64,000 bases of DNA, from assembly GCA_963555705.1 (NCBI GenBank), contig OY743174.1:57062234-57126233 (forward strand), given 5' to 3'. This document shows positions 1 to 64,000 of this stretch, piece by piece (the first letter of the stretch is position 1; every line of letters starts with the position of its first letter). The DNA comes from Ligustrum vulgare. Lineage: Eukaryota; Streptophyta; Magnoliopsida; Lamiales; Oleaceae. Under the pieces are notes generated by a model. It did not search any database. It was not told where the DNA came from and saw nothing but the letters and a program-made list of their open reading frames with translations. The position numbers were made by a program, and so were the translations under genes.

Positions 1-380
1 TCAGGGGGCCTTTATTCAAGAGTCCCTTCTTTCAGGGGGGGGGGGGGGGGAGGGTTCCTTCTTCAGGGATCCCCTCTTTCAGGGGGGGGGGGGTCCTTCT
101 TCAGGAGTCTTTTCTTCAGGGGACCTTTATTCAAGGGTCCTTTCTTTCAGGGAGTCCTTCTCCAGGAGTTCCCTCTTTCAGGGGGGTCCTTCTTCTGGGA
201 TCCCCTCTTTCAGGGGGGGTTCCTTCTTCAGGAGCCCCTTCTTCAGGTGGCCTTTATTCAACGGTCCCTTCTTTCAGGGAGTCCTTCTCCAGGAGTTCCC
301 TCGTTCAGGGGTCTCCTATTTCAGGGGGGGTCCTTCTTTAGGAGAATTTTTACAAAAGATCCCTTTTAAGGGAGCCTATC
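1..380. repeat. G-rich tandem repeat array
   Basis: Imperfect tandem repeats built on alternating CTTCTTCAGG, CCTCTTTCAGGGG and CCTTTATTCAAGGGTCC blocks, with runs of 5 to 14 G. The array starts before the window. It lies in the internal region of the minus-strand gypsy element whose LTR is at 1343-2050, so it is probably an untranslated or spacer repeat of that element. No ORF is visible in it. Confidence 0.8.
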
Positions 381-1342
381 TGTCTTTCAGGGACTACAAG
401 CTGGGCTTCTTAACATTGAAGGACTTACTTGCTGGCCTCGATAATAGAGATAATGGCTCGTTTTGAGCTTATTGGAGGTCTTATATGCCTATCTCGATGT
501 GAGAGGGCTTAGTGCTCGCCTCAAATAATAATGAATGATGAAATACTTATGATTTGCAAGAAATTTCAAAAACAAGGCAACAATATCCCATAGAAGTGGA
601 TAATATATTGTTAGTTCGAAAAACATGACTTTCAGAGGTACAGGCTTTTTCTTATTTGTAAACTTTGACTGGGCTAATGAGTTTAGTCGGGCTTTAAATT
701 GATCGTGTGGAATGTGAGTTCCATTGCCCAAGCAAGCCACTTTATAATGAGCTATAGCATTGAAAATTTAATATGATTGCTCCTGGTGGTGTATATTGTC
801 CCACATGTAAGCAATTCATGTTTCTATGTGCCCATTTATATTAACTATGCACAAATGAAATAAACAACCAAATATTCTTCATTTTATGGAACCAGGGTCC
901 CACGAATACATTGACCAGTGGACGATTCTAGTATTAAAGGCATGATTTTTCTTTTAATTGTTTCAAAGTACATGCATTATAGGTGACCAACATAATTTAT
1001 CCCACAAATGCTTTTTAATGTGCTAGTTAAATTATTGATCCAAGATTTGGAGCAACTCCAATCATTACCAAAGCTCAACTATCAGGATAAGCAAATAAGC
1101 AACTCAAAGAAAATACTAACCAAGAAGTCCAAATGTTAATGGACCGAAGAAAAATAAATTATTGTGGCCTAATCCATCATATCCGAAGTGAGCAGCCTAA
1201 AGGAAATGCTTTTTTTCTAGGTTGGTATAGTCCTTTTTCACCCTCTTTCAAGATGTTCTCCGCCTTATTTCAAGGTTTCTCGTCACTTTTTGCCACGTGA
1301 TTTCGTGGTTAGAAGTATGGCTTCCCACAGACAGCGCCAAAA

Positions 1343-2050
1343 TGTTGACTACAAAATCCGGCTGAACTTTGGATCAACACGTCTCAGCTCCTCCCTCTTG
1401 AACACGTGGATCTCCTACGCACTATGACAAACAATCAGCTTGCAAAGGGGGCCGAGGTGGCTCCCGTTTGCACTCCGATGCCAAAGTCAGTACTCATTTC
1501 CAGCAAATATAAATTGGGTGCGGGAAATATAAGTGTGTAAAAGAGAGAAAAGGGAGTGAGAGTAAAGTATTGAGTTAGAGTATTGAATTACCAACCATTT
1601 CCTTAGAGGAAAGTGTGTTCTATTTATAGAATGAGTAATTCTCTTAGATTGTGACACGTGTTATGCTTTACACATGGCGAGATCCTAACTATTCATGAGG
1701 TAAACCATTTCTTTGGCTATAATAATTACTACATGTCATATGGATAAAGCAACCATCAAATCCCTTTAAAGATGTTGTCACATCAAGCTATCTTGTCACC
1801 TTTCCAGGGTAGTCACTTCGGCTTAGGAGTATCTCGGCATAAGAATACCTCGACGTAACATTACCCCGACATAGGGGTACCTCGGCATAGCATCACCTCG
1901 GCATAAGGGTACCTCGACATGCAAGAGTCCAGCAAGTTTGGTATCCACAGTTTGGCCTGTAGGTCATGATTAGATGAATGGATGTTTTGTGGATTCCCCG
2001 TTGGGCCCATATGGATGACGTGTTATGTAAAATTAGTCATGGTCGTAACA
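1343..2050 (-). repeat. Gypsy LTR, same family as the solo LTR at 5341-6008
   Basis: Begins TGTTGACTACAAAATCC and ends near GGTCGTAACA. The first 220 bp align closely with the copy at 5341 (shared CGGCTG, GATCAACACGTC, GCAAAGGGGGCCGAGGTG and a GAGAGAAA-rich stretch). The right half has diverged and contains repeated ACCTCGGCATA units around 1815-1920. The right boundary is placed by analogy with the second copy and is less certain. Confidence 0.65.
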
Positions 2051-2585
2051 AACACCAATGGGGTTTGCATCGTTTGGTATTAGAGCTTGGCTCTAATTTG
2101 GTAAACCTATCTTTACTTTCTTCTTATTGTTGTTCTTGTTATTCAAAAAAAAAAAAAAAAAGAAAGAAAGAAAGAAAGAAAATTCATAAAAATTGAGGAA
2201 AATTTCATATGCCCATGAGTATTTCTTGATTCATACATATTGGGCATTTTGTTTGTTGAGTTTGTTGGGTGATTCCATTAGTCATTCACTTGCATTCCTA
2301 TAAGTTCAAAAGTGTGCCTATCAAAGTGTGTGATAAATTGCCCCAAATAGAGCTATCATGTTAAAATCCACTTTTCTCTACACAAAATACTTCCTAATCA
2401 ATTACTTGTTCCTTGTCAAGCCTTTGTGACCTTGTGCCTTTGAATATTTGTCCTACAGATTCATAACCATCTTCTTGTGTTTTAGCATGTAGAGAAAATT
2501 TCACTTGCTCTTGTGCTTATCCTTTCCTACATCTCTTGCTTGTATGTGATTTCATGCTTCACAAGTATTATATCTCTCAATTTAG

Positions 2586-3107
2586 TTGATTATATTCCTT
2601 GCAAATTTGAGTGAAACACGAGAGAAATATTTTTCTTGTGAGAACACTTCACACTTGCACACCATGTCCATTTCCAATGTCCAAATTCAAGAATTGAAGG
2701 AGATGATGCTAAAGCTTTCAACCACCATGGCTAGGGAAATGGAGAAAATTGGAGGAGGGTTGGAAAATTTCAGAACAAGAGGGGAGAGTACATCAACTAG
2801 TATTGTTGAAGAAAAGAGGGATGGTAGGAAAAGGTTGGGGAATGAGTTTGGGAACATTATGTGTAGAGATGGAAGTAGGGAACAAAATGAGAATATGAAT
2901 AGGAAAAGTAGAGAGTGGTTGGATGATAGGAGAAAGGGAGTTGACGAAAATATTGAAAGTGTGAGAATGCAAGATTCATCACTCCTTGGGATGAATAAAA
3001 GTGGAGAGGTAGTGAAGGAGATGAATTCTAGGCCACCAAAATCTTTCGCCCATACTAATGAGATGGAGGAACATGGGGACTATAATATCTACACTAGGTG
3101 TCAGTGA
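2586..3107 (+). pseudogene. Gag-like ORF of the decayed gypsy element
   Basis: Open frame of about 174 codons. The likely start is the internal Met at 2664 (MSISNVQIQELKEMM). The product is charged and coiled-coil-like, rich in Glu, Arg and Lys, without a zinc knuckle. It overlaps the next ORF by 10 bp in another frame. Assignment to gag rests mainly on position, between a primer site and a retroviral-type protease. It is shorter than a normal gypsy gag and lacks the conserved retrotransposon gag core, so it is a fragment. Confidence 0.4.
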
Positions 3108-3586
3108 GTGATAAACCATGTAGTCTCATGATAGATGGGGAGAGTGACACGAATTTGGTGAGTGCTAGTAGGGTGAAGAAATTGGGGCTATCGGTTATGA
3201 AGCATCTTAAGCCTTATGCGTTGCAAAGGTTGAATAACTATGGGGAGGTGAGGGTAAGTGAACAAGTTCTTCTTACTTTTCACATTGGTACTTACAGTAA
3301 TCAAATATTATGTGATGTAGTTCTTATGTACACTACTCACATAATTTTGGAGAAATCTTGGCAACGTGATAGGGAAGTGAAACATCATACCAAGAGGAAC
3401 TGGTATAGCTTTCAAGTAGATGGGAAAAAGGTGGTGCTCCTACCTTTGAGTTTGGAAGAAGTGCAAAAAGATCAAATGAAACTCAAGAAGGAGTTTGAAG
3501 AAGATAAGGAAGTTGAGAAGAAGGAGTGGGAGTTAAAATTAGAAATAGTTGATGAAGCTCCAAATTCTCACGTGGATATTGAATAA
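3098..3586 (+). pseudogene. Retropepsin-like aspartic protease fragment (Ty3/gypsy)
   Basis: About 162 residues. The segment around residues 10-115 has the layout of plant gypsy proteases: a catalytic-loop region CSLMIDGESDTN, where many plant elements have IDGGSCTN, then KLGL, a KHLKPYALQRLNNYGEV block, a QVLLTFHIGTYSNQILCDVV strand and an ILEKSWQRDR flap-type motif. Asp is present, but the following residues differ from the usual D-S/T-G triad, so activity is doubtful. Acidic leftover frames continue to about 4099 with no reverse transcriptase. It is part of a dead element. Confidence 0.7.
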
Positions 3587-4210
3587 ATTGGTGAGGGGGT
3601 GCACGTGCTTACAAATGTAGAGGATGTTGTGGAGGTTAAAAATGTGGGGTATTTGATTGAGAACGATAAATTGGAGGTGGAGATTGAGGGAGGCGAAGAG
3701 AAGAGCCTCGTAGTTCAGGAAGGGGAGTGGGAGTTGAAATATCCCAAATACAAGGATCCATATCTTGTACCTTGTGAAACTAACGATCCCAAACTTCTTG
3801 TAGGTTGAATATAAATGGGGGCTTGAATCACACCCACATTTCCCAATCCAACTTTGTTTCAATATATTCTTGCATCCCAAATGACAGAGTATTCTTGGTT
3901 GACCATGAAGCATGGAGGCCGTAGTTTTCCTTTTGATCCAGAAAGTGAAATGAAACATCTAGAACAAACATATGATTGGGGACAAATCATCCTGAAGAAG
4001 GAGGGTCTTAAGAGAATCATAGGGGCTCGCCAAAGAAAACTTCATCGTTTGAGCCAATACTATTTTGAAGTACATTCTGTGGAGCACCAAGGCAATTAAT
4101 GGCTATTTTGGGAGAAGATTCAAGGCTCAAGCAAATAATTAAATTCAAGAAAAGAAGTCAAGAATCAAGTTGGAGCAAAAAATAAGAAGAAATTGGACTC
4201 CAGCTAATTT

Positions 4211-4367
4211 CGGTCGACCGAAAGTCATTCCGGTCGACCGAAACTCTGCAGAGATTTTGGGGTGCAGCCTCAGTCAGGTTCGGCTGAGAATTGGTCAACC
4301 GAAACTGTCATTTCGATCGACCATGTGATCGATCTAAAATATTTCGGTCGACCGATTCGGTTGACCG
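4211..4367. repeat. Cluster of six CGGTCGACCG-type palindromes
   Basis: Perfect CGGTCGACCG at 4211-4220, 4231-4240 and 4345-4354, with diverged copies at 4292-4301 (TGGTCAACCG), 4314-4322 (CGATCGACC) and 4358-4367 (CGGTTGACCG). Most are followed by AAAC or preceded by TTT. They lie in the non-coding 3' part of the decayed gypsy element. Each could form a short hairpin or bind a dimeric protein; neither is shown. Confidence 0.85.
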
Positions 4368-4936
4368 AAACACCCTGTTTCAGAAAAATGAGATTTTTTG
4401 TGCAATTTCGTATTTACTTCTTTTACCCATATATACACTTTTTCATTTCAAACTCAATTAACTATGATATTCACGATGAATTGCTCTTGAGAGAGTCCCC
4501 CATGGGTAAGGTAAACCCTTTTATCTTGTAATCTTCTTGGAATGTCTTCAACTAATTCTAGAGTATTGTTATTCTTATATTTGTTGTTGATTTTCGTCAC
4601 CTTGAAATTTGTTTAGTTGAAACCCATTAGATTTGGTTCTTTAATAAATAAATTTTGGGTTGAATTTAAATTTGGGTTAAGGTGTTTTATCGCTTTATTT
4701 GTCATATTAGCTTTCTTGAGTTGGTATTAAAATAGTTGTGAGAATTTTTGGTTTAAACACCAAGGGGGTCCTCATCTGTATATTAAGGGTGGACAAAGTA
4801 ATCGAACCAGATCAGACCAAATCAAACCAAACCAAACGGTTTAGTTATGTTCTATATATAAAAAATAATGGTTTGGTTCTTAGAATTAAGAACCATATGG
4901 TTTCTCTTTCCAGAACCAGAACCAAAAACTAAACTC

Positions 4937-4985
<49 letters not shown>
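4937..4985. repeat. (AT)n microsatellite
   Basis: Uninterrupted AT dinucleotide run of roughly 48 bp inside the hAT-like element. Confidence 0.95.
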
Positions 4986-4990
<5 letters not shown>

Positions 4991-5340
4991 TAATTATAAA
5001 TTAGTGGGTATTCATTTCACCCAAAAATTCAAATCTGAAATTATAAATGTGAAATGTACAAAAATATTATTTACCATACATTTTATCTCATTTCCTATTA
5101 GACAAAGATTTTAAATCACAAATCTAAATTCTAATTCTAATTCATTTATCTTCTTTTCAGTTATGGATACACATTCACATGCTTTACTTTCACTCCTATA
5201 ACACAACAATAGTTGGACTCCTTAGTCATCATTGACAGTATTGATGTTTATTTTTTAAAATTTATGTATATATAAATCTCAGCCCAATTTGTCAATTCTT
5301 AAGAATTAACCCAAACTCAAATTGCAAATATCATCCCTAC

Positions 5341-6008
5341 TGTTGACCACAAAATCCGGCTGGACCTTGGATCAACACGTCTTAGCTCCTCCTTCTTGAA
5401 CACGTGAATCTCCTACGCACTAGGACAAATAATCAACTTGCAAAGGGGGCCGAGGTGACTCCCGTTTGCACTCCGATGCCTAAGTCAGTGCTCAGTTTTA
5501 GCAAATATAAATTAGGTACGAGAAATATAAGTGTGTAAAAGAGAGAAAGGGGAGTGAGAGTAAAATATTTAGTTAAGAGAGCGAAAATGCTAATCCCTTA
5601 CATGGCGGGAGGAGGCTTTTATTTATAGAAGGATTCGTTGTTTTGGATTGTGGTACATGACAAATTTTACACGTGTATTCACCCTAGCTCTTGGAGGGGA
5701 CAACCTTACTTTTTGACCGTAATCATTGCTACATTTCATAGGGGATGGGCGCCTGTCTTATCTTAGTAAAGACGATGTCACATCTCTGACTCCATCCCTT
5801 GTCCCATCCCTCTCCTGTGCGTCACCAGCACCTCGGTTAAGCATAAAGCACATCGGCCAGACACAAATCAGTTTGGCCAAAGAGATAAGCGTGATATTCC
5901 ACCTCGACAGTTGTCCCAAGGTGATATTCTAAGCTTTAACCACGGGCTAGAGTCTATTGGGCCTTCGCTGTTGGTCCAATGTGGCGTGTTTTGGGTTCGA
6001 TCTCAACA
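5341..6008. mobile_element. Solo gypsy LTR with short target duplication
   Basis: A 668-bp unit bounded by TGTTGACC and CTCAACA. The tetramer CTAC occurs directly before (5337-5340) and after (6009-6012). No internal retrotransposon sequence adjoins either side, so this is a solo LTR left by recombination. It is the same family as the LTR at 1343-2050. It sits inside the hAT-like element and is therefore younger than it. Confidence 0.75.
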
Positions 6009-6763
6009 CTACCTCACACGACATCACGGTAGAATGGGAGTCAGAACTTCATCATAACCTGTAACTATAAGTCAAAACGGCCTTTATGTTCGATTTTCTA
6101 AGTTTTGACGAGTCGGTGAGTTTCCTTCAGGCGAATTTCTTCATCTTTGACTTAGAATAATATGTTATTTTTTCTAAATTTTTGTATTGTTAACTAGAAA
6201 TTTCATTTTCTATTTAGTAATGATGTGGATGGATTCTAATGAAGAGGCGGATACAAACATGTTTTAATTTGTATTTACTATTTAAAAATTCAAGTAATGA
6301 TCCCAAAACCAAATTAGACCAAACCAAACCAGAATCGATTTGATTCCATATTTTTAAAAAAACCAATTAGTTCGATTATTAAAAACTCATCAATTTATAG
6401 TTTGATTTGGTTCTTCTGGAATCAGAATCAAATCGAATCGAACCACGTCCATCCTTACCCCAGTGTATATCATATCAAAATCAAAAAATAAAAAAAAGGT
6501 TAGAAAAATAAAAATAGAGGACTTTTGGATTGAGCTCGACTGAAAAAAATGATTTCATTCGTCTCCCAAAGACTAGACTGATACAGTCATACAGTTGCTT
6601 CTACGAGTTCATTCCACAGGGGCTCTCCCGATTACACCCGTTTTCACTTGTAAGTTCAACGAAGTTTCATGAATTTTTGCTAAATCCTACTATATGCCTT
6701 GCGTGATTTCGTATAAAGGGGTTGTTCGTTAATTTTCCTTGGACATTGTTGTAAGAAGCTTCA

Positions 6764-8950
6764 ATGGCTGTAAAGCCTTCGTCTTTGAGGTTTTGCTGGA
6801 GAATTCCTAAATTGATTTCTTCAAACGCCTATCTTTCTTCAATTTCTTGTGAAAGTAGCATCCAATCCTACCCAGAAACCCATCAAAACCAATCAGATTC
6901 CTCCGAGTTCGAAGCAAAGATTCAATTTTTAAAGAACAAGCTTCACCCGGATAGTTTAGTTTCTGTTTTGGATAGCACGCCTGATTTAAACTCTTCAATA
7001 AAGCTATTTAAATGGGCTTCCCTTCAAAACCGATTTAATCATACCGCAGATACATATTATAGGATAATACTGAAGTTGGGAATGGCTGGAAATATTGAAG
7101 AAATGGAGGGATTTTGTATTCAGATGGTTAACGATAAATGCTCGGATTTCGGAGAATCTCTCTTGGCATTGATAGATTCATTTGTTAAAAATCACAGGCT
7201 CAATGAAGCTTTAAGGGTTCTCTATGTGATGAACTTAAGCAGTTTTAAGCCCTCTATAGGTGTATTTAATACAATAATGCGTGCACTTTTGGAGGAAAAG
7301 AAAGAATTTAAAGATGTATTGTTCGTCTATAAAGAAATGGTGAAATCGGGAATTCTTCCAGATATCAATACTATGAATTACCTGTTAGATTCATTGTTTG
7401 AGGCTGAGAAAGTTGATACAGCTTTGGATCAGTACAGAAGATTGCATAAGAAAGGATGTAATCCTAATAGTAGGACTTTTCAGATACTTATTAGTAGTCT
7501 TGTTGCTAGGAATCGAGTGGAAGAATCGATTATTTTGCTTGACGAGATGTTTCAAATTGGATGCGAGCCGGATTTGAGTTTCTATATCCATGTAATACCA
7601 ATATTCTGTAGTTTGCAAAATCTTGAGGTAGGGATGAAGTTGCTTAGAATGATGAGAGCTTCTAACATCACTCCAGATTCAGCTACTTATGCGGCTTTGA
7701 TAAATTGTTTTTGCAAGTATCTTCGCTTGGACGACGCTACAAAACTTTTTGAAGAGATGATAGATTGTGGCTTTTCGCCTGAAGAAGATACTTTTTTGGA
7801 TATAGTAAACGGGTTTTGTAAATTAAATAAATTTGCTGAAGCTATTATGTTTTTGGAGGAGAAAAATGTAACCAACACTTCTCCTTACAATACACTTCTT
7901 GAAGCCTTTTGTGCCACTGGTAATTTCTCTATGGCACAAAGCATGTTTTATAGAATGTTTGGGAGGAATATAACTGATGCTTCATCTTGCAATATCCTTA
8001 TCAGATTCCTTTGTGAGAATGCAGCAATTAGTAAAGCGCTGGCGTTTCTATGTAGGATGATTGTTTCTCTATTTGTTCCTGACTCTGCTACTTATTCTGC
8101 TCTTATCATTGGTAACTGCAGAATGGGGAAGTTTGAGGATGCTCTGTATTTGTTTTCCACCGTTAGATCTAAATGTTGGGTTTTGGATTCTGTCTCTTAT
8201 GCTGAACTTGTTGAATGTCTTTGCCGAAGGGAAAATTCTCAAGAGGCAGCTGAAGTCTTTTGCTACATGTCTAGGAGGGGTTGCGCGCTTCAATCTACCT
8301 CTTTCGATAAGTTGATCGAGGAGATGTGTGCGAGTGGAAAGGTCGACAGTGCTTCCAGGTTACTGTCGGTGGCTTACTACTTTGGTACCGTCCTTTTTTG
8401 TTCTACTTACAATAGTATCATGAGAGGTTTATTTAAGTTAGGCCACATGGATGATCTCTTGGTCATGGTTTCAAAGATGATGGTAGTTGGTTGTGCGTTT
8501 GACGAGGAAACTTACTGCATACTTATTCGTAGCACGAGTGCTCTCAATCGAGTAGCGGACTCCATCTCGTTTCTCAACTCGATGCTCGGGGAGGGGTTCC
8601 TACCTGATTCTGATACATTAGTTTGTTTATTGCGTTGTTTAGCGAAGTATTCTCGAGTGCACTTAATCTTGTCATCATTACATAAGCTTACCTCCGAGTC
8701 CGAAACTCTCGATTCTGTGACTTACAACCTGTTGATTAACGGCCTCTGGGGAGAGGGATACAAAGGTGAGGCAAAACAATTGCTGGACTTGATGTTGGAG
8801 AAGGGTTGGGTCCCGGATGCCGCTACTCACGCGTTACTGATGGGATCTGTCTCGAAAGAAGAAATCGAGTTCCAAAAATCTGCTCATGAAAATAGTGGCA
8901 AGTGTGATATGGTCAGTAGCATACTAGCAGAAGGCTTGGTGGAAAGATGA
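6764..8950 (+). CDS. P-class pentatricopeptide repeat (PPR) protein, organelle-targeted
   Basis: One exon encodes 728 residues, normal for a long P-class PPR protein. Residues 1-35 are rich in Ser, Arg and hydrophobic residues with few acids, as in a mitochondrial or plastid transit peptide. From about residue 130 to 690 there are successive 35-residue helical repeats, for example TYAALINCFCKYLRLDDATK, PDSATYSALIIGNCRMGKFE and VTYNLLINGLWGEGYKGEAK. There is no C-terminal E, DYW or SMR domain. PPR proteins bind organelle RNA base by base and act in processing, stability or translation; the target cannot be read from sequence by eye. The start is the first ATG of the frame, after a 5' leader with stops. 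I did not assign an orthologue. The frame is intact, so the gene is probably functional. Confidence 0.95.
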   Translation: MAVKPSSLRFCWRIPKLISSNAYLSSISCESSIQSYPETHQNQSDSSEFEAKIQFLKNKLHPDSLVSVLDSTPDLNSSIKLFKWASLQNRFNHTADTYYRIILKLGMAGNIEEMEGFCIQMVNDKCSDFGESLLALIDSFVKNHRLNEALRVLYVMNLSSFKPSIGVFNTIMRALLEEKKEFKDVLFVYKEMVKSGILPDINTMNYLLDSLFEAEKVDTALDQYRRLHKKGCNPNSRTFQILISSLVARNRVEESIILLDEMFQIGCEPDLSFYIHVIPIFCSLQNLEVGMKLLRMMRASNITPDSATYAALINCFCKYLRLDDATKLFEEMIDCGFSPEEDTFLDIVNGFCKLNKFAEAIMFLEEKNVTNTSPYNTLLEAFCATGNFSMAQSMFYRMFGRNITDASSCNILIRFLCENAAISKALAFLCRMIVSLFVPDSATYSALIIGNCRMGKFEDALYLFSTVRSKCWVLDSVSYAELVECLCRRENSQEAAEVFCYMSRRGCALQSTSFDKLIEEMCASGKVDSASRLLSVAYYFGTVLFCSTYNSIMRGLFKLGHMDDLLVMVSKMMVVGCAFDEETYCILIRSTSALNRVADSISFLNSMLGEGFLPDSDTLVCLLRCLAKYSRVHLILSSLHKLTSESETLDSVTYNLLINGLWGEGYKGEAKQLLDLMLEKGWVPDAATHALLMGSVSKEEIEFQKSAHENSGKCDMVSSILAEGLVER

Positions 8951-10480
8951 CAAATTTGCCTCCTCAGCTGATCAGCTCTTATGAAATACTTCTTGACCAG
9001 CTGGTCGAACCACTAATCGAATGTTCCCGTGGGATAATGAATTGAGATAGGGCACGTTCTCGAAGAAGCCGAGCCTCTTGGGCAGGTTTGTTCATCTCTT
9101 ATATCTTGTTTGCGTAGTGTTTCTATTAAGTAGTGTTTCTATTAAGGAATTCAAGATTGGTCTGCTCAAATGAGTCACCATTTTGAGGGGCATGTTTAGA
9201 GATAAAATCCCACATCGATTAAAGATGAAAATATAGACCAATTTATAATAGTTTGGACTATTTCTCTTAACAGTTGACATACCCCAAATCTTAACGATTT
9301 CTATAAATTGTCGTAGGTTGGCAATTGAAAAGATCATTTAGAACCAATTCATTTCTTTGTCATTGCATAATAGTTCATCGCATCAAATTACTTGCTTCAT
9401 TTGATCTGCCGCCTGTTTCTGAGTCCGCCATAATTTTCCTCTTAGGATATCACGCGACATTTTTCGAGGATGCTCAGAAGTTTGAAATCTTATTAAAGGA
9501 TTACTCGACATTTTCAGGCACGAGTAACTGCAGAACTTTGACTCCTTTAGTTCCATTTGTACACGAACGATCTCAAAACTCGTCCCAGAAATGTTATCCT
9601 AGCATCTTATAATGTTTGTTGAGGAGTTGGGAGTCCTATGATGACAATGACATCCGAGTGCAGAGATAGTGGTTCGACCAACATAATTTTAGAATTATGT
9701 GCAGGCTAAGAATTTGATGCCATCTCTCTTGAAATTCTCTGTTCCCATGAATGTTACCTGTCTATCAACCTATGTGAGTGGGTGTACAATAAGTATACAA
9801 TAAAAAGTGTACACATGACTTTATTCATTTGCTCAATGGTTCCCATTATATGAGTTTTCAGAAATTGATGCTTCGTTCGGCAACATCAACATCTTTATGA
9901 TCATTACAATTTCTCAAATCACTTTTTAATTACATATATTTTCTCTCTTCATGTTTTAAACACACATTTTATTAAAAAAAACACAAACAAATTACATTAG
10001 AACATTTCGAATAAAAGTGTATATTAGTTCTAATTAGTGATTTAGATTCTCAAATTCACCAGAATTTTCTTCAATGGGAGAGTGTAAAAGAGATGTAAAT
10101 TAGAATTTTGGTCAAAGATTTAAAAAATGATCCACTTTTGCATTTAGTTTCACATTCATATGGAAGAAATTTCACCTAAACTTAATTATCAATTCATAAA
10201 ATTTTGATGCTAGATAAATAATTTGCTTATATTATATTAATTTATATTAAAATTTGAATTTCTTATATTAATTTGCACATCTTTAATATTTTTATATTTT
10301 TATTTTCTTAACCAAATCTCTAATTTTTTAGGTCGATTTGTTCGTAATATTTATATATATATATATATATATGCACAAATAAGAAAAATAGATTAACATA
10401 TAATTTACGAACTAAAAAAATGTTCAAAAACTAAATTTAACTCGTATAACTTACATCTATCCATTGGAGTAAAATTTTGA
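8951..10480. other. Intergenic region downstream of the PPR gene
   Basis: The first several hundred bases are probably 3' UTR. At 9195-9260 there is a short block with ATAAAATCCCACATCGATTA, a phrase common in plant LTR ends, but no boundaries could be set. The rest is AT-rich with a short (TA)n tract near 10352-10372. No supportable gene was seen. Confidence 0.5.
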
Positions 10481-10657
10481 GCCTTTGTTCGGATCCAACT
10501 GTTTTTTTGGTTTATAAATCAAATTTTAAACTATACAATTCCCCAAATCAATAACAAACCATACAAATTTTCTCTTTTTACTTTTTAACCATCCATCTAC
10601 CTAAAAAAAAGGTGAAATAATTTAGTTTTTAAACCATTGTAGCCTCCGAACAGAGGC
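10481..10657. mobile_element. Tourist-like MITE (family A)
   Basis: The terminal inverted repeat GCCTTTGTTCGGA pairs with TCCGAACAGAGGC at the right end. It is flanked by TGA on the left and TAA on the right, a degraded 3-bp duplication of the TAA/TTA type used by PIF/Harbinger elements. The interior carries the family phrase TTTCTCTTTTTACTTTTTAACC. It is non-coding, 177 bp. Confidence 0.75.
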
Positions 10658-10758
10658 TAATATAAAGGGGTGTATATTGAGATGAAAAAGTAATTTCGAA
10701 GATGCTAATTTAAATTTAGATCACGGTTGAAAATGCTCTTGTAATAATGAGATTCTAG

Positions 10759-11439
10759 TAGGGTTGAACATGGTTTAGTTGGACGGTTTGTAACAATATT
10801 TCAAACCAAATCATTTAAAATGGTTTGAAGTTTTTTTAAATTAAATCAAACCATTTCACGTTTTAAACCAAACCAAACTATTTTTTGTGATTTGGTACGG
10901 TTTGAAACAGTAGATTGCGAACGAATGAATTAGTATAGTACAAAGTGAACTCAAAGATACATATTTATCTAAAATTTCAAGTTAAAACTAACTCAATAAT
11001 AATATTCAATTTCTAATTGAGTGCATTGCTGTGAATCAATTCATGTTGATAAACAAACTAATATATTAAAACAAACATTTAAAATTTTCTTAAAGAAACC
11101 ATAGTTAGGTCTTACATCAAAAAATTTATTTTAATAAAATGTCTTAGATAATGATTATGAAATGTATGAGCAAAAATTCTTTTCAAATGATTTTGGATTT
11201 GAACAAATGAATCTTTGAATACTTAATTCCTTAATTTTGATTCATTGATGATAAAAAGTGTGCTACATTTTTTTTTTTTAAATTGAATGTTTGTTGTTAT
11301 TTCTTTTTTTATAATTTTTTAAAATTTGGTGGGTAGGCGACGGTTTGAAATCTCGATTTTGACAATTGAAACCTAAATTAAACCATTTCACATTTGAAAT
11401 CGAACCAATCAAACCATTTGTTACGATTTGATATTCCTA
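10759..11439. mobile_element. Non-autonomous hAT element with perfect 8-bp target duplication
   Basis: Ends TAGGGTTGAAC (left) and GATATTCCTA (right; inverse TAGGAATATC). GATTCTAG lies immediately outside both ends (10751-10758 and 11440-11447). Subterminal regions on both sides are dense in AAACCATTT and GGTTTG motifs, resembling transposase-binding repeats. The element is 681 bp with no ORF of note, so it needs a transposase from elsewhere. Confidence 0.88.
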
Positions 11440-11447
11440 GATTCTAG

Positions 11448-12207
11448 CCGCCAAACAAAGCATAACCACGCCCTTTACAACACGTGAGAAATTTTGGAGT
11501 AAAAGTCAACCCAAACGAAAGCTTGTCATTTTCGGCAAAACCCAAGGTTCGGAAATCAGAATCAAAATGAATCACAACTCCGGACCTGATATTTGGCCAT
11601 CTTGTCTTATCTTGAAGCACTAAAATAACTGCTCTCACCTAGATCCCCTTATCCCAGCCGTACATTTCTTCCTTGCCTAATTTTAGCCGTCCGATAAAGC
11701 TAAAATATATTATCAAGACACAAAAACTGTACACCATTTTGTACTTCCGTATATAACTCCCTCTCTTTAGAACATTTTCTATCTCTAGTTCTGCAGTCAT
11801 ATATGGATTCACGTATTTTTTCTTTTTTTGGGTCATTTTTCCCAGTTGATTTTGAGCAATGATTTCCCTGTGAATGCTTGAAGTAGAAGCTGTTCGGGCT
11901 CTGATTCACCGGGTATGTATAATGTATTAATGTGTGTGTGTGTAAGCCGAAACAGGTACCGTCGCTTCGATTGGTTGATAATATATGCCAAATAGTTTTG
12001 AACTGAGTGTGAAAAATGGTTAACTAGTCGTAAAAAAATGTGATTGTGAAAATCTATTAGTGCAAGCGTGTATTAAATGTTTGGCAACGTGTTGATGTTG
12101 ATACATGCTTCTTTCATTTCGAGTGGGGATAAAGTGATTAAGATAAATAAAACAACTTCGTAGGTCCTGATTATCGGAGCATTAAATTCAATATTTCCAT
12201 TCAAGTG
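11448..12207 (+). promoter_or_regulatory. Presumed promoter and 5' UTR of the NEAP gene
   Basis: No ORF here is supportable. A 5' UTR intron is possible: a GTATGT donor near 11912 after GATTCACCGG, and a TTCGTAG acceptor near 12161-12163, leaving about 45 bases of leader before the ATG. TATA-like strings occur near 11705 and 11798. These are inferences from splice-like signals only. Confidence 0.3.
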
Positions 12208-15200
12208 ATGACGTCGGTGGAGGAGAATCGATCGGTGGATCCGTTGCTAAAAGATCTGAGTGAGAAGAAGCAGAGCTTCCGTCGGAACGTAGAGTCGCTG
12301 GCGGCAGAGTTCGAGGAGGTCCGTGGCCGTCTAGCTTCCCAGGAACATTCATATGCTCGCGAAAGCTTAAACAGACAGGTTCGACTCTTTGTTTTTGGAT
12401 CTGTTTTAATTTTCACATAATTCATGTGTATCTGGAAGTGATATGAATGAAATAATTTCGACCTTTTGTTTAGTTTAGAAATTCTAGTGAGTGTTGTGTG
12501 GGTCACCTGATCTTTTCAAAATCATGAATACTCAATCTATTTCTTCTTCATTTTTACTTCCAATTTATGTTCATATATATAGGAAGCAGAAACAAGAGCC
12601 AAGTACCTGGAAAAAGAGATAAGTAGATTGCAGAATAGTTTGGAGGACAGAAATCAGCAGCTTCGCGCTACAACATCTGTGGCCCATATGGTACTTATGC
12701 CTCCGTTGGCAAAAGTGTTTTTAAACATGTTTTTACCTAGAATCTATATTTGTCTGCTTTTTCTGGTAATGGAATTTGGTGAAACTGATGAACTGTAGAT
12801 CCAATTTTTCATTTTGTGAAAATGCTTTTTGGCTTTTCTTCTTTATTCTTTTGGGAAAGTAAGAATGATAATCATACATTTATTGTACTAGTAATATAAT
12901 GTTATCTCTCCTTGGAATATTGTGGTACTATGCATGCTTCAAGTGTCTTGTCCCCTTGTAATTAGCATTTAGTTTCCATAAAAGAGCTTTCTTGGGCTGC
13001 TAATTGTTTTCCAATATTAGCACTTTCTTAAATGCATACATTTAGTTTCTTCATATTCCAATTATGAACTATAACTATAAGTGTATCCACCTACCTTCCC
13101 AGTTATTCTAGCTTCCTTTTGCTTTTTTATTATTGGCAACGATGGGCATTGATTTTAATGGACAATTATGCTGTGTGTGTGTGTGTGTAGTTGAGGGTGC
13201 AAATTATGTTGAACAAACTAGAGGTCGAAGATAAGAAAGTAAAAGAAGCGAACAGCTATCCCTCATGGAGTGGTCGAGTTGGTGGAGTAGGTAAGCGCGG
13301 AGACCTTTAGTCATGAATTCGATTTCCCTTACCAACACTTCCTTGGCCGAGTTTGTCGCACCGGGCTTGCCTAGTGCGATTTACCTAGCTGGCATGATTT
13401 GTAGACTATTTCGTCAGTCCAAGGGTTTTTCCAATGAGTAGCGGTTGCGGGTTCCCTCATTAAAAAAAAAAAAAAAAAAATCTTTTCCCTCACTTGGGAT
13501 TGACTAAATCCACTCACATTGAACGTTCTTAGTTAATCTAGTTCAATAAAGAGATTACATACATTGGGTTAGAAGTTAGAACAATATCTTATGGGAAAGA
13601 TCTAGGACTAGGAGTGGCAATTACTACCTGCCAATAAATTAATCCTAGATGACCCAGCTCCAGCTCCTTAAATAAAACTCAAAACGGTAACTTCGATCTT
13701 GATCAAAAAGGTTACATTCATGACATTTAATAACCATCAAGTCAGGCTTCCAGTGTCTTCCACTGTTTGCATCACACTATATTTGTAACAAATGTGGCCA
13801 TGTATTGGTCATCCGAGCCTTTTGATTAAGACTTGAATTCGAAGCTTTTAGCAGCCAATTGATAGCTATTTGAAAATATGTTATCCTAATAACTATAGGT
13901 TGATTACTCTACATTATATATTTGACTTTTGAGTCATTTAATTTTAGAATATGACAAATACTCATAGGACTCATCTTGTAGTTATACAATTAAATTTTTA
14001 TTCTCAATACAACTTTTTTACGAATCAAGAATGGGAGCAAAACAATGAAGCACTTGTTATATTACTTCTGCTATTCTGCTTAATTTTTTTTCTTTGAAGC
14101 TTATACCTTGATTTGGTGAGATGAAATGGCTTGTCAATTTCCATTATTCTCATCAGGAGCAAATCTAATTCATTGACCTTGTAAATTAGTTAAAATTATA
14201 TCTTAATGCTTCCTAATCCACTTCCTATTAGAAATCTATCTATAATGGGCCCGTCCATCCAAAACAATGAGAAACTTTTTGACCTGTTTTATTCATTTTT
14301 ATGCACATTTTTTTGGTTTATACTTCTATTGGAAAACTGCATAATTTCACGAGTAAAAACGGAATTTTGTTTTCTTACCTTGGAGCTCTTGTATCTATTC
14401 ACCATGTCTAATAGCCTGTATGTTTTTCCTTGCTTAATCTTAATCTTAAATCTGATCCTTGTTCTTTAATTTACAATGTAATATAGTACATAAAGGATTT
14501 GGATGATCTGAGATCGCAGCTTTCAGCAACTAAAGCAACTGCAGATGCAAGTGCACTATCTGCTCAATCCGCACAATTACAGTGTTCAGCATTATTGAAA
14601 GAATTAGAAGTGAAAAGCTGCTCTTTAAAAGAGCAAGAGTTTCGTGTGAATAAACTGGGAGAACAATTAGATCTTCTGCAGAAAGATCTTCAATCAAGGG
14701 AATTTTCTCAAATGCAACTCAGGGATGAAATCTTGAGAATTGAGCATGAGATCATGCAATCATTAGCTAAGGTTGGAGCAAATAAGGATTGTGAGCTCAG
14801 GAAAATATTAGACGAGGTTTCTCCGAAGAATTTTGAGACGATTAATAAACTATTGACTGCAAAGGACGAAGAAATAGCTAAGTTGAGAGATGAAATCAGG
14901 ATTATGTCCACTCATTGGAAGCTGAAGACTAAACAGTTGGAGTCTCAGGTTGTTAACTTGTTTTCTAGTGGTAACTTGAAAATTGGTTTTCTCATTAGAT
15001 CCAAGATTATATTATAATGATCCGTACCATGTATGTTCGACAGTTAGAGAAGCATCGTAGAGCTGATCAGGAGTTGAAAAAAAAGGTCCTTAAGTTAGAG
15101 TTTTGTCTTCAAGAAACTCGATCTCAAACTCGGAAGCTCCAAAGGGTAATTTTCCGTTTCTCTTTTATTTATAACTGGCATTGGTATACATGTTTGATGC

Positions 15201-15578
15201 ATTCCATGGATTACTGTTACAGATGGATGGAGCATATTGAAAAACTATTTATTAATTTACAGCAAATTTGCACAAGTAAATACGACTCTAATTCACTACA
15301 TTTACATCATTATTACTTTTATAACTATTCTTTTTCTTCTTTTCCTTTTTCTTCCTGGTCATGTTAATTATTGATGACATTCATTCTGATTCATATGAAT
15401 ATCTATTCCACAGATGGGAGAGCGAAGAGATAAAGCTCTGAAGGAACTAAAAGATCAGTTGGCAGCAAAACAACAGGGTACACCGGTAAATGAAAAACAT
15501 AACTTATGGGAAACTTCTGGTTTCAAGATTGTAGTTTCAATGTCAATGTTGATCTTAGTAGTATTCTCGAAGAGATAA
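12208..15578 (+). CDS. NEAP: Nuclear envelope-associated protein (NEAP family), five coding exons
   Basis: Exons 12208-12378, 12583-12690, 14487-14948, 15044-15145 and 15414-15578 join in phase 0 at GT-AG introns to give 335 residues. The product is coiled coil over most of its length. It opens with [20 protein letters not shown] and has basic stretches near [17 protein letters not shown]. It ends in a single hydrophobic tail, [20 protein letters not shown], so it is a tail-anchored membrane protein. NEAP proteins are plant-specific. They sit at the inner nuclear membrane, interact with each other and with SUN-domain proteins, and help organise nuclear shape and peripheral chromatin. Length and both termini match that family. 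Intron 2 (12691-14486) is enlarged by a SINE. The start is preceded by GTG, and ATG at 12208 is the first usable codon. The gene converges on the X8 gene. Confidence 0.9.
13191..13255 (+). other. Possible dead or cryptic exon inside NEAP intron 2
   Basis: A (TG)n tract and TAG acceptor end at 13190. After them comes an open stretch of 21 codons with coiled-coil character ([14 protein letters not shown]). The SINE target duplication begins at 13256, so no donor follows. Exons 2 and 4 join in phase without it. It may be a skipped alternative exon interrupted by the SINE, or chance. Confidence 0.25.
13266..13480 (+). mobile_element. tRNA-derived SINE
   Basis: About 215 bp with pol III promoter boxes at the expected spacing: box A TGGTCGAGTTGG (13271-13282) and box B GAATTCGATTTCC (13315-13327). 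A non-tRNA body follows, then an A tail of 19 (13462-13480). Similar flanks CTATCCCTCA (13256-13265) and CTTTTCCCTCA (13482-13492) look like a target duplication. It sits in NEAP intron 2 in the same orientation as the gene. Confidence 0.85.
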
Positions 15579-15989
15579 TATGATCTTGTAATATTCTCAA
15601 AAATGTAATGTTATTGTATTATTTTTTCTTACTGTATACTATGATCAGATGCGTAGAAGTAAATTCGAGTAGAATAGTGTAGATATGAGCAGCAAATAAT
15701 ATTAACAACCTTTATTTATATATATATATATGGAACATGCTATTACATCTAATAACCTATTCAATTTCAGCTTCTTCCTGTCCTGCTTCTAATATATATC
15801 TGAAGAACTAGCAGAGTACATGTGGAAACTGTATTTCAGTTCAGAAGTTCAGCAGAGAATGACCGATGAGGATGGAGCACCAAGAATTCTTGACTATTTC
15901 CTTTTCCTGCAAAGAATTTTACAGCCCAAAACTGATACACTACTTGTGCAGTGAGCATCTGATCCATTTATGTATGGAGAAGGTCGCCC

Positions 15990-18524
15990 CTAGATATCAA
16001 AAACAAATCTTCCTGTGATAATGGATGTCACTACAATGATGCAGCCAATAAATGGCTGCAAACTACTTGATGTCGAAATTGAAGCGTTGGCACTTGAAGG
16101 GCTTTCACCAAAGCCTGATGTGGTGCCTCCATATCCAGGATTGCTATTATTTAAGATTGATGGACTAATTGAACTGCGAAAGAGAAAAGAAGAAAAGAAT
16201 GCGATGAGATGATTATTTTGTAATGATTTAACCTCTCTGTCTACTGTTTGTTCTGGGAGGACATCTACCCTCTTGCCCCCGTACAGCTTTCCGTCCCATT
16301 TCCAGAATTTGAACTCAAGACATTATGTCTTATGAGAGACTTAGAGCTTGTTTGGTATTTTTTTTTTTTTCATTCCAATTCAATTTCAACCATACAATTT
16401 ATCAAAAACTCAAAAATTCTCCAAAACTTGCAAGACCGCCTCTTATTGATTACATTGTATTGTTTATAAACTGGTTTATTTATGATTTTGAGATAAAAAA
16501 TAGTGGTTGAAAATTGGAGAGAAAAAATGTGTTTGGTTAAAAAGTGATTTGGGAAATTGTGTAGTTATATTTTGTTTACCAAATGTAGTTGAGTAATTTC
16601 AAGCATATGTAACGAAAAATTACTGCATGAAAGTGTTTACTGTTTACCCAGGGGCTGCTCCAGATGTTGTTGGCATTGGCATTGGAGTTGCAGTGTTTGG
16701 GGACGTCGTTGATGGTGATGATGATGTCGAGGATGCTGATGTTGGGAAAATGCAAGAACCAGTGCCTGCGAAAAATAGCAGAAATTCGTTAGAATAAGCT
16801 TCTGCCTTATTTTTTGTGCATATCGAATAGATCCATCGATATTATTGTGCTTACTTGGATTAACATTTGTCATCACTGCAGCACCCCCGAAATCACAGCT
16901 AGTTTGCACTGGATTCTTCTGATAATAGCTATTAAAGGCAACCGATGCATGAGATTGCAAACTGTTTGGATTATAGCAGCTTGCACCCTGTTGAATTGCC
17001 GAACAATCTGCACCTCCAATCCCACAAGCATAATCAAGTGCCGACTGAAGTGTGGTCTCTGGTACTCCGTTCTTCGCAATGCACCAGCTCTGCCCCGGAA
17101 CCGCAGGTGCACTGGTGGTTGGGCTAGTGGTTGTGGGAGGAGCCACCGGATTTGTGACAGGCACGCCTCCTGTCGGGGTGGGATAAGTTGTCACCGGATT
17201 ATTCCCAGGCTGACCTCCCGAATTAGTACTAGGAGTGGTAACTGGATTGGTTATCGGTATCCCGCCATTGAATGGACCCGTATTAGGGACTGGGACTGGC
17301 ACAGGGTTCGCGAAAGGTGGAGACGGGGTAACTGGGATGGTGTTCGCAGATGGAACGGTGACAACGTCTGGTGCGGGGTTAGCTGGAGGGACATTGACTG
17401 CTGGGGTCGTCACGGGATTTGTGACCGGGGTTGTCACAGGATTAGTCACCGGGGTTGGAGGAAAGGTTGCCGGTGCATCAATGAAATCGTGTCGAAATGC
17501 TTTGTAAAGTAGTCCTCTGTGCATCAAATGAAATGTATGTTCTTGTCTTTCAAATTCTTCTTGCTTAATAGCTTTAGCAGGGAACAGAAATATCCCTGCA
17601 AATAATAAAACTTTCTCATATTAATTATTTGACTATACTATAATTACAAATGAAATTAATAGAAATAATCTTTGCTTCTAACATAACCAAAAATCATGTT
17701 TTAACAAGGGACGGATTCAGAAACTTTGTTCAGCTAAGGCGAACTTGGGTAAAAAAAAAATTAACTACGGCGAACATAGGTCAAATAACTGTATTTTTCG
17801 AGTCGTCGTTCAAAAAATGCCAAAAAATCAACTAAAATATTTTTTTTTCCTGACGGATCCAGCACGGGCGAGCGCGATAGCTCACCATGAGGTAGATCCG
17901 TCACTGGTTCTAACTAAAGAGTTGGAAAATTATTTATGCATGCATGTTTTATAGTCTTTAATACCAGTATTCTAAAAGGCGTAACTAGACGGCGAGGTCG
18001 AACTTTAAACTTAAGAGTGCCTAAGCGCGAAAAAATTCAACAATGCTCGAGTGAAGCGTAAGGCGTGACGAAGCTTGAAGGTCAAGCTTAAGCACGTCTA
18101 AGCGTAAGCGGAAGCGAACTTTTTAGAATAGAGCTTAACACTCCCATAACTCAAATATAGTAAGATCTACAATTTTTCAACCACATATCTCACCAACTTT
18201 TATCAAATTTATTATAAATATGATTTTAATCTATACAAAAGGGGACAAATTTCTTTCTAAGGGCAATAATTGCAAATTTTAGAAAGCCCATAACTTTTCT
18301 TATACTTGCATGGAACAATTGCATATAAAGGAAGCCCTGCAAATCAGGATCAGCTAAACCTTAAATTTAACACGACTTTGCTTTCCTATAAACATGAATG
18401 TAAACGGTAACGCGTTAAGCCTTGTTCTCAATAAATTTGAACCGTTTCAAGAGAGTATATACTTACCAGAAGAGCAGACACAGAGAATAGACAGGAAGAA
18501 TAAGAAGAGAAACTGGAGAGCCAT
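15990..18524 (-). CDS. Secreted X8/CBM43-domain protein with Pro/Thr-rich linker and GPI-type tail
   Basis: Four exons on the minus strand, 18467-18524, 16855-17595, 16648-16765 and 15990-16173, splice in frame to 366 residues. Residues 1-19 are a signal peptide (MALQFLLLFFLSILCVCSS). Residues 60-188 are a low-complexity Pro/Thr/Val/Asn linker with repeated VTNPVTTP. The X8 domain is about 190-272, with WCIAKNG, ALDYACG, DCSAI, CYNPNS, ASVAFNSYYQ, CDFGGAA and a closing C in TGSCIF. The last exon gives a Ser/Thr-rich spacer and a hydrophobic end (LQPFIGCIIVVTSIITGRF), as in GPI-anchored proteins. X8 domains bind beta-1,3-glucan (callose), and several members act at plasmodesmata; that role here is inferred. 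Introns 1 and 3 carry small transposons. Reading through the exon 3 donor would stop at once and lose the anchor. Confidence 0.87.
16344..16596. mobile_element. Tourist-related MITE pair or composite in X8 intron 3
   Basis: The left end GAGCTTGTTTGGTA follows TTA (16341-16343). A T-run and the family phrase TTTCAACCATACAATTTATC follow. The right half (from about 16460) is the family B sequence also found at 62003 (TTTATAAACTGGTTTATTTAT, then GAAAATTGGAGAG), ending near TTTACCAAATGTAG. It looks like two related elements abutting. Ends are approximate. Confidence 0.55.
17706..17906. mobile_element. Short hAT-type MITE in X8 intron 1
   Basis: Left end AAGGGACGGATTC and inverted right end GATCCGTCACTG pair over about ten bases. 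The flanks GTTTTAAC (17698-17705) and GTTCTAAC (17907-17914) agree at 7 of 8 bases. The element is 201 bp and non-coding. The ends resemble those of the element at 19480 (CAGTGGCGGAC type), suggesting the same transposase group. Confidence 0.6.
17968..18130. repeat. Inverted-end repeat rich in AAGCGTAAGCG motifs
   Basis: Left end TATTCTAAAAGGCG and right end ending in TTTTTAGAATA are inverted copies. The interior is a string of GGCG, AAGCG and AAGGCG motifs. About 163 bp, inside X8 intron 1; no target duplication was found. A fragment resembling MITE family C follows at about 18160-18240. Confidence 0.5.
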
Positions 18525-18637
18525 ATTTTAAGAAGTTAACAATTTCTGGGCTAGTAACCAAATGGATTTTTAATGCGAATTACAACAGTTTTTGAACAAG
18601 TATGTAAACAAGTTGGGCATTTAGACAGAGCAAAAAA

Positions 18638-18650
18638 GTTTAGAATATAA
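18638..18650 (-). promoter_or_regulatory. Candidate TATA box of the X8 gene
   Basis: Minus-strand CTTTATATTCTAAAC lies about 115 bp upstream of the start codon, a normal plant spacing for a TATA element plus a short 5' leader. No other support. Confidence 0.3.
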
Positions 18651-18669
18651 AGGTCAGAAAAAGATGGAA

Positions 18670-19479
18670 AAGTAAAAGATAATGTGATGACGATGATAAA
18701 TTAAAGTGATTCCTTTGTGATGAAGAATGATATTGAATATATTTTGCCTCTCTAAAGTAGAAAGAATCAACAAAAACAGCCCATGTTCAGTATCTTTACA
18801 AATTTTAGCTCAAAATAAGCGGAACTTTGCAAGGTGGTGACTTGTGAGGCACATGCATGCTCAAACGTAAAGAAGAGGATAAACCTTATCTCCATTTAAT
18901 GTAAATACTACTATTACTATTATGCGTAATTGCTAGGGAAGTTAATTTTTGAGATAATGTGGGTTTATGGCAAAGATTATTTCGGGACCTCTTTCTAGGG
19001 CATCTCCAACCCGACTGTAAAATGGAGTTTCATTACAAAATAGAGTCCAATTGGATCTAAAAAATAGATGGGGCAACAAGTCAAATAGCTGAATCATTGA
19101 AAACACTAGCGTCTTTGATAAAAATAGGTTTTTCAAATATATATTGAATGAGTAAATCAAATTATAGCTGAAAAAAATGATGATTAAAAAATAGAAAATG
19201 TGCAAAAAAAGGGATCAATGAGTGAAAATCGAACTAAGTGAACCCTACCAGACGAACTGGTTCAACCAGAAAATGAACCATGCGATCGCATGGTAGAAAC
19301 AGCTTTGCTTTTGCTTTAAAACTCACATGGCAAGCGATCGCTTGGTATAAAATTTTGACCATTGACATATTTCTTCCAATTTTTTACAAACACCTTTTCA
19401 TCAATCATTTCCACTCTCATGTGAAAAGTTGTGTTACCTACGAAATGATATGTTGGAATTCTATAAATTGAGATAGAAT
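18670..19479. other. Repeat-derived spacer with a truncated GCATCTCCAACCC element
   Basis: The block at 18998-19080 (GGGCATCTCCAACCC, then AAAATGGAGTTTCATTACAA) is one end of a common plant repeat type; its partner end is missing. Sequence from 19250 holds two GATCGC palindromes, listed separately. No gene is supportable. Confidence 0.4.
19277..19344. repeat. Two GATCGC-centred palindromes
   Basis: ACCATGCGATCGCATGGT at 19277-19294 is a perfect 18-bp palindrome. CAAGCGATCGCTTG at 19331-19344 is a perfect 14-bp palindrome with the same centre, 36 bp downstream. They lie in non-coding repeat-like DNA. Their spacing and wording recall the CGGTCGACCG cluster at 4211-4367. Confidence 0.85.
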
Positions 19480-20076
19480 CAGGGGTGGACCTAGCTAGGG
19501 GCTCGCCGGAGCACGTGCCCCAGTAAAATTTCGACTTTTTTTTTTTTAATAAAAAAAAAATCAGTTGATTCTTGAACATATTTATTACCTGATTCCCTAA
19601 AATTATATTGGAATATTTGAGATTTAAGGGCTAATATGTGTTTACAATTATTTATTTATTTATTTGTATCAGTTTTAAAAAAATATTTTAAGCGTAAATC
19701 CATGTTTTCTTCTGATAAGCAAAGTAATGAAAATGAAGTTAGAATGAAATGGTTGAGGAATTTGGTGAAAAAACTGATGTTGAAATTGAAGATATGTCTC
19801 AACGTCGGGGATAATGTTAGGATGTTAGGAGTGACACTCTTGAATTTGATGTAGCAAATATTGAGAATGATATGTACTTAATATTGACAATGATGTAATT
19901 ATGGAATGTTATCAAAGTATGAAAACACATAGAGAACAATTGTAATAAAATTTCAAGTACTTTTTCATTTTCGGTATTCTTCCTAAAAAAAAAATTTCGG
20001 GGGCAGCGCCCGTACAAACCGTCAGCAAAAATACAAATCGTGTCCCAACAAGACGAAAAGTCTGCGTCCGCCACTG
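19480..20076. mobile_element. hAT element, deletion derivative, perfect 8-bp duplication
   Basis: The left end CAGGGGTGGACC and right end GTCCGCCACTG (inverse CAGTGGCGGAC) are flanked on both sides by GATAGAAT (19472-19479 and 20077-20084). It is 597 bp. A short frame near 19675-19850 (KRKSMFSSDKQSNENE) recalls the N-terminus of hAT-type transposases, suggesting an internally deleted autonomous element, but it is too short to be sure. Confidence 0.85.
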
Positions 20077-20084
20077 GATAGAAT

Positions 20085-20362
20085 TGATGGATCAAAACAA
20101 GATTTACATTTAATGAATTGAGATTATCCCCAAAATCTCTATCTTAAACTTAGAATTATTCTTCATTTGCTCTACTTTGTTCTTATTTTTGGAGTTTCAA
20201 TAGTGCTATTTGCAACTTGGTTCTTGACTTGAAATCCGCTAAAACAGTTTGTGTGTTGGCCATTTAGTATTCTCTTCTTACTGAAAGAGTGCAAATTAAG
20301 TAAGACAATATTCTTTGCGCTTCAAGTTTTTCCTTCATATTTTGTTTCATCTACTTTCAAGG
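20085..20362. other. AT-rich spacer, nothing recognised
   Basis: Sequence between the hAT element and the possible exon at 20363. No ORF, repeat boundary or RNA gene could be supported. Confidence 0.4.
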
Positions 20363-20475
20363 CAGATATCGACACTTTGAAGAAAAAATTTCTCAGCAGA
20401 AGCTCCTTCCCAATGTTGAGGCAGAGGAATAGGAATAGATTTACGGCGAGCTTCGCCCCCAACCCTGTTAACTGA
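20362..20475 (+). other. Orphan exon-like segment of unknown origin
   Basis: After a pyrimidine tract and a TTTCAAG acceptor there are 37 codons of balanced composition (for example DTLKKKFLSRSSFPMLRQRN) closed by TGA at 20473-20475. The rest of the surroundings is AT-rich non-coding DNA and no upstream partner exon was recognised. It may be a last exon left from a lost gene or gene capture. I do not recognise the protein. Confidence 0.2.
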
Positions 20476-20955
20476 TGGATGCTTAAATACCTGCGACTGA
20501 ATTTGTACTCTTCCTCTATCCGAACTACATCTTCCTCTCTAAAATAATTATGCGAACAATGTTGCCCCTATTCCTTTGGCTTAAGGTATGGAATTTTTTA
20601 TTTTTTATTTTCTTTTTTTCAACTTTGCCCTTCAATTTTATATACCAAATTTGTTCTTCCTTCAATGTCTATTGATTAAATTTTTTTATTATATTATTGG
20701 TTAAATTTATTTATATTGTTTGTGTTTTGTTATTATTTTTACTAACATAATAAATTAATTTAAACTAGTATAAAGAACAATTAATGATAATATTAAAATA
20801 ACATTAATTAATCATTATTAAAATAAAAAAGTTACATAGTTGTTAGGCAAAAATGAAAAACATAAAATCACGACATGATAAGTAATGAAATGATAAAACA
20901 CGACGTGAAGTAAATTACGAAAATTTAATAGTCTGGTATGTCATTTCTAGATCTT
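20476..20955. other. AT-rich spacer before the Harbinger remnant
   Basis: Very AT-rich sequence with T- and A-runs. Nothing recognisable is coded. It may be the sub-terminal part of the broken PIF/Harbinger element that follows, but no terminal repeat was found. Confidence 0.35.
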
Positions 20956-20959
20956 CCGA

Positions 20960-21440
20960 GACCATCAAGATATTTACTAAATGGAGTTGAGCTACTTTGA
21001 GATTTTTGCCTAGTATCTTTTTTCCATAATTCGTAGTTGTTCACTTCAAATAAACTCACATAGACTTGGATTTGGTATGAAGTCCAAGTCTTTAAGTAAA
21101 ATTTTATTCTCTTCTAGAGATTTTGCAACGGCTAACTTTTTCGACTCTTCAACACGAAACATTTGTATTTCATAAATTTTTTTGTCTATCATCACTTCCA
21201 TTTTTCAAAATTGTAATGATTTCTCAATTATTTTCTATAATTGATTGAATCATATTTGAAGATTTATCATCATTTTTTCTTTTTCCTTTTCTGTTTACCC
21301 CAATGGGTTGTTGGACAGAACCACCAATATTTTCTTCATCTATATGAAGATAAAACGAAAATAATCCATCAGATGCGGATGATGAATCCTCTGAAGTGGG
21401 AGACTCTAGTTGTGATGATGCGAAATTTCCACTTTTCATT
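20960..21440 (-). pseudogene. Myb/NAM-associated ORF of a PIF/Harbinger element, decayed
   Basis: On the minus strand from about 21439 a frame reads through an acidic Ser-rich stretch, then GVNRKGKRKNDDKSSNMIQS. After a frameshift it reads a conserved block (MEVMIDKKIYEIQMF, KKLAVAKSLEENKILLKDLD, FIPNPSLCEF) ended by stops near 21049, 21022 and 21010. This is the C-terminal part of the DNA-binding accessory protein encoded by plant PIF/Harbinger transposons and related NAM-associated proteins. Three or more disabling changes make it a relic. The transposase fragment at 21600 lies on the opposite strand. Confidence 0.65.
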
Positions 21441-21599
21441 TGAAAGTGTGGTAAAGTTGTGTTAACATCATTATTAAACTTATCAATGTCTTTGAGAATG
21501 TGCTAAATATAATAAATTTGAAGCATTTCTTGTCAGCATTGTCTCGTGCAAACAATATTTTTAATCGATCCATCTACACGATTTTGCTCCAAACGTGTG

Positions 21600-21722
21600 T
21601 TACATGATATAATGATTATGTGTATTATGCACAACATGATTATCGAGGATGAACGTGATGTTGACGCACCTATCTCAATTTTTCGTGAAGCACCCCTTGA
21701 CACACTGACGAATTAAGGATAA
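21600..21722 (+). pseudogene. PIF/Harbinger transposase C-terminal fragment
   Basis: About 33 codons contain MCIMHNMIIEDERD, the strongly conserved C-terminal signature of plant Harbinger-type DDE transposases (usually CIILHNMIIEDE or similar), followed by APISIFREAP. The upstream catalytic part is missing. With the opposite-strand accessory ORF it marks a broken autonomous element, a possible past source of mobility for the Tourist-type MITEs of this region. Confidence 0.7.
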
Positions 21723-23352
21723 AGAATCTTACATTGCACTTTGTAATGCATTAATTGATCAGTGTGATATATATATTAATTCCGAGAATTAGTATATAAG
21801 ATTTAGTTATTTTCTATGACTATTTTCATGTTATATGTAACTTTTTTACGTAAAATGGTTCTTCTTATTAATTGTGATATTAAGATTAATGTTTTTATTT
21901 AAATAAAAGTAATATTTTAGGTAATTATTTTGAATTATCAATTTACAAATTCTAAGTTGTAATAAAATATATAATTAAATACTTTTCGAAATAAATTGAT
22001 TGTTGAGAGTTAAAAATAATAAAAGAATATAAAGTTTATTATTTATTTGATGTAAAATTTAGAGCTCTGTGTTGGGATGGCTATGCAGGATCGTGCAAAA
22101 TGAAACCATTTTAGAGTTAATTTACTCAATTTTGGAGTTTATGGGTTAGAAATGTTATTTGTTGATATCGAAAGTTTCTAAGACCTCTTGTATCAACTTT
22201 ATGGGGAAATCATATTCATGTCTTACATTTGTAAGAAAATACATGCGGGGTGGACGGCTCAATTACTCCGACACTTGAGTTAATTTTTGAGTTTTGGATT
22301 GAAAACAGAATGTACGACACTTGAGTTAATTTTTGAGTTTTGGATTGAAAACAGAATGTACTATGTTTTGGATTCATTCTAAATGAACGTGTACTTCATC
22401 CCTAGTTTGACAAAAGTTTTTTGAGATTATACTTGATGAAACCCATAAAATGTATGATTAAAGTGGATAAAAGTTGTGGATCTAATGAATTTACTTAAAA
22501 TTATTATTAATTAAAAAAAAAGGTTTACCAAACAAGAGCTCAAGTATGGTGGCAAAATGAGTTCTCGTAGAAAAAGAAAATAGTCCTAGGCCCTTAGACA
22601 AGGAAATACGTTAGGTCGAGGAGGTCCTAGTGGTCAATATTGACCACTTTAACGTCTTATCTCTTGCACTAAATGCATATGCATCCATTAAGCCATATTA
22701 AATGCAATTTTAAAGTTGACAAGTAATGAATATACATCTCATTCCATTTATGTATCAGCTAGTTTAATCGTCACAACTAAGTTACTCAAGTCGAAATCAT
22801 TATGGCGAATCAGAGATTTTGATCGACAACCTTTTTGCTAGTCTTTTCCTCGACTACTTTATGTAGGACGGTCTAAACCATGCATTTTATGTGCAAATGA
22901 GGGTATAACAACACTATTCAATTTCATTAGTAGGCATATCTTATCACCACATATTGTGGACCTTATCTTAAAAATGACACACTGCCTAATCCTCCAAATC
23001 TTTTGAGACGAGACCCACAGTTTATTTCACACACATCACACATCACTGTCGTTTGAGTTTCTTTACATCATCAGTACAAGTGGACATAGATTGTTTAAGT
23101 ACAGTTATTTTCACAATCAGAAAGTTCTAGTTATTTTCTGGGTTTGGAAGTTGATCACAAGTGGACCAGAGGGAAACAATCTTTGAAGAGGCTGCAAGGG
23201 ACTTTCATAATCCATAAAAGGAAAAATTATTTGAAATGAACCAGAAATAGCATTAATTAATGGTCCAAAACATGAACATGCTGCGTTTGTAAAGTAAGAG
23301 GAGTTAAAGAATCGGAGTTTCGAATCTTGACTCTTGAAAAGTAGCATTGAAG
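21723..23352. other. AT-rich intergenic region
   Basis: No gene is supportable. It holds a 46-bp tandem duplication (22269-22360) and short unremarkable frames on both strands. Confidence 0.5.
22269..22360. repeat. Perfect 46-bp tandem duplication
   Basis: The unit starting CGACACTTGAGTTAATTTTT occurs at 22269-22314 and again at 22315-22360 with no differences seen, so the duplication is recent. Confidence 0.95.
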
Positions 23353-23455
23353 CCCCTATTTGGTTCGGGAGTTTTTGCACAACTTTCTCCTAACTCATTT
23401 TCAATTACACATTTTTGTAAATTTTTCTCCAATTTCTCCTACACAAAACGAGCTC
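23353..23455. mobile_element. Short MITE-like repeat
   Basis: A CCCCTATTTGGTTCGGGAG left end and ACAAAACGAGCTCTAAA right end flank about 100 bp with TTTCTCC-rich sequence like the other Tourist-related copies here. Boundaries and duplication are unclear. Confidence 0.35.
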
Positions 23456-23880
23456 TAAATGCTAGAAGACAAGTGCTTACGTAGAAGTAGAGTCGTATGG
23501 TTGAAGGAGACAATGGGTCTTTACATGGTTTGAACCTAACCTTACCTAACCTTTTAGATTCGTTCCCATGGCTCAATCCTTTCGCCGGCGCCTTTTACTT
23601 TAATGGACTTTTTGTACATGACTATGGAGATTTAAGTGCTAAAAATTTAAAAGTTGAAGAGCCAAAGAAATGTGCACCGTGCTATTGATACATATCTGAA
23701 TCTGATGTCAAAAGATACATTTAACAGGGCTCTAATTCGTGGAAGAATCACCTGCTTTTATTTTCAGCTTTGTGCCTTAATTCTACTTTTTCTAAATGAA
23801 TATAAAGTTGGTTGTCTGACTCATGTTACCCTCAGCAAAAAAGGAGGGCAGTATCAGATAATTTTAAATAAATTGATTAA

Positions 23881-24074
23881 TGTTGTGATACTATCAAAAT
23901 CTAACAACTATTAAAGAGAGAGAGATGGAGGGAATGGGAGAATTCTTCTCATTAAGAGGTACATTTCAAATGAAGATTTAAGCCCCTATTTATAGGAAAA
24001 ATATAACAAGTCATTAACACAATAATTTACAATATAAATTAGGTAGAAGTTAGGTAAGGGATTAATTTACAACA
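23881..24074 (-). repeat. 3' LTR of the 6.6-kb element
   Basis: 194 bp, TGTTGTGATA to TTTACAACA. Matches the copy at 30288-30489 with about eight substitutions and a missing GGGCAAAA-type stretch. Confidence 0.92.
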
Positions 24075-24102
24075 CTCCCCCTTGAATGACTTATTGCTCA
24101 AT

Positions 24103-24895
24103 TGTCTGCCTCGTTAAAACATTGCTAAGAAAATTAGATGGGATAAAACTTGAGCGAAGGAAAAAGAGTACAGCTGCTCCCCCTGATGTTGGCCATTATT
24201 AATCATTGAGTCTAATATCCAAAATGACATTCATGATAAGTAGTACAAATCATGTACTGCAAACTTGAAGTTATGAAGTGTTGCCTTCGAATTATGAAGT
24301 GATGAATTGCTTCAGTGCTTTAGTGCTGCCTCGTTAAAACCTTGTCAGTAAAACTCAATTGGACAAAATCTGAACGAAGGAAAAAGAGTACAACCGCTGC
24401 CTCGTTAAAACCTTGTCAGGAAAACCTAGTGGGACAAAACCTGGACGAAGGAAAAAGAGTACAGCATGATTCTCCTCCTGAAGTGTGCAATCAAGTATTC
24501 ATGAACCTTTTGAATAATGATATCATCTTTCGTTTGGAATATGTATATATGAAAATCTTCTTGTGTGTAGCCGATATCATAACATTTTTCATAAGATGTC
24601 TATGATTTTCTTCATTTGTTGATATCATTCCAGATGTCTATGATTTTCTTCATTTGTTGATATCATTCCAGCACAATTTAAAGAGAGAGCTTGTTGTTGA
24701 ATTATTACTTGCAGATAGCTGTGATAATGTCTCAAAAACCTTGTTAGGAAAACCCTATGGGACAAAACCTTAGTGAAGGGAAAAAGAGTATATTATTCTC
24801 ATTGATACGCCATAATTGCTGCCTCATTAAAAATCTTGTTAAGAAAACCGTGTGGGACAAAACCTTAGCTAAGGGAAAAAGAGTGTAGCGCGTAT
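24103..24895 (-). repeat. Five copies of a conserved 3' UTR motif
   Basis: Units near 24110, 24328, 24397, 24733 and 24821 share CTGCCTCGTTAAAACCTTGT, then AGGAAAACC, GGGACAAAACCT and GAAGGAAAAAGAGTAC in this order. On the sense (minus) strand they precede the polypurine tract. The same phrase is widespread in the 3' region of plant LTR retrotransposons. A separate 38-bp tandem duplication (GATGTCTATGATTTTCTTCA) lies at about 24594-24669. Confidence 0.85.
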
Positions 24896-27094
24896 TTGTT
24901 CCCTTCATAGGAATATCACAAGTATATTAATGCAATCTCAAATTATTTCATCAAACATATAGTTTGTGATGAGCTTTTATAAATAGTTTATAACTCATTT
25001 ATAATGTCATAGCTCATTTATAATGTACTGAACATGCTATACCAAGCAATGTTTAGTTAGTTGACTGATTGCATTACTCAAATCTAGAATTGATTCACTT
25101 CTATCAAAATCTAGAATTCACTTCTGATGAATAATTAAATATTCATTTTCAAATTCACTTCTGGTGAATATTCATTTTCGGTGGATAATATAATTTTGCA
25201 TATTGAAAATCAATTACATGCCCAAATATTCAAATATAATAATAGTACATTTCAATTTCATTTTCAACATATTATATTATGGGGTCATATGTATCATTCT
25301 TCATGTGATTTTATTTTAAGAATCACATTTCATTCTATAATGATACTATTCTGAGCAAATTGAATCTTTCAATGATTTATACATGTATGTTCTTGCATTT
25401 TATAAACCGCAATTTCTAATTTGTAGGAGTATAATCAATCATTGAAATAGATATTAATTTCGACATATAATCTATAATCATTTCGCTTGAAATCTCAACG
25501 TACCGCGATCAACTGGTACATCAAAGAAAACTCTCAAAGTACCGATATGAGAATCACACTTTTTGATCTCACTCATTGGTATATCAAAGAGCTCAAACTA
25601 GTGATATAGATTATAGTCCCATCCACCATATGTCATGTCAGTTCTCTGAAAAATTTCGAGCGCAACGAGTCGTCTTTTACGACTGTGTAATATTTTTCAT
25701 TTTTACAAATAACTACTGACATTACACATTTAAGTGTTTTGGACTTCGGGTCCTATAACAATAATCCCTACATTGGGATTTTATACTTGGCCAAAGTATT
25801 ACAATTTCATCAACCTCATTTTCATAAGAGGGTTGTCTATGTATGCAGTCGACTTATTTATCAATTCCATTTCATCTCAATATAAACACAACATAGAGAG
25901 ATCTCTTTGTATATTCTATCATCTCATTTAACTATGTCCCTTTTACTCACTATGAGTATTTAGCCTCAAATGGATCATCTCAATTATTCAAGAGATATTT
26001 GTTTTTGGAATCGATTGTCATTATGCTTCAGGCATAATTACGCTTTAAGCTTGATCACGCTTCATGCATGTTATTGTTTAATTTCCCCATAATATTCAAG
26101 AATCTTATATTATATCAGTTGGCTAAAAATGTCGCAACACATGTCATACGTAATTATGGATATAATCACAATCATATATCAAGTGCGTATTGTTGGAGTG
26201 TATATAGATATCGCACTTCTTAGAAATCATAAAACTTTACAAGCTAATCTTTATTTCATCTTATTGACATGTTTGTATGTAAAATATTGTTGCATGAGAA
26301 ATATTTAAATTCAAATTGTTCTCATAGCAAATAACTTGAGGCTTTTAATCTGCTAAACCATTAGCAATATAATATTCTATTATCTCAACTAATTCGTAAA
26401 ATCATTAATGACTTTAAGATATATTCATGCTAGCATTTATCACTTTACTTGTAATATCATTACTTGAGCAAATAATCAGTCATTCATTTTCTTAGTGAGA
26501 TAATTATTTTGTCTTTGAGAACAAGCAGCAATGATAACTTGTTAACCTGAACAATCTTATGGTTCTTTAATGAATATCATTTTGCATTCTCAATAAATCT
26601 TATTATTGAATTGGAATCTAACCAATAATTATAGAACTTCAGGTTCATCAAGATATTTCACTTGTACATATGTATGAACTTCTGGTTCAATACAGTATTC
26701 ATTTCATCAGTACGTATTTCTGTATAGTACAAATCAGTATACTTTTATTAGTGTACCGAAAAAATCAGGTACAATCTGAAAAAATCAGGTACAATCTGTA
26801 TGTTCTCAATATTGTCGCCAAATCTTCCCTCATATCGAAAAAGGTAATGACGCATTATCTCATTGTTCCTACCTTTTCAATAATTTATTCCATTATTTCT
26901 TGATGGAATCGATATCACGCGGAGCTCTCCTTTACCCGTTTAAATAATGTATTTAAATAGATCATTTGGGAAGAGATTAGATCCATAAAAAAATAGATGT
27001 TATATTATTAAATATTCGCAAATATTATTCTAATCTTCCGGTAAATGTTTTGAAAAAGATTTACCGAGTTCGACTTGAAAGATTGAGACTGCTG

Positions 27095-27538
27095 ATGGAT
27101 CAAGATATTACAGAAGATGTTCGTTGGTTGATCGAAGCAAAAGTTCAATTAGCTGGTGAATTACCAGATTCATTTTCTAAGCACATGTCTGGCTTAGGTA
27201 TGAGTACTTTTGCAAAGAAGCGAAGAGCAAAAAGATTGAAAGGTTGTTACAAATGTGCTCGATGGACATGTAATACCTATTGTAAGTCAGTAGGATATTC
27301 ATCCATAAATCGAGATGATAAGATAGACTTCATTAAGGGTGGACTGAGTAAGGAGTCATTGGATGATATCCGATTGACTATTGAGACGCACCCTAATGGG
27401 TATGTGCAGCGTGAACTACTATCTTTATGGGCTAAATTCATCAGCGATAAAGAGCGTTATAGTCTCAAAAATATAATAGCAAAAGATCTTATTTGCCAGG
27501 CTATTATAAACAATGACGTTTTGGCTATTCAGCATTGA
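27095..27538 (+). CDS. Cysteine-rich zinc-finger-like protein resembling flexivirus nucleic-acid-binding proteins
   Basis: 147 residues from the ATG at 27095; the frame is open back to 26981 without another ATG. Residues 37-49 are a basic cluster (STFAKKRRAKRLK), followed by C51-x2-C54-x4-C59-x3-C63 and, about 20 residues on, a DFIKGGLSKE segment. A basic arm directly before a CxxC-type finger and a closing FI-x2-G motif is the arrangement of the small cysteine-rich nucleic-acid-binding proteins of carlaviruses and relatives. Members of that family bind RNA and DNA, and some act in the nucleus. The N-terminal helix-rich part and the C-terminal 70 residues are unlike that family, so it is a distant or composite relative. 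It lies antisense inside an LTR element, 282 bp before the LOG-like ORF. No stop or frameshift was seen. Homology is judged by eye and may be convergence. Confidence 0.55.
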   Translation: MDQDITEDVRWLIEAKVQLAGELPDSFSKHMSGLGMSTFAKKRRAKRLKGCYKCARWTCNTYCKSVGYSSINRDDKIDFIKGGLSKESLDDIRLTIETHPNGYVQRELLSLWAKFISDKERYSLKNIIAKDLICQAIINNDVLAIQH

Positions 27539-27820
27539 TACAAGGTAAATCAGTATATTGTATGTATATATTTGCACATATATTTATAAAATATTTTCAT
27601 GTTTCATTTCTCGATCATTGATAAAGTGTATTGAAAAATCACAGAAAGGTAAGCTTTATCAAAAGTAGAGTAATTTAATCAGAAGTAGGTTTTCACTTTT
27701 TCAAAAGACGAGCTGTAAATAGTTAGGTTTTTCGAGTTTAAAAAGCCAATGATTTTCACAATTTCATGCATCCCAAAATATCATTTTCTCATAAGTTTTT
27801 CCTTCATTATACTCTCAAAG

Positions 27821-28474
27821 ATGGAAGGACCAAAACTTCGACATATCAAAACTATCTGTGTATTTTGTGGGTCAAAAGTAGGGAAAGGTTTTGGGTATCT
27901 AGAAGTAGCAGTGGATCTTGGAAAGAAATTGGGAGAGAAATGTATCAACCTAGTATATGGAGGAGGTAGCAGTGGATTGATGGGTTGTGTTTCCCAATCT
28001 GCTCTCACAGAGCGAGTAAAAGTGATCGGTGTTATACTTGTTCCTTTGGTAGATATTGCAGGCAAAACACGAGGGCATGAAGTACAAACCTTATCTATCC
28101 ATGAACGCATAACTTGCATGTTATATGGTTCTGATGCCTTTATAGCTCTACCTGGAGGTTTTGGTACTTTAGAAGAAATCTTTAATATTACCTCATGGGC
28201 TCAACTGAATCTCCATACTAAGCCTATTGGGCTTTTAAATATTAACAATTTCTTTGATGGTTTGTTAACATTTCTTGATTATGCTGTGGAACAGGGATTC
28301 ATCTCTCCATTTTCTAGGAGAATCCTTATTTCTGCTCCTACTATCGAGGAACTGCTGGATAAGTTGCAATCATATATCCCCATACAAGATCCAGCAGGAG
28401 TTAAGATTGATTGGTCGCAAGGAAGGGGAATCAAGCGAAAATGGAGTCCGGTTAATGTAAACTTAACTTTGTGA
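27821..28474 (+). CDS. LOG-like: LOG-like cytokinin riboside 5'-monophosphate phosphoribohydrolase, intronless
   Basis: 217 residues in one exon. Start chosen at MEGPKLRHIKTICVFCGS because plant LOG proteins begin just before this strand; an in-frame ATG at 27749 would add 24 hydrophobic residues. LOG enzymes release active cytokinin bases from nucleotide precursors in the cytosol. Landmarks: VFCGS (about 13-17), YGGGSSGLMG (45-54), VIGVI (72-76) and the PGGFGTLEE nucleotide-binding motif (114-122), then SWAQL, KPIGLLN, VEQGFISP and SAPTIEELL. The length is normal for plant LOG. Oddities: plant LOG genes normally have several introns, so this copy looks retroposed. The usual RKAEM segment before PGG is RITCM, so three of five positions differ and catalysis is doubtful. 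It is antisense within the LTR element, downstream of the cysteine-rich ORF. Confidence 0.85.
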   Translation: MEGPKLRHIKTICVFCGSKVGKGFGYLEVAVDLGKKLGEKCINLVYGGGSSGLMGCVSQSALTERVKVIGVILVPLVDIAGKTRGHEVQTLSIHERITCMLYGSDAFIALPGGFGTLEEIFNITSWAQLNLHTKPIGLLNINNFFDGLLTFLDYAVEQGFISPFSRRILISAPTIEELLDKLQSYIPIQDPAGVKIDWSQGRGIKRKWSPVNVNLTL

Positions 28475-28484
28475 AACCTAGAAT

Positions 28485-28690
28485 ATGTGGTGGTAGAGTA
28501 CGGTGTATTCTCACTCTTGAGACACACCATAAATTTCTAGGATTTTATCAATGTTTAATCTTGTGTACCTCAAAGATTTAAGGTGGTAGAGTACGAAGTA
28601 TTCTTACTCTTGAAACACACCTCTTTGAATGTTTCTTTATTTCCTCAAAAGATCAGAGGTGGTAGGATACGGCTACTCCCGAAACACATC
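28485..28690 (+). repeat. Three-copy repeat after the LOG-like ORF
   Basis: Units near 28488, 28582 and 28651 follow the pattern GGTGGTAGAGTACG, a short variable part, ACTCTTGA or CTCCCGA, then ACACACC or ACACATC, separated by 40-50 bp of AT-rich DNA. The GGTG start and CACC end of a unit could pair as a stem. They begin 14 bp after the LOG stop codon. Confidence 0.75.
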
Positions 28691-30287
28691 TCTAATTTTG
28701 AGGATCATAAATGTTTCCCCCTTTTGTATTTTGCATGTATGACTCGTTTATACTTCTTCAGGAGTAATAATAATAATATCATTTCAGTATGTTTAGATGA
28801 TAATTTTTACTTCTTCTGGAGTAAATATGTACTTCTTCTGGAATACATAAGTGCTCGTACAAGAACTTTTCCAGACACTTATCATCTAATATTCATCTCA
28901 TAATACTGATGAGATTATTTTCACATTAGCCATATCCATGCTATCATGTGATATTATCTTATCATACATCAACATTTTTCTTATTGGATAATTCATTTTT
29001 ATTTATCTTTTCAATACAGATAATGGTAACTTCCTGTACCGTTTGATAAAATATTTTTATCAACATTCACCAACGTTTTGGTAATGATAACTTCTGGTAT
29101 CATTTGATAAAATATTTTCTAATTTTAGTATTGAAAACTTCTGGTATCATTTAATGAAGTATCAAATAATAATAATATCGTATATATATATATATATATA
29201 TTGAAAATAATAATACTGGGGTTATACCACCACGTATATATATTGACAACAACCTCTAATATGTTAGAATTAACCAACAACTGAGGTGTTTCTGAAATAA
29301 TATAAAATATGAATATATGTAAAGTATTCCATATATTCAATTGATAAACCGACCATATAGGCGGTGTCAACATAATGAAATAATTACCTTTCATGAGTGA
29401 GCGAATCATATCTTCAAATCCAGTCAAGGTATTCATAATAGTCAAATCCGTTACGATAATGAGTCATATCCAGTTAAGATATAAATCCAGTCCATAATAA
29501 CTCAATCCATCAAGGTATGACAATGATTATATTACTTATACCTTGTTTAAAAATTTTAATTTATCTAGTTGATCACATATTAATCGTTAATTTACGACTA
29601 ATATACTTTTATATATTACCAAGGGAAAAATGGTTCATATTTTAATAAATTGCTTATATGGATAAATCGAAACCGCCAATAGGTTTTAAATTTAATTTAA
29701 AACAAACTTACTTTTGGTCCGAAGTTCAAAATCCCGTCGGAAGTGCTCCAAAAACAGTTTTTAAGAAAATCGTCACGTTCGACCGCCGAAAAATTTCAAA
29801 ACTGCACAAAACAGAAAAGTAAGATCATAGAAAAATCCAAAACATCAAGACGAACAAACTGCCTTTTGACGTCATCGCCGGATTCGCTATCACTCGCCGT
29901 CACAACATCCGTGCATGGTCCTCACGTGCTTCACGCGCCACCGTGTCGATGACTCTGCCGTCGACACGCGCCGATGCCGGAGGATCGTCCCGTCGCCGTG
30001 GTCATGGATCTGGTCTCCGATCATCGTTTGGATATATGGTTTTGTGTGAATTTGCTTTGAAAGTTTCGGGTTACACATTTTTTTTTAATTTTTTCTATAG
30101 ACTTGGAATTGATTTACTAATCTATGATGTATAAATGATTTTCTAACACCAAAAACACTGGATTTGGAAAATGAAATGTTGATTAATAATAATCTGATTT
30201 CTGATACAGAGGTTCATCATTTAGATGCAACTGTAGAGCATACTCTCGTCATATTACTCAATAGGTTAGAGACTCGTGTTGATAACG

Positions 30288-30489
30288 TGTTGTGAAACTA
30301 TCAAAATCTAACAACTATTAGAGAGAAAGAGATGGAGAGAATGAGAGAATTTTTCTCATTAAGAGGTGCATTTCAAATGAAGATTTAAGCCCCTATTTAT
30401 AGGAAAAATATAAGGGCAAAACAAGTCATTCACACAATAATTTACAATATAAATTAGGTAGAAGTTAGGTAAGGGATTAATTTACAACA
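30288..30489 (-). repeat. 5' LTR of the 6.6-kb element
   Basis: 202 bp, TGTTGTGAAACTATC to TTTACAACA, followed by the target duplication ATTAA. Carries minus-strand TATAAATAGGGGC, the probable promoter of the element. Confidence 0.92.
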
Positions 30490-30494
30490 ATTAA

Positions 30495-31689
30495 ATGATT
30501 TTGATGATTTTTAAATAAATAGATTAAATAGATTAAATGATTCTCAGTCGTTGCTTTCCGTGCATCGCACGGGTGGAAGAACTAGTTATGTGTTATATTA
30601 AAGCACTTGTGCTTTTCTTGACTTTGTTTGCATTCTGGTTTTCATTTGGTACACTGAATGAATCAAAATAAGAAAAAACTAACAAATATTCATTTGTGGA
30701 AATTAAATTTAACTTCAAAAATCAGCTTTATAAGATATTTATTAAGAATCAGGTTATAATTTTTTTAATGTTAATAATAATATGAATATCATTTAATTGT
30801 TATTAATAATTAATATCTACCACTAACCCTAATACCCACCCTTCCCCACGTAAAGCATAATTCAATTGGCAATCAATCATTTTCCAAACTCTCTCTCTTT
30901 GTATATCCACACCACAGCCATCTCCAGAGCTTCATCACCGTCGGTAGCAACTTTACCCATAACCATACCACCCTCCAAACCACACACGACAACACACTCT
31001 CAGAAACCACGAGTGGTGGCATACACGACTTCTTATTTCAGTTTTACCCTCGTCTTTGCTCCTCTTCGACACGACAAAGCAGTTCGTCGCGACGTCTACG
31101 CTGATTCATACTGATGTGCACAATTTGGACTTCGCAAGGAATGACAATTTTCGAGGCACGTGATTTCGTCTTCCACTTCACCGATGGTGGAGATTCTCAG
31201 ATCTGGAGGCAAACGATCTTTAAATAGTTTTTATCACAGCCTCAGAGGTGGTGGGGATGGTGAGATAGCGCTGAGGTGTTGCGGTGGTGGGTGGGGCCGT
31301 GGTATGGTGAGGTGTGGTGATGTGATGTGATGTGGTGCTGGAGGTGGATGCGGTGACAGTGGCGATTTGGTGGATGCAGTGGTGCCGTAGTGTGCGTTGA
31401 TGGTGGTGGTGTGATGTTTGTGTTTGCAGCGTGGTGTTGGATGTCGATTGCGCTTTTGGTCTTTGGTTGAGGCGGCGGCGACGGTGTTTTCCGGTTGTAG
31501 GTGGTGATGCAGTTCAAGCAATGATGTTGCAATGATTTTTTTTTTTTGGTTGAGGCGTCGATCATGGTGACGTCGTTGAGATGGCGGCGGCGGCGGCAGC
31601 AACGTTGGTACTGTGATGGTTGTGGATGGCTGTGGGTGTGTCAGAGGGGGAGGAGGGAGTGGCGACGTTGTGGTCAGATTCGGTTAATG
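30495..31689. other. Spacer with a GC/GGTGG-rich block
   Basis: 30840-31140 resembles a plant gene 5' region (CTCTCTCTTTG, then a Thr/Pro/Ser-rich 82-codon frame from 30866). 31240-31680 is rich in GGTGGTGG and GATGTGATG and gives only low-complexity His/Pro frames on the minus strand. This may be captured gene sequence inside the CACTA-type element that ends at 32203, but no homologue was recognised. Confidence 0.35.
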
Positions 31690-32203
31690 TGAGATGGCAC
31701 CTCAAAATTTAATAATTGTTACCTAAAAAATATGTGGCCAAATAACCGATAAATCAATTGTGACCTAATAATTTAATAATTGTGACTCAAAATATTTGTG
31801 AACTAATAATTTGATGAGTTGTGACCTAAAAATAATTCGGACCGACTAAGTTGACATTTTGTAACTTATTGATTTTATAAATTGTGACCTTAAAATCAGT
31901 TTTGAATTAAAAAATTGTTATTGTGACCTAAAATTAAATTTAATTTGTGACCTACTACTTTAATATTGTGACTTTGACATCATTTGTGACCTAAAAATTT
32001 GTATTTTATGACTTGAAATTATACAATTTGTGACCTTAATATATATAATCAACAAAATATTTTTAATTATTTAATTTAATTAATTAATTTTAATTATAAT
32101 CTGATTTTTGAAATTATACAAATTTCATCTTGATTTTAAAATTTGTATTTATAATTACCTTATTTATGTATTTTTTCTTATTTGTTTTTCTTTTTTTGTA
32201 GTG
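31690..32203. mobile_element. CACTA-type transposon terminus with subterminal repeats
   Basis: The right end reads CTTTTTTTGTAGTG (32190-32203); inverted this is CACTACAAAAAAAG, the hallmark CACTA terminus. Next to it about a dozen copies of TTGTGACCTAAAAATT-like motifs cover 31690-32040 in one orientation, typical of CACTA subterminal transposase-binding repeats. The opposite CACTA end was not found upstream, so the element is truncated or very diverged. No transposase is coded here. Confidence 0.65.
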
Positions 32204-32459
32204 GATAGTGTAAATAAGTTTACTGTGCAGAAAAATGTGGACTTGTTCAAGCCCATGTCCACGTTACACACACTGAGTCAACTTAAAAGCGACCCAACCA
32301 GCTTTACACCTAGTCGTGAATTCTTGAAAAGGCATATGTATAACCTTTCAACACAATAGTATTGAGAAACGCGATTTATTATTGCGTATCACGGTCGTTT
32401 CCTCTGTCATTTTACATGCATATTTACCATATTAGTAGCATATATTGGAGACAAATCAT

Positions 32460-32605
32460 CTGTTTGGTAAACAAAATAAATTAGTTTATAAACTACACAA
32501 TATCCCAAATCATTTTTTAACCACACACATTTTCTCGTTTCAATTTTCAATCACTGCTTTTTTTCTTAAAATCATAAATAAATCAAACAGTGTTACCAAA
32601 CAAAG
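32460..32605. mobile_element. Tourist-related MITE (family B)
   Basis: Ends CTGTTTGGTAA and GTTACCAAACAAAG are inverted. The interior TTTATAAACTACACAATATC and CAAATCATTTTTTAACCACA matches copies at 61425 and 62003. 146 bp. Confidence 0.7.
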
Positions 32606-33566
32606 ACTTACTACGATCTTGAAACCAAGCAATCAAATTATGAAGTGAAATACCTTTTTCATGCCTTCTCTCATGGATATGGTGCAGTGGTGAAAGAAAT
32701 AAGTATAGTCAAGAAAATAATCATAAAAGAGAGGGAAAAAATGCTATATTTCACTTTGCAAGAGAATATAGAAACACATAATCTTTATTTGACACATATA
32801 CACAACTGCGAAATGATTACATATTTTCACCTTCTTTGGAAGTTCAATTTTCAAACCTTTCTAATATCAGAAGCACGATTCATAATGCTAATGAAAGAAG
32901 AATGGCTTACTGGACGAGGAATGAGGAATCTAGAAAACAAGTTGAGTATCGAGTAGAAAACTGATTGTATAATGGCAGCTAAGTGGAATGCTTGGCTTCA
33001 TAGCGATTAACAACATTCCTTGATAAGTGAAGTATGCTAATATACAAAACATCGAGTAGAAGTACAAGAACACCTTATGGGGCGACCAATAGAATCCAAT
33101 CATCGGATATGTGATGAGTGTATAAGCAAGTGCTTGGATGAAGATATATGGAACTTCAATAATGACCTACAATATGGGAAACAGCACACTTAAAACACAA
33201 CTTCTACAACTTTAAGATCAGATTTAAGGTTGAGTATACAAATAATTTAGCACCTACTAAGTAGTTATACCTGTCCAAGAATCATACATTCCAGCAGACC
33301 TCTCTCCATAGAAAACAGTTCTCTCTGTGGTCACATATGGTAAAACTGTAGTGGAATTGTTAATGCCAGAGAAGATTGTGGCACTAAACATTGAAGCAAA
33401 TATATTGAATATGTTCTTTGCTTCATTTCTGTCAAATGAGAAATGAAATCAAGAAATCTTCATTGGATGGAAAAGAATATCGGATATTTTGATTTGAAGG
33501 ATTTAGCAAATATAGTTTATATGCCGGCTCAGTTTAATGTTGTCGAAAAATGTCTAAATCGACTTA

Positions 33567-33739
33567 GCCTCTGTTCGGATATTCAGTTTTTTTTTTTTTT
33601 GGTTTATAATCTCTACAATTTCCAATACAACTTTTTAACCACACATCTTTTCTCTCTCCAATTTTTAACCCTCTACTCACCTCGAGATACGTGAAAAAAA
33701 AATGGTTTTTTTTCTGAAAAAAGGCCTCCGAACAGAGGT
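33567..33739. mobile_element. Tourist-like MITE (family A), best-preserved copy
   Basis: Inverted ends CCTCTGTTCGGA and TCCGAACAGAGG pair perfectly over 12 bases. TTA lies on both sides (33564-33566 and 33740-33742), the PIF/Harbinger target duplication. 173 bp, non-coding. It sits at the end of a TMD2 exon of the PDR pseudogene. Confidence 0.9.
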
Positions 33740-34186
33740 TTATATGTTCTTCCCTTGACCCCAAAACAGAACTCCAAGAAGTGAAGATGTGAAAAGCACG
33801 TATATAACTCGCATCAGATTGTAGGTCGGACTTCGCCAATAAGACAAGTGCTGCTTCCAGAGGCAGGCTTTGAATTGTCCCCAACCATTTTGTGAGTACT
33901 TGGTTGGAAAATGCAAATCTTTTGAATCAGGAGGAGGTTTACTTAGATTTTCCACAAGTTCATTGTTAGTCCTACAAGCCAAGATAAAAGAATGAGTCGC
34001 ACTCATAAAACGTCTTAAACTGCTTAGTACCAGATATTACAAGTAGAAATGATACAGATCAAACGATAGTGAACTCAACTAAATCATCAAATATGTTGTC
34101 AACTGATAAGCCTCCTATCCGGTTCACTTATTCTAGAAGGTCGAAGAAGGAGGGTCTACCAATTGACGGGAAAGGAAATTAGATTC

Positions 34187-34360
34187 TGTTGAAACTAAAA
34201 TCAGTTATGAACGAAATTCTGTTAGAGGAGTCTATAAATAATGGTAGGAGAGTACCAGTAGGGTGTCCAGAGTTCAGTAGAAGAGAGTCTCGTTTACTAC
34301 TTTCATTGTATTTCCTTCAATTCAATCAAATTCTGTTTTCAATTGCTGATTTCCAGATTT
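34187..34360 (+). mobile_element. LTR retrotransposon 3' remnant inside the PDR pseudogene
   Basis: A short coding tail (TDKPPIRFTYSRRSKK, near 34095-34145) and a purine tract (GACGGGAAAGGAAATTAG) precede TGTTGAAAC at 34187. Then come TCTATAAATAATGG and a TTTCATTGTATTTCC stretch, the layout of a polyprotein end, polypurine tract and LTR. The right boundary is uncertain. The remnant occupies the gap where TMD1 and NBD2 of the transporter are missing. Confidence 0.5.
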
Positions 34361-34656
34361 GAGTCCTATCATCAACTTCTTGAACTTGAGATTCAATATG
34401 ATGCTTTTGTACTCGAGCTACAATTTATTACTATGTGATGAACTAAGATTTATGCAGCACATATATACTCACAGCTTTATGCTGACTAAAAAACGTATCA
34501 ATGTCTAATGATAGTCCAGATACTCATCTTTTAAGATAATTGCTTTTGATTATGAATTGATCCATCACATTCAAAAACTCATGAAGTTTATCAAAACTGA
34601 GGCGTTAAAGGAATGATGAGTTTATCATAAATGCAATGGAAGAAACATAAAGTGTG

Positions 34657-34823
34657 TGTTGGCCCCCATTTTTTGGAAAAAACTATGGTTTTGAGTAGAA
34701 TTTTTGAGAGAATGTATGGTTAAAAAATGTTTGAAAAGTCAAGAATAGTAGGGTTGACTCAGATTGATGGTTGAGATTGAGTGTTGAATAAATTTGATTT
34801 TGAAAAAATGGGGGCCAAACAGG
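34657..34823. mobile_element. MITE (family D) within a PDR pseudogene exon
   Basis: Ends TGTTGGCCCCCATTTTTT and AAAAAATGGGGGCCAAACA are inverted copies, 16 or more paired bases. It interrupts the transmembrane segment ending [10 protein letters not shown] of the transporter. A diverged relative is at 44036-44162. Confidence 0.8.
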
Positions 34824-34989
34824 AGTATGATGAGAGAATAAAATAGAGCTCCCATGTAATAATTAGCATAGATAATGTCAACACCCATATGAGTTCGCAA
34901 GAACACAGTCATCATGATAGAGGCTATTATGATGAGCTGCATGAGAAGTGAAACCTTTAGTATTTCGTATGCTATGAAGAATACAGTAA

Positions 34990-35104
34990 GCCCTGTTTGG
35001 TTCTGATTTCAATCTCAAGTCAAAGTCAACAATTTATTTTAACCACACTTTTCAACTACACATTTCTACAAAAATCTGATTTTAATCTCATATTAAACAA
35101 GGGC
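34990..35104. mobile_element. MITE (family C)
   Basis: GCCCTGTTTGGTTCTGATTT at the left and inverted TTAAACAAGGGC at the right, flanked by TAA (34987-34989) and TGA (35105-35107). The interior phrase AACCACACTTTTCAACTACAC is shared with copies at 51555, 60466 and 62158. In a PDR pseudogene intron. Confidence 0.75.
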
Positions 35105-36074
35105 TGAGTCTACTTTTAGTGACAGTGGTGCATGAATAAATATGTGGAACTAAGAAAGCTGTTATGATTATTGACCTGGATAGATTTGAATGCATAAATG
35201 AAAGCATTCCTTTTCATGAGAAGGAATTCTCTTGACATACAGGCTTTAAAGAGAGACCATTTAGGAAGAGAATAGACGCTAAAAGTAATAGCGTCTTTGT
35301 TGCTTCTGGACTTGTCATATGGCACAGAAATCTCCTTGTTTAGATTCTTTCCAATAGGAGATTCCTTAAATTTCCTTGAAAACATATCAATAGAAAAGAA
35401 GTTATAGATTTGCCCAGTTTGGTCCCAGTATTCTTCTTGATCTTTTCTTGAGATAACCTGCAAAACAGTTGACATATTAGTGCTTTTCACTTGACAGAAA
35501 ACAGTGCAGAGAATATAGAGATTCAAGGTGCACTCACCTCCTGAAGAAAGTCAGCTACTCCTTTCCTTTCAGGACAATTAAATCCACGACTTCTAGAACA
35601 TAATCTTGAGGTCCTTGATACACAATTTTCCCCTCCGCCATCAAGATGATGTCATCAAATAGATCAAAGATTTCTGGTGCTGGCTGAAGCAGTGAAATAA
35701 GAACTGTAGCATCAGTAAATTCCGCCAATTGTCGAAGACATGTAACAGTCTGGTATGCAGTTGAGCTGTCTAAGCCATTTGAGATTTCATCCAGAAAAAG
35801 AGCTTTTGTTGGGCCAACAATCATCTCGGCTGCAGAAAGCGAACTAAGTTAGGCCAACAATCATCTTTTTTTGCAAAAGTTGAGGTTTTTTTTTTTTAGC
35901 AGAATCTCTAAATGTGGGCATTAATTTACCTGTTGTACATCTTTTCTTTTGACCACAAGAGATGCCTATCCTCATGGGATTTCCAACAAGTGTATCAGCA
36001 CATATATCAAGTCCAAGAATCTGAAATTCAGGAACAGAACAGGGGAAACTTTCAACCCTTCGCTATTCTATTAA

Positions 36075-36258
36075 GCCTTTGTTTGATCCTCATTATTCTA
36101 CAATACTCAATTTTAACCACACATTTTAACAATAACATATTCTACACATAAATTCAAAATTTTCTCTCATTTTCAACCACACAATATCCTGTCAATCACT
36201 ATTCAAAGCTATTCTTTTTTCTTTTCTATTTTTCGAATAATGACAATCAAACACAGGC
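36075..36258. mobile_element. Tourist-like MITE with TAA duplication
   Basis: Ends GCCTTTGTTTGAT and ATCAAACACAGGC are inverted with one mismatch, and TAA flanks both ends (36072-36074 and 36259-36261). 184 bp, in a PDR pseudogene intron. Confidence 0.85.
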
Positions 36259-37995
36259 TAAATGCTAAGAAGAAATTCAGTGCTAGATTTGGTAAAAACG
36301 TACTTTCAGTATGTAGTCGGTTTGTATGGTTGCCTTTTGTCCTTCCACAGCAATTGCCTATGAAAAAATGCAAGAATTTTATGGATTTCTACTTTAGCAA
36401 CTCCATTATTAAACTATATGGTTTGTGGCGAAATTGTCAAAAACATAATTTCTTTAGAGAAAGAAACATAAAAGAATCTCAGTTCCTGAAACTGCCTTCA
36501 TGTAAGTATCTACATCTGGATCTGGAATAAGTTTTCCTTCTTTCTCCCTTCTAGCGAGCTCACTCATAATTTCTTTAGAGGAAGAAACATAAAAATATTA
36601 GTTTTATCATCACAAAATACTATCGAGTTTATATCCATTATATGAAACCTCACCTGTCACCTATTGGAGAAAAATAAAGATAAAGAAATGTAGAATTTTA
36701 ACCATAACATAACACTGACTTTAAAGAACAATTGAGATACTGGTTAAATGATTAGCCAGGACATTGGGCAAATATGATTAGAATACTGTCGCTAGTGTAT
36801 GCACAGGGAAGATTTACCTTGAGAGATTTGTTCAAATTTCATCAAAGTGCTTTTAATAAAGTGGTCTTCCCACGCCCTGGAGGACCAAGTAGTAGAGTAA
36901 TTCTGCATCCAACAAGTATGGCTAAACTTGTTCAAGAATGCAAGACATTTGAATGTAAATGCTACAACTCAAAGCCAAAAACTGGAAAGAAGCAACTTCT
37001 CTGAATGATAAATGAGAAGAGAGAAAGGACATGAAATGAAAAGGGATTCACACAGAATTACATAAAGGAAATTTGAAATGGTTGAAGCAATTTAATGTTC
37101 AGTTAATCTGAACAACAGAATAATTCTGTAATATAATGACACCACTAACATCATCAATGATTCTTATCTTAGCCTCTTCTGATGAAAGACCCATAACCCT
37201 GGTAAGATCCTGTTCACCAAATAGGTCAAAATTCATTTAGGACAATGCTTCAATTTGTACATGTGGATGAACTAACTAGTTAGTATTATGTTCAACCAAT
37301 GTGGGATTTTACTCCTTCACTCGTGCCTTTCTTGACCTGATAATCGACTCACTTAACGATTCTAAACATACTTAAAGGAAGGTTTTTGAATTACACAAAA
37401 ATGGCATAAATGGACCAAATGAGTTTAGAAACTACTTACAGGAAGCATGCCTTTTATAGAATTCCAAAGAGTTGGAAGGGGCTTCCCATGAACTACATGC
37501 TTGGCATTCTGCTTCAACGCGCAAATTGGTAAATCTCACTTCGATGCTTGGCAATCTTATACCGACTCTGCAAGCATATATCAAACACGACTCTTTGATG
37601 AAAAATGAATCCTACTTGTTGTGTTTGAGAACAAAATTTAAATGAATAATCTTGTAACCTCACATAGATTAATGCATGTCAAAGGAAAAAGAATCCTCAC
37701 TTGTCAATTCTTTTCCTAGTTTTATGCAACAGTCGAAGGTTGTCACGTTCAATGCGTTTAATGATCTTTTGAATGAACGTCTGCCTCTCCAGAGGCCCAA
37801 GTTTTGTAACATCAACAACCCTTTTGCCTTTACTATTTGCTTCGTCGTTTTCATCAAATACAGATAATCTCAACTGTTCAAATATAGGCAGTTTTTCAAT
37901 CTCAGTCCATTTTAAAACTGTTTCATCATCAACATCAACATTTTTCTGCTAAAATGGAGGCTGAATCACTTCCAAAACTCGACCCATGATACTTG

Positions 37996-38227
37996 TGTTA
38001 GAATAATTAGCACATTCTAGAATATGCTTAGAATATGCTTTATATGCTTTAGAATATTCTAAGCATATGCTTTTGTTTTGTATGTATATATAGGATTGAG
38101 TATTATAATGAATGGTGTGGTTTTAATGGTTGTCTCTTCTCTCTTTCTCTTCTTCCATTCTTTCTTCTTTCTCTTAATTTATTTGTAGAACATATATAAG
38201 GATATATATGTTATTGTGTTTTCTACA
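37996..38227 (+). repeat. 5' LTR of the intact copia element
   Basis: 232 bp from TGTTAGAATAATTAG to TTTTCTACA. Contains repeated AGAATATGCTT units and GTATATATAGG, a likely TATA region. Confidence 0.96.
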
Positions 38228-38638
38228 TGGTATCAGAGCTATTTGATTCACATTGCCTTCGAAAAAAAAAAAAACGAAATCAGCGTGCATCTTTCTTCTT
38301 CGCAAAAAACCCTAAACCGTACTGTTTCACGAATTTCGAGGCACTTGCAGTAGGAATTCCGGTGAACTAAGACCATATTCAGAATCTGCAGGTGGAGCCG
38401 CGTCGACCGGAGTGGCGCATGAGATTACACGCGCCGGTGTAAGGCGGCGCGTGAGTCAGGTAGTCGGATCTTCTGGTGGCGCGTGGGGGCGCGTGCGGCA
38501 GTTCCTGGCGGCACGGTTGACGGATTTGCGATCGACTATTCATCCTCTATCTGCTTGTGGTGTTGGTTTTCAGTCATCCATTCTTTTTACACACTGCTTT
38601 GCTTGACTTTGTTGGTTAGTATCGTTTTCTCTCTTTTA

Positions 38639-41600
38639 ATGGCATCCGATGATTCTCTTCAGGCTATTAATGTGCGTTTGAATGGTAAAAACTATGCTTA
38701 CTGGAGTCATGTTATGAAACACTTTCTTAAGGGTAAAAAGTTGTGGGGTTATGTCAGTGGAATAGTTGAGAAACCGGAAAATAATGATGCAAATTATGCA
38801 ACTCTGTTAGATAACTGGGATTCAAATAATTCAAAAATTCATACATGGATAAATAATTCTGTAGAACATAGTATTGGTACACAGTTGGCTAAGTATGAAA
38901 CGGCAAAGGAGGTTTGGGACCATTTGCAGAAGTTGTACACTAAATCTAATTTTGCAAAACGATATCAGTTAGAGATTGACATTCGAGCATTGCAACAAAA
39001 GAATATGAGCATTCTGGATTTTTATACTGCTATGACATCAATTTGGGATGAGTTAACTCTTACTGAACCGGCAGGTCTGAAAGCAAGTGCGGATTATATT
39101 ATTTATAGAGAGGAGCAACGATTGGTTCAGTTTTTGATGGCACTTCGTAGTGATTTTGAGGGACTCAGAGGTTCTATTTTGCACCGTACTCCTCTTCCAT
39201 CTGTTGATTTAGTTGTTAGTGAACTTGTTGCTGAGGAGACACGGTTAAAATCCCTTACTGAAGATGTATCTCTTCCACATTCTGGGACTTCAGTTTTAGC
39301 TTTACCATCTACACAGAATCGAACCAAAGGACATACACGGTTCCCAAATGATGTTTGTAGTTTTTGTAGACAAAAGGGACATTGGAAGGCTCAATGTCCT
39401 AAGTTATTAAAGTCCCAGCAGTCTTATAGATCCAATGCCCACACAGCAGCGATTGTTCCACCTGTTGGCTCCTCTATACTTGGTCCACCGCCCTCATCTG
39501 ATTCCCGATTGACTGATCTTAGTGAGCAGTTTCAGAAGTTTTTAGCCTCACAGTCACATGTCATGTCAGCCTCTACTCATGTAGGTTTGTCCTCTCAGAA
39601 CTCCTCAGGTAAAACCTCCTCGTGGATTTTTGACTCGGGTGCTTCTAAGCATATGTCTCCTAACTCATCACTTTTTGATTATTTATATCCTTCTATGTCA
39701 TCTTCACCTGTTATGACTGCTGATGGCACCCCGTTGTCCTTAGCAGGTGTTGGTTCTGTTCATACTTCTAATCTATCTTTATCAGATGTCTATTGTGTTC
39801 CTGACCTTACTTTAAATCTTATTTCTGTTGGTCAATTATGTGATTCTGGTAATTCTGTTCACTTTACTTCTACTACTTGTTATGTACAGGATCCGCAGTC
39901 TCGGAAGCTGATTGGGATCGGCCATAGGCAAAGAGGAGGACTTTATGTTCTAGATAATCTGAGACCAGCGCATGTTGCAGCCTCTAGTACTGATTTATCG
40001 TCTTTCCATTTGAACTCTTCTTCTTCTAATTTCTATTTATGGCATTCTCGCCTAGGACATGTGTCTGCTAGTCGTTTGAGATTTTTAGCTTCTAAAGGTT
40101 GTTTGGGAGACTTAAAACCTCATGATATTTCTGATTGTAGTGGATGCAAACTTGCTAAATTTTCAGCTTTACCTTTTCCTCGTAGTATTTCTTCTTCTAT
40201 TGCATCATTTGATCTTGTACACTCAGATGTATGGGGCCCTGCTCCTGTTTCTACTAAAGGAGGATCCCGATATTATGTTTCCTTTATTGATGATTATAGT
40301 CGTTACTGTTGGGTATATCTTATGAAGCGACGTTCTGATTTTATTTCTATTTATCGTTCGTTTCGAGCACTTATTAAAACTCAACATTCTGCTGTCATTA
40401 AATGTTTTCGATGTGATTTGGGTGGGGAATATGTTTCTAATGATTTTCGTGAGTTGCTTGCTCTTGATGGTACAATTCATCAAACTTCTTGTACTGATAC
40501 TCCTCAACAGAATGGTGTTGCTGAACGTAAGCATAGACACATTGTTGAAACTGCTCGTTCCCTTCTCCTATCTGCCAAAGTACCTAGTGAATTTTGGGGG
40601 GAGGCAGTTCTCACTGCTGTCTATTTGATAAATAGGATACCATCTTCTCATTTATCTGGTTTGTCACCATTTCAAACCTTGTTTAGTTATTCTCCTGATT
40701 ACTCTCTCTTAAAAGTCTTTGGGTGCACTTGTTTTGTTCTTCGTCCTATGGCAGAACGTAGCAAATTAACTCCACGCTCAGCTATTTGTGTCTTCTTAGG
40801 ATATGGTGAGGGACAAAAAGGTTATCGATGTTTTGATCCTGTCAGTCACAAGTTATATGTCTCTCGTAATGTTGTGTTTCTTGAACACATTCCCTTCTTT
40901 TCTATTACAGATAATACCTCTCACATGACCACGTCAGATCTCATTTGTATTGATCCTTTCACTGATGATATTGATAGACCATCTACATATGTCCCTACTA
41001 TTTGTTCTCCATCTTCGTCATCTGCTACAGGTACACATGCGCCATCTCAGAATGTCCTTCCTTCTCCTATGGATCCCCAAGCACCGTCTGAGGCTGAGGA
41101 TTCGCAGTCTCCTCCTCCTCGATATCCTCAACGTATACGTAAGTCTGCTCACTTACCCGAGTTTGATTATTCTTGTTATTCTGAGTCCTTTTGTTGTTTT
41201 TTGTCTTCCATTCATAAGCTTTCTGAACCTTCCTCTTACAAAGAAGCAGCTTTAGATCCTCTTTGGCAACAGGCTATGACTGATGAACTTAATGCTCTAC
41301 ATAAGACAGACACTTGGGAATTAGTTTCTTTACCACCAGGAAAACATGCTATTGGATCTCGTTGGGTCTATAAGATCAAGACCAAATCTGATGGTTCAGT
41401 TGAGCGTTACAAGGCTCGATTGGTTGCTAAGGGATTTTCTCAACAGTATGGCTTGGATTATGAGGAGACATTTGCCCCTGTTGCAAAAATGACTACTGTA
41501 CGTACACTTATTGCGGTTGCTTCTATTCGTCAGTGGAGTCTCTCTCAAATGGATGTTAAAAATGCCTTCTTGAATGGAAATCTTCAAGAAGATGTTTATA

Positions 41601-42754
41601 TGGTTCCTCCACCTGGTGTTCCTCATTCTCCTGGATTTGTTTGCAAACTTAAGAAAGCTCTATATGGTCTCAAACAAGCACCTCGTGCCTGGTTTGAGAA
41701 GTTTTCTACAGTTGTGCTCTCTCTTGGTTTTACATCTAGCCATCATGATTCCGCTTTGTTCTGTAGATGTACTTCCACTGGTCGTATTCTCCTTCTGTTG
41801 TACGTTGATGACATGATCATTACTGGTGATGATGTTGTAGGGATAACCAATTTAAAATCAGAATTGGCTCGTCTTTTTGAAATGAAGGATTTGGGTCCCT
41901 TAACTTACTTTCTGGGGATTGAGGTTGCTTCTTCTCCTCGAGGTTATATGCTCTCTCAGTCTAAATATGCTGCAGATGTCGTTGAGCGTACTCGTCTTAC
42001 TGATACTAAAACAGCTGATACTCCTATTGAGGCTAATGTTCGTTACTCATCTTCTGATGGTAAACCACTGTCTGATCCTACTTTGTATCGTACTATTGTT
42101 GGTTCCATTGTTTATCTTACCATTACTAGGCCAGACATTGCTTATGTTGTGCATGTTGTCAGTCAGTTTGTTTCAGCACCTACCATGGTTCACTGGGCAG
42201 CGGTTGTTAGAATCTTGCGCTATCTTCGCGGCTCTTGCTTTCAGAGTATTTTATTCCTATCGACCTCCTCCTTAGAGCTTCGAGCTTACTCTGATGCAGA
42301 TTGGGCTGGGAACCCAACTGATCGTAAGTCCACTACTGGCTACTGTGTATTTTTGGGTGACTCTCTTATCTCATGGAAAAGTAAGAAGCAGACAGTAGTT
42401 TCTCGCTCATCAACTGAAGCAGAATATCGCGCTATGGCCTCCACTACTACTGAGATTGTGTGGTTACGTTGGCTACTTGCAGATATGGGTGTTTCTATTT
42501 CATCTCCCACCTCTATGTATTGTGATAACAAGAGTGCCATCCAGATCTCACATAATTCAGTGTTCCATGAGCGCACGAAGCACATTGAAATTGATTGTCA
42601 CCTTGTTCGTCATCATCTTCAGCATGGGACTATTGCCTTACCTTTTGTCTCTTCATCATTGCAGCTTGCAGACTTCTTCACCAAGTCCCATCCGACTTCT
42701 CGCTTCCGATTCTTACTTGACAAACTCTTGTTGCTTCATGCTATAGCATCGTGA
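38639..42754 (+). CDS. Copia gag-pol polyprotein, intact
   Basis: 1,371 residues from MASDDSLQAINVRLNGKNYA; the frame is open 52 codons further upstream, but this Met begins the conserved gag. Order: gag with zinc knuckle CSFCRQKGHWKAQC (about 238-251), protease DSGA (about 332), integrase with HHCC finger (HSRLGH, CSGCKLAK, about 470-515) and catalytic core (SFIDDYSRYCWVY, DLGGEYVS), reverse transcriptase with LLYVDDMIIT (about 1055), and RNase H (YSDADWAGN, STEAEYRAM, CDNKSAIQI). The domain order PR-IN-RT-RH defines Ty1/copia. All catalytic motifs appear present and no stop occurs, so it could encode an active element. It is expected to yield virus-like particles in the cytoplasm and reinsert cDNA through integrase. 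Confidence 0.97.
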   Translation: MASDDSLQAINVRLNGKNYAYWSHVMKHFLKGKKLWGYVSGIVEKPENNDANYATLLDNWDSNNSKIHTWINNSVEHSIGTQLAKYETAKEVWDHLQKLYTKSNFAKRYQLEIDIRALQQKNMSILDFYTAMTSIWDELTLTEPAGLKASADYIIYREEQRLVQFLMALRSDFEGLRGSILHRTPLPSVDLVVSELVAEETRLKSLTEDVSLPHSGTSVLALPSTQNRTKGHTRFPNDVCSFCRQKGHWKAQCPKLLKSQQSYRSNAHTAAIVPPVGSSILGPPPSSDSRLTDLSEQFQKFLASQSHVMSASTHVGLSSQNSSGKTSSWIFDSGASKHMSPNSSLFDYLYPSMSSSPVMTADGTPLSLAGVGSVHTSNLSLSDVYCVPDLTLNLISVGQLCDSGNSVHFTSTTCYVQDPQSRKLIGIGHRQRGGLYVLDNLRPAHVAASSTDLSSFHLNSSSSNFYLWHSRLGHVSASRLRFLASKGCLGDLKPHDISDCSGCKLAKFSALPFPRSISSSIASFDLVHSDVWGPAPVSTKGGSRYYVSFIDDYSRYCWVYLMKRRSDFISIYRSFRALIKTQHSAVIKCFRCDLGGEYVSNDFRELLALDGTIHQTSCTDTPQQNGVAERKHRHIVETARSLLLSAKVPSEFWGEAVLTAVYLINRIPSSHLSGLSPFQTLFSYSPDYSLLKVFGCTCFVLRPMAERSKLTPRSAICVFLGYGEGQKGYRCFDPVSHKLYVSRNVVFLEHIPFFSITDNTSHMTTSDLICIDPFTDDIDRPSTYVPTICSPSSSSATGTHAPSQNVLPSPMDPQAPSEAEDSQSPPPRYPQRIRKSAHLPEFDYSCYSESFCCFLSSIHKLSEPSSYKEAALDPLWQQAMTDELNALHKTDTWELVSLPPGKHAIGSRWVYKIKTKSDGSVERYKARLVAKGFSQQYGLDYEETFAPVAKMTTVRTLIAVASIRQWSLSQMDVKNAFLNGNLQEDVYMVPPPGVPHSPGFVCKLKKALYGLKQAPRAWFEKFSTVVLSLGFTSSHHDSALFCRCTSTGRILLLLYVDDMIITGDDVVGITNLKSELARLFEMKDLGPLTYFLGIEVASSPRGYMLSQSKYAADVVERTRLTDTKTADTPIEANVRYSSSDGKPLSDPTLYRTIVGSIVYLTITRPDIAYVVHVVSQFVSAPTMVHWAAVVRILRYLRGSCFQSILFLSTSSLELRAYSDADWAGNPTDRKSTTGYCVFLGDSLISWKSKKQTVVSRSSTEAEYRAMASTTTEIVWLRWLLADMGVSISSPTSMYCDNKSAIQISHNSVFHERTKHIEIDCHLVRHHLQHGTIALPFVSSSLQLADFFTKSHPTSRFRFLLDKLLLLHAIAS

Positions 42755-42767
42755 GTTTGCGGGGGGA

Positions 42768-43011
42768 TGTTAGAATAATTAGCACATTCTAGAATATGCT
42801 TTTGAATATGCTTAGAATATGCTTTATATGCTTTAGAATATTCTAAGCATATGCTTTTGTTTTGTATGTATATATAGGATTGAGTATTATAATGAATGGT
42901 GTGGTTTTAAGGGTTGTCTCTTCTCTCTTTCTCTTCTTTCATTCTTTCTTCTTTCTCTTAATTTATTTGTAGAACATATATAAGGATATATATGTTATTG
43001 TGTTTTCTACA
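42768..43011 (+). repeat. 3' LTR of the intact copia element
   Basis: 244 bp. Nearly identical to the left LTR, with an extra GAATATGCTT-type unit near 42800 and two single-base differences. Confidence 0.96.
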
Positions 43012-43707
43012 ACTTGGACGATGATCTCCAACTACTACCTAAATCTGATAGTTCAGCTCCGGCTGACTCTAAATCATCTTTACCAACTGGCAGAGCCATA
43101 TTGTTAAGAAGTTATTGTCTTTGAGTCTTGTTTTTTGATTCTGCACGACATTTATAAGACAGTTGAGCCTGAGATCAAGATTTTGAAAAAACACGTTTGT
43201 TTTTAAGTGAAGGTATGACCGTGAACAAAACTAAAAGTGATATTTGGGTTTTCATAATTATTCACGTTACGTTGTCAGATTGATTAACCGACTGACTTAT
43301 CTACAATACAACATTCATCACTTTACCCATCACACCATTTTTAAAATCAACCATCATAATTATACCAACACAAAATTTGGTAAATCATTAAGTAAATCAA
43401 TCTGGAAAAGTAGATTAATCATTTCTCAATAGCATTTTAACGTGCCTATGAATTCCACGTGTCTTTTCTTTATTTTATGAAGGGCTAATCCACCTTTCTA
43501 TATCATAGATGCCATTACAAATGCATAGACCAAGTGTTTGACGAAAACTTGTTTAGGTGAATTAGACGATGTTGAATAGTAAATCTAGTAGATTGTAAAC
43601 CGGAATAAGTGTTTCTTGTCACATTCCTTAATTTTCGATGAAGTCATGTAGTATGATATAGTCCCGTTTGGCACCAGTTCTTGAGAAATTTTTAGACTTT
43701 TAAGAAT

Positions 43708-43867
43708 GTGTTTGGCAAACACGTTTTTAAACATATTTTTTCTACACAATTCCCTAAACCACTTTTTAACCACACATATTTTATCTCTCTATTTTTTAAT
43801 CACACATTTTACCTGGAAAACATAAAAAAACATATTTTTAAATAAAAAACTTTTAACAAACAGAGGC
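43708..43867. mobile_element. MITE copy 1 of an adjacent pair
   Basis: Starts GTGTTTGGCAAACACG and ends TTTTAACAAACAGAGGC, with the phrase CCACTTTTTAACCACACATA inside. The next copy begins at once. Confidence 0.6.
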
Positions 43868-44030
43868 TCTCCATTTGGTAAATAGGTTTTTAAACATGTT
43901 TTTTTTACACAATTCCCCAACTTACTTTTTAACCAAACATATTTTCTCTCATCATTTTTCAACCATACATTTTACCTAGAAAATATAAAAAAAAATGTTT
44001 TTAAACAAAAAAATTTTAACAAACAGAGAC
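43868..44030. mobile_element. MITE copy 2 of an adjacent pair
   Basis: Starts TCTCCATTTGGTAAATAGG and ends TTTTAACAAACAGAGAC, followed by TAA. About 80% like copy 1 by eye, in the same orientation. Confidence 0.6.
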
Positions 44031-44035
44031 TAATA

Positions 44036-44162
44036 GTATTTTTGGGAGAATGTGTGGTTAAAAACTGTTTGAAAGGTCAAAAATAGTGAGCTTGATTCAG
44101 ACGGATGATTGAGATTGAGTGTTGAATAAATTTGATTTTTGAAAAATAGGGGTCAAACTGGG
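44036..44162. mobile_element. Diverged MITE (family D) fragment
   Basis: Shares GAATGTGTGGTTAAAAA, GATTGAGATTGAGTGTTGAA and TAAATTTGATTTT with the element at 34657-34823, but the left terminus is missing. Confidence 0.65.
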
Positions 44163-45129
44163 ACATAGTGTCGAGATGAGTTCGGCTTAGTGGGCCGAGG
44201 TCTCTGCTAGGTCGGATGAGCACCATGACCGACAAAGAACTCGACCGACGAATGACCAAAGTGTCTATTGTCATTTGTATTATCATCTTAAAATGGTCTG
44301 AATATAACTATATATAAACCTCTTATTTATTGTTCAAAACATTAAAATGCTTCAAAACTTTGTCATTATTGTTACGTGTGCATTGTTGAAAACCAAAACA
44401 AATGGGACCCACATGACAAATGTTACTTCCTCCGTTCAGTGTATATAGGTTTTTATTCCTTATTTTTCCGTCAAATTATAGGCCAATAAAGTCTAGATAT
44501 TTTTAATTTTTCTAATATATTCTTATTTAATATTTATTGTTATCAATAAATATAAAATAATCATATTTATTGCGTTATTTAATGTAGGAATATATTAGTA
44601 AAAGTAAAAAAAAAATTATATTTTCAACTACATTAATTATATTTTCTTAATTGACGTGAGAAAAGAAACAATTGTATCGTAACTGGGAGTAACATCTATA
44701 GACTATATACAGGTCAATAGAGAGCAGTCAACATAATGATTATTTGGAAGTTTGGAAATATGAAAATTTTACTTAGAATTCATAAATTAATTATTAATTA
44801 AACACGATTAGCTGTTCTCTCCATTTGCGTGGGCGGCTAAATGCAGCAATCCTAGTGAATTTCACCCTTATTTAACACCAAAATATTGCAAAATCTTGAT
44901 TCTATAGATGCCATGGCACCATGCCATGACCTTAGAGAATTTTTTGTTCAGATATATTTGTTTAGGAATTAGGATCAAAGTTTCTCCAGCTTTTCTGTCT
45001 ATTGTGTAGTTATGTAAAAGTATTTAAGTGAATGTTTGGTATAGCTTGTGTCGCCCCATTTATTACCCTTATTTCTCTACATTCAGGTCATTGTGCTTTG
45101 AATGATTTGTACACTTACAATATAACTCA
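44163..45129. other. Intergenic region, nothing coding
   Basis: AT-rich. A GTCGAGATGAGTTCGGCTTA stretch near 44169-44260 may be an old gypsy LTR fragment (repeated GACCGAC-type words), without clear ends. No gene seen. Confidence 0.4.
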
Positions 45130-45701
45130 TGTTAAGAGATGATACCCAGAAAATAACCACAAAGTTATTTCAAGCAAAAACTTCAAAACTTTCATAAACT
45201 TCAAAACCACAAAGAGTTGAAACATCAAATACACAGATTGCGTCTCTTATACAAAATAAATCAGAAAACCTAAACAACCTTGCAAAAAAAACCACAAAGA
45301 AACTTATACAGAATAATAATATGTATACAAACCACACAGTTACACTGATTTTTCACTAAGAATCAGTAAAAGAACCACAAAGATATGCGAGAATCAGAAA
45401 CAAGATTAGGGTTTTTCCGAGAGAATGAGAGAGACGAAGTTGAGAGAGACGAATGGATGCTTCTAGAGATGATACAGATCAAAAGTCATCAGCACGTATA
45501 TCAATCAGAATGAAGGGCTGAGATTAAAAGCAATGATCCAATGGTGAATATTAAGGCGGTGATACATTGGGCTGAGGAAACCGGGTCACCAGACTTGGGC
45601 TATGGCTTCAGAATATTGGGCTAACATTTTCACAGGACCACAACACAGAAATTCAATCAGATTGGGCTGAATCAATTGGGCTGTTCAAAATTACCTCTAC
45701 A
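45130..45701 (-). repeat. 3' LTR of copia element 2
   Basis: 572 bp, TGTTAAGAGATGATACCC to TTACCTCTACA. Contains GAGAGAGACGAAGTTGAGAG. Confidence 0.95.
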
Positions 45702-45757
45702 TACTTCACCTCAATTTTGGATCAGCTCACCTGTAAATATAGGAATTCAAATCAGTA

Positions 45758-48700
45758 TCAAAATTCTAACAAGTTAAGAGAAATTAAAGTATCTTTAAAT
45801 TTATTTATGAGTATTATTTTAGTTCCTGTATCTGCAGGATTCAACTGAGTTGGGATTTTAACAAGTTTAATAACCCATTTTTCAGTTATATCCCTAATAA
45901 AATGAAATTTAACATCAATGTGTTTGGATCTATTATGAAAAACAAGATTCTTGCACAGGTATAAAGCACTTAAACTATCTGTACTCAGTTCAATAGCAGA
46001 ATCATTAATACAAGAGATTTCAGATAACAAACCTTTTAACCAGATACACTCTTTCACTGCATCAGTGGCAGCAATATATTTTGCCTCAGTTGAGGACAGT
46101 ACCACAAGTTTCTGTAATTGTGATTTCCAACTAATACATGTACCATTTAAAGTAAAGAAATATGCAGAAGTAGACTTCCTATTGTCAATATTACCTGCAA
46201 AATCTGAGTCTACATAACCATTTAACTTGAAATCATTTTTGGTTCTAAAAAATGCTAAACTCAGATTTGCAGTGCCTTTAAGGTATTTTAAAAGTGATTT
46301 AACAGCTTCCCAGTGTAACTCACCAGGGTTACTCATAAACCTACTAAGAACACTCACAGCAAAGACAATATCAGGTCTAGTACACACCATAAGGTACATT
46401 ACAGATCCTATAGCATTAGAATATGGTACATGTTTCATCCTAAGTTCTTCTTCTGCAGTTTTAGGACAATGATCAGAAGATAATTTGAAATGAGCAGGCA
46501 AAGGTAAGGATACAGGTTTAGAATCAATCAAATTAAATCTGGTCAGAACTTTTTCAATATAATGCTTTTGATTTAAATATAGATTCCCAGATAGTTTATC
46601 TCTAAATATGTCCATACCCAAAATCCTTTTAGCATGCCATAAATCTTTCATTTCAAATTCAGAATGCAATTTGTTTTTCAACAGGTTTATTTCATGCATA
46701 TTAGGCCCAGCAATTAACATATCATCAACATATAACAACAAATACATGAAATCAGAATTATCAATCTTGAAATAAAAACAAGAATCATATTGGCTCTTTT
46801 TAAAATTTAGGCTTTGGATATAAGAATCAAACCTCTTATACCACTGCCTAGGTGCTTGTTTCAAGCCATATAGGGATTTTTTCAATAGACAAACTAAATC
46901 AGATTTCCCCCCTTTTTCAAAACCTTTAGGCTGATTCATATATATAGTTTCATCTAAAGATCCATATAGAAAAGCAGTTTTAACATTCATTTGTTCAAGT
47001 TCTAAATTAAAATGAGCAACAAGAGCAAATAGTATTCTGATTGAAGTATATTTAACCACGGGAGAAAATATTTCATTGTAATCAATTCCTTCTTTTTGAG
47101 AAAAACCCTTAGCCACAAGTCTAGCTTTGTACCTAGGTTTAACATCTTTTGGATCACTTTCCTTTATTTTAAAAATCCATTTGCAGTCAATGATCCTTTT
47201 ATTATAGGGTCTATTAACCAAAATCCAAGTGCCATTTTTCAGAAGAGAATCCATCTCTTCCTGCATGGCAACCAACCATAAATTTGATTCTTTTGATGAA
47301 ACAGCTTCTTCAAAAAATTCAGGTTCAAAAACAAGAGGATCAGAATAAGTATATGCAGACACAAAATCAGGATCCTGAAACTTAAGAGGTGGTCTTATCT
47401 CCCTTGTAGGTCTATCCCTAGCTAATTGATAATTATCAAGGTCTGTTTCAGCTTCAGGAATATTACAAGGCAATGGTGAAGTCTCAGTCAATACAGGTTC
47501 AAGATTGTCATTTTGAAAATGTGGGGGTAGCTCCACCTGAAACTGAGTATGGGGCAGGCCATTTTCATCACCTAAATGGTCTGCACTCAGCTCAGTGGTA
47601 AGAAAGTCTTTATCATTTACAGGATCATCTAATTTTTCATTTTTACAAGGAAAAACAGTTTCATTAAAAATGACAGACCTACTTAAAATAACCATGTAAC
47701 CTCTCTGCTCCCTAACCTAAAGTCTATAGTCCTTGACCCCTTCTCCATATCCTAAAAACACACATTTCAGAGATCTGGAGTCAAGTTTTGTTTCAGTTTG
47801 GTGTGAGTAGGCAGCACACCCAAAAATTTTCAATTTTGAAAAATCTGGAAGAAAATTATTCCAAATCTGATCAGGTATTTTGAAATTAATTGCACTGCAG
47901 GGAGAAAGATTGATCAAGTAAGAAGCAGTTTTAACAGCTTCTCCCCAGAAAATTTTTGGCATGTTAGAATCAAGTAGAAGACACCTAGTTCTTTCTAAAA
48001 GAGTTCTATTCATCCTTTCAGCAACCCCATTTTGCTGTGGACTGTATGCAACAGTTCTATGTCTAAGGATTCCTAAGTTGGTACAGAAAGAATCAAAGTC
48101 TTGGTTGCAAAATTCTAATCCATTGTCAGTCCTAATTATTTTTACCTTCTTATCCTTCAAATTTTGGACTAAGGTAATCCAGTTTTTAAAAACAGACACT
48201 GTAGCATCCTTAGTTTTCAACAAATGAACCCAAGTTTTCCTAGAAAAGTCATCTACAATAAGAAGAAAGTACCTATAACCTGAGACAGAATTAACAGGAG
48301 CTGGACCCCATAGATCAGCATGTAAATATTCAAGAATATCAATAGATTTATGAATACCTTTACCAAATGAAGTCCTTTTCTATTTTCCTAACACACATTT
48401 TTCACAGAATTCAAGTTTATGCAGCACATCATTACCAAAAACATCTTTGTTTTCAAGTAACTTAAGACCTTTTTCACCTAAGTGTCCTAATCTTTTATGC
48501 CATAAAACAGTTTTGTCCACATCAGACACAGCATTAAAAGATCTTGCATAAACAGGTAAGGTATTCAGCACATAGATCCCATTAATTTTGGGAGTAGAAA
48601 AAATCATCAAGTTACTTTTGAAAATACTTAAGTAACCATTAAACATTCTAATCTCATAAGATTCAGAATCAAGAACACCAAGAGAGATTAGATTTCTTTT

Positions 48701-49872
48701 CAAGTCAGGAACATATCTTGTTTGGTTTAAAACAAGAGTTTTGTCATTATCAAGTTTTAACAAAACCTTCCCAATTCCTTTCATATCACATTTAATATTG
48801 TTACCAAGCTTCACAGATCCAAAATAATCAAAACAGAAGTCAAAAAATAAGTTTCTTTCAGGACACATATGAAAAGTGCAACCAAAATCAAGTATCCATT
48901 CATGTTTGTTTTCAGATTCAGTGGTAACATAAACCACTCCATTATTGTCTTGGACTGCAGCCTCTGTTTGATTACTGGTTCCTATTTCATTTTTCCTTTT
49001 GAAACAATTTTTGATATGATGTCCAGGTTGGCCACAATAATAACAAAGTCTATGTCTATTTATGTTATCAAGTCCCCCAGAATTATCTTGCCCCCTGACA
49101 TTATTCTGACTTCTATGATTGTCTTGATTTCTAGAATTATCATAACCTCTAAAATTGGTCTGATTTCTAGAATTATTTGGTCCTCTATAGGTGTTATCAT
49201 TAGACCTATTGAATATTGTTCTATTTTGGAAATTCCCTCTTGCACGCTTATTATTAACATTATTCCAGGTTCTAACATTGCTATAGGTATTCCAATTTTT
49301 ATTGAAATTACTCACTGGCTTATTATTCTTAAAAGGAGTCTTCTTCTTAAAGGATCCTATCACATTATAAGCCTCTTTAGGATTGTTCTTGAACTCAAGT
49401 TCTTTGTTTTTAAGAGAAATGTGAACAATTTCAGTAGTTAATTTATGTCCTCCATATTCAAGAGCATTTCTAAGGTCTTTGAACTTATCACCATAGCATT
49501 AAGCAAACACACAACCTTTTGTTCATCAGTTAATTTTTCATCGCAATTTAACAGACTCTGTGTAATCTTGGTAAACCTACTCATGTTCTCATCTACAGCC
49601 TTTGAAGGATCAAATTTAAAAGAGAAATATTGTTTCCATAGAAAGCACTTATCAGGCAAAGAAATAGTAGCAAAAACTTCTTCCAGTTTATCCCATAATT
49701 CCATAGTAGTTTTAGTCTTGCCTACTTGTCTAATGACATTATCAAATAAGTGTAAGAACAGAGTACTCCATGCAATTTCATCCATTTCAAGCTGTCTATC
49801 CTGAGGGGTGTCAAGAGGCCAGGACATATCTATAGCTTTAGCACATTTCATTTGAAGTAATAAAGCCTTCAT
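45758..49872 (-). pseudogene. Gag-pol of copia element 2, interrupted
   Basis: Gag begins near 49872 and contains a zinc knuckle (CYYCGQPGHHIKNC). Protease has an altered WILDFGCTFHMC where DSGA/C is expected, so the catalytic Ser is Phe. Integrase (DNGLEF, SPQQNGVAERMNRT), reverse transcriptase (LLYVDDMLIAG) and RNase H (SSTEAKYIAATDA, DSLSALYL) follow in copia order. Breaks: a frameshift near 49440, a TAG near 48378 after CVLGK and a TAG near 47714 after KDYRL. The RT-RNase H part (45758-47695, 645 residues) is open. The element may still be moved by proteins from relatives. Confidence 0.95.
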
Positions 49873-50942
49873 TTTCTAGCTCCAGAGATTAAAGTCTCCT
49901 TTGCCATTCCATACTTCAACATCTACTTTTACAGTAGCCATTGAAGTAATGACCAAAAAAAAATTTATTTTAAAGAATTATTAAATTGAAGGCTTTGTTA
50001 TTCCAAAAATAAGAAAAGTCAGACAGATTGAGATACAAAATATACACACTGAAACCCAAGAATTATCAGTAAGTATTCCACAAAGATCAAGATATAAGAA
50101 TAAGGTTTCATTCAATTATGAAAACAGCAAGGCAATCAAGATGGTTACAATTCATACACAAAACAAACTAATCAGATAACTACACAATACTAATGTATAG
50201 AAACAGGTTCTCCCAATATATCCCTCAACCTATTTATGGGTCAGCCCAACCTCCCTCAGATTCCCGGATTCTCAAGGAATCCTGGACAAAGGTAAGAATT
50301 AGGGTCCAATAATAGGCTTCAACGGAGGAATTTAGGAAAGAACCAAGAATTTGAAAAATAATCAGTATGAATTGCAGTAAATTGAAAAGAGATCACCTGA
50401 TGCAAAGTTTTATAGGCTCAGCAGTACAAAGATTATTTTTCCACAAAGATTCAGAGTCCACAGGTTCAATACCACCAAGTTCCAAAAATGTTGCGAAGAT
50501 CAACCAACAAGGTAAATGTAGGATCTATTGTATGTTGATTCAGTATATTTATTAAGTAAATATACTGAAAAATTAAAAAATAAAGATCCCCCCAAAAATT
50601 ATATACGACTCAGAATAGCATCCAAAATCTTGAGAAAAACCTTATTTCAAAAATAGGTTTTAAACAAAAAATTTCACAAAGTAAATTTCTGAAAAATAAA
50701 TTTTCAAACAGTTTCAAGAAATTTCAGAATCATAAACTAGTTTACAAAAGGGTTTTCAAGAAACTTTAAGAAATAATATTTTCTCAAAGATCACCACCAA
50801 GAACTGAAGAACCCTAAATCGTTGTAAACAGAAAAACCACACAAATTTCAGAAAACACAGATCCGTACAGAAAATCCTGGGTCTAACAAATCTGAGTCGA
50901 AATTCAACGTTTATAACATGAACCCTAAGGCTCTGATACCAC

Positions 50943-51526
50943 TGTTAAGAGATGATACCCAGAAAATAACCACAAAGTATATACGAACAATATTTCAAGC
51001 AAAAACTTCAAAACTTTCATAAACTTCAAAACCACAAAGAGTTGAAACATCAAATACATAGATTGCGTCTCTTATACAAAATAAATCAGAAAACCTAAAC
51101 AACCTTGCAAAAAAAACCACAAAGAAACTTATACAGAATAATAATATGTATACAAACCACACAGTTACACTGATTTTTCACTAAGAATCAGTAAAAGAAC
51201 CACAAAGATATGCGAGAATCAGAAACAAGATTAGGGTTTTTCCGAGAGAATGAGAGAGACGAAGTTGAGAGAGACGAATGGATGCTTCTAGAGATGATAC
51301 AGATCAAAAGTCATCAGCACGTATATCAATCAGAATGAAGGGCTGAGATTAAAAGCAATGATCCAATGGTGAATATTAAGGCGGTGATACATTGGGCTGA
51401 GGAAACCGGGTCACCAGACTTGGGCTATGGCTTCAGAATATTGGGCTAACATTTTCACATGACCACAACACAGAAATTCAATCAGATTGGGCTGAATCAA
51501 TTGGGCTATTCAAAATTGCCTCTACA
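50943..51526 (-). repeat. 5' LTR of copia element 2
   Basis: 584 bp, matching 45130-45701 closely; carries the extra TATATACGAACAA segment. Confidence 0.95.
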
Positions 51527-51554
51527 ACTCATATAACAACACAACAGAAAATAT

Positions 51555-51710
51555 TTAGTCAATGTTTGGTTCTGATTATTTTAATATCAAGTTAAAGTCA
51601 ATATTAATTTTAATCACATTTTTTATGTGATCCACAACTTTTCAAACATACATCTCATCAATTTTTATCAAAATATACTAAAAAACTGATTTTAATATGC
51701 CTCTGATCGG

Positions 51711-51787
<77 letters not shown>

Positions 51788-51950
51788 AATTTATAATCAC
51801 TTTAATTTCCAATATAACTTTTTAACCACACATTTTTGCTCTCTCCAATTTTTAACCCTACATCTACCTCGAGATCCGCGAAAAAAACCCAAAAAATTGA
51901 ATATTTTTTTTTAGCCTTCGAACAGGGCTATATCAAACAGGGAATTAGTA
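51555..51950. mobile_element. MITE (family C) split by a family A MITE
   Basis: The left part (51555-51698) matches family C (TGTTTGGTTCTGATTATTTT, then CAACTTTTCAAACATACATC) and its right end resumes at 51929 (ATCAAACAGGGAATTAG). Between them lies the family A element at 51699-51928. Confidence 0.65.
51699..51928. mobile_element. Tourist-like MITE (family A) enlarged by an (AT)n expansion
   Basis: Ends GCCTCTGATCGGATC and AGCCTTCGAACAGGGC are inverted with a few mismatches. TAT flanks each end. After 15 bases an (AT)n run of about 70 bp (51713-51782) interrupts it; the rest (TTTTTAACCACACATTTTTG, ACCTCGAGATCCGCG) follows family A. Confidence 0.7.
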
Positions 51951-52037
51951 TATTATTTTGCACAAAGGTCGAGTTTGGAAGTCCGTAATCTTTATATTCA
52001 AAATGAATTTCATTCGCTACTTTTACTTAGCCCTATT

Positions 52038-52804
52038 TGTTGGGAAATTGGACCACAAATTTTTGAATTACCAACACAAGTAGCAAACGCCAATTTCTTC
52101 CCCAAACTCCGTGTGATTAAAATAAGAAATCAACAACTCAATCCAAGCCTAGCCAAAACCACAAATAATAAAATATCGAACTATAAATATCAAAAGCAAT
52201 AACACCAATAATTATTTAACGTCGTAAAACCCTCCAATGAGAAGGGAAAATCGACGGGGCAAACCGACAATTCCACTATTACCAAATAATAGGAATACAA
52301 TATTTATTTCTTAGATTTTTGCCCTAAATCTAGAAGTAACCAATACACACCTTCAAGAATTAATCTTGGCACCCAAAATATACATCATCTAATACAATAG
52401 ATGGAACCCAAATAACAACAACAATAATGGAAATAAATAGCCACCTAAACCATTCTAAGATAATACTTAGAGAAAACTCAACAATGAAAAAGAAGAAACC
52501 CAATAAATATTCAACACTTTCTTCTCCAAAACATAACAAGATAAATAGCACCTTTCATTTCATTGTTGTTGTGTAAACGTGTGTAGAGAGAAAAATGGCT
52601 AACAAGAAAATTTCATGGCCACAGCGTAAATTTTTAGCCTCTGTCTGTGTGTAAAGTTCTTGTTTCCCAGCAAAAAACCAATTCAATGCCTCTGCTTCTA
52701 TTTTGTGTACTTAATTAGGTTAGGCAAGTTACTAGAAATTGCAGCCAAGTCCTTTAAGTATCATCACACAATTAAAGTGGGCTGAAACTATTTTAAGCCC
52801 AACA
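52038..52804 (-). repeat. 3' LTR of copia element 3
   Basis: 767 bp, TGTTGGGAAATTGG to TTTTAAGCCCAACA. The other LTR differs by scattered substitutions. Confidence 0.95.
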
Positions 52805-52847
52805 ATCTCCCCCTCCAGCCCATGAGGGAGGTAACCAAAGACTCCAC

Positions 52848-55800
52848 TTACTTGGAATCCATCACAGCCTGCTCGGTACAAAACTCGAGCTTCTGCTTGG
52901 TACCAACCTTGGTCAACATGTCAGCAATATTTTTATCGGTGTGAATCTTTTCCAACTGCATTAACTTCTCGTCAACTGCTCCACGTATCCAATGATACCT
53001 CACATCAATGTGTTTAGTACGAGAATGGAAAGTAGAATTCTTACTTAGCTCAAGAGCACTCTGACTATCACAATAAATGACGTACTCACCTTGCTTCAAG
53101 TTAAGCTCCTCAAGAAACTTTCTCATCCATATCATCTCTTTACCTGCTTCGGTAATTGCAATATACTCAGCCTCAGTTGTAGACAAAGCCACACATTTTT
53201 GCAATCTTGACTGCCAAGAAACAGCTCCCCCTGCAAAAGTAAACAAGTACCCAGATGTAGACTTTCTGTTGTCAAGATCTCCTGCCATATCTGCATCTGT
53301 ATACGCTATCAAAACTGGTTGAGCTCCCCCGAAACCCAAACACAAAGTAGAAGTTCCCCTGAGATACCGCATAATCCATTTTACTGCTTCCCAATGATCT
53401 TTGCCCGGATTAGACAGAAATCTGCTCACCACGCCAACTGCATGTGCAATATCTGGACGAGTACATACCATAGCATACATCAAACTACCAACTGCTGAAG
53501 AATAGGGTACTACTTCCATCTTCTTCTTCTCTTCACTCGTTGAAGGACAAGATCTTTTGGTAAGTTTCAGATGACCCCCAAGAGGTGAGCTAACTGATTT
53601 AGCTCCTTTCATACTGAACCTTTCAAGAACCCGTTCAATATATTTTTCTTGTGATAACCACAACCTCTTAGATTTTCTGTCTCGAATTATCTCCATGCCC
53701 AATATCTGTTTAGCCGGCCCCAAATCTTTCATATCAAATGACTTATGTAAGGCTTCTTTCAATTTCTTGATCAACCCCACATCCTGGCCAACTATAAGCA
53801 TATCATCAACATAAAGTAGTAAAATAATAAATTTGTCACCTAGAAAAGATCTGATATAAACACAAGAATCTGCAGTCGTCCTTGTGTATTCCTGACTGAC
53901 CATAAAAGTATCAAACTTTTTATACCACTGTCTTGGTGCTTGCTTGAGCACATACAAACTTTTCTTCAATTTGCATACAAGGTGTTCTTTCCCCTTTTGT
54001 TCAAAACCTTCTGGTTGAAACATATAAATCTCTTCCTCCAAGTCACCAAGTAGGAAGGCAGTCTTCACATCAAGTTGCTCCATTTCTAGGTCTAGGATGG
54101 CTGCTAACCCCAAAACAACTCTGATGGATGTCATTTTCACAACAGGAGAGAAAATCTCATCAAAATCAATACCATATTTCTGCCCAAAGCCTTTAACAAC
54201 CAAATGAGCTTTGTACTTCATCAAATCACCATTACCTTCACGTTTGATTTTATATACCCATTTATTTCTCAATGTTTTCCTACCCTTAGGAAGATTCACC
54301 AATTCATAAGTATCATTCTTCCTCAAAGAATTCATCTCTTCTACCATTGCTTTCATCCAGTGAACTTTATCTATGTTAGCCTGTGCCTCAGAAAAACTTT
54401 TTGGCTCCCCATCAGTAGTAAGCAAAATATAGTCAGAAGTAGGATACCTAGTAGATGACCTGTGATCTCTGGTAGATCTTCTGACATGTGCTTCTTCATC
54501 TTCTTTTGTCCCAGGTATTTGCTCCCCCTCATAAGCATTCTCATCAGCTAGTATATCATCATGAGCAATGTCATCAACATTGTCATTAATGGGAGCTAAG
54601 TTCTCTTCAACAATAGGTTGTGATGTTGAAGTGCTTGTAGATGCGAGATCAGGAACAACTGCAGTCACTCTAGGCTGCTCCAATTTATCCAAATCTTTAA
54701 TGGTTTGGTCTTCATGAAAGACCACATCTCTGCTTCTCACAATCTTCTTTTTCTCTGGATCCCAAAATTTGTACCCAAACTGTTCATCACCATAGCTGAG
54801 AAATATACAAGGAGTAGCTCTATCATCAAGTTTCGATCTCTGTTCCTTAGGCACGTGCACAAAAGCTTTGCACCCAAACACCTTCAGATGAGAGTAGGAA
54901 ACATCTTTTCCTGTCCAAACTCTTTCTGGAATATCAAAATCCAAAGGAACAGGTGGAGATCTATTGATCAAATAGCAAGCAGTCTGAACTGCTTCACCCC
55001 AAAACATTTTTGGTAGCTTGGCTGTCTTCAACATGCATCTGACTCTGTCAAGAATGGTACGGTTAATTCTTTATGCCACACCATTATGTTGAGGAGTACC
55101 TGCTTTTGTAAACTCATGTCGAATCCCAAATTTTTAGCAATAATCCCTGAACTCATGTGAAGTGTATTCCCCACCATTATCTGTTCTGAGACATTTCAAG
55201 GGCTTCGCTGTTTCTCGTTCTACAATGGCATGAAACTGTTGAAAACTCTTAAATACCTGATCTTTAGATTTCAACATATAAACCCAAAGCTTCCTAGAAG
55301 CATCATCAACAAATGTGAGGAAATACTTATTTCCACCCAAAGAAGCTACATCGCTAGGAGAGCACACATCAGAATGCACAAGTTCTAAAATATCATGTTT
55401 TCTTTTAAATGAACCACTAAAAGAAACTCTGTGCTATTTACCATATAAACAATGATCACATTGGTTTAGCGACATACATTTGGCTAAGGGAATAGATGTC
55501 TTCTTATCCAGAACCTGCAAACATTTTTCACTCATGTGACCAAGTCTCTTGTGCCATAAATCAAGAGAAGTGTACATTCACCTCATTTTTACAAGCTTTT
55601 GCATAAGTCTTGTAAAGCGTGCAACAAGCTTTTCCTTTGGCAACAATCAAAGTGCCCTTTGACAATTTCCAATTCAAATCACCGAATCTGCTATAATAAC
55701 CCTGTCTGTCAAGAGCCATAACTGAAATTAGATTGAGGCGCATATCAGCAATATGCCTCAATTCATTCAGTATCAAGGAGTAGCCAAGTTCTGTTTGCAA

Positions 55801-56826
55801 GTAAATATCACCAATCCCAATAATCTTAGATTGGCTAGTATTTCCCATCTTTGAAATACCAAAATCACCAGCTGTGTAATTTGCAAACAAGTCCATGTTC
55901 GAACAAACATGGTAGGAAGCACCACTATCAACAATCCACTCAGTACTAGGATCACCCACGTGTATGCAATGACTATCTACACAAGAAAGTACTTCATCAC
56001 TGGTAGAAACAATAGTTGTAGTATTCTTTTCATCTTCCTTCTTCTGATTGCTACCTTCCCTTTGCTCTCTCAACCAAATCCGACAATTTCTTTTAATGTG
56101 GCCCAAATTACCACAATGATAGCAAGCAGACTTTTTATCTTTTGATTTCGACCGACCTCTTGACTTGCTGCGACCTTTCTGCCATCTATTTCTATTTCTC
56201 CCCCTGTCCTCTACAACAAGAGCATGTGCATGATTTGACCCTGCATGTACACCTGAGGACTTCCTTCTTGATTCCTCATTCTGCATACCGTCTTTAACAG
56301 ACTCCATAGTCAAAACACCATTCGGAGCAGAATTATTGATAGTCACAACAAATGTCTCCCAACTATCTGGCAAAGAACTCAAAAGCAACAAAGCCTGCAA
56401 TTCATCTTCTAGTTTCATACCCATAGTAGTCAACTGATTTACAATATTCTGGAAATTGTTCAAGTGCTCTGTCACACCCATGCCATCTTTATATTTCATG
56501 TTGACCAAGTCTCTAATCAAAAAAGACTTCCTAGATGCAGTCTTTTTCTCAAACATAGACTCCAATTTCGACCACAATTTCTGTGCGTCAGTCTCCTGTG
56601 CAACATGATGAAACACACTGTTATCCACCGACTGTCTTATAGTTCCGATAGTCTTTCTATTCTGTTTGGTCCAATCACTGTCTGACATATCCTTCGGTTT
56701 AGCCGTATCACCCTCAACGGGGTCATGCAAATCCTTGCAATAAAGGATATCCTCCATCCTAGGCTTCCAAGTTACCCAATTATGATTAGTGAGTCTAATC
56801 ATAGCACAACCAACCGGATCATCCAT
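52848..56826 (-). pseudogene. Gag-pol of copia element 3, interrupted
   Basis: Gag starts MDDPVGCAMIRLTNHNW at 56826, with zinc knuckle CYHCGNLGHIKRNC after an Arg/Ser-rich basic stretch. Protease has WIVDSGASYHVC, catalytic triad intact. Integrase follows, then reverse transcriptase (LLYVDDMLIVG) and RNase H (YTDADMAGD, STTEAEYIAITEA, CDSQSALEL), where DADM replaces the usual DADW. Breaks: a frameshift near 55565 just before the integrase zinc finger, a TAG near 55437, a TAA near 55133 and a TAA near 55070. The final 728-codon frame (52848-55034) is open. Not able to make a full polyprotein. Confidence 0.95.
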
Positions 56827-56863
56827 TTTAATTCACACAATCCAACAGAAGCTCTGATACCAC

Positions 56864-59800
56864 TGTTGGGAAATTGGACCACAAATTTCTGAATTGCCAA
56901 CATAAATAGCAAACGCCAATTTCTTCCCCCAAACTCCGTGTGATTAAAATAAGAAATCAACAACTCAATCCAAGCCTAACCAAAACCACAAATAATAGAA
57001 TATCGAACTATAAATATCAAAAGCAATAACACCAATAATTATTTAACGTCGTAAAACCCTCCAATGAGAAGGGAAAATCGACGGGGCAAACCGACAATTC
57101 CACTATTACCAAATAATAGGAATACAATATTTCTTTCTTAGATTTTTGTCCTAAATCTAGAAGTAACCAATACACACCTTCAAGAATTAATCTTGGCACC
57201 CAAAATATACACCATCTAATACAATAGATGGAACCCAAATAACAACAACAATAATGGAAATAAATAGCCACCTAAACCATTCTAAGATAATATTTAGAGA
57301 AAACCCAACAATGAAGAAGAAGAAACCCAATAAATATTCAACACTTTCTTCTCCAAAAAATAACAAGAAAAATAGCACATTTTATTTCATTGTTGTTGTG
57401 TAAACGTGTTGTAATACCGTTTTCATTTTTTTTACGTGCATTCTTAAATTTCACGTAATAAGTATTTTAATGTTATTATAAATTTTAAATGTAATGATAT
57501 GTTAATGTCGATAATATGAATTATTTTGCAGTGGAAGGACTTGGATGCGGTCTCGATCAATGTACCAATTAAAAGTTTCGAAATTGTTTATTTTAATAGT
57601 TTACGTGTAATTTATGTGATTAATTGTTTTATTTCCTAAACATGCCATTTTCTATTTTATTGTGTTAAATGGAAAGTTTGGAAAAGTTTAGTGGCACTTT
57701 GAATTTTATTTGAGGTTGTGGACTTAGAGTATCAATTGATGGGAGTTGGGGGACTAATTTGAATATACAAAAGTTAACCTCACATTAAACCTAAAAGTCT
57801 ACCCTCCGTCTCTCAGCTTGTATCCATCTCTCGCACCTCTCGACCCTGCTTTTCCCCTCGCCCGAAGCCATCTCCGCTCTCTTGGTCTCTCACACCCGCT
57901 CTCACTCTTAGTCGCCTCCTCTGTCGCGACCTCTTCCTCTCACCTTCGACCGCCGTGCCACCACCCCAGTAACCCTCCCCCTTCCCTCGTCCCCTTCATC
58001 TGCAGCGCACAAAACCCGAACACACACGCACACAATTTCACGCCTGCAAGCACCCACTCACGAACACACACACACACACATGGAATTTTCGTATGTATAC
58101 ATGGAATTGTATGTATATATTGAGGTATATATGGTTTAAATGTAAGTATATATGCATTTTCTCACATTCTCATATTTTCAGATTTTGGTTTACTTGATTT
58201 CGAATTATACCGTTAATTGGGGATTTAGTAATGCTTATATATGTATGTATTGATGTATATATGTATATATAGATGCGTATTTTCTACAGTAGATTTTCAG
58301 ATTCTGACTTAGTATAATTTCGAAATTTAATTGATTAAATTCAATTTTTAAATTTAGGATTTAATGATGTTATGTGTAGAATCTTTATGTATATGAATGT
58401 GTATATTATTATGTATGTATAGATGTGTGTAAGTATATAAATTTTGGATTTTTATGTGGGCATAAGGCATATACTCAGATTTTTGGCTATGATGAAAATA
58501 AAATTTCTCAGACTGGGGACTCATGAAATTTTGATTAATTGATGTACTATAATATTAAACTTGAGGTGTGAAGGTATGTATATATGATCACGAATATGTA
58601 TATGACTATTTAAACAAACTTGTGTGATTTTTGGAATTTTGGGATAATGGTATAGGAGAGTAAACCTTAACCTTTTAGAAAACAAGTTAGTTTAAATTTA
58701 AGTTATGTTCAAAGTTATAAATTTTCTGTTCAAGATCATTTTTAATAAGTAATGCTTGGCTTTGATTTGTGAAATTGATAAGTAAGATTTCAAAAATTGT
58801 CCTTGAACTTAATATATTACTTCGACTATGATATTATATGCGGTGCTAAATGTGTTGGCTAAAATATGAGTCACATGAAAGTCTCGACCTCATTTAAGAG
58901 TGTTAAATGTGGTTTTTTCACTAAAAGTCATATTTTGTTAATGAATGAAAATTAATTAGGAGAAACGGTACATTGACGTTGCGGGCAACCAAGACCTCCA
59001 CCTGCACATTTAGCAAAGTAACTACTGAGGACTACAGGTAAGTAAACTTCCCCCTATTTTTATCAAAGTTGAATGTAAATGTGAGATTAATGTGTAAACG
59101 ACTGTCTTGCAACTTACTTGCTTTGATGAATTTCGTTTACCTTATGAAAGTATATGTTATTAAGAAGAATGTTCAAGCATGCACGTTATCATGTCATTTC
59201 GTTATCAAACATGCATTGGCATCGAGATTGGGAAGTCAAATGTTTCTAAATGAAAGAAATGTGTCAAGGTTCAAGTTTGTTCAAAAGTATGTATCCCAAG
59301 TTTTTATGAAAGAATGGGTGTACTTCTAGTTCATGAAAGATGCGAGTGGGAAATGGGGCGCGGGGGACCGGCGTACCTGAATGTAATGAGCCGCATTGTG
59401 GTGGAATAAAGTGAATGAGCCGCTTTGCGGTGGAATGAATGTGAGCCGCTTTGCGGTTTTACTTGTAAATGTGATCTGGTTCCAAATAAGAATTGCCCAC
59501 TGTTATTTGATTGACTAGAAGTTACATCAAGTGAGCTCACGATGGAAATGAAGTGAAATTTTTGAAATGTTAAGTGAAAGTTTGAAATGTTTGAATGTTC
59601 TGGAAAGTAAAGCAAATGGGGATACATACATGAAATTTTTAAAGCATTCATGTCATAAGCATGCATTCATGCATAAAGTTTACTTACTGAGGTTTAGCTC
59701 ACCCCAATCCCTCCCCATATTTCAGGTGATGAAAGTTAGGTGATCCGAGGAGAACACTTGGCGGCTGACTCCGACAGTACCCATCGTCGTCTTAATTAAT

Positions 59801-60464
59801 AAAGTTAAATTTATTCAAGTTATCGTTTAAATTATTTCCTTCATTCATTATTATTGATCATTGTTCGGTTGAAGTTGGTTTTAATTAAGTATGGATGACG
59901 TATTAGAGATTAAATTACCTCTTATTACATTTGTCAATGTCGTTGATATTTTTGGAAAACCTTATGCTTGAGGAGTTTGAGGATTGAATGAATTGGTTTT
60001 GAAAATGATGAATGTGGTTGAGATGTGATTGATGCTTTAAATCTTTTAAATTGGTTTTGGTGTCCCTCTACAGGTTGGCTATGTCCAATTTATAGAGGAG
60101 ACTCTGTCGAAATTTCTGTAAAAAATTTATAATAGTTAAATGAATACTTTAATTGTGTAAACGATTTAAATTTCGCATTTAATGTGAATGGAAGTTAACA
60201 CGCCTAAGTTTAATGTTTTGAAACTTGGGGTGTTACACGTGTGTAGAGAGAAAAATGGCTAACAAGAAAATTTCATGGCCACAACGTAAATTTTTAGCCT
60301 CTGTCTGCGTGTAAAGTTCTTGTCTCCCAGCAAAAAACCAATTCAATGCCTCTGCTTCTATTTTGTGTACTTAATTAGGTTAGGCAAGTTACTAGAAATT
60401 GCTGCCAAGTCCTTTAAGTATCATCACACAATTAAAGTGGACTGGAACTATTTTAAGCCCAACA
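56864..60464 (-). repeat. 5' LTR of copia element 3, interrupted
   Basis: 546 bp (56864-57409) and 222 bp (60243-60464) together match the LTR at 52038-52804. The gap is the nested element, which duplicated CGTGT. Confidence 0.95.
57410..60237. mobile_element. 2.8-kb solo LTR (gypsy-type) nested in a copia LTR
   Basis: Ends TGTAATACCG and GGGTGTTACA (inverse TGTAACACCC) are typical of long-LTR plant gypsy families. CGTGT flanks both sides (57405-57409 and 60238-60242). The 2,828-bp interior has no retrotransposon coding and no primer site or second LTR. It contains a (CA)n tract near 58066, short-period CCGCTTTGCGGTGGAATGAA repeats at about 59390-59455 and a GAGGTTTAGCTCACCCC stretch near 59690. 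A solo LTR fits best. Confidence 0.8.
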
Positions 60465-60465
60465 C

Positions 60466-60592
60466 TATTTAGTATCAATTATAGTTCAAATTTTAATTTA
60501 AGTCAAAATTAACAATTTATTTAAACCATACATTTTATCAATTTCTATCAAAAACCTACTAAATATTTGATTTTAATCTCCATCAAATACGA
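60466..60592. mobile_element. Diverged MITE (family C)
   Basis: TATCAATTATAGTTCAAATT, AACAATTTATTTAAACCATA, then GATTTTAATCTCCATCAAAT, parallel to the family C interior. Termini are eroded. It abuts the copia target duplication. Confidence 0.55.
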
Positions 60593-60785
60593 GATTCATG
60601 TCCATCAACTTTCTTTCTTTCTTTTTTCAATTGGATAAGTGCACTTTTAATTTGACTTCAATAGGGTAACTCCTTCCATTTGAGTCATTTTGATTGAAGG
60701 GAATCGATGACGTGACGGTCGATAAATGATTATCGTCATCAATTTCAACAACTAACATTTACAATGTAACAATGTGTTCGACAAT

Positions 60786-60938
60786 TATGTTTATTTTTTT
60801 ATTATAATTATTTCAATTTTCAATACAATTTTTTAATCACATATTTTTTCTCTCTTCAATTTTTAATTATTTATTTACTTCGAGATTTGAAAGAATAAAT
60901 ATTTATTATTAAAACCAAAGCCGCCGAACGGCTCCTAA
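60786..60938. mobile_element. Diverged Tourist-like MITE (family A)
   Basis: Carries the family phrases TTTTTTAATCACATATTTTT and TTACTTCGAGATTTG and the right terminus GCCGCCGAACGGCTCC followed by TAA. The left end is weak. Confidence 0.6.
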
Positions 60939-61089
60939 ATTATTTGTTGAGTATCAATCTCTATTTTTGAAATTTAATTCAATTCAAATCAAATCAAAGT
61001 ATAATAATTGCTTTATAGTGAAATTGCCTGATTGAAATTACATTAAGGTTGCTTCTGATAGCGATGGTGGAATTTGGGTGGAAAAAAAA

Positions 61090-61142
61090 TGAATTCCAGG
61101 AAATTGAACTCCCTAGAATTCAATTCCTGGGAATTGAATGTT
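61090..61142. repeat. GAATTCCAGG inverted-repeat cluster
   Basis: GAATTCCAGGAAATTGAA, TAGAATTCAATTCCTGG and GGAATTGAATG form overlapping inverted repeats; ATTCAATTCC and GGAATTGAAT are 10-bp arms around TGG (about 61118-61139). Probably one end of a small transposon; the partner end was not found. Confidence 0.5.
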
Positions 61143-61424
61143 TAATGTGTTTAATTGGTTTAATTTTCTATGTAGAAAAAGTGGAGAATTTTCCAACTTT
61201 TATTGTTTGATTGACATTATTTTCCATGAAAAATAAAGTAAAATTTAGCTATTATAATATTTTTTATTTTCATTTTTTAACAAGTTTGTACTTAGTAATC
61301 ATAATGTTAATTTTTGGGAAAAAAAATAAATCAATTAACAACAACAAAAATGATCAAACATAACAAAAATGGTATAAGATTTTTCATGAAAAATAAAACC
61401 TCCTCCCCCCTTGGAAAACAAATT

Positions 61425-61565
61425 CATCCAAACCAATTTATAAACCACACAATTTCTCAAATCACTTTTTAATTTCACACTTTTCTCTCTCCAATTTTCA
61501 ATCACTACTTTTTACCTCAAAATCATAAATAAATCAATTTATAAACCAAACATTATTACCAAATG
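61425..61565. mobile_element. Tourist-related MITE (family B)
   Basis: Interior CAATTTATAAACCACACAAT and CCAATTTTCAATCACTACTT, right end TATTACCAAATGTTGTC. Same family as 32460-32605. Confidence 0.6.
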
Positions 61566-62002
61566 TTGTCTTCTAGGACGATGAGGTAATACAACATATA
61601 TATTAACGAACTTAGATAAAATGTTAATCGAGAATCATTGTCCGGCAGACGGCGGGCGGCAGTGGTCACTTAAAACCAGGTTTGTACATCTTCTTCTTGT
61701 ACTCTTACCACATTTGATCCGATCAAGCATCAGCTCTATTTACAAAATGCCAACAATATAATCTTGTCGGAATCTTCTAACACTCGTGATTTGTGAGTTG
61801 GGTGCGAAATATACATACTTACAACTCTGTTAAGTTTATGTTTGGAAGATGACAAGATGTTTATAAGTAGATAGAATTAAATGAGTATGCCAAACGTGTT
61901 CTTAAGGTGCTGAAAATTGATGTCACCTTGTTTGTAGCTTATTCGAAATTATTGCAAAAAAATGATATTTTTTTTCGACAATTATAACTCTCCTTCTTCA
62001 GC

Positions 62003-62150
62003 CTCCGTTTGGTAACATTATTTTATTTATAAACTGGTTTATTTATAATTTTGAGGTAAAAAGTAGTTGTTGAAAATTGGAGAGAGAAAAATGTATGATT
62101 AAAAAGTGGTTTGAGAAATTATGTGGTTTATAAATTGATTTATAAACCAA
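62003..62150. mobile_element. Tourist-related MITE (family B), inverted orientation
   Basis: CCTCCGTTTGGTAACATTAT start, TTTATAAACTGGTTTATTTA interior, TTTATAAACCAAAAAAAGG end. It is the reverse complement of the copy at 61425. Confidence 0.65.
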
Positions 62151-62157
62151 AAAAAGG

Positions 62158-62338
62158 ACGATTTAAAATCTAGATTTTAATCTAAATCAAAGTCAATAAT
62201 CAATCTCAACCATATATTTCATGGGTACCACAACTTTTCAACCACACATCTCATTATCTTTTATCATAATCTACTAAAAAAACTTTTATTAAAATCTACT
62301 AAAATTTTGATTTTAATCTCCACCAAATAGGGACTTAG
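62158..62338. mobile_element. MITE (family C), long copy
   Basis: Interior AATCAATCTCAACCATATAT, CACAACTTTTCAACCACACA and GATTTTAATCTCCACCAAAT, ending AGGGACTTAG. An internal AAATCTACTAAAA repeat enlarges it. Confidence 0.6.
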
Positions 62339-62344
62339 TATTTG

Positions 62345-63425
62345 ATGCTGTCAAAAATCCTAACCTTGACGTGGCAGAATCTGATGACAGTTGATTGCTG
62401 GAAAAGATGATGAACTCGCCCTAGATGACCTGCAAAAAAGGCAAGGAGGATTCTCCCCGTCGCCCCTCCGGTGTGAAAATTAGTTTTCTGGAAAAATATG
62501 GAGAGAGAATATATAACTGGAAAACGTAAAGAATTGTGAATGAATATATGTGAGCAAAGGAGCAGTATTTATAGGGCTGAAAAAGTCCATAACTTCCTTT
62601 ATTTAAGGAATGAGTCCTTATTGTTATAACCTTACCCTTTAGGAAGAGTTCTAATCTTACAAGAATTGTACTTCCACTTTTTTAGGACGTTTCCTTATAG
62701 GTTATGGTTTATTTCGAGGGCCAAGCGGGTGGCCCATTGACAAAGCCCATAAACGATGAATATTCGGAATCACGCTTGTACCAAGCAATGCAGAGCATAG
62801 TGCCCGATCTAGGCCGGACATGTTTTACAATATGTATGTAGGACTTGACTAGGTCGGGCATGTCCGATCTTTGATGGTCATAAGATCGGACATCAACCCC
62901 GGACTGGGAAAACTTATAGATGATAAGTTATTGGACCGGGCACGGAAAAGGCCGGGATATAAGGCCGATCATGTTATCGAGATGGGCCGACCCAGTGTAT
63001 TCTTTTCATAGGCCCATACTTCAAATGATCGGGAAAATAGCCCGATCATTGGCCCCCGTGCATCAGGGATCGGCGATTGATGCCTGAATGCAATTAACTC
63101 CTGATGCTATTATCTTCATTAATGATGCCTGTTTGCCAACTCATTTTTATTGATTATTTACTTTAATGGGCTACGTAATTAATAGCGTGCGATTAGATGG
63201 CTGCCACGTGTCAAAAGCGAAAGGCGATGATTCAAAAATTTTCCCGCCTATTTTTGACTATATATAGGTGGTCCCTATACCCTCAGTCTTTTTACTTTGT
63301 GATTTTGAGAGAATCAGAGAACTCCTCGAGCGACCTAGCACGACCTCATTTACCAACAACATTTTCTTTTAGGTAAGCTCGGCCACACCCGACCTTTTTA
63401 AATTTCGTAACTTATTGTTAGAAAA
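62345..63425 (+). mobile_element. LTR/leader of a gypsy-type element
   Basis: Non-coding sequence directly upstream of a gypsy-type first ORF. It contains CGGGCATGTCCGATCT, repeated GGCCGGG and GATCGG words, a TATA box (CTATATATAGG, 63258-63268) about 160 bp before the ATG, and a possible leader splice (TTTTAGGTAAG near 63367). A TGTCAAAAATCC near 62349 may be the LTR start. No primer site was recognised, so the LTR end is unknown. Confidence 0.45.
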
Positions 63426-64000
63426 ATGGCCAGGCAAGTGAACATCACAGACCTTAGGGAAATTGAGAATCTGGATGAACCCTTAGAAGTTGAGCCTATA
63501 GGCTTTTATCAACCACCACCTTCCCATGATGAGGAGTCGGGCGGTGAGGAGGGAGTCGAGGATGATGCCGACCTGGATAGAGGGAATGGTGAGGAAGGCC
63601 TGGAGCTCCCGTCCTTTAGCAGTAGGATGAAAGAGCACATGGTTGAGGCCGATATGCGGAAGTTCGGGCTTTCCGAGGAATACGTAGCCCGAACTCCTGA
63701 GGGAGATGACGTCTCTTACCACTGCCGGGAGGGGCAAATGGTAGTATTTCACGAGTCCCTCGTGGCCGGGCTTAGGTTTCCATTACACCACTTTTTTATT
63801 GACTTTCTTCTTACTGCTAGCATCGTCCTGAGCCAACTCACACCTAATGGGTGGAGGATTCTTGTGTATTTCTTCGTTTTGTGTAGAAGTCTAGGAATAG
63901 AACCCACGGTTGACCTGTGCAAGTGTCTATTAGATTTGAAGTACTTGCCTCGATGCAACTGCTTCGTCTATTTAAGCGGGAAGGGACGTTTTGAAGTTCC
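63426..64000 (+). CDS. Gypsy-type transposon protein, N-terminal part (runs off the window)
   Basis: An ATG at 63426 opens 191 codons with no stop to the window end. Residues 1-70 are acidic and disordered (DEESGGEEGVEDDADLD). From about residue 90 comes the domain found in 'putative gypsy-type transposon' proteins of plants: VVFHESLVAGLRFPLHHFF, LLTASIVLSQLTPNGWRILV, and a Cys-containing stretch before LKYLPR. This protein is the 5'-most gene of certain Ty3/gypsy-related elements and has no established activity. The predicted TATA box and leader precede it in normal spacing. Confidence 0.8.
   Translation, partial: MARQVNITDLREIENLDEPLEVEPIGFYQPPPSHDEESGGEEGVEDDADLDRGNGEEGLELPSFSSRMKEHMVEADMRKFGLSEEYVARTPEGDDVSYHCREGQMVVFHESLVAGLRFPLHHFFIDFLLTASIVLSQLTPNGWRILVYFFVLCRSLGIEPTVDLCKCLLDLKYLPRCNCFVYLSGKGRFEV

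What the first reader, a model, noticed from the sequence alone, without database searches (positions are those of the whole stretch)
26981..28474. Two intact ORFs, cysteine-rich nucleic-acid-binding-like and LOG-like, carried antisense in an LTR element without gag-pol
The 6.6-kb LTR element (TSD ATTAA) has no retrotransposon proteins. Its only uninterrupted ORFs lie on the strand opposite its transcript: a basic-arm plus CxxC-finger protein resembling flexivirus nucleic-acid-binding proteins, and a complete intronless LOG cytokinin-activation protein 282 bp downstream. Both survive in surroundings otherwise full of stops. Established knowledge: LOG releases active cytokinin, and some carlavirus cysteine-rich proteins act in the nucleus and alter cell growth. 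Inference: a mobile, possibly virus-influenced, proliferation-promoting cassette, or cargo captured by retroposition.
Basis: partly seen in the sequence, partly recalled or inferred. Interest (0 to 1): 0.88.

Follow-up and report, generated by a model that had tools for sequence, protein, structure and literature searches.

The report
Virus-like and hormone-activating genes in retrotransposons
A plant jumping gene present in many copies carries, written backwards inside it, two conserved genes, one related to a plant-virus nucleic-acid-binding protein and one resembling the plant enzyme that switches on cytokinin, and the same pair rides in other retrotransposon families.

Summary
At 23881-30489 lies a 6.6-kb LTR element (TSD ATTAA, no gag-pol found) whose only two ORFs of 150 aa or more are a cysteine-rich protein and an intronless LOG, both antisense to the LTR promoter. 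The cysteine-rich ORF passes both Pfam flexivirus nucleic-acid-binding models (NABP). It is no single curiosity: 150 places at 86% identity or more were scored, and 30 of 30 fetched copies (window included) carry LOG sequence downstream. Four families or subfamilies here carry NABP then LOG. In one Ty3/gypsy copy with gag, RT, RNase H and integrase the pair lies in SENSE after pol; in the window's family it is antisense. Between families both genes show purifying selection (NG86 dN/dS: NABP 0.15-0.24, LOG 0.08-0.29). NABP relatives occur in Orobanche, Populus, Xanthoceras, Acer and Rhamnella. LOG-type extra ORFs in gypsy elements are in print (PMC9289625); my searches of open PMC papers found neither the NABP nor the pair. 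Most likely an old accessory cassette of plant LTR retrotransposons: a silencing-suppressor-like NABP plus a captured LOG. Function is inferred: no expression data, and the gypsy family's LOG lost its catalytic-type residues.

The parts
23876..23880 (.). target-site duplication ATTAA, left
23881..24074 (-). left LTR = 3' LTR of the minus-strand element
24075..24083 (-). polypurine tract AAGGGGGAG next to the 3' LTR
24115..24887 (-). five copies of a 59-nt repeat near the 3' LTR (24115-24173, 24335-24393, 24406-24464, 24734-24792, 24829-24887)
26950..26962 (+). TATA-like TATTTAAATAGAT upstream of the NABP ORF; TTTAAATAGAT in 27 of 30 fetched copies
26993..26995 (+). position of the ancestral NABP start codon, ATA in this copy, ATG in 26 of 30 copies
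27095..27538 (+). NABP-like ORF as it can start in this copy; the open frame runs from 26981
27212..27235 (+). basic motif AKKRRAKR before the finger
   Evidence: sequence; alignment
27245..27283 (+). zinc-finger-like CX2CX4CX3C (CYKCARWTCNTYC)
   Evidence: sequence; CX2CX4CX3C in 103 of 120 listed relatives
27541..27550 (+). splice-donor-like CAAGGTAAAT just after the NABP stop; ACAAGGTAAAT in 25 of 30 copies; function untested
27821..28474 (+). LOG-like ORF, 217 aa, intronless; catalytic-type Arg codon 28106 and Glu codon 28175
30264..30287 (-). sequence at the PBS position, CGTTATCAACACGAGTCTCTAACC, next to the 5' LTR; primer tRNA not identified
30288..30489 (-). right LTR = 5' LTR of the minus-strand element, with TATA-like CCTATAAATAGG at about 30391-30403
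30490..30494 (.). target-site duplication ATTAA, right

Best explanation
The two ORFs are one copy of a conserved two-gene accessory cassette of plant LTR retrotransposons. Gene 1 (NABP) is a 182-aa protein homologous to the cysteine-rich nucleic-acid-binding proteins of flexiviruses; gene 2 is a LOG-type gene, most simply captured long ago from a host cytokinin riboside-monophosphate phosphoribohydrolase, and intronless. In a Ty3/gypsy copy of this genome the pair lies in sense between integrase and 3' LTR (the env position); the window belongs to a multi-copy, apparently non-autonomous short-LTR family that carries the same pair antisense, with a TATA-like box of its own on that strand. Shown: anatomy, homology, linkage in this genome, occurrence in several families and species, purifying selection between families. 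Inferred: the pair is transcribed apart from the genomic RNA; NABP acts like those carlavirus and allexivirus CRPs that suppress silencing, binding nucleic acid through the basic arm and finger and weakening RNA silencing of the element family in trans; LOG, where catalytically intact, raises active cytokinin in the cell and so favours dividing cells in which new insertions are inherited.
For: Pfam Carla_C4 and Viral_NABP above curated cut-offs; 15 of 15 relatives match both at E up to 1; control proteins do not. The same finger spacing CX2CX4CX3C and a RRARR arm are described for the SPCFV NaBP, implicated in silencing suppression (PMC5179071 passages). LOG sequence next to NABP in 30 of 30 NABP-ranked copies (window included); NABP sequence in 8 of 8 LOG-ranked copies, one being the window and three truncated or broken; pair in 8 of 8 family C copies and in the one family D copy read. 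Two Orobanche gracilis gene models run NABP into LOG. Gypsy gag, RVT_1, RNase H and integrase upstream in sense in copy c046; a Rhamnella gene model joins a gypsy integrase end to NABP. True-frame omega 0.25 (NABP) and 0.28 (LOG), lowest of six frames; between families NABP 0.15-0.24, LOG 0.08-0.29 by NG86. Catalytic-type Arg in 113 of 121 and Glu in 118 of 121 LOG rows.
Against: No expression or protein evidence was available. Not every carlavirus CRP suppresses silencing: chrysanthemum virus B p12 did not suppress local silencing, and the PVH finger is spaced CX2CX9CX4C (PMC3689765 passages). The family C LOG has Ser for Arg and Gln for Glu, so it is probably inactive, and within family C omega is about 0.8 for both genes. 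A copy with identical LTRs (L034) has a broken LOG. Fold comparison of NABP is weak: pLDDT 64.6, pTM 0.34, best viral hit E 0.15. Family C NABP passes Carla_C4 narrowly and misses the Viral_NABP cut-off. Of seven family C copies looked at upstream, only c046 has pol directly before the pair; c044 has only distant pol-like matches (32-38%) 4.2-6 kb upstream, and c048 one fragment on the other strand. Equal contig lengths, tried as linkage evidence in other species, were not significant. The autonomous partner of the window's own family was not found: the searches for it did not complete.
Confidence: 0.6

Rival explanations
1. Accessory cassette, but not for silencing: NABP serves the element itself as a nucleic-acid chaperone, nuclear-entry factor or transcription factor, and LOG is a structural partner rather than a hormone enzyme.
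For: The family C LOG lost both catalytic-type residues, yet 5 of the 6 gap-free copies compared have no stop (2 of 8 copies have gaps and were left out). NaBP of carlaviruses is also implicated in nuclear localization (PMC5179071 passages), and that paper cites a CRP as a transcription factor (title seen only). The antisense-ORF protein of Grande is nuclear (PMC7264820). One carlavirus CRP did not suppress local silencing (PMC3689765 passages).
Against: The window-type LOGs keep the catalytic-type residues with omega 0.08 between families A and D, which fits an enzyme.
Confidence: 0.25
2. Neutral cargo: virus-like cDNA and a LOG retrocopy were captured and copied along by non-autonomous elements without function.
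For: Many copies have lost one or both ORFs: 23 of 30 NABP-ranked copies have a stop-free NABP frame, and 7 of those 30 have a full-length LOG without indel or stop. Omega is about 0.8 within family C.
Against: Omega 0.08-0.29 between families, 54-71% identity to listed relatives other than P0001, and the same pair and order in four families or subfamilies.
Confidence: 0.1
3. The antisense transcript, not the proteins, matters: the + strand RNA regulates the element by double-stranded RNA.
For: Antisense orientation in A, B and D and a conserved TATA-like box on that strand in A and B copies. PMC7264820 raises this for other antisense ORFs.
Against: Frame-specific codon constraint and sense orientation in family C point to protein-level selection.
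Confidence: 0.05

Closest known systems
Additional ORFs of plant LTR retrotransposons (aORF-3S and aORF-3R; Grande, RIRE2, Retand TRP28, Athila env-like)
   Same: ORFs between pol and 3' LTR, sense or antisense, kept across copies and species (PMC7264820, PMC11963269, PMC11728184)
   Different: PMC7264820 states that no clear similarities to other proteins are described for the antisense ones (apart from domains such as SMC and transposase 28); here both genes have clear homologues, one in RNA viruses and one in host LOG, and one pair sits in both orientations in different families
YgdH/LOG domain in Gypsy consensus sequences of Citrus and Populus (PMC9289625, citing Steinbauerova et al. 2011)
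   Same: LOG-type extra ORF in plant LTR retrotransposons
   Different: No NABP partner, orientation or phylogeny in the parts read; here the LOG is the second gene of a pair and also rides in a multi-copy antisense family
Carlavirus and other flexivirus cysteine-rich or nucleic-acid-binding proteins (Pfam Carla_C4, Viral_NABP)
   Same: Finger, basic arm and the stretch before it; sequence above both curated cut-offs
   Different: 182 aa with an extra conserved C-terminal part (NREDKIxFIKxGLSKESLD...); encoded by retrotransposons
Insect R1 LINEs with a tobamovirus-like helicase (PMC4686597, abstract)
   Same: Retrotransposon bearing a gene of plant RNA-virus type, discussed there in relation to silencing
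   Different: Other TE class, other host kingdom, other viral protein

Membership tests
Flexivirus NABP/CRP family (Carla_C4, Viral_NABP) | score above curated Pfam cut-offs | tested here: met
   27.6 vs 20.9 and 24.9 vs 23 bits; 15 of 15 relatives match both families at E up to 1; family C NABP passes Carla_C4 narrowly (21.0 vs 20.9) and misses Viral_NABP (21.5 vs 23)
Flexivirus NABP/CRP family (Carla_C4, Viral_NABP) | zinc-finger-like cysteine motif with arginine-rich arm before it | tested here: met
   CX2CX4CX3C in 103 of 120 listed relatives; same spacing and a RRARR arm in SPCFV NaBP; other carlaviruses differ, PVH has CX2CX9CX4C
Flexivirus NABP/CRP family (Carla_C4, Viral_NABP) | same fold | tested here: inconclusive
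   low-confidence model; 6 of the top 12 viral matches are named as flexivirus NABP, silencing-suppressor or similar small proteins, but the best E is 0.15 (virus families recalled)
Viral suppressors of RNA silencing | suppresses silencing in planta | not testable with these tools
   needs a transient reporter assay
LOG cytokinin riboside 5'-monophosphate phosphoribohydrolase | LOG-fold homology and PGGxGTxxE with catalytic-type Arg | tested here: met
   for the window's family; NOT met in family C (Arg to Ser, Glu to Gln). That these residues are catalytic is recalled
LOG cytokinin riboside 5'-monophosphate phosphoribohydrolase | NCBIfam equivalog NF058542 cut-off | tested here: not met
   96.7 bits vs cut-off 300; subfamily TIGR00730 met, 154.5 vs 96.35
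LTR retrotransposon | two LTRs, 5-bp TSD, PPT and promoter in one orientation | tested here: met
Autonomous retrotransposon | gag-pol inside the element | tested here: not met
   no ORF of 150 aa or more other than the pair; tblastn with gypsy proteins of c046 and with copia pieces of the window finds nothing in the element, in L031-L034 or in L053
Ty1/copia or Ty3/gypsy (window's own family) | superfamily by RT/INT of the partner element | not tested
   searches for the partner did not complete

The most novel reading that the evidence does not exclude
Plant LTR retrotransposons domesticated an RNA-virus silencing suppressor and paired it with a cytokinin-activating enzyme: a mobile anti-silencing plus cell-division cassette that has spread between unrelated retrotransposon families, in either orientation, across eudicots and has been kept by selection for tens of millions of years.
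Probability: 0.3. Interest if true: 0.93.

Novelty: new variant of a known kind. Interest (0 to 1): 0.76.

Why it matters
The origin and function of antisense extra ORFs in plant retrotransposons are called unknown in the literature seen (PMC7264820, PMC11963269 passages), and PMC11963269 offers recombination with an unknown virus as one possible origin. Here is a case with an identifiable virus-type gene that makes the idea testable: do plant transposons carry viral-type silencing suppressors? It also warns that some plant genes annotated as LOG family members may be retrotransposon genes: Diospyros LOGL10 groups with the retrotransposon LOGs of this genome, and Populus LOGL10 and Primulina LOG3-like fall outside the host LOG clade.

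Tried and rejected
Related loci in IMG/VR: 56 pattern matches, none confirmed. PDB profile search of NABP: no hit. Fold search: weak. Idea that the gypsy pol next to NABP in copy c046 is a chance neighbour: disfavoured, because six other family C copies share the stretch that follows; five begin sharing at the end of the integrase ORF and one (c043) about 1 kb further in, and five of the six upstream stretches examined have a PBS-like TGGCGCCG on the NABP strand, c043 having none. Copia motif near the copia ORFs of the window: no match. Copia gag-pol relics in the element: none. Splice-like signals around the pair were seen but not tested.

Literature: Steinbauerova et al. 2011 is not held, so I know it only by citation. 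The absence claim for NABP or the pair in retrotransposons rests, in open PMC papers only, most hits seen as listings.
Full report
WHAT IS THERE. The window comes from an unnamed plant genome of 1.385 Gb in 51 contigs. At 23881-30489 is a complete LTR element: LTRs of 194 and 202 bp (186 matches, 8 mismatches, 8 gap columns) and TSD ATTAA. The LTR holds CCTATAAATAGG on the minus strand, and the polypurine tract AAGGGGGAG lies beside the left LTR on the same strand, so the element is transcribed right to left. Its only two ORFs of 150 aa or more lie on the + strand. ORF1 matches Carla_C4 and Viral_NABP above the curated cut-offs; ORF2 is a LOG. No gag-pol was found in the element, with gypsy proteins of copy c046 or with copia pieces of the window.

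THE FAMILY IN THIS GENOME. A search with ORF1 gave 8303 first-look candidates, of which 150 were scored, all at 86% identity or more; 139 of 150 show no internal stop, but the list is ranked by protein similarity and so biased towards intact copies. The LOG search gave 9646 candidates, 150 scored. All 30 fetched NABP-ranked copies (L001 being the window) carry at least part of LOG downstream on the same strand, and all 8 fetched LOG-ranked copies (L035 being the window) carry NABP sequence upstream, three of them truncated or broken. In other copies NABP starts at a conserved ATG and is about 182 aa long; the window's copy has ATA there. Copy L034 has identical LTRs over the 184 bp compared, copy L032 3 mismatches in 184, so the family moved recently. 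L034 keeps NABP open but its LOG frame is broken.

FOUR FAMILIES OR SUBFAMILIES, TWO ORIENTATIONS. A (window) and B are short-LTR elements with about 75% similar LTRs. D has many near-identical copies; in the one copy read (L053), TGGTATCAGAGC, recalled as the initiator-Met primer site, lies on the minus strand while NABP and LOG are on the plus strand; its LTR ends were not resolved. C is different: in copy c046 (L061, L051, L052) gag, protease, RVT_1 reverse transcriptase, RNase H and an integrase split by a nested insertion precede NABP and LOG on the SAME strand, followed by a purine-rich tract and a long 3' LTR whose exact start was not fixed. Six other C copies were looked at 6 kb upstream: none has that pol; c044 has distant pol-like matches (32-38%) 4.2-6 kb upstream on the sense strand, c048 one fragment on the other strand. 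Five of these six have TGGCGCCG (recalled as an Athila-type primer site) on the NABP strand; c043 has none. All 8 C copies have the pair. So the same cassette sits in sense after pol in a Ty3/gypsy element and in antisense in other families. A Rhamnella gene model that runs from a gypsy integrase end into NABP (58% identity to the L051 integrase) agrees with the sense arrangement.

OTHER PLANTS. NABP: 240 relatives at E up to 1, 120 listed, named rows from Orobanche, Xanthoceras, Populus, Acer and Rhamnella. Two Orobanche gracilis gene models run NABP into LOG. In the NABP tree of 67 rows, A-D group with Orobanche (94/97, not starred), Xanthoceras with Acer (100/93), and the two Populus rows fall in one clade of 11 (87/82), which fits old, mainly vertical spread; the bootstrap had not fully settled. 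In the LOG tree of 58 rows, three host-type LOGs form a 100/100 clade on a long branch (0.78); two Xanthoceras rows and P0184 are nearest to it, and the other rows, A-D among them, lie beyond. That tree holds only three host LOGs and is rooted at the midpoint, and for most other rows I did not show that they lie in a transposon. An attempt to show linkage by equal contig lengths failed.

SELECTION. In the true frame median NG86 omega is 0.252 for NABP (30 copies) and 0.277 for LOG (16 of the 30 NABP-ranked copies; 14 left out for indels or partial length); the five other frames give 0.36-1.09 and 0.47-1.21. Five NABP copies from LOG-ranked loci, the window among them, give 0.22. Between families: NABP 0.15 (A-D), 0.24 (A-B), 0.21 (A-C); LOG 0.077 (A-D), 0.28 (A-B), 0.29 (A-C). 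Against this, omega within family C is about 0.8 for both genes (8 and 6 copies), as expected if most differences there arose after insertion, but also compatible with relaxed constraint.

MECHANISM. SPCFV NaBP has the finger CX2CX4CX3C and a RRARR arm involved in silencing suppression (PMC5179071, passages); potato virus H CRP suppresses local silencing (PMC3689765, passages); allexivirus CRPs are suppressors (PMC10335701, abstract). Against a simple transfer of this role, chrysanthemum virus B p12 did not suppress local silencing and the PVH finger has other spacing (PMC3689765). The retrotransposon NABP has the SPCFV spacing in 103 of 120 relatives after a basic KKRRAKR arm. Since silencing is a main restraint on transposons, I think the likeliest role of NABP is to weaken it, acting in trans. 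This is inference. The LOG of the window's family keeps the Arg and Glu shared with At2g37210 (their catalytic role is recalled), so it may release cytokinin and favour dividing cells; but the family C LOG has Ser and Gln there, so that role cannot hold for every family. The antisense pair in A and B copies has a TATA-like box upstream (27 of 30) and splice-donor-like sequence after the NABP stop (25 of 30); transcripts were not seen.

KNOWN OR NEW. [quoted passage not shown] PMC11963269, abstract and passages; PMC11728184, passages). LOG-type (YgdH) domains in Gypsy consensus sequences of Citrus and Populus are in print (PMC9289625, section 12 read). Endogenous betaflexivirus sequence in plants is in print for a replicase in cucumber (PMC3136472, passages). 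I found no report of the NABP, or of the pair, in retrotransposons in the searches listed under Tried and rejected. I therefore call it a new variant of a known kind.

LIMITS. The direction virus to transposon is the simpler reading but is not shown. The superfamily and partner of the window's own family are unknown. The plant could not be named; grouping with Orobanche suggests Lamiales.

Noticed in passing
window 38423-42754 (+): an uninterrupted 1443-aa frame of a copia-type polyprotein (gag confirmed by Pfam for its first part), so a possibly intact copia element in the same window; two more copia-type elements at 45758-49498 and 52848-56832 (-).
   Followed up: partly
L053 and window element: For A and D the NABP genes differ more (79% aa, dS 0.91) than the LOG genes next to them (93% aa, dS 0.44), and the NABP and LOG trees place D differently: the two genes may have been exchanged separately between families.
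   Followed up: partly
L043-L050: LOG of family C has lost the catalytic-type Arg and Glu and has a longer C-terminus, but long ORFs remain.
   Followed up: partly
G000:C10 31.67-31.69 Mb and similar: Family D copies occur in tandem, in several cases with constant spacing between 6.2 and 6.9 kb, as expected for LTR-internal-LTR-internal arrays.
   Followed up: no
window 6755-8950 (+): uninterrupted 731-aa frame that looks like a pentatricopeptide-repeat host gene (by eye).
   Followed up: no
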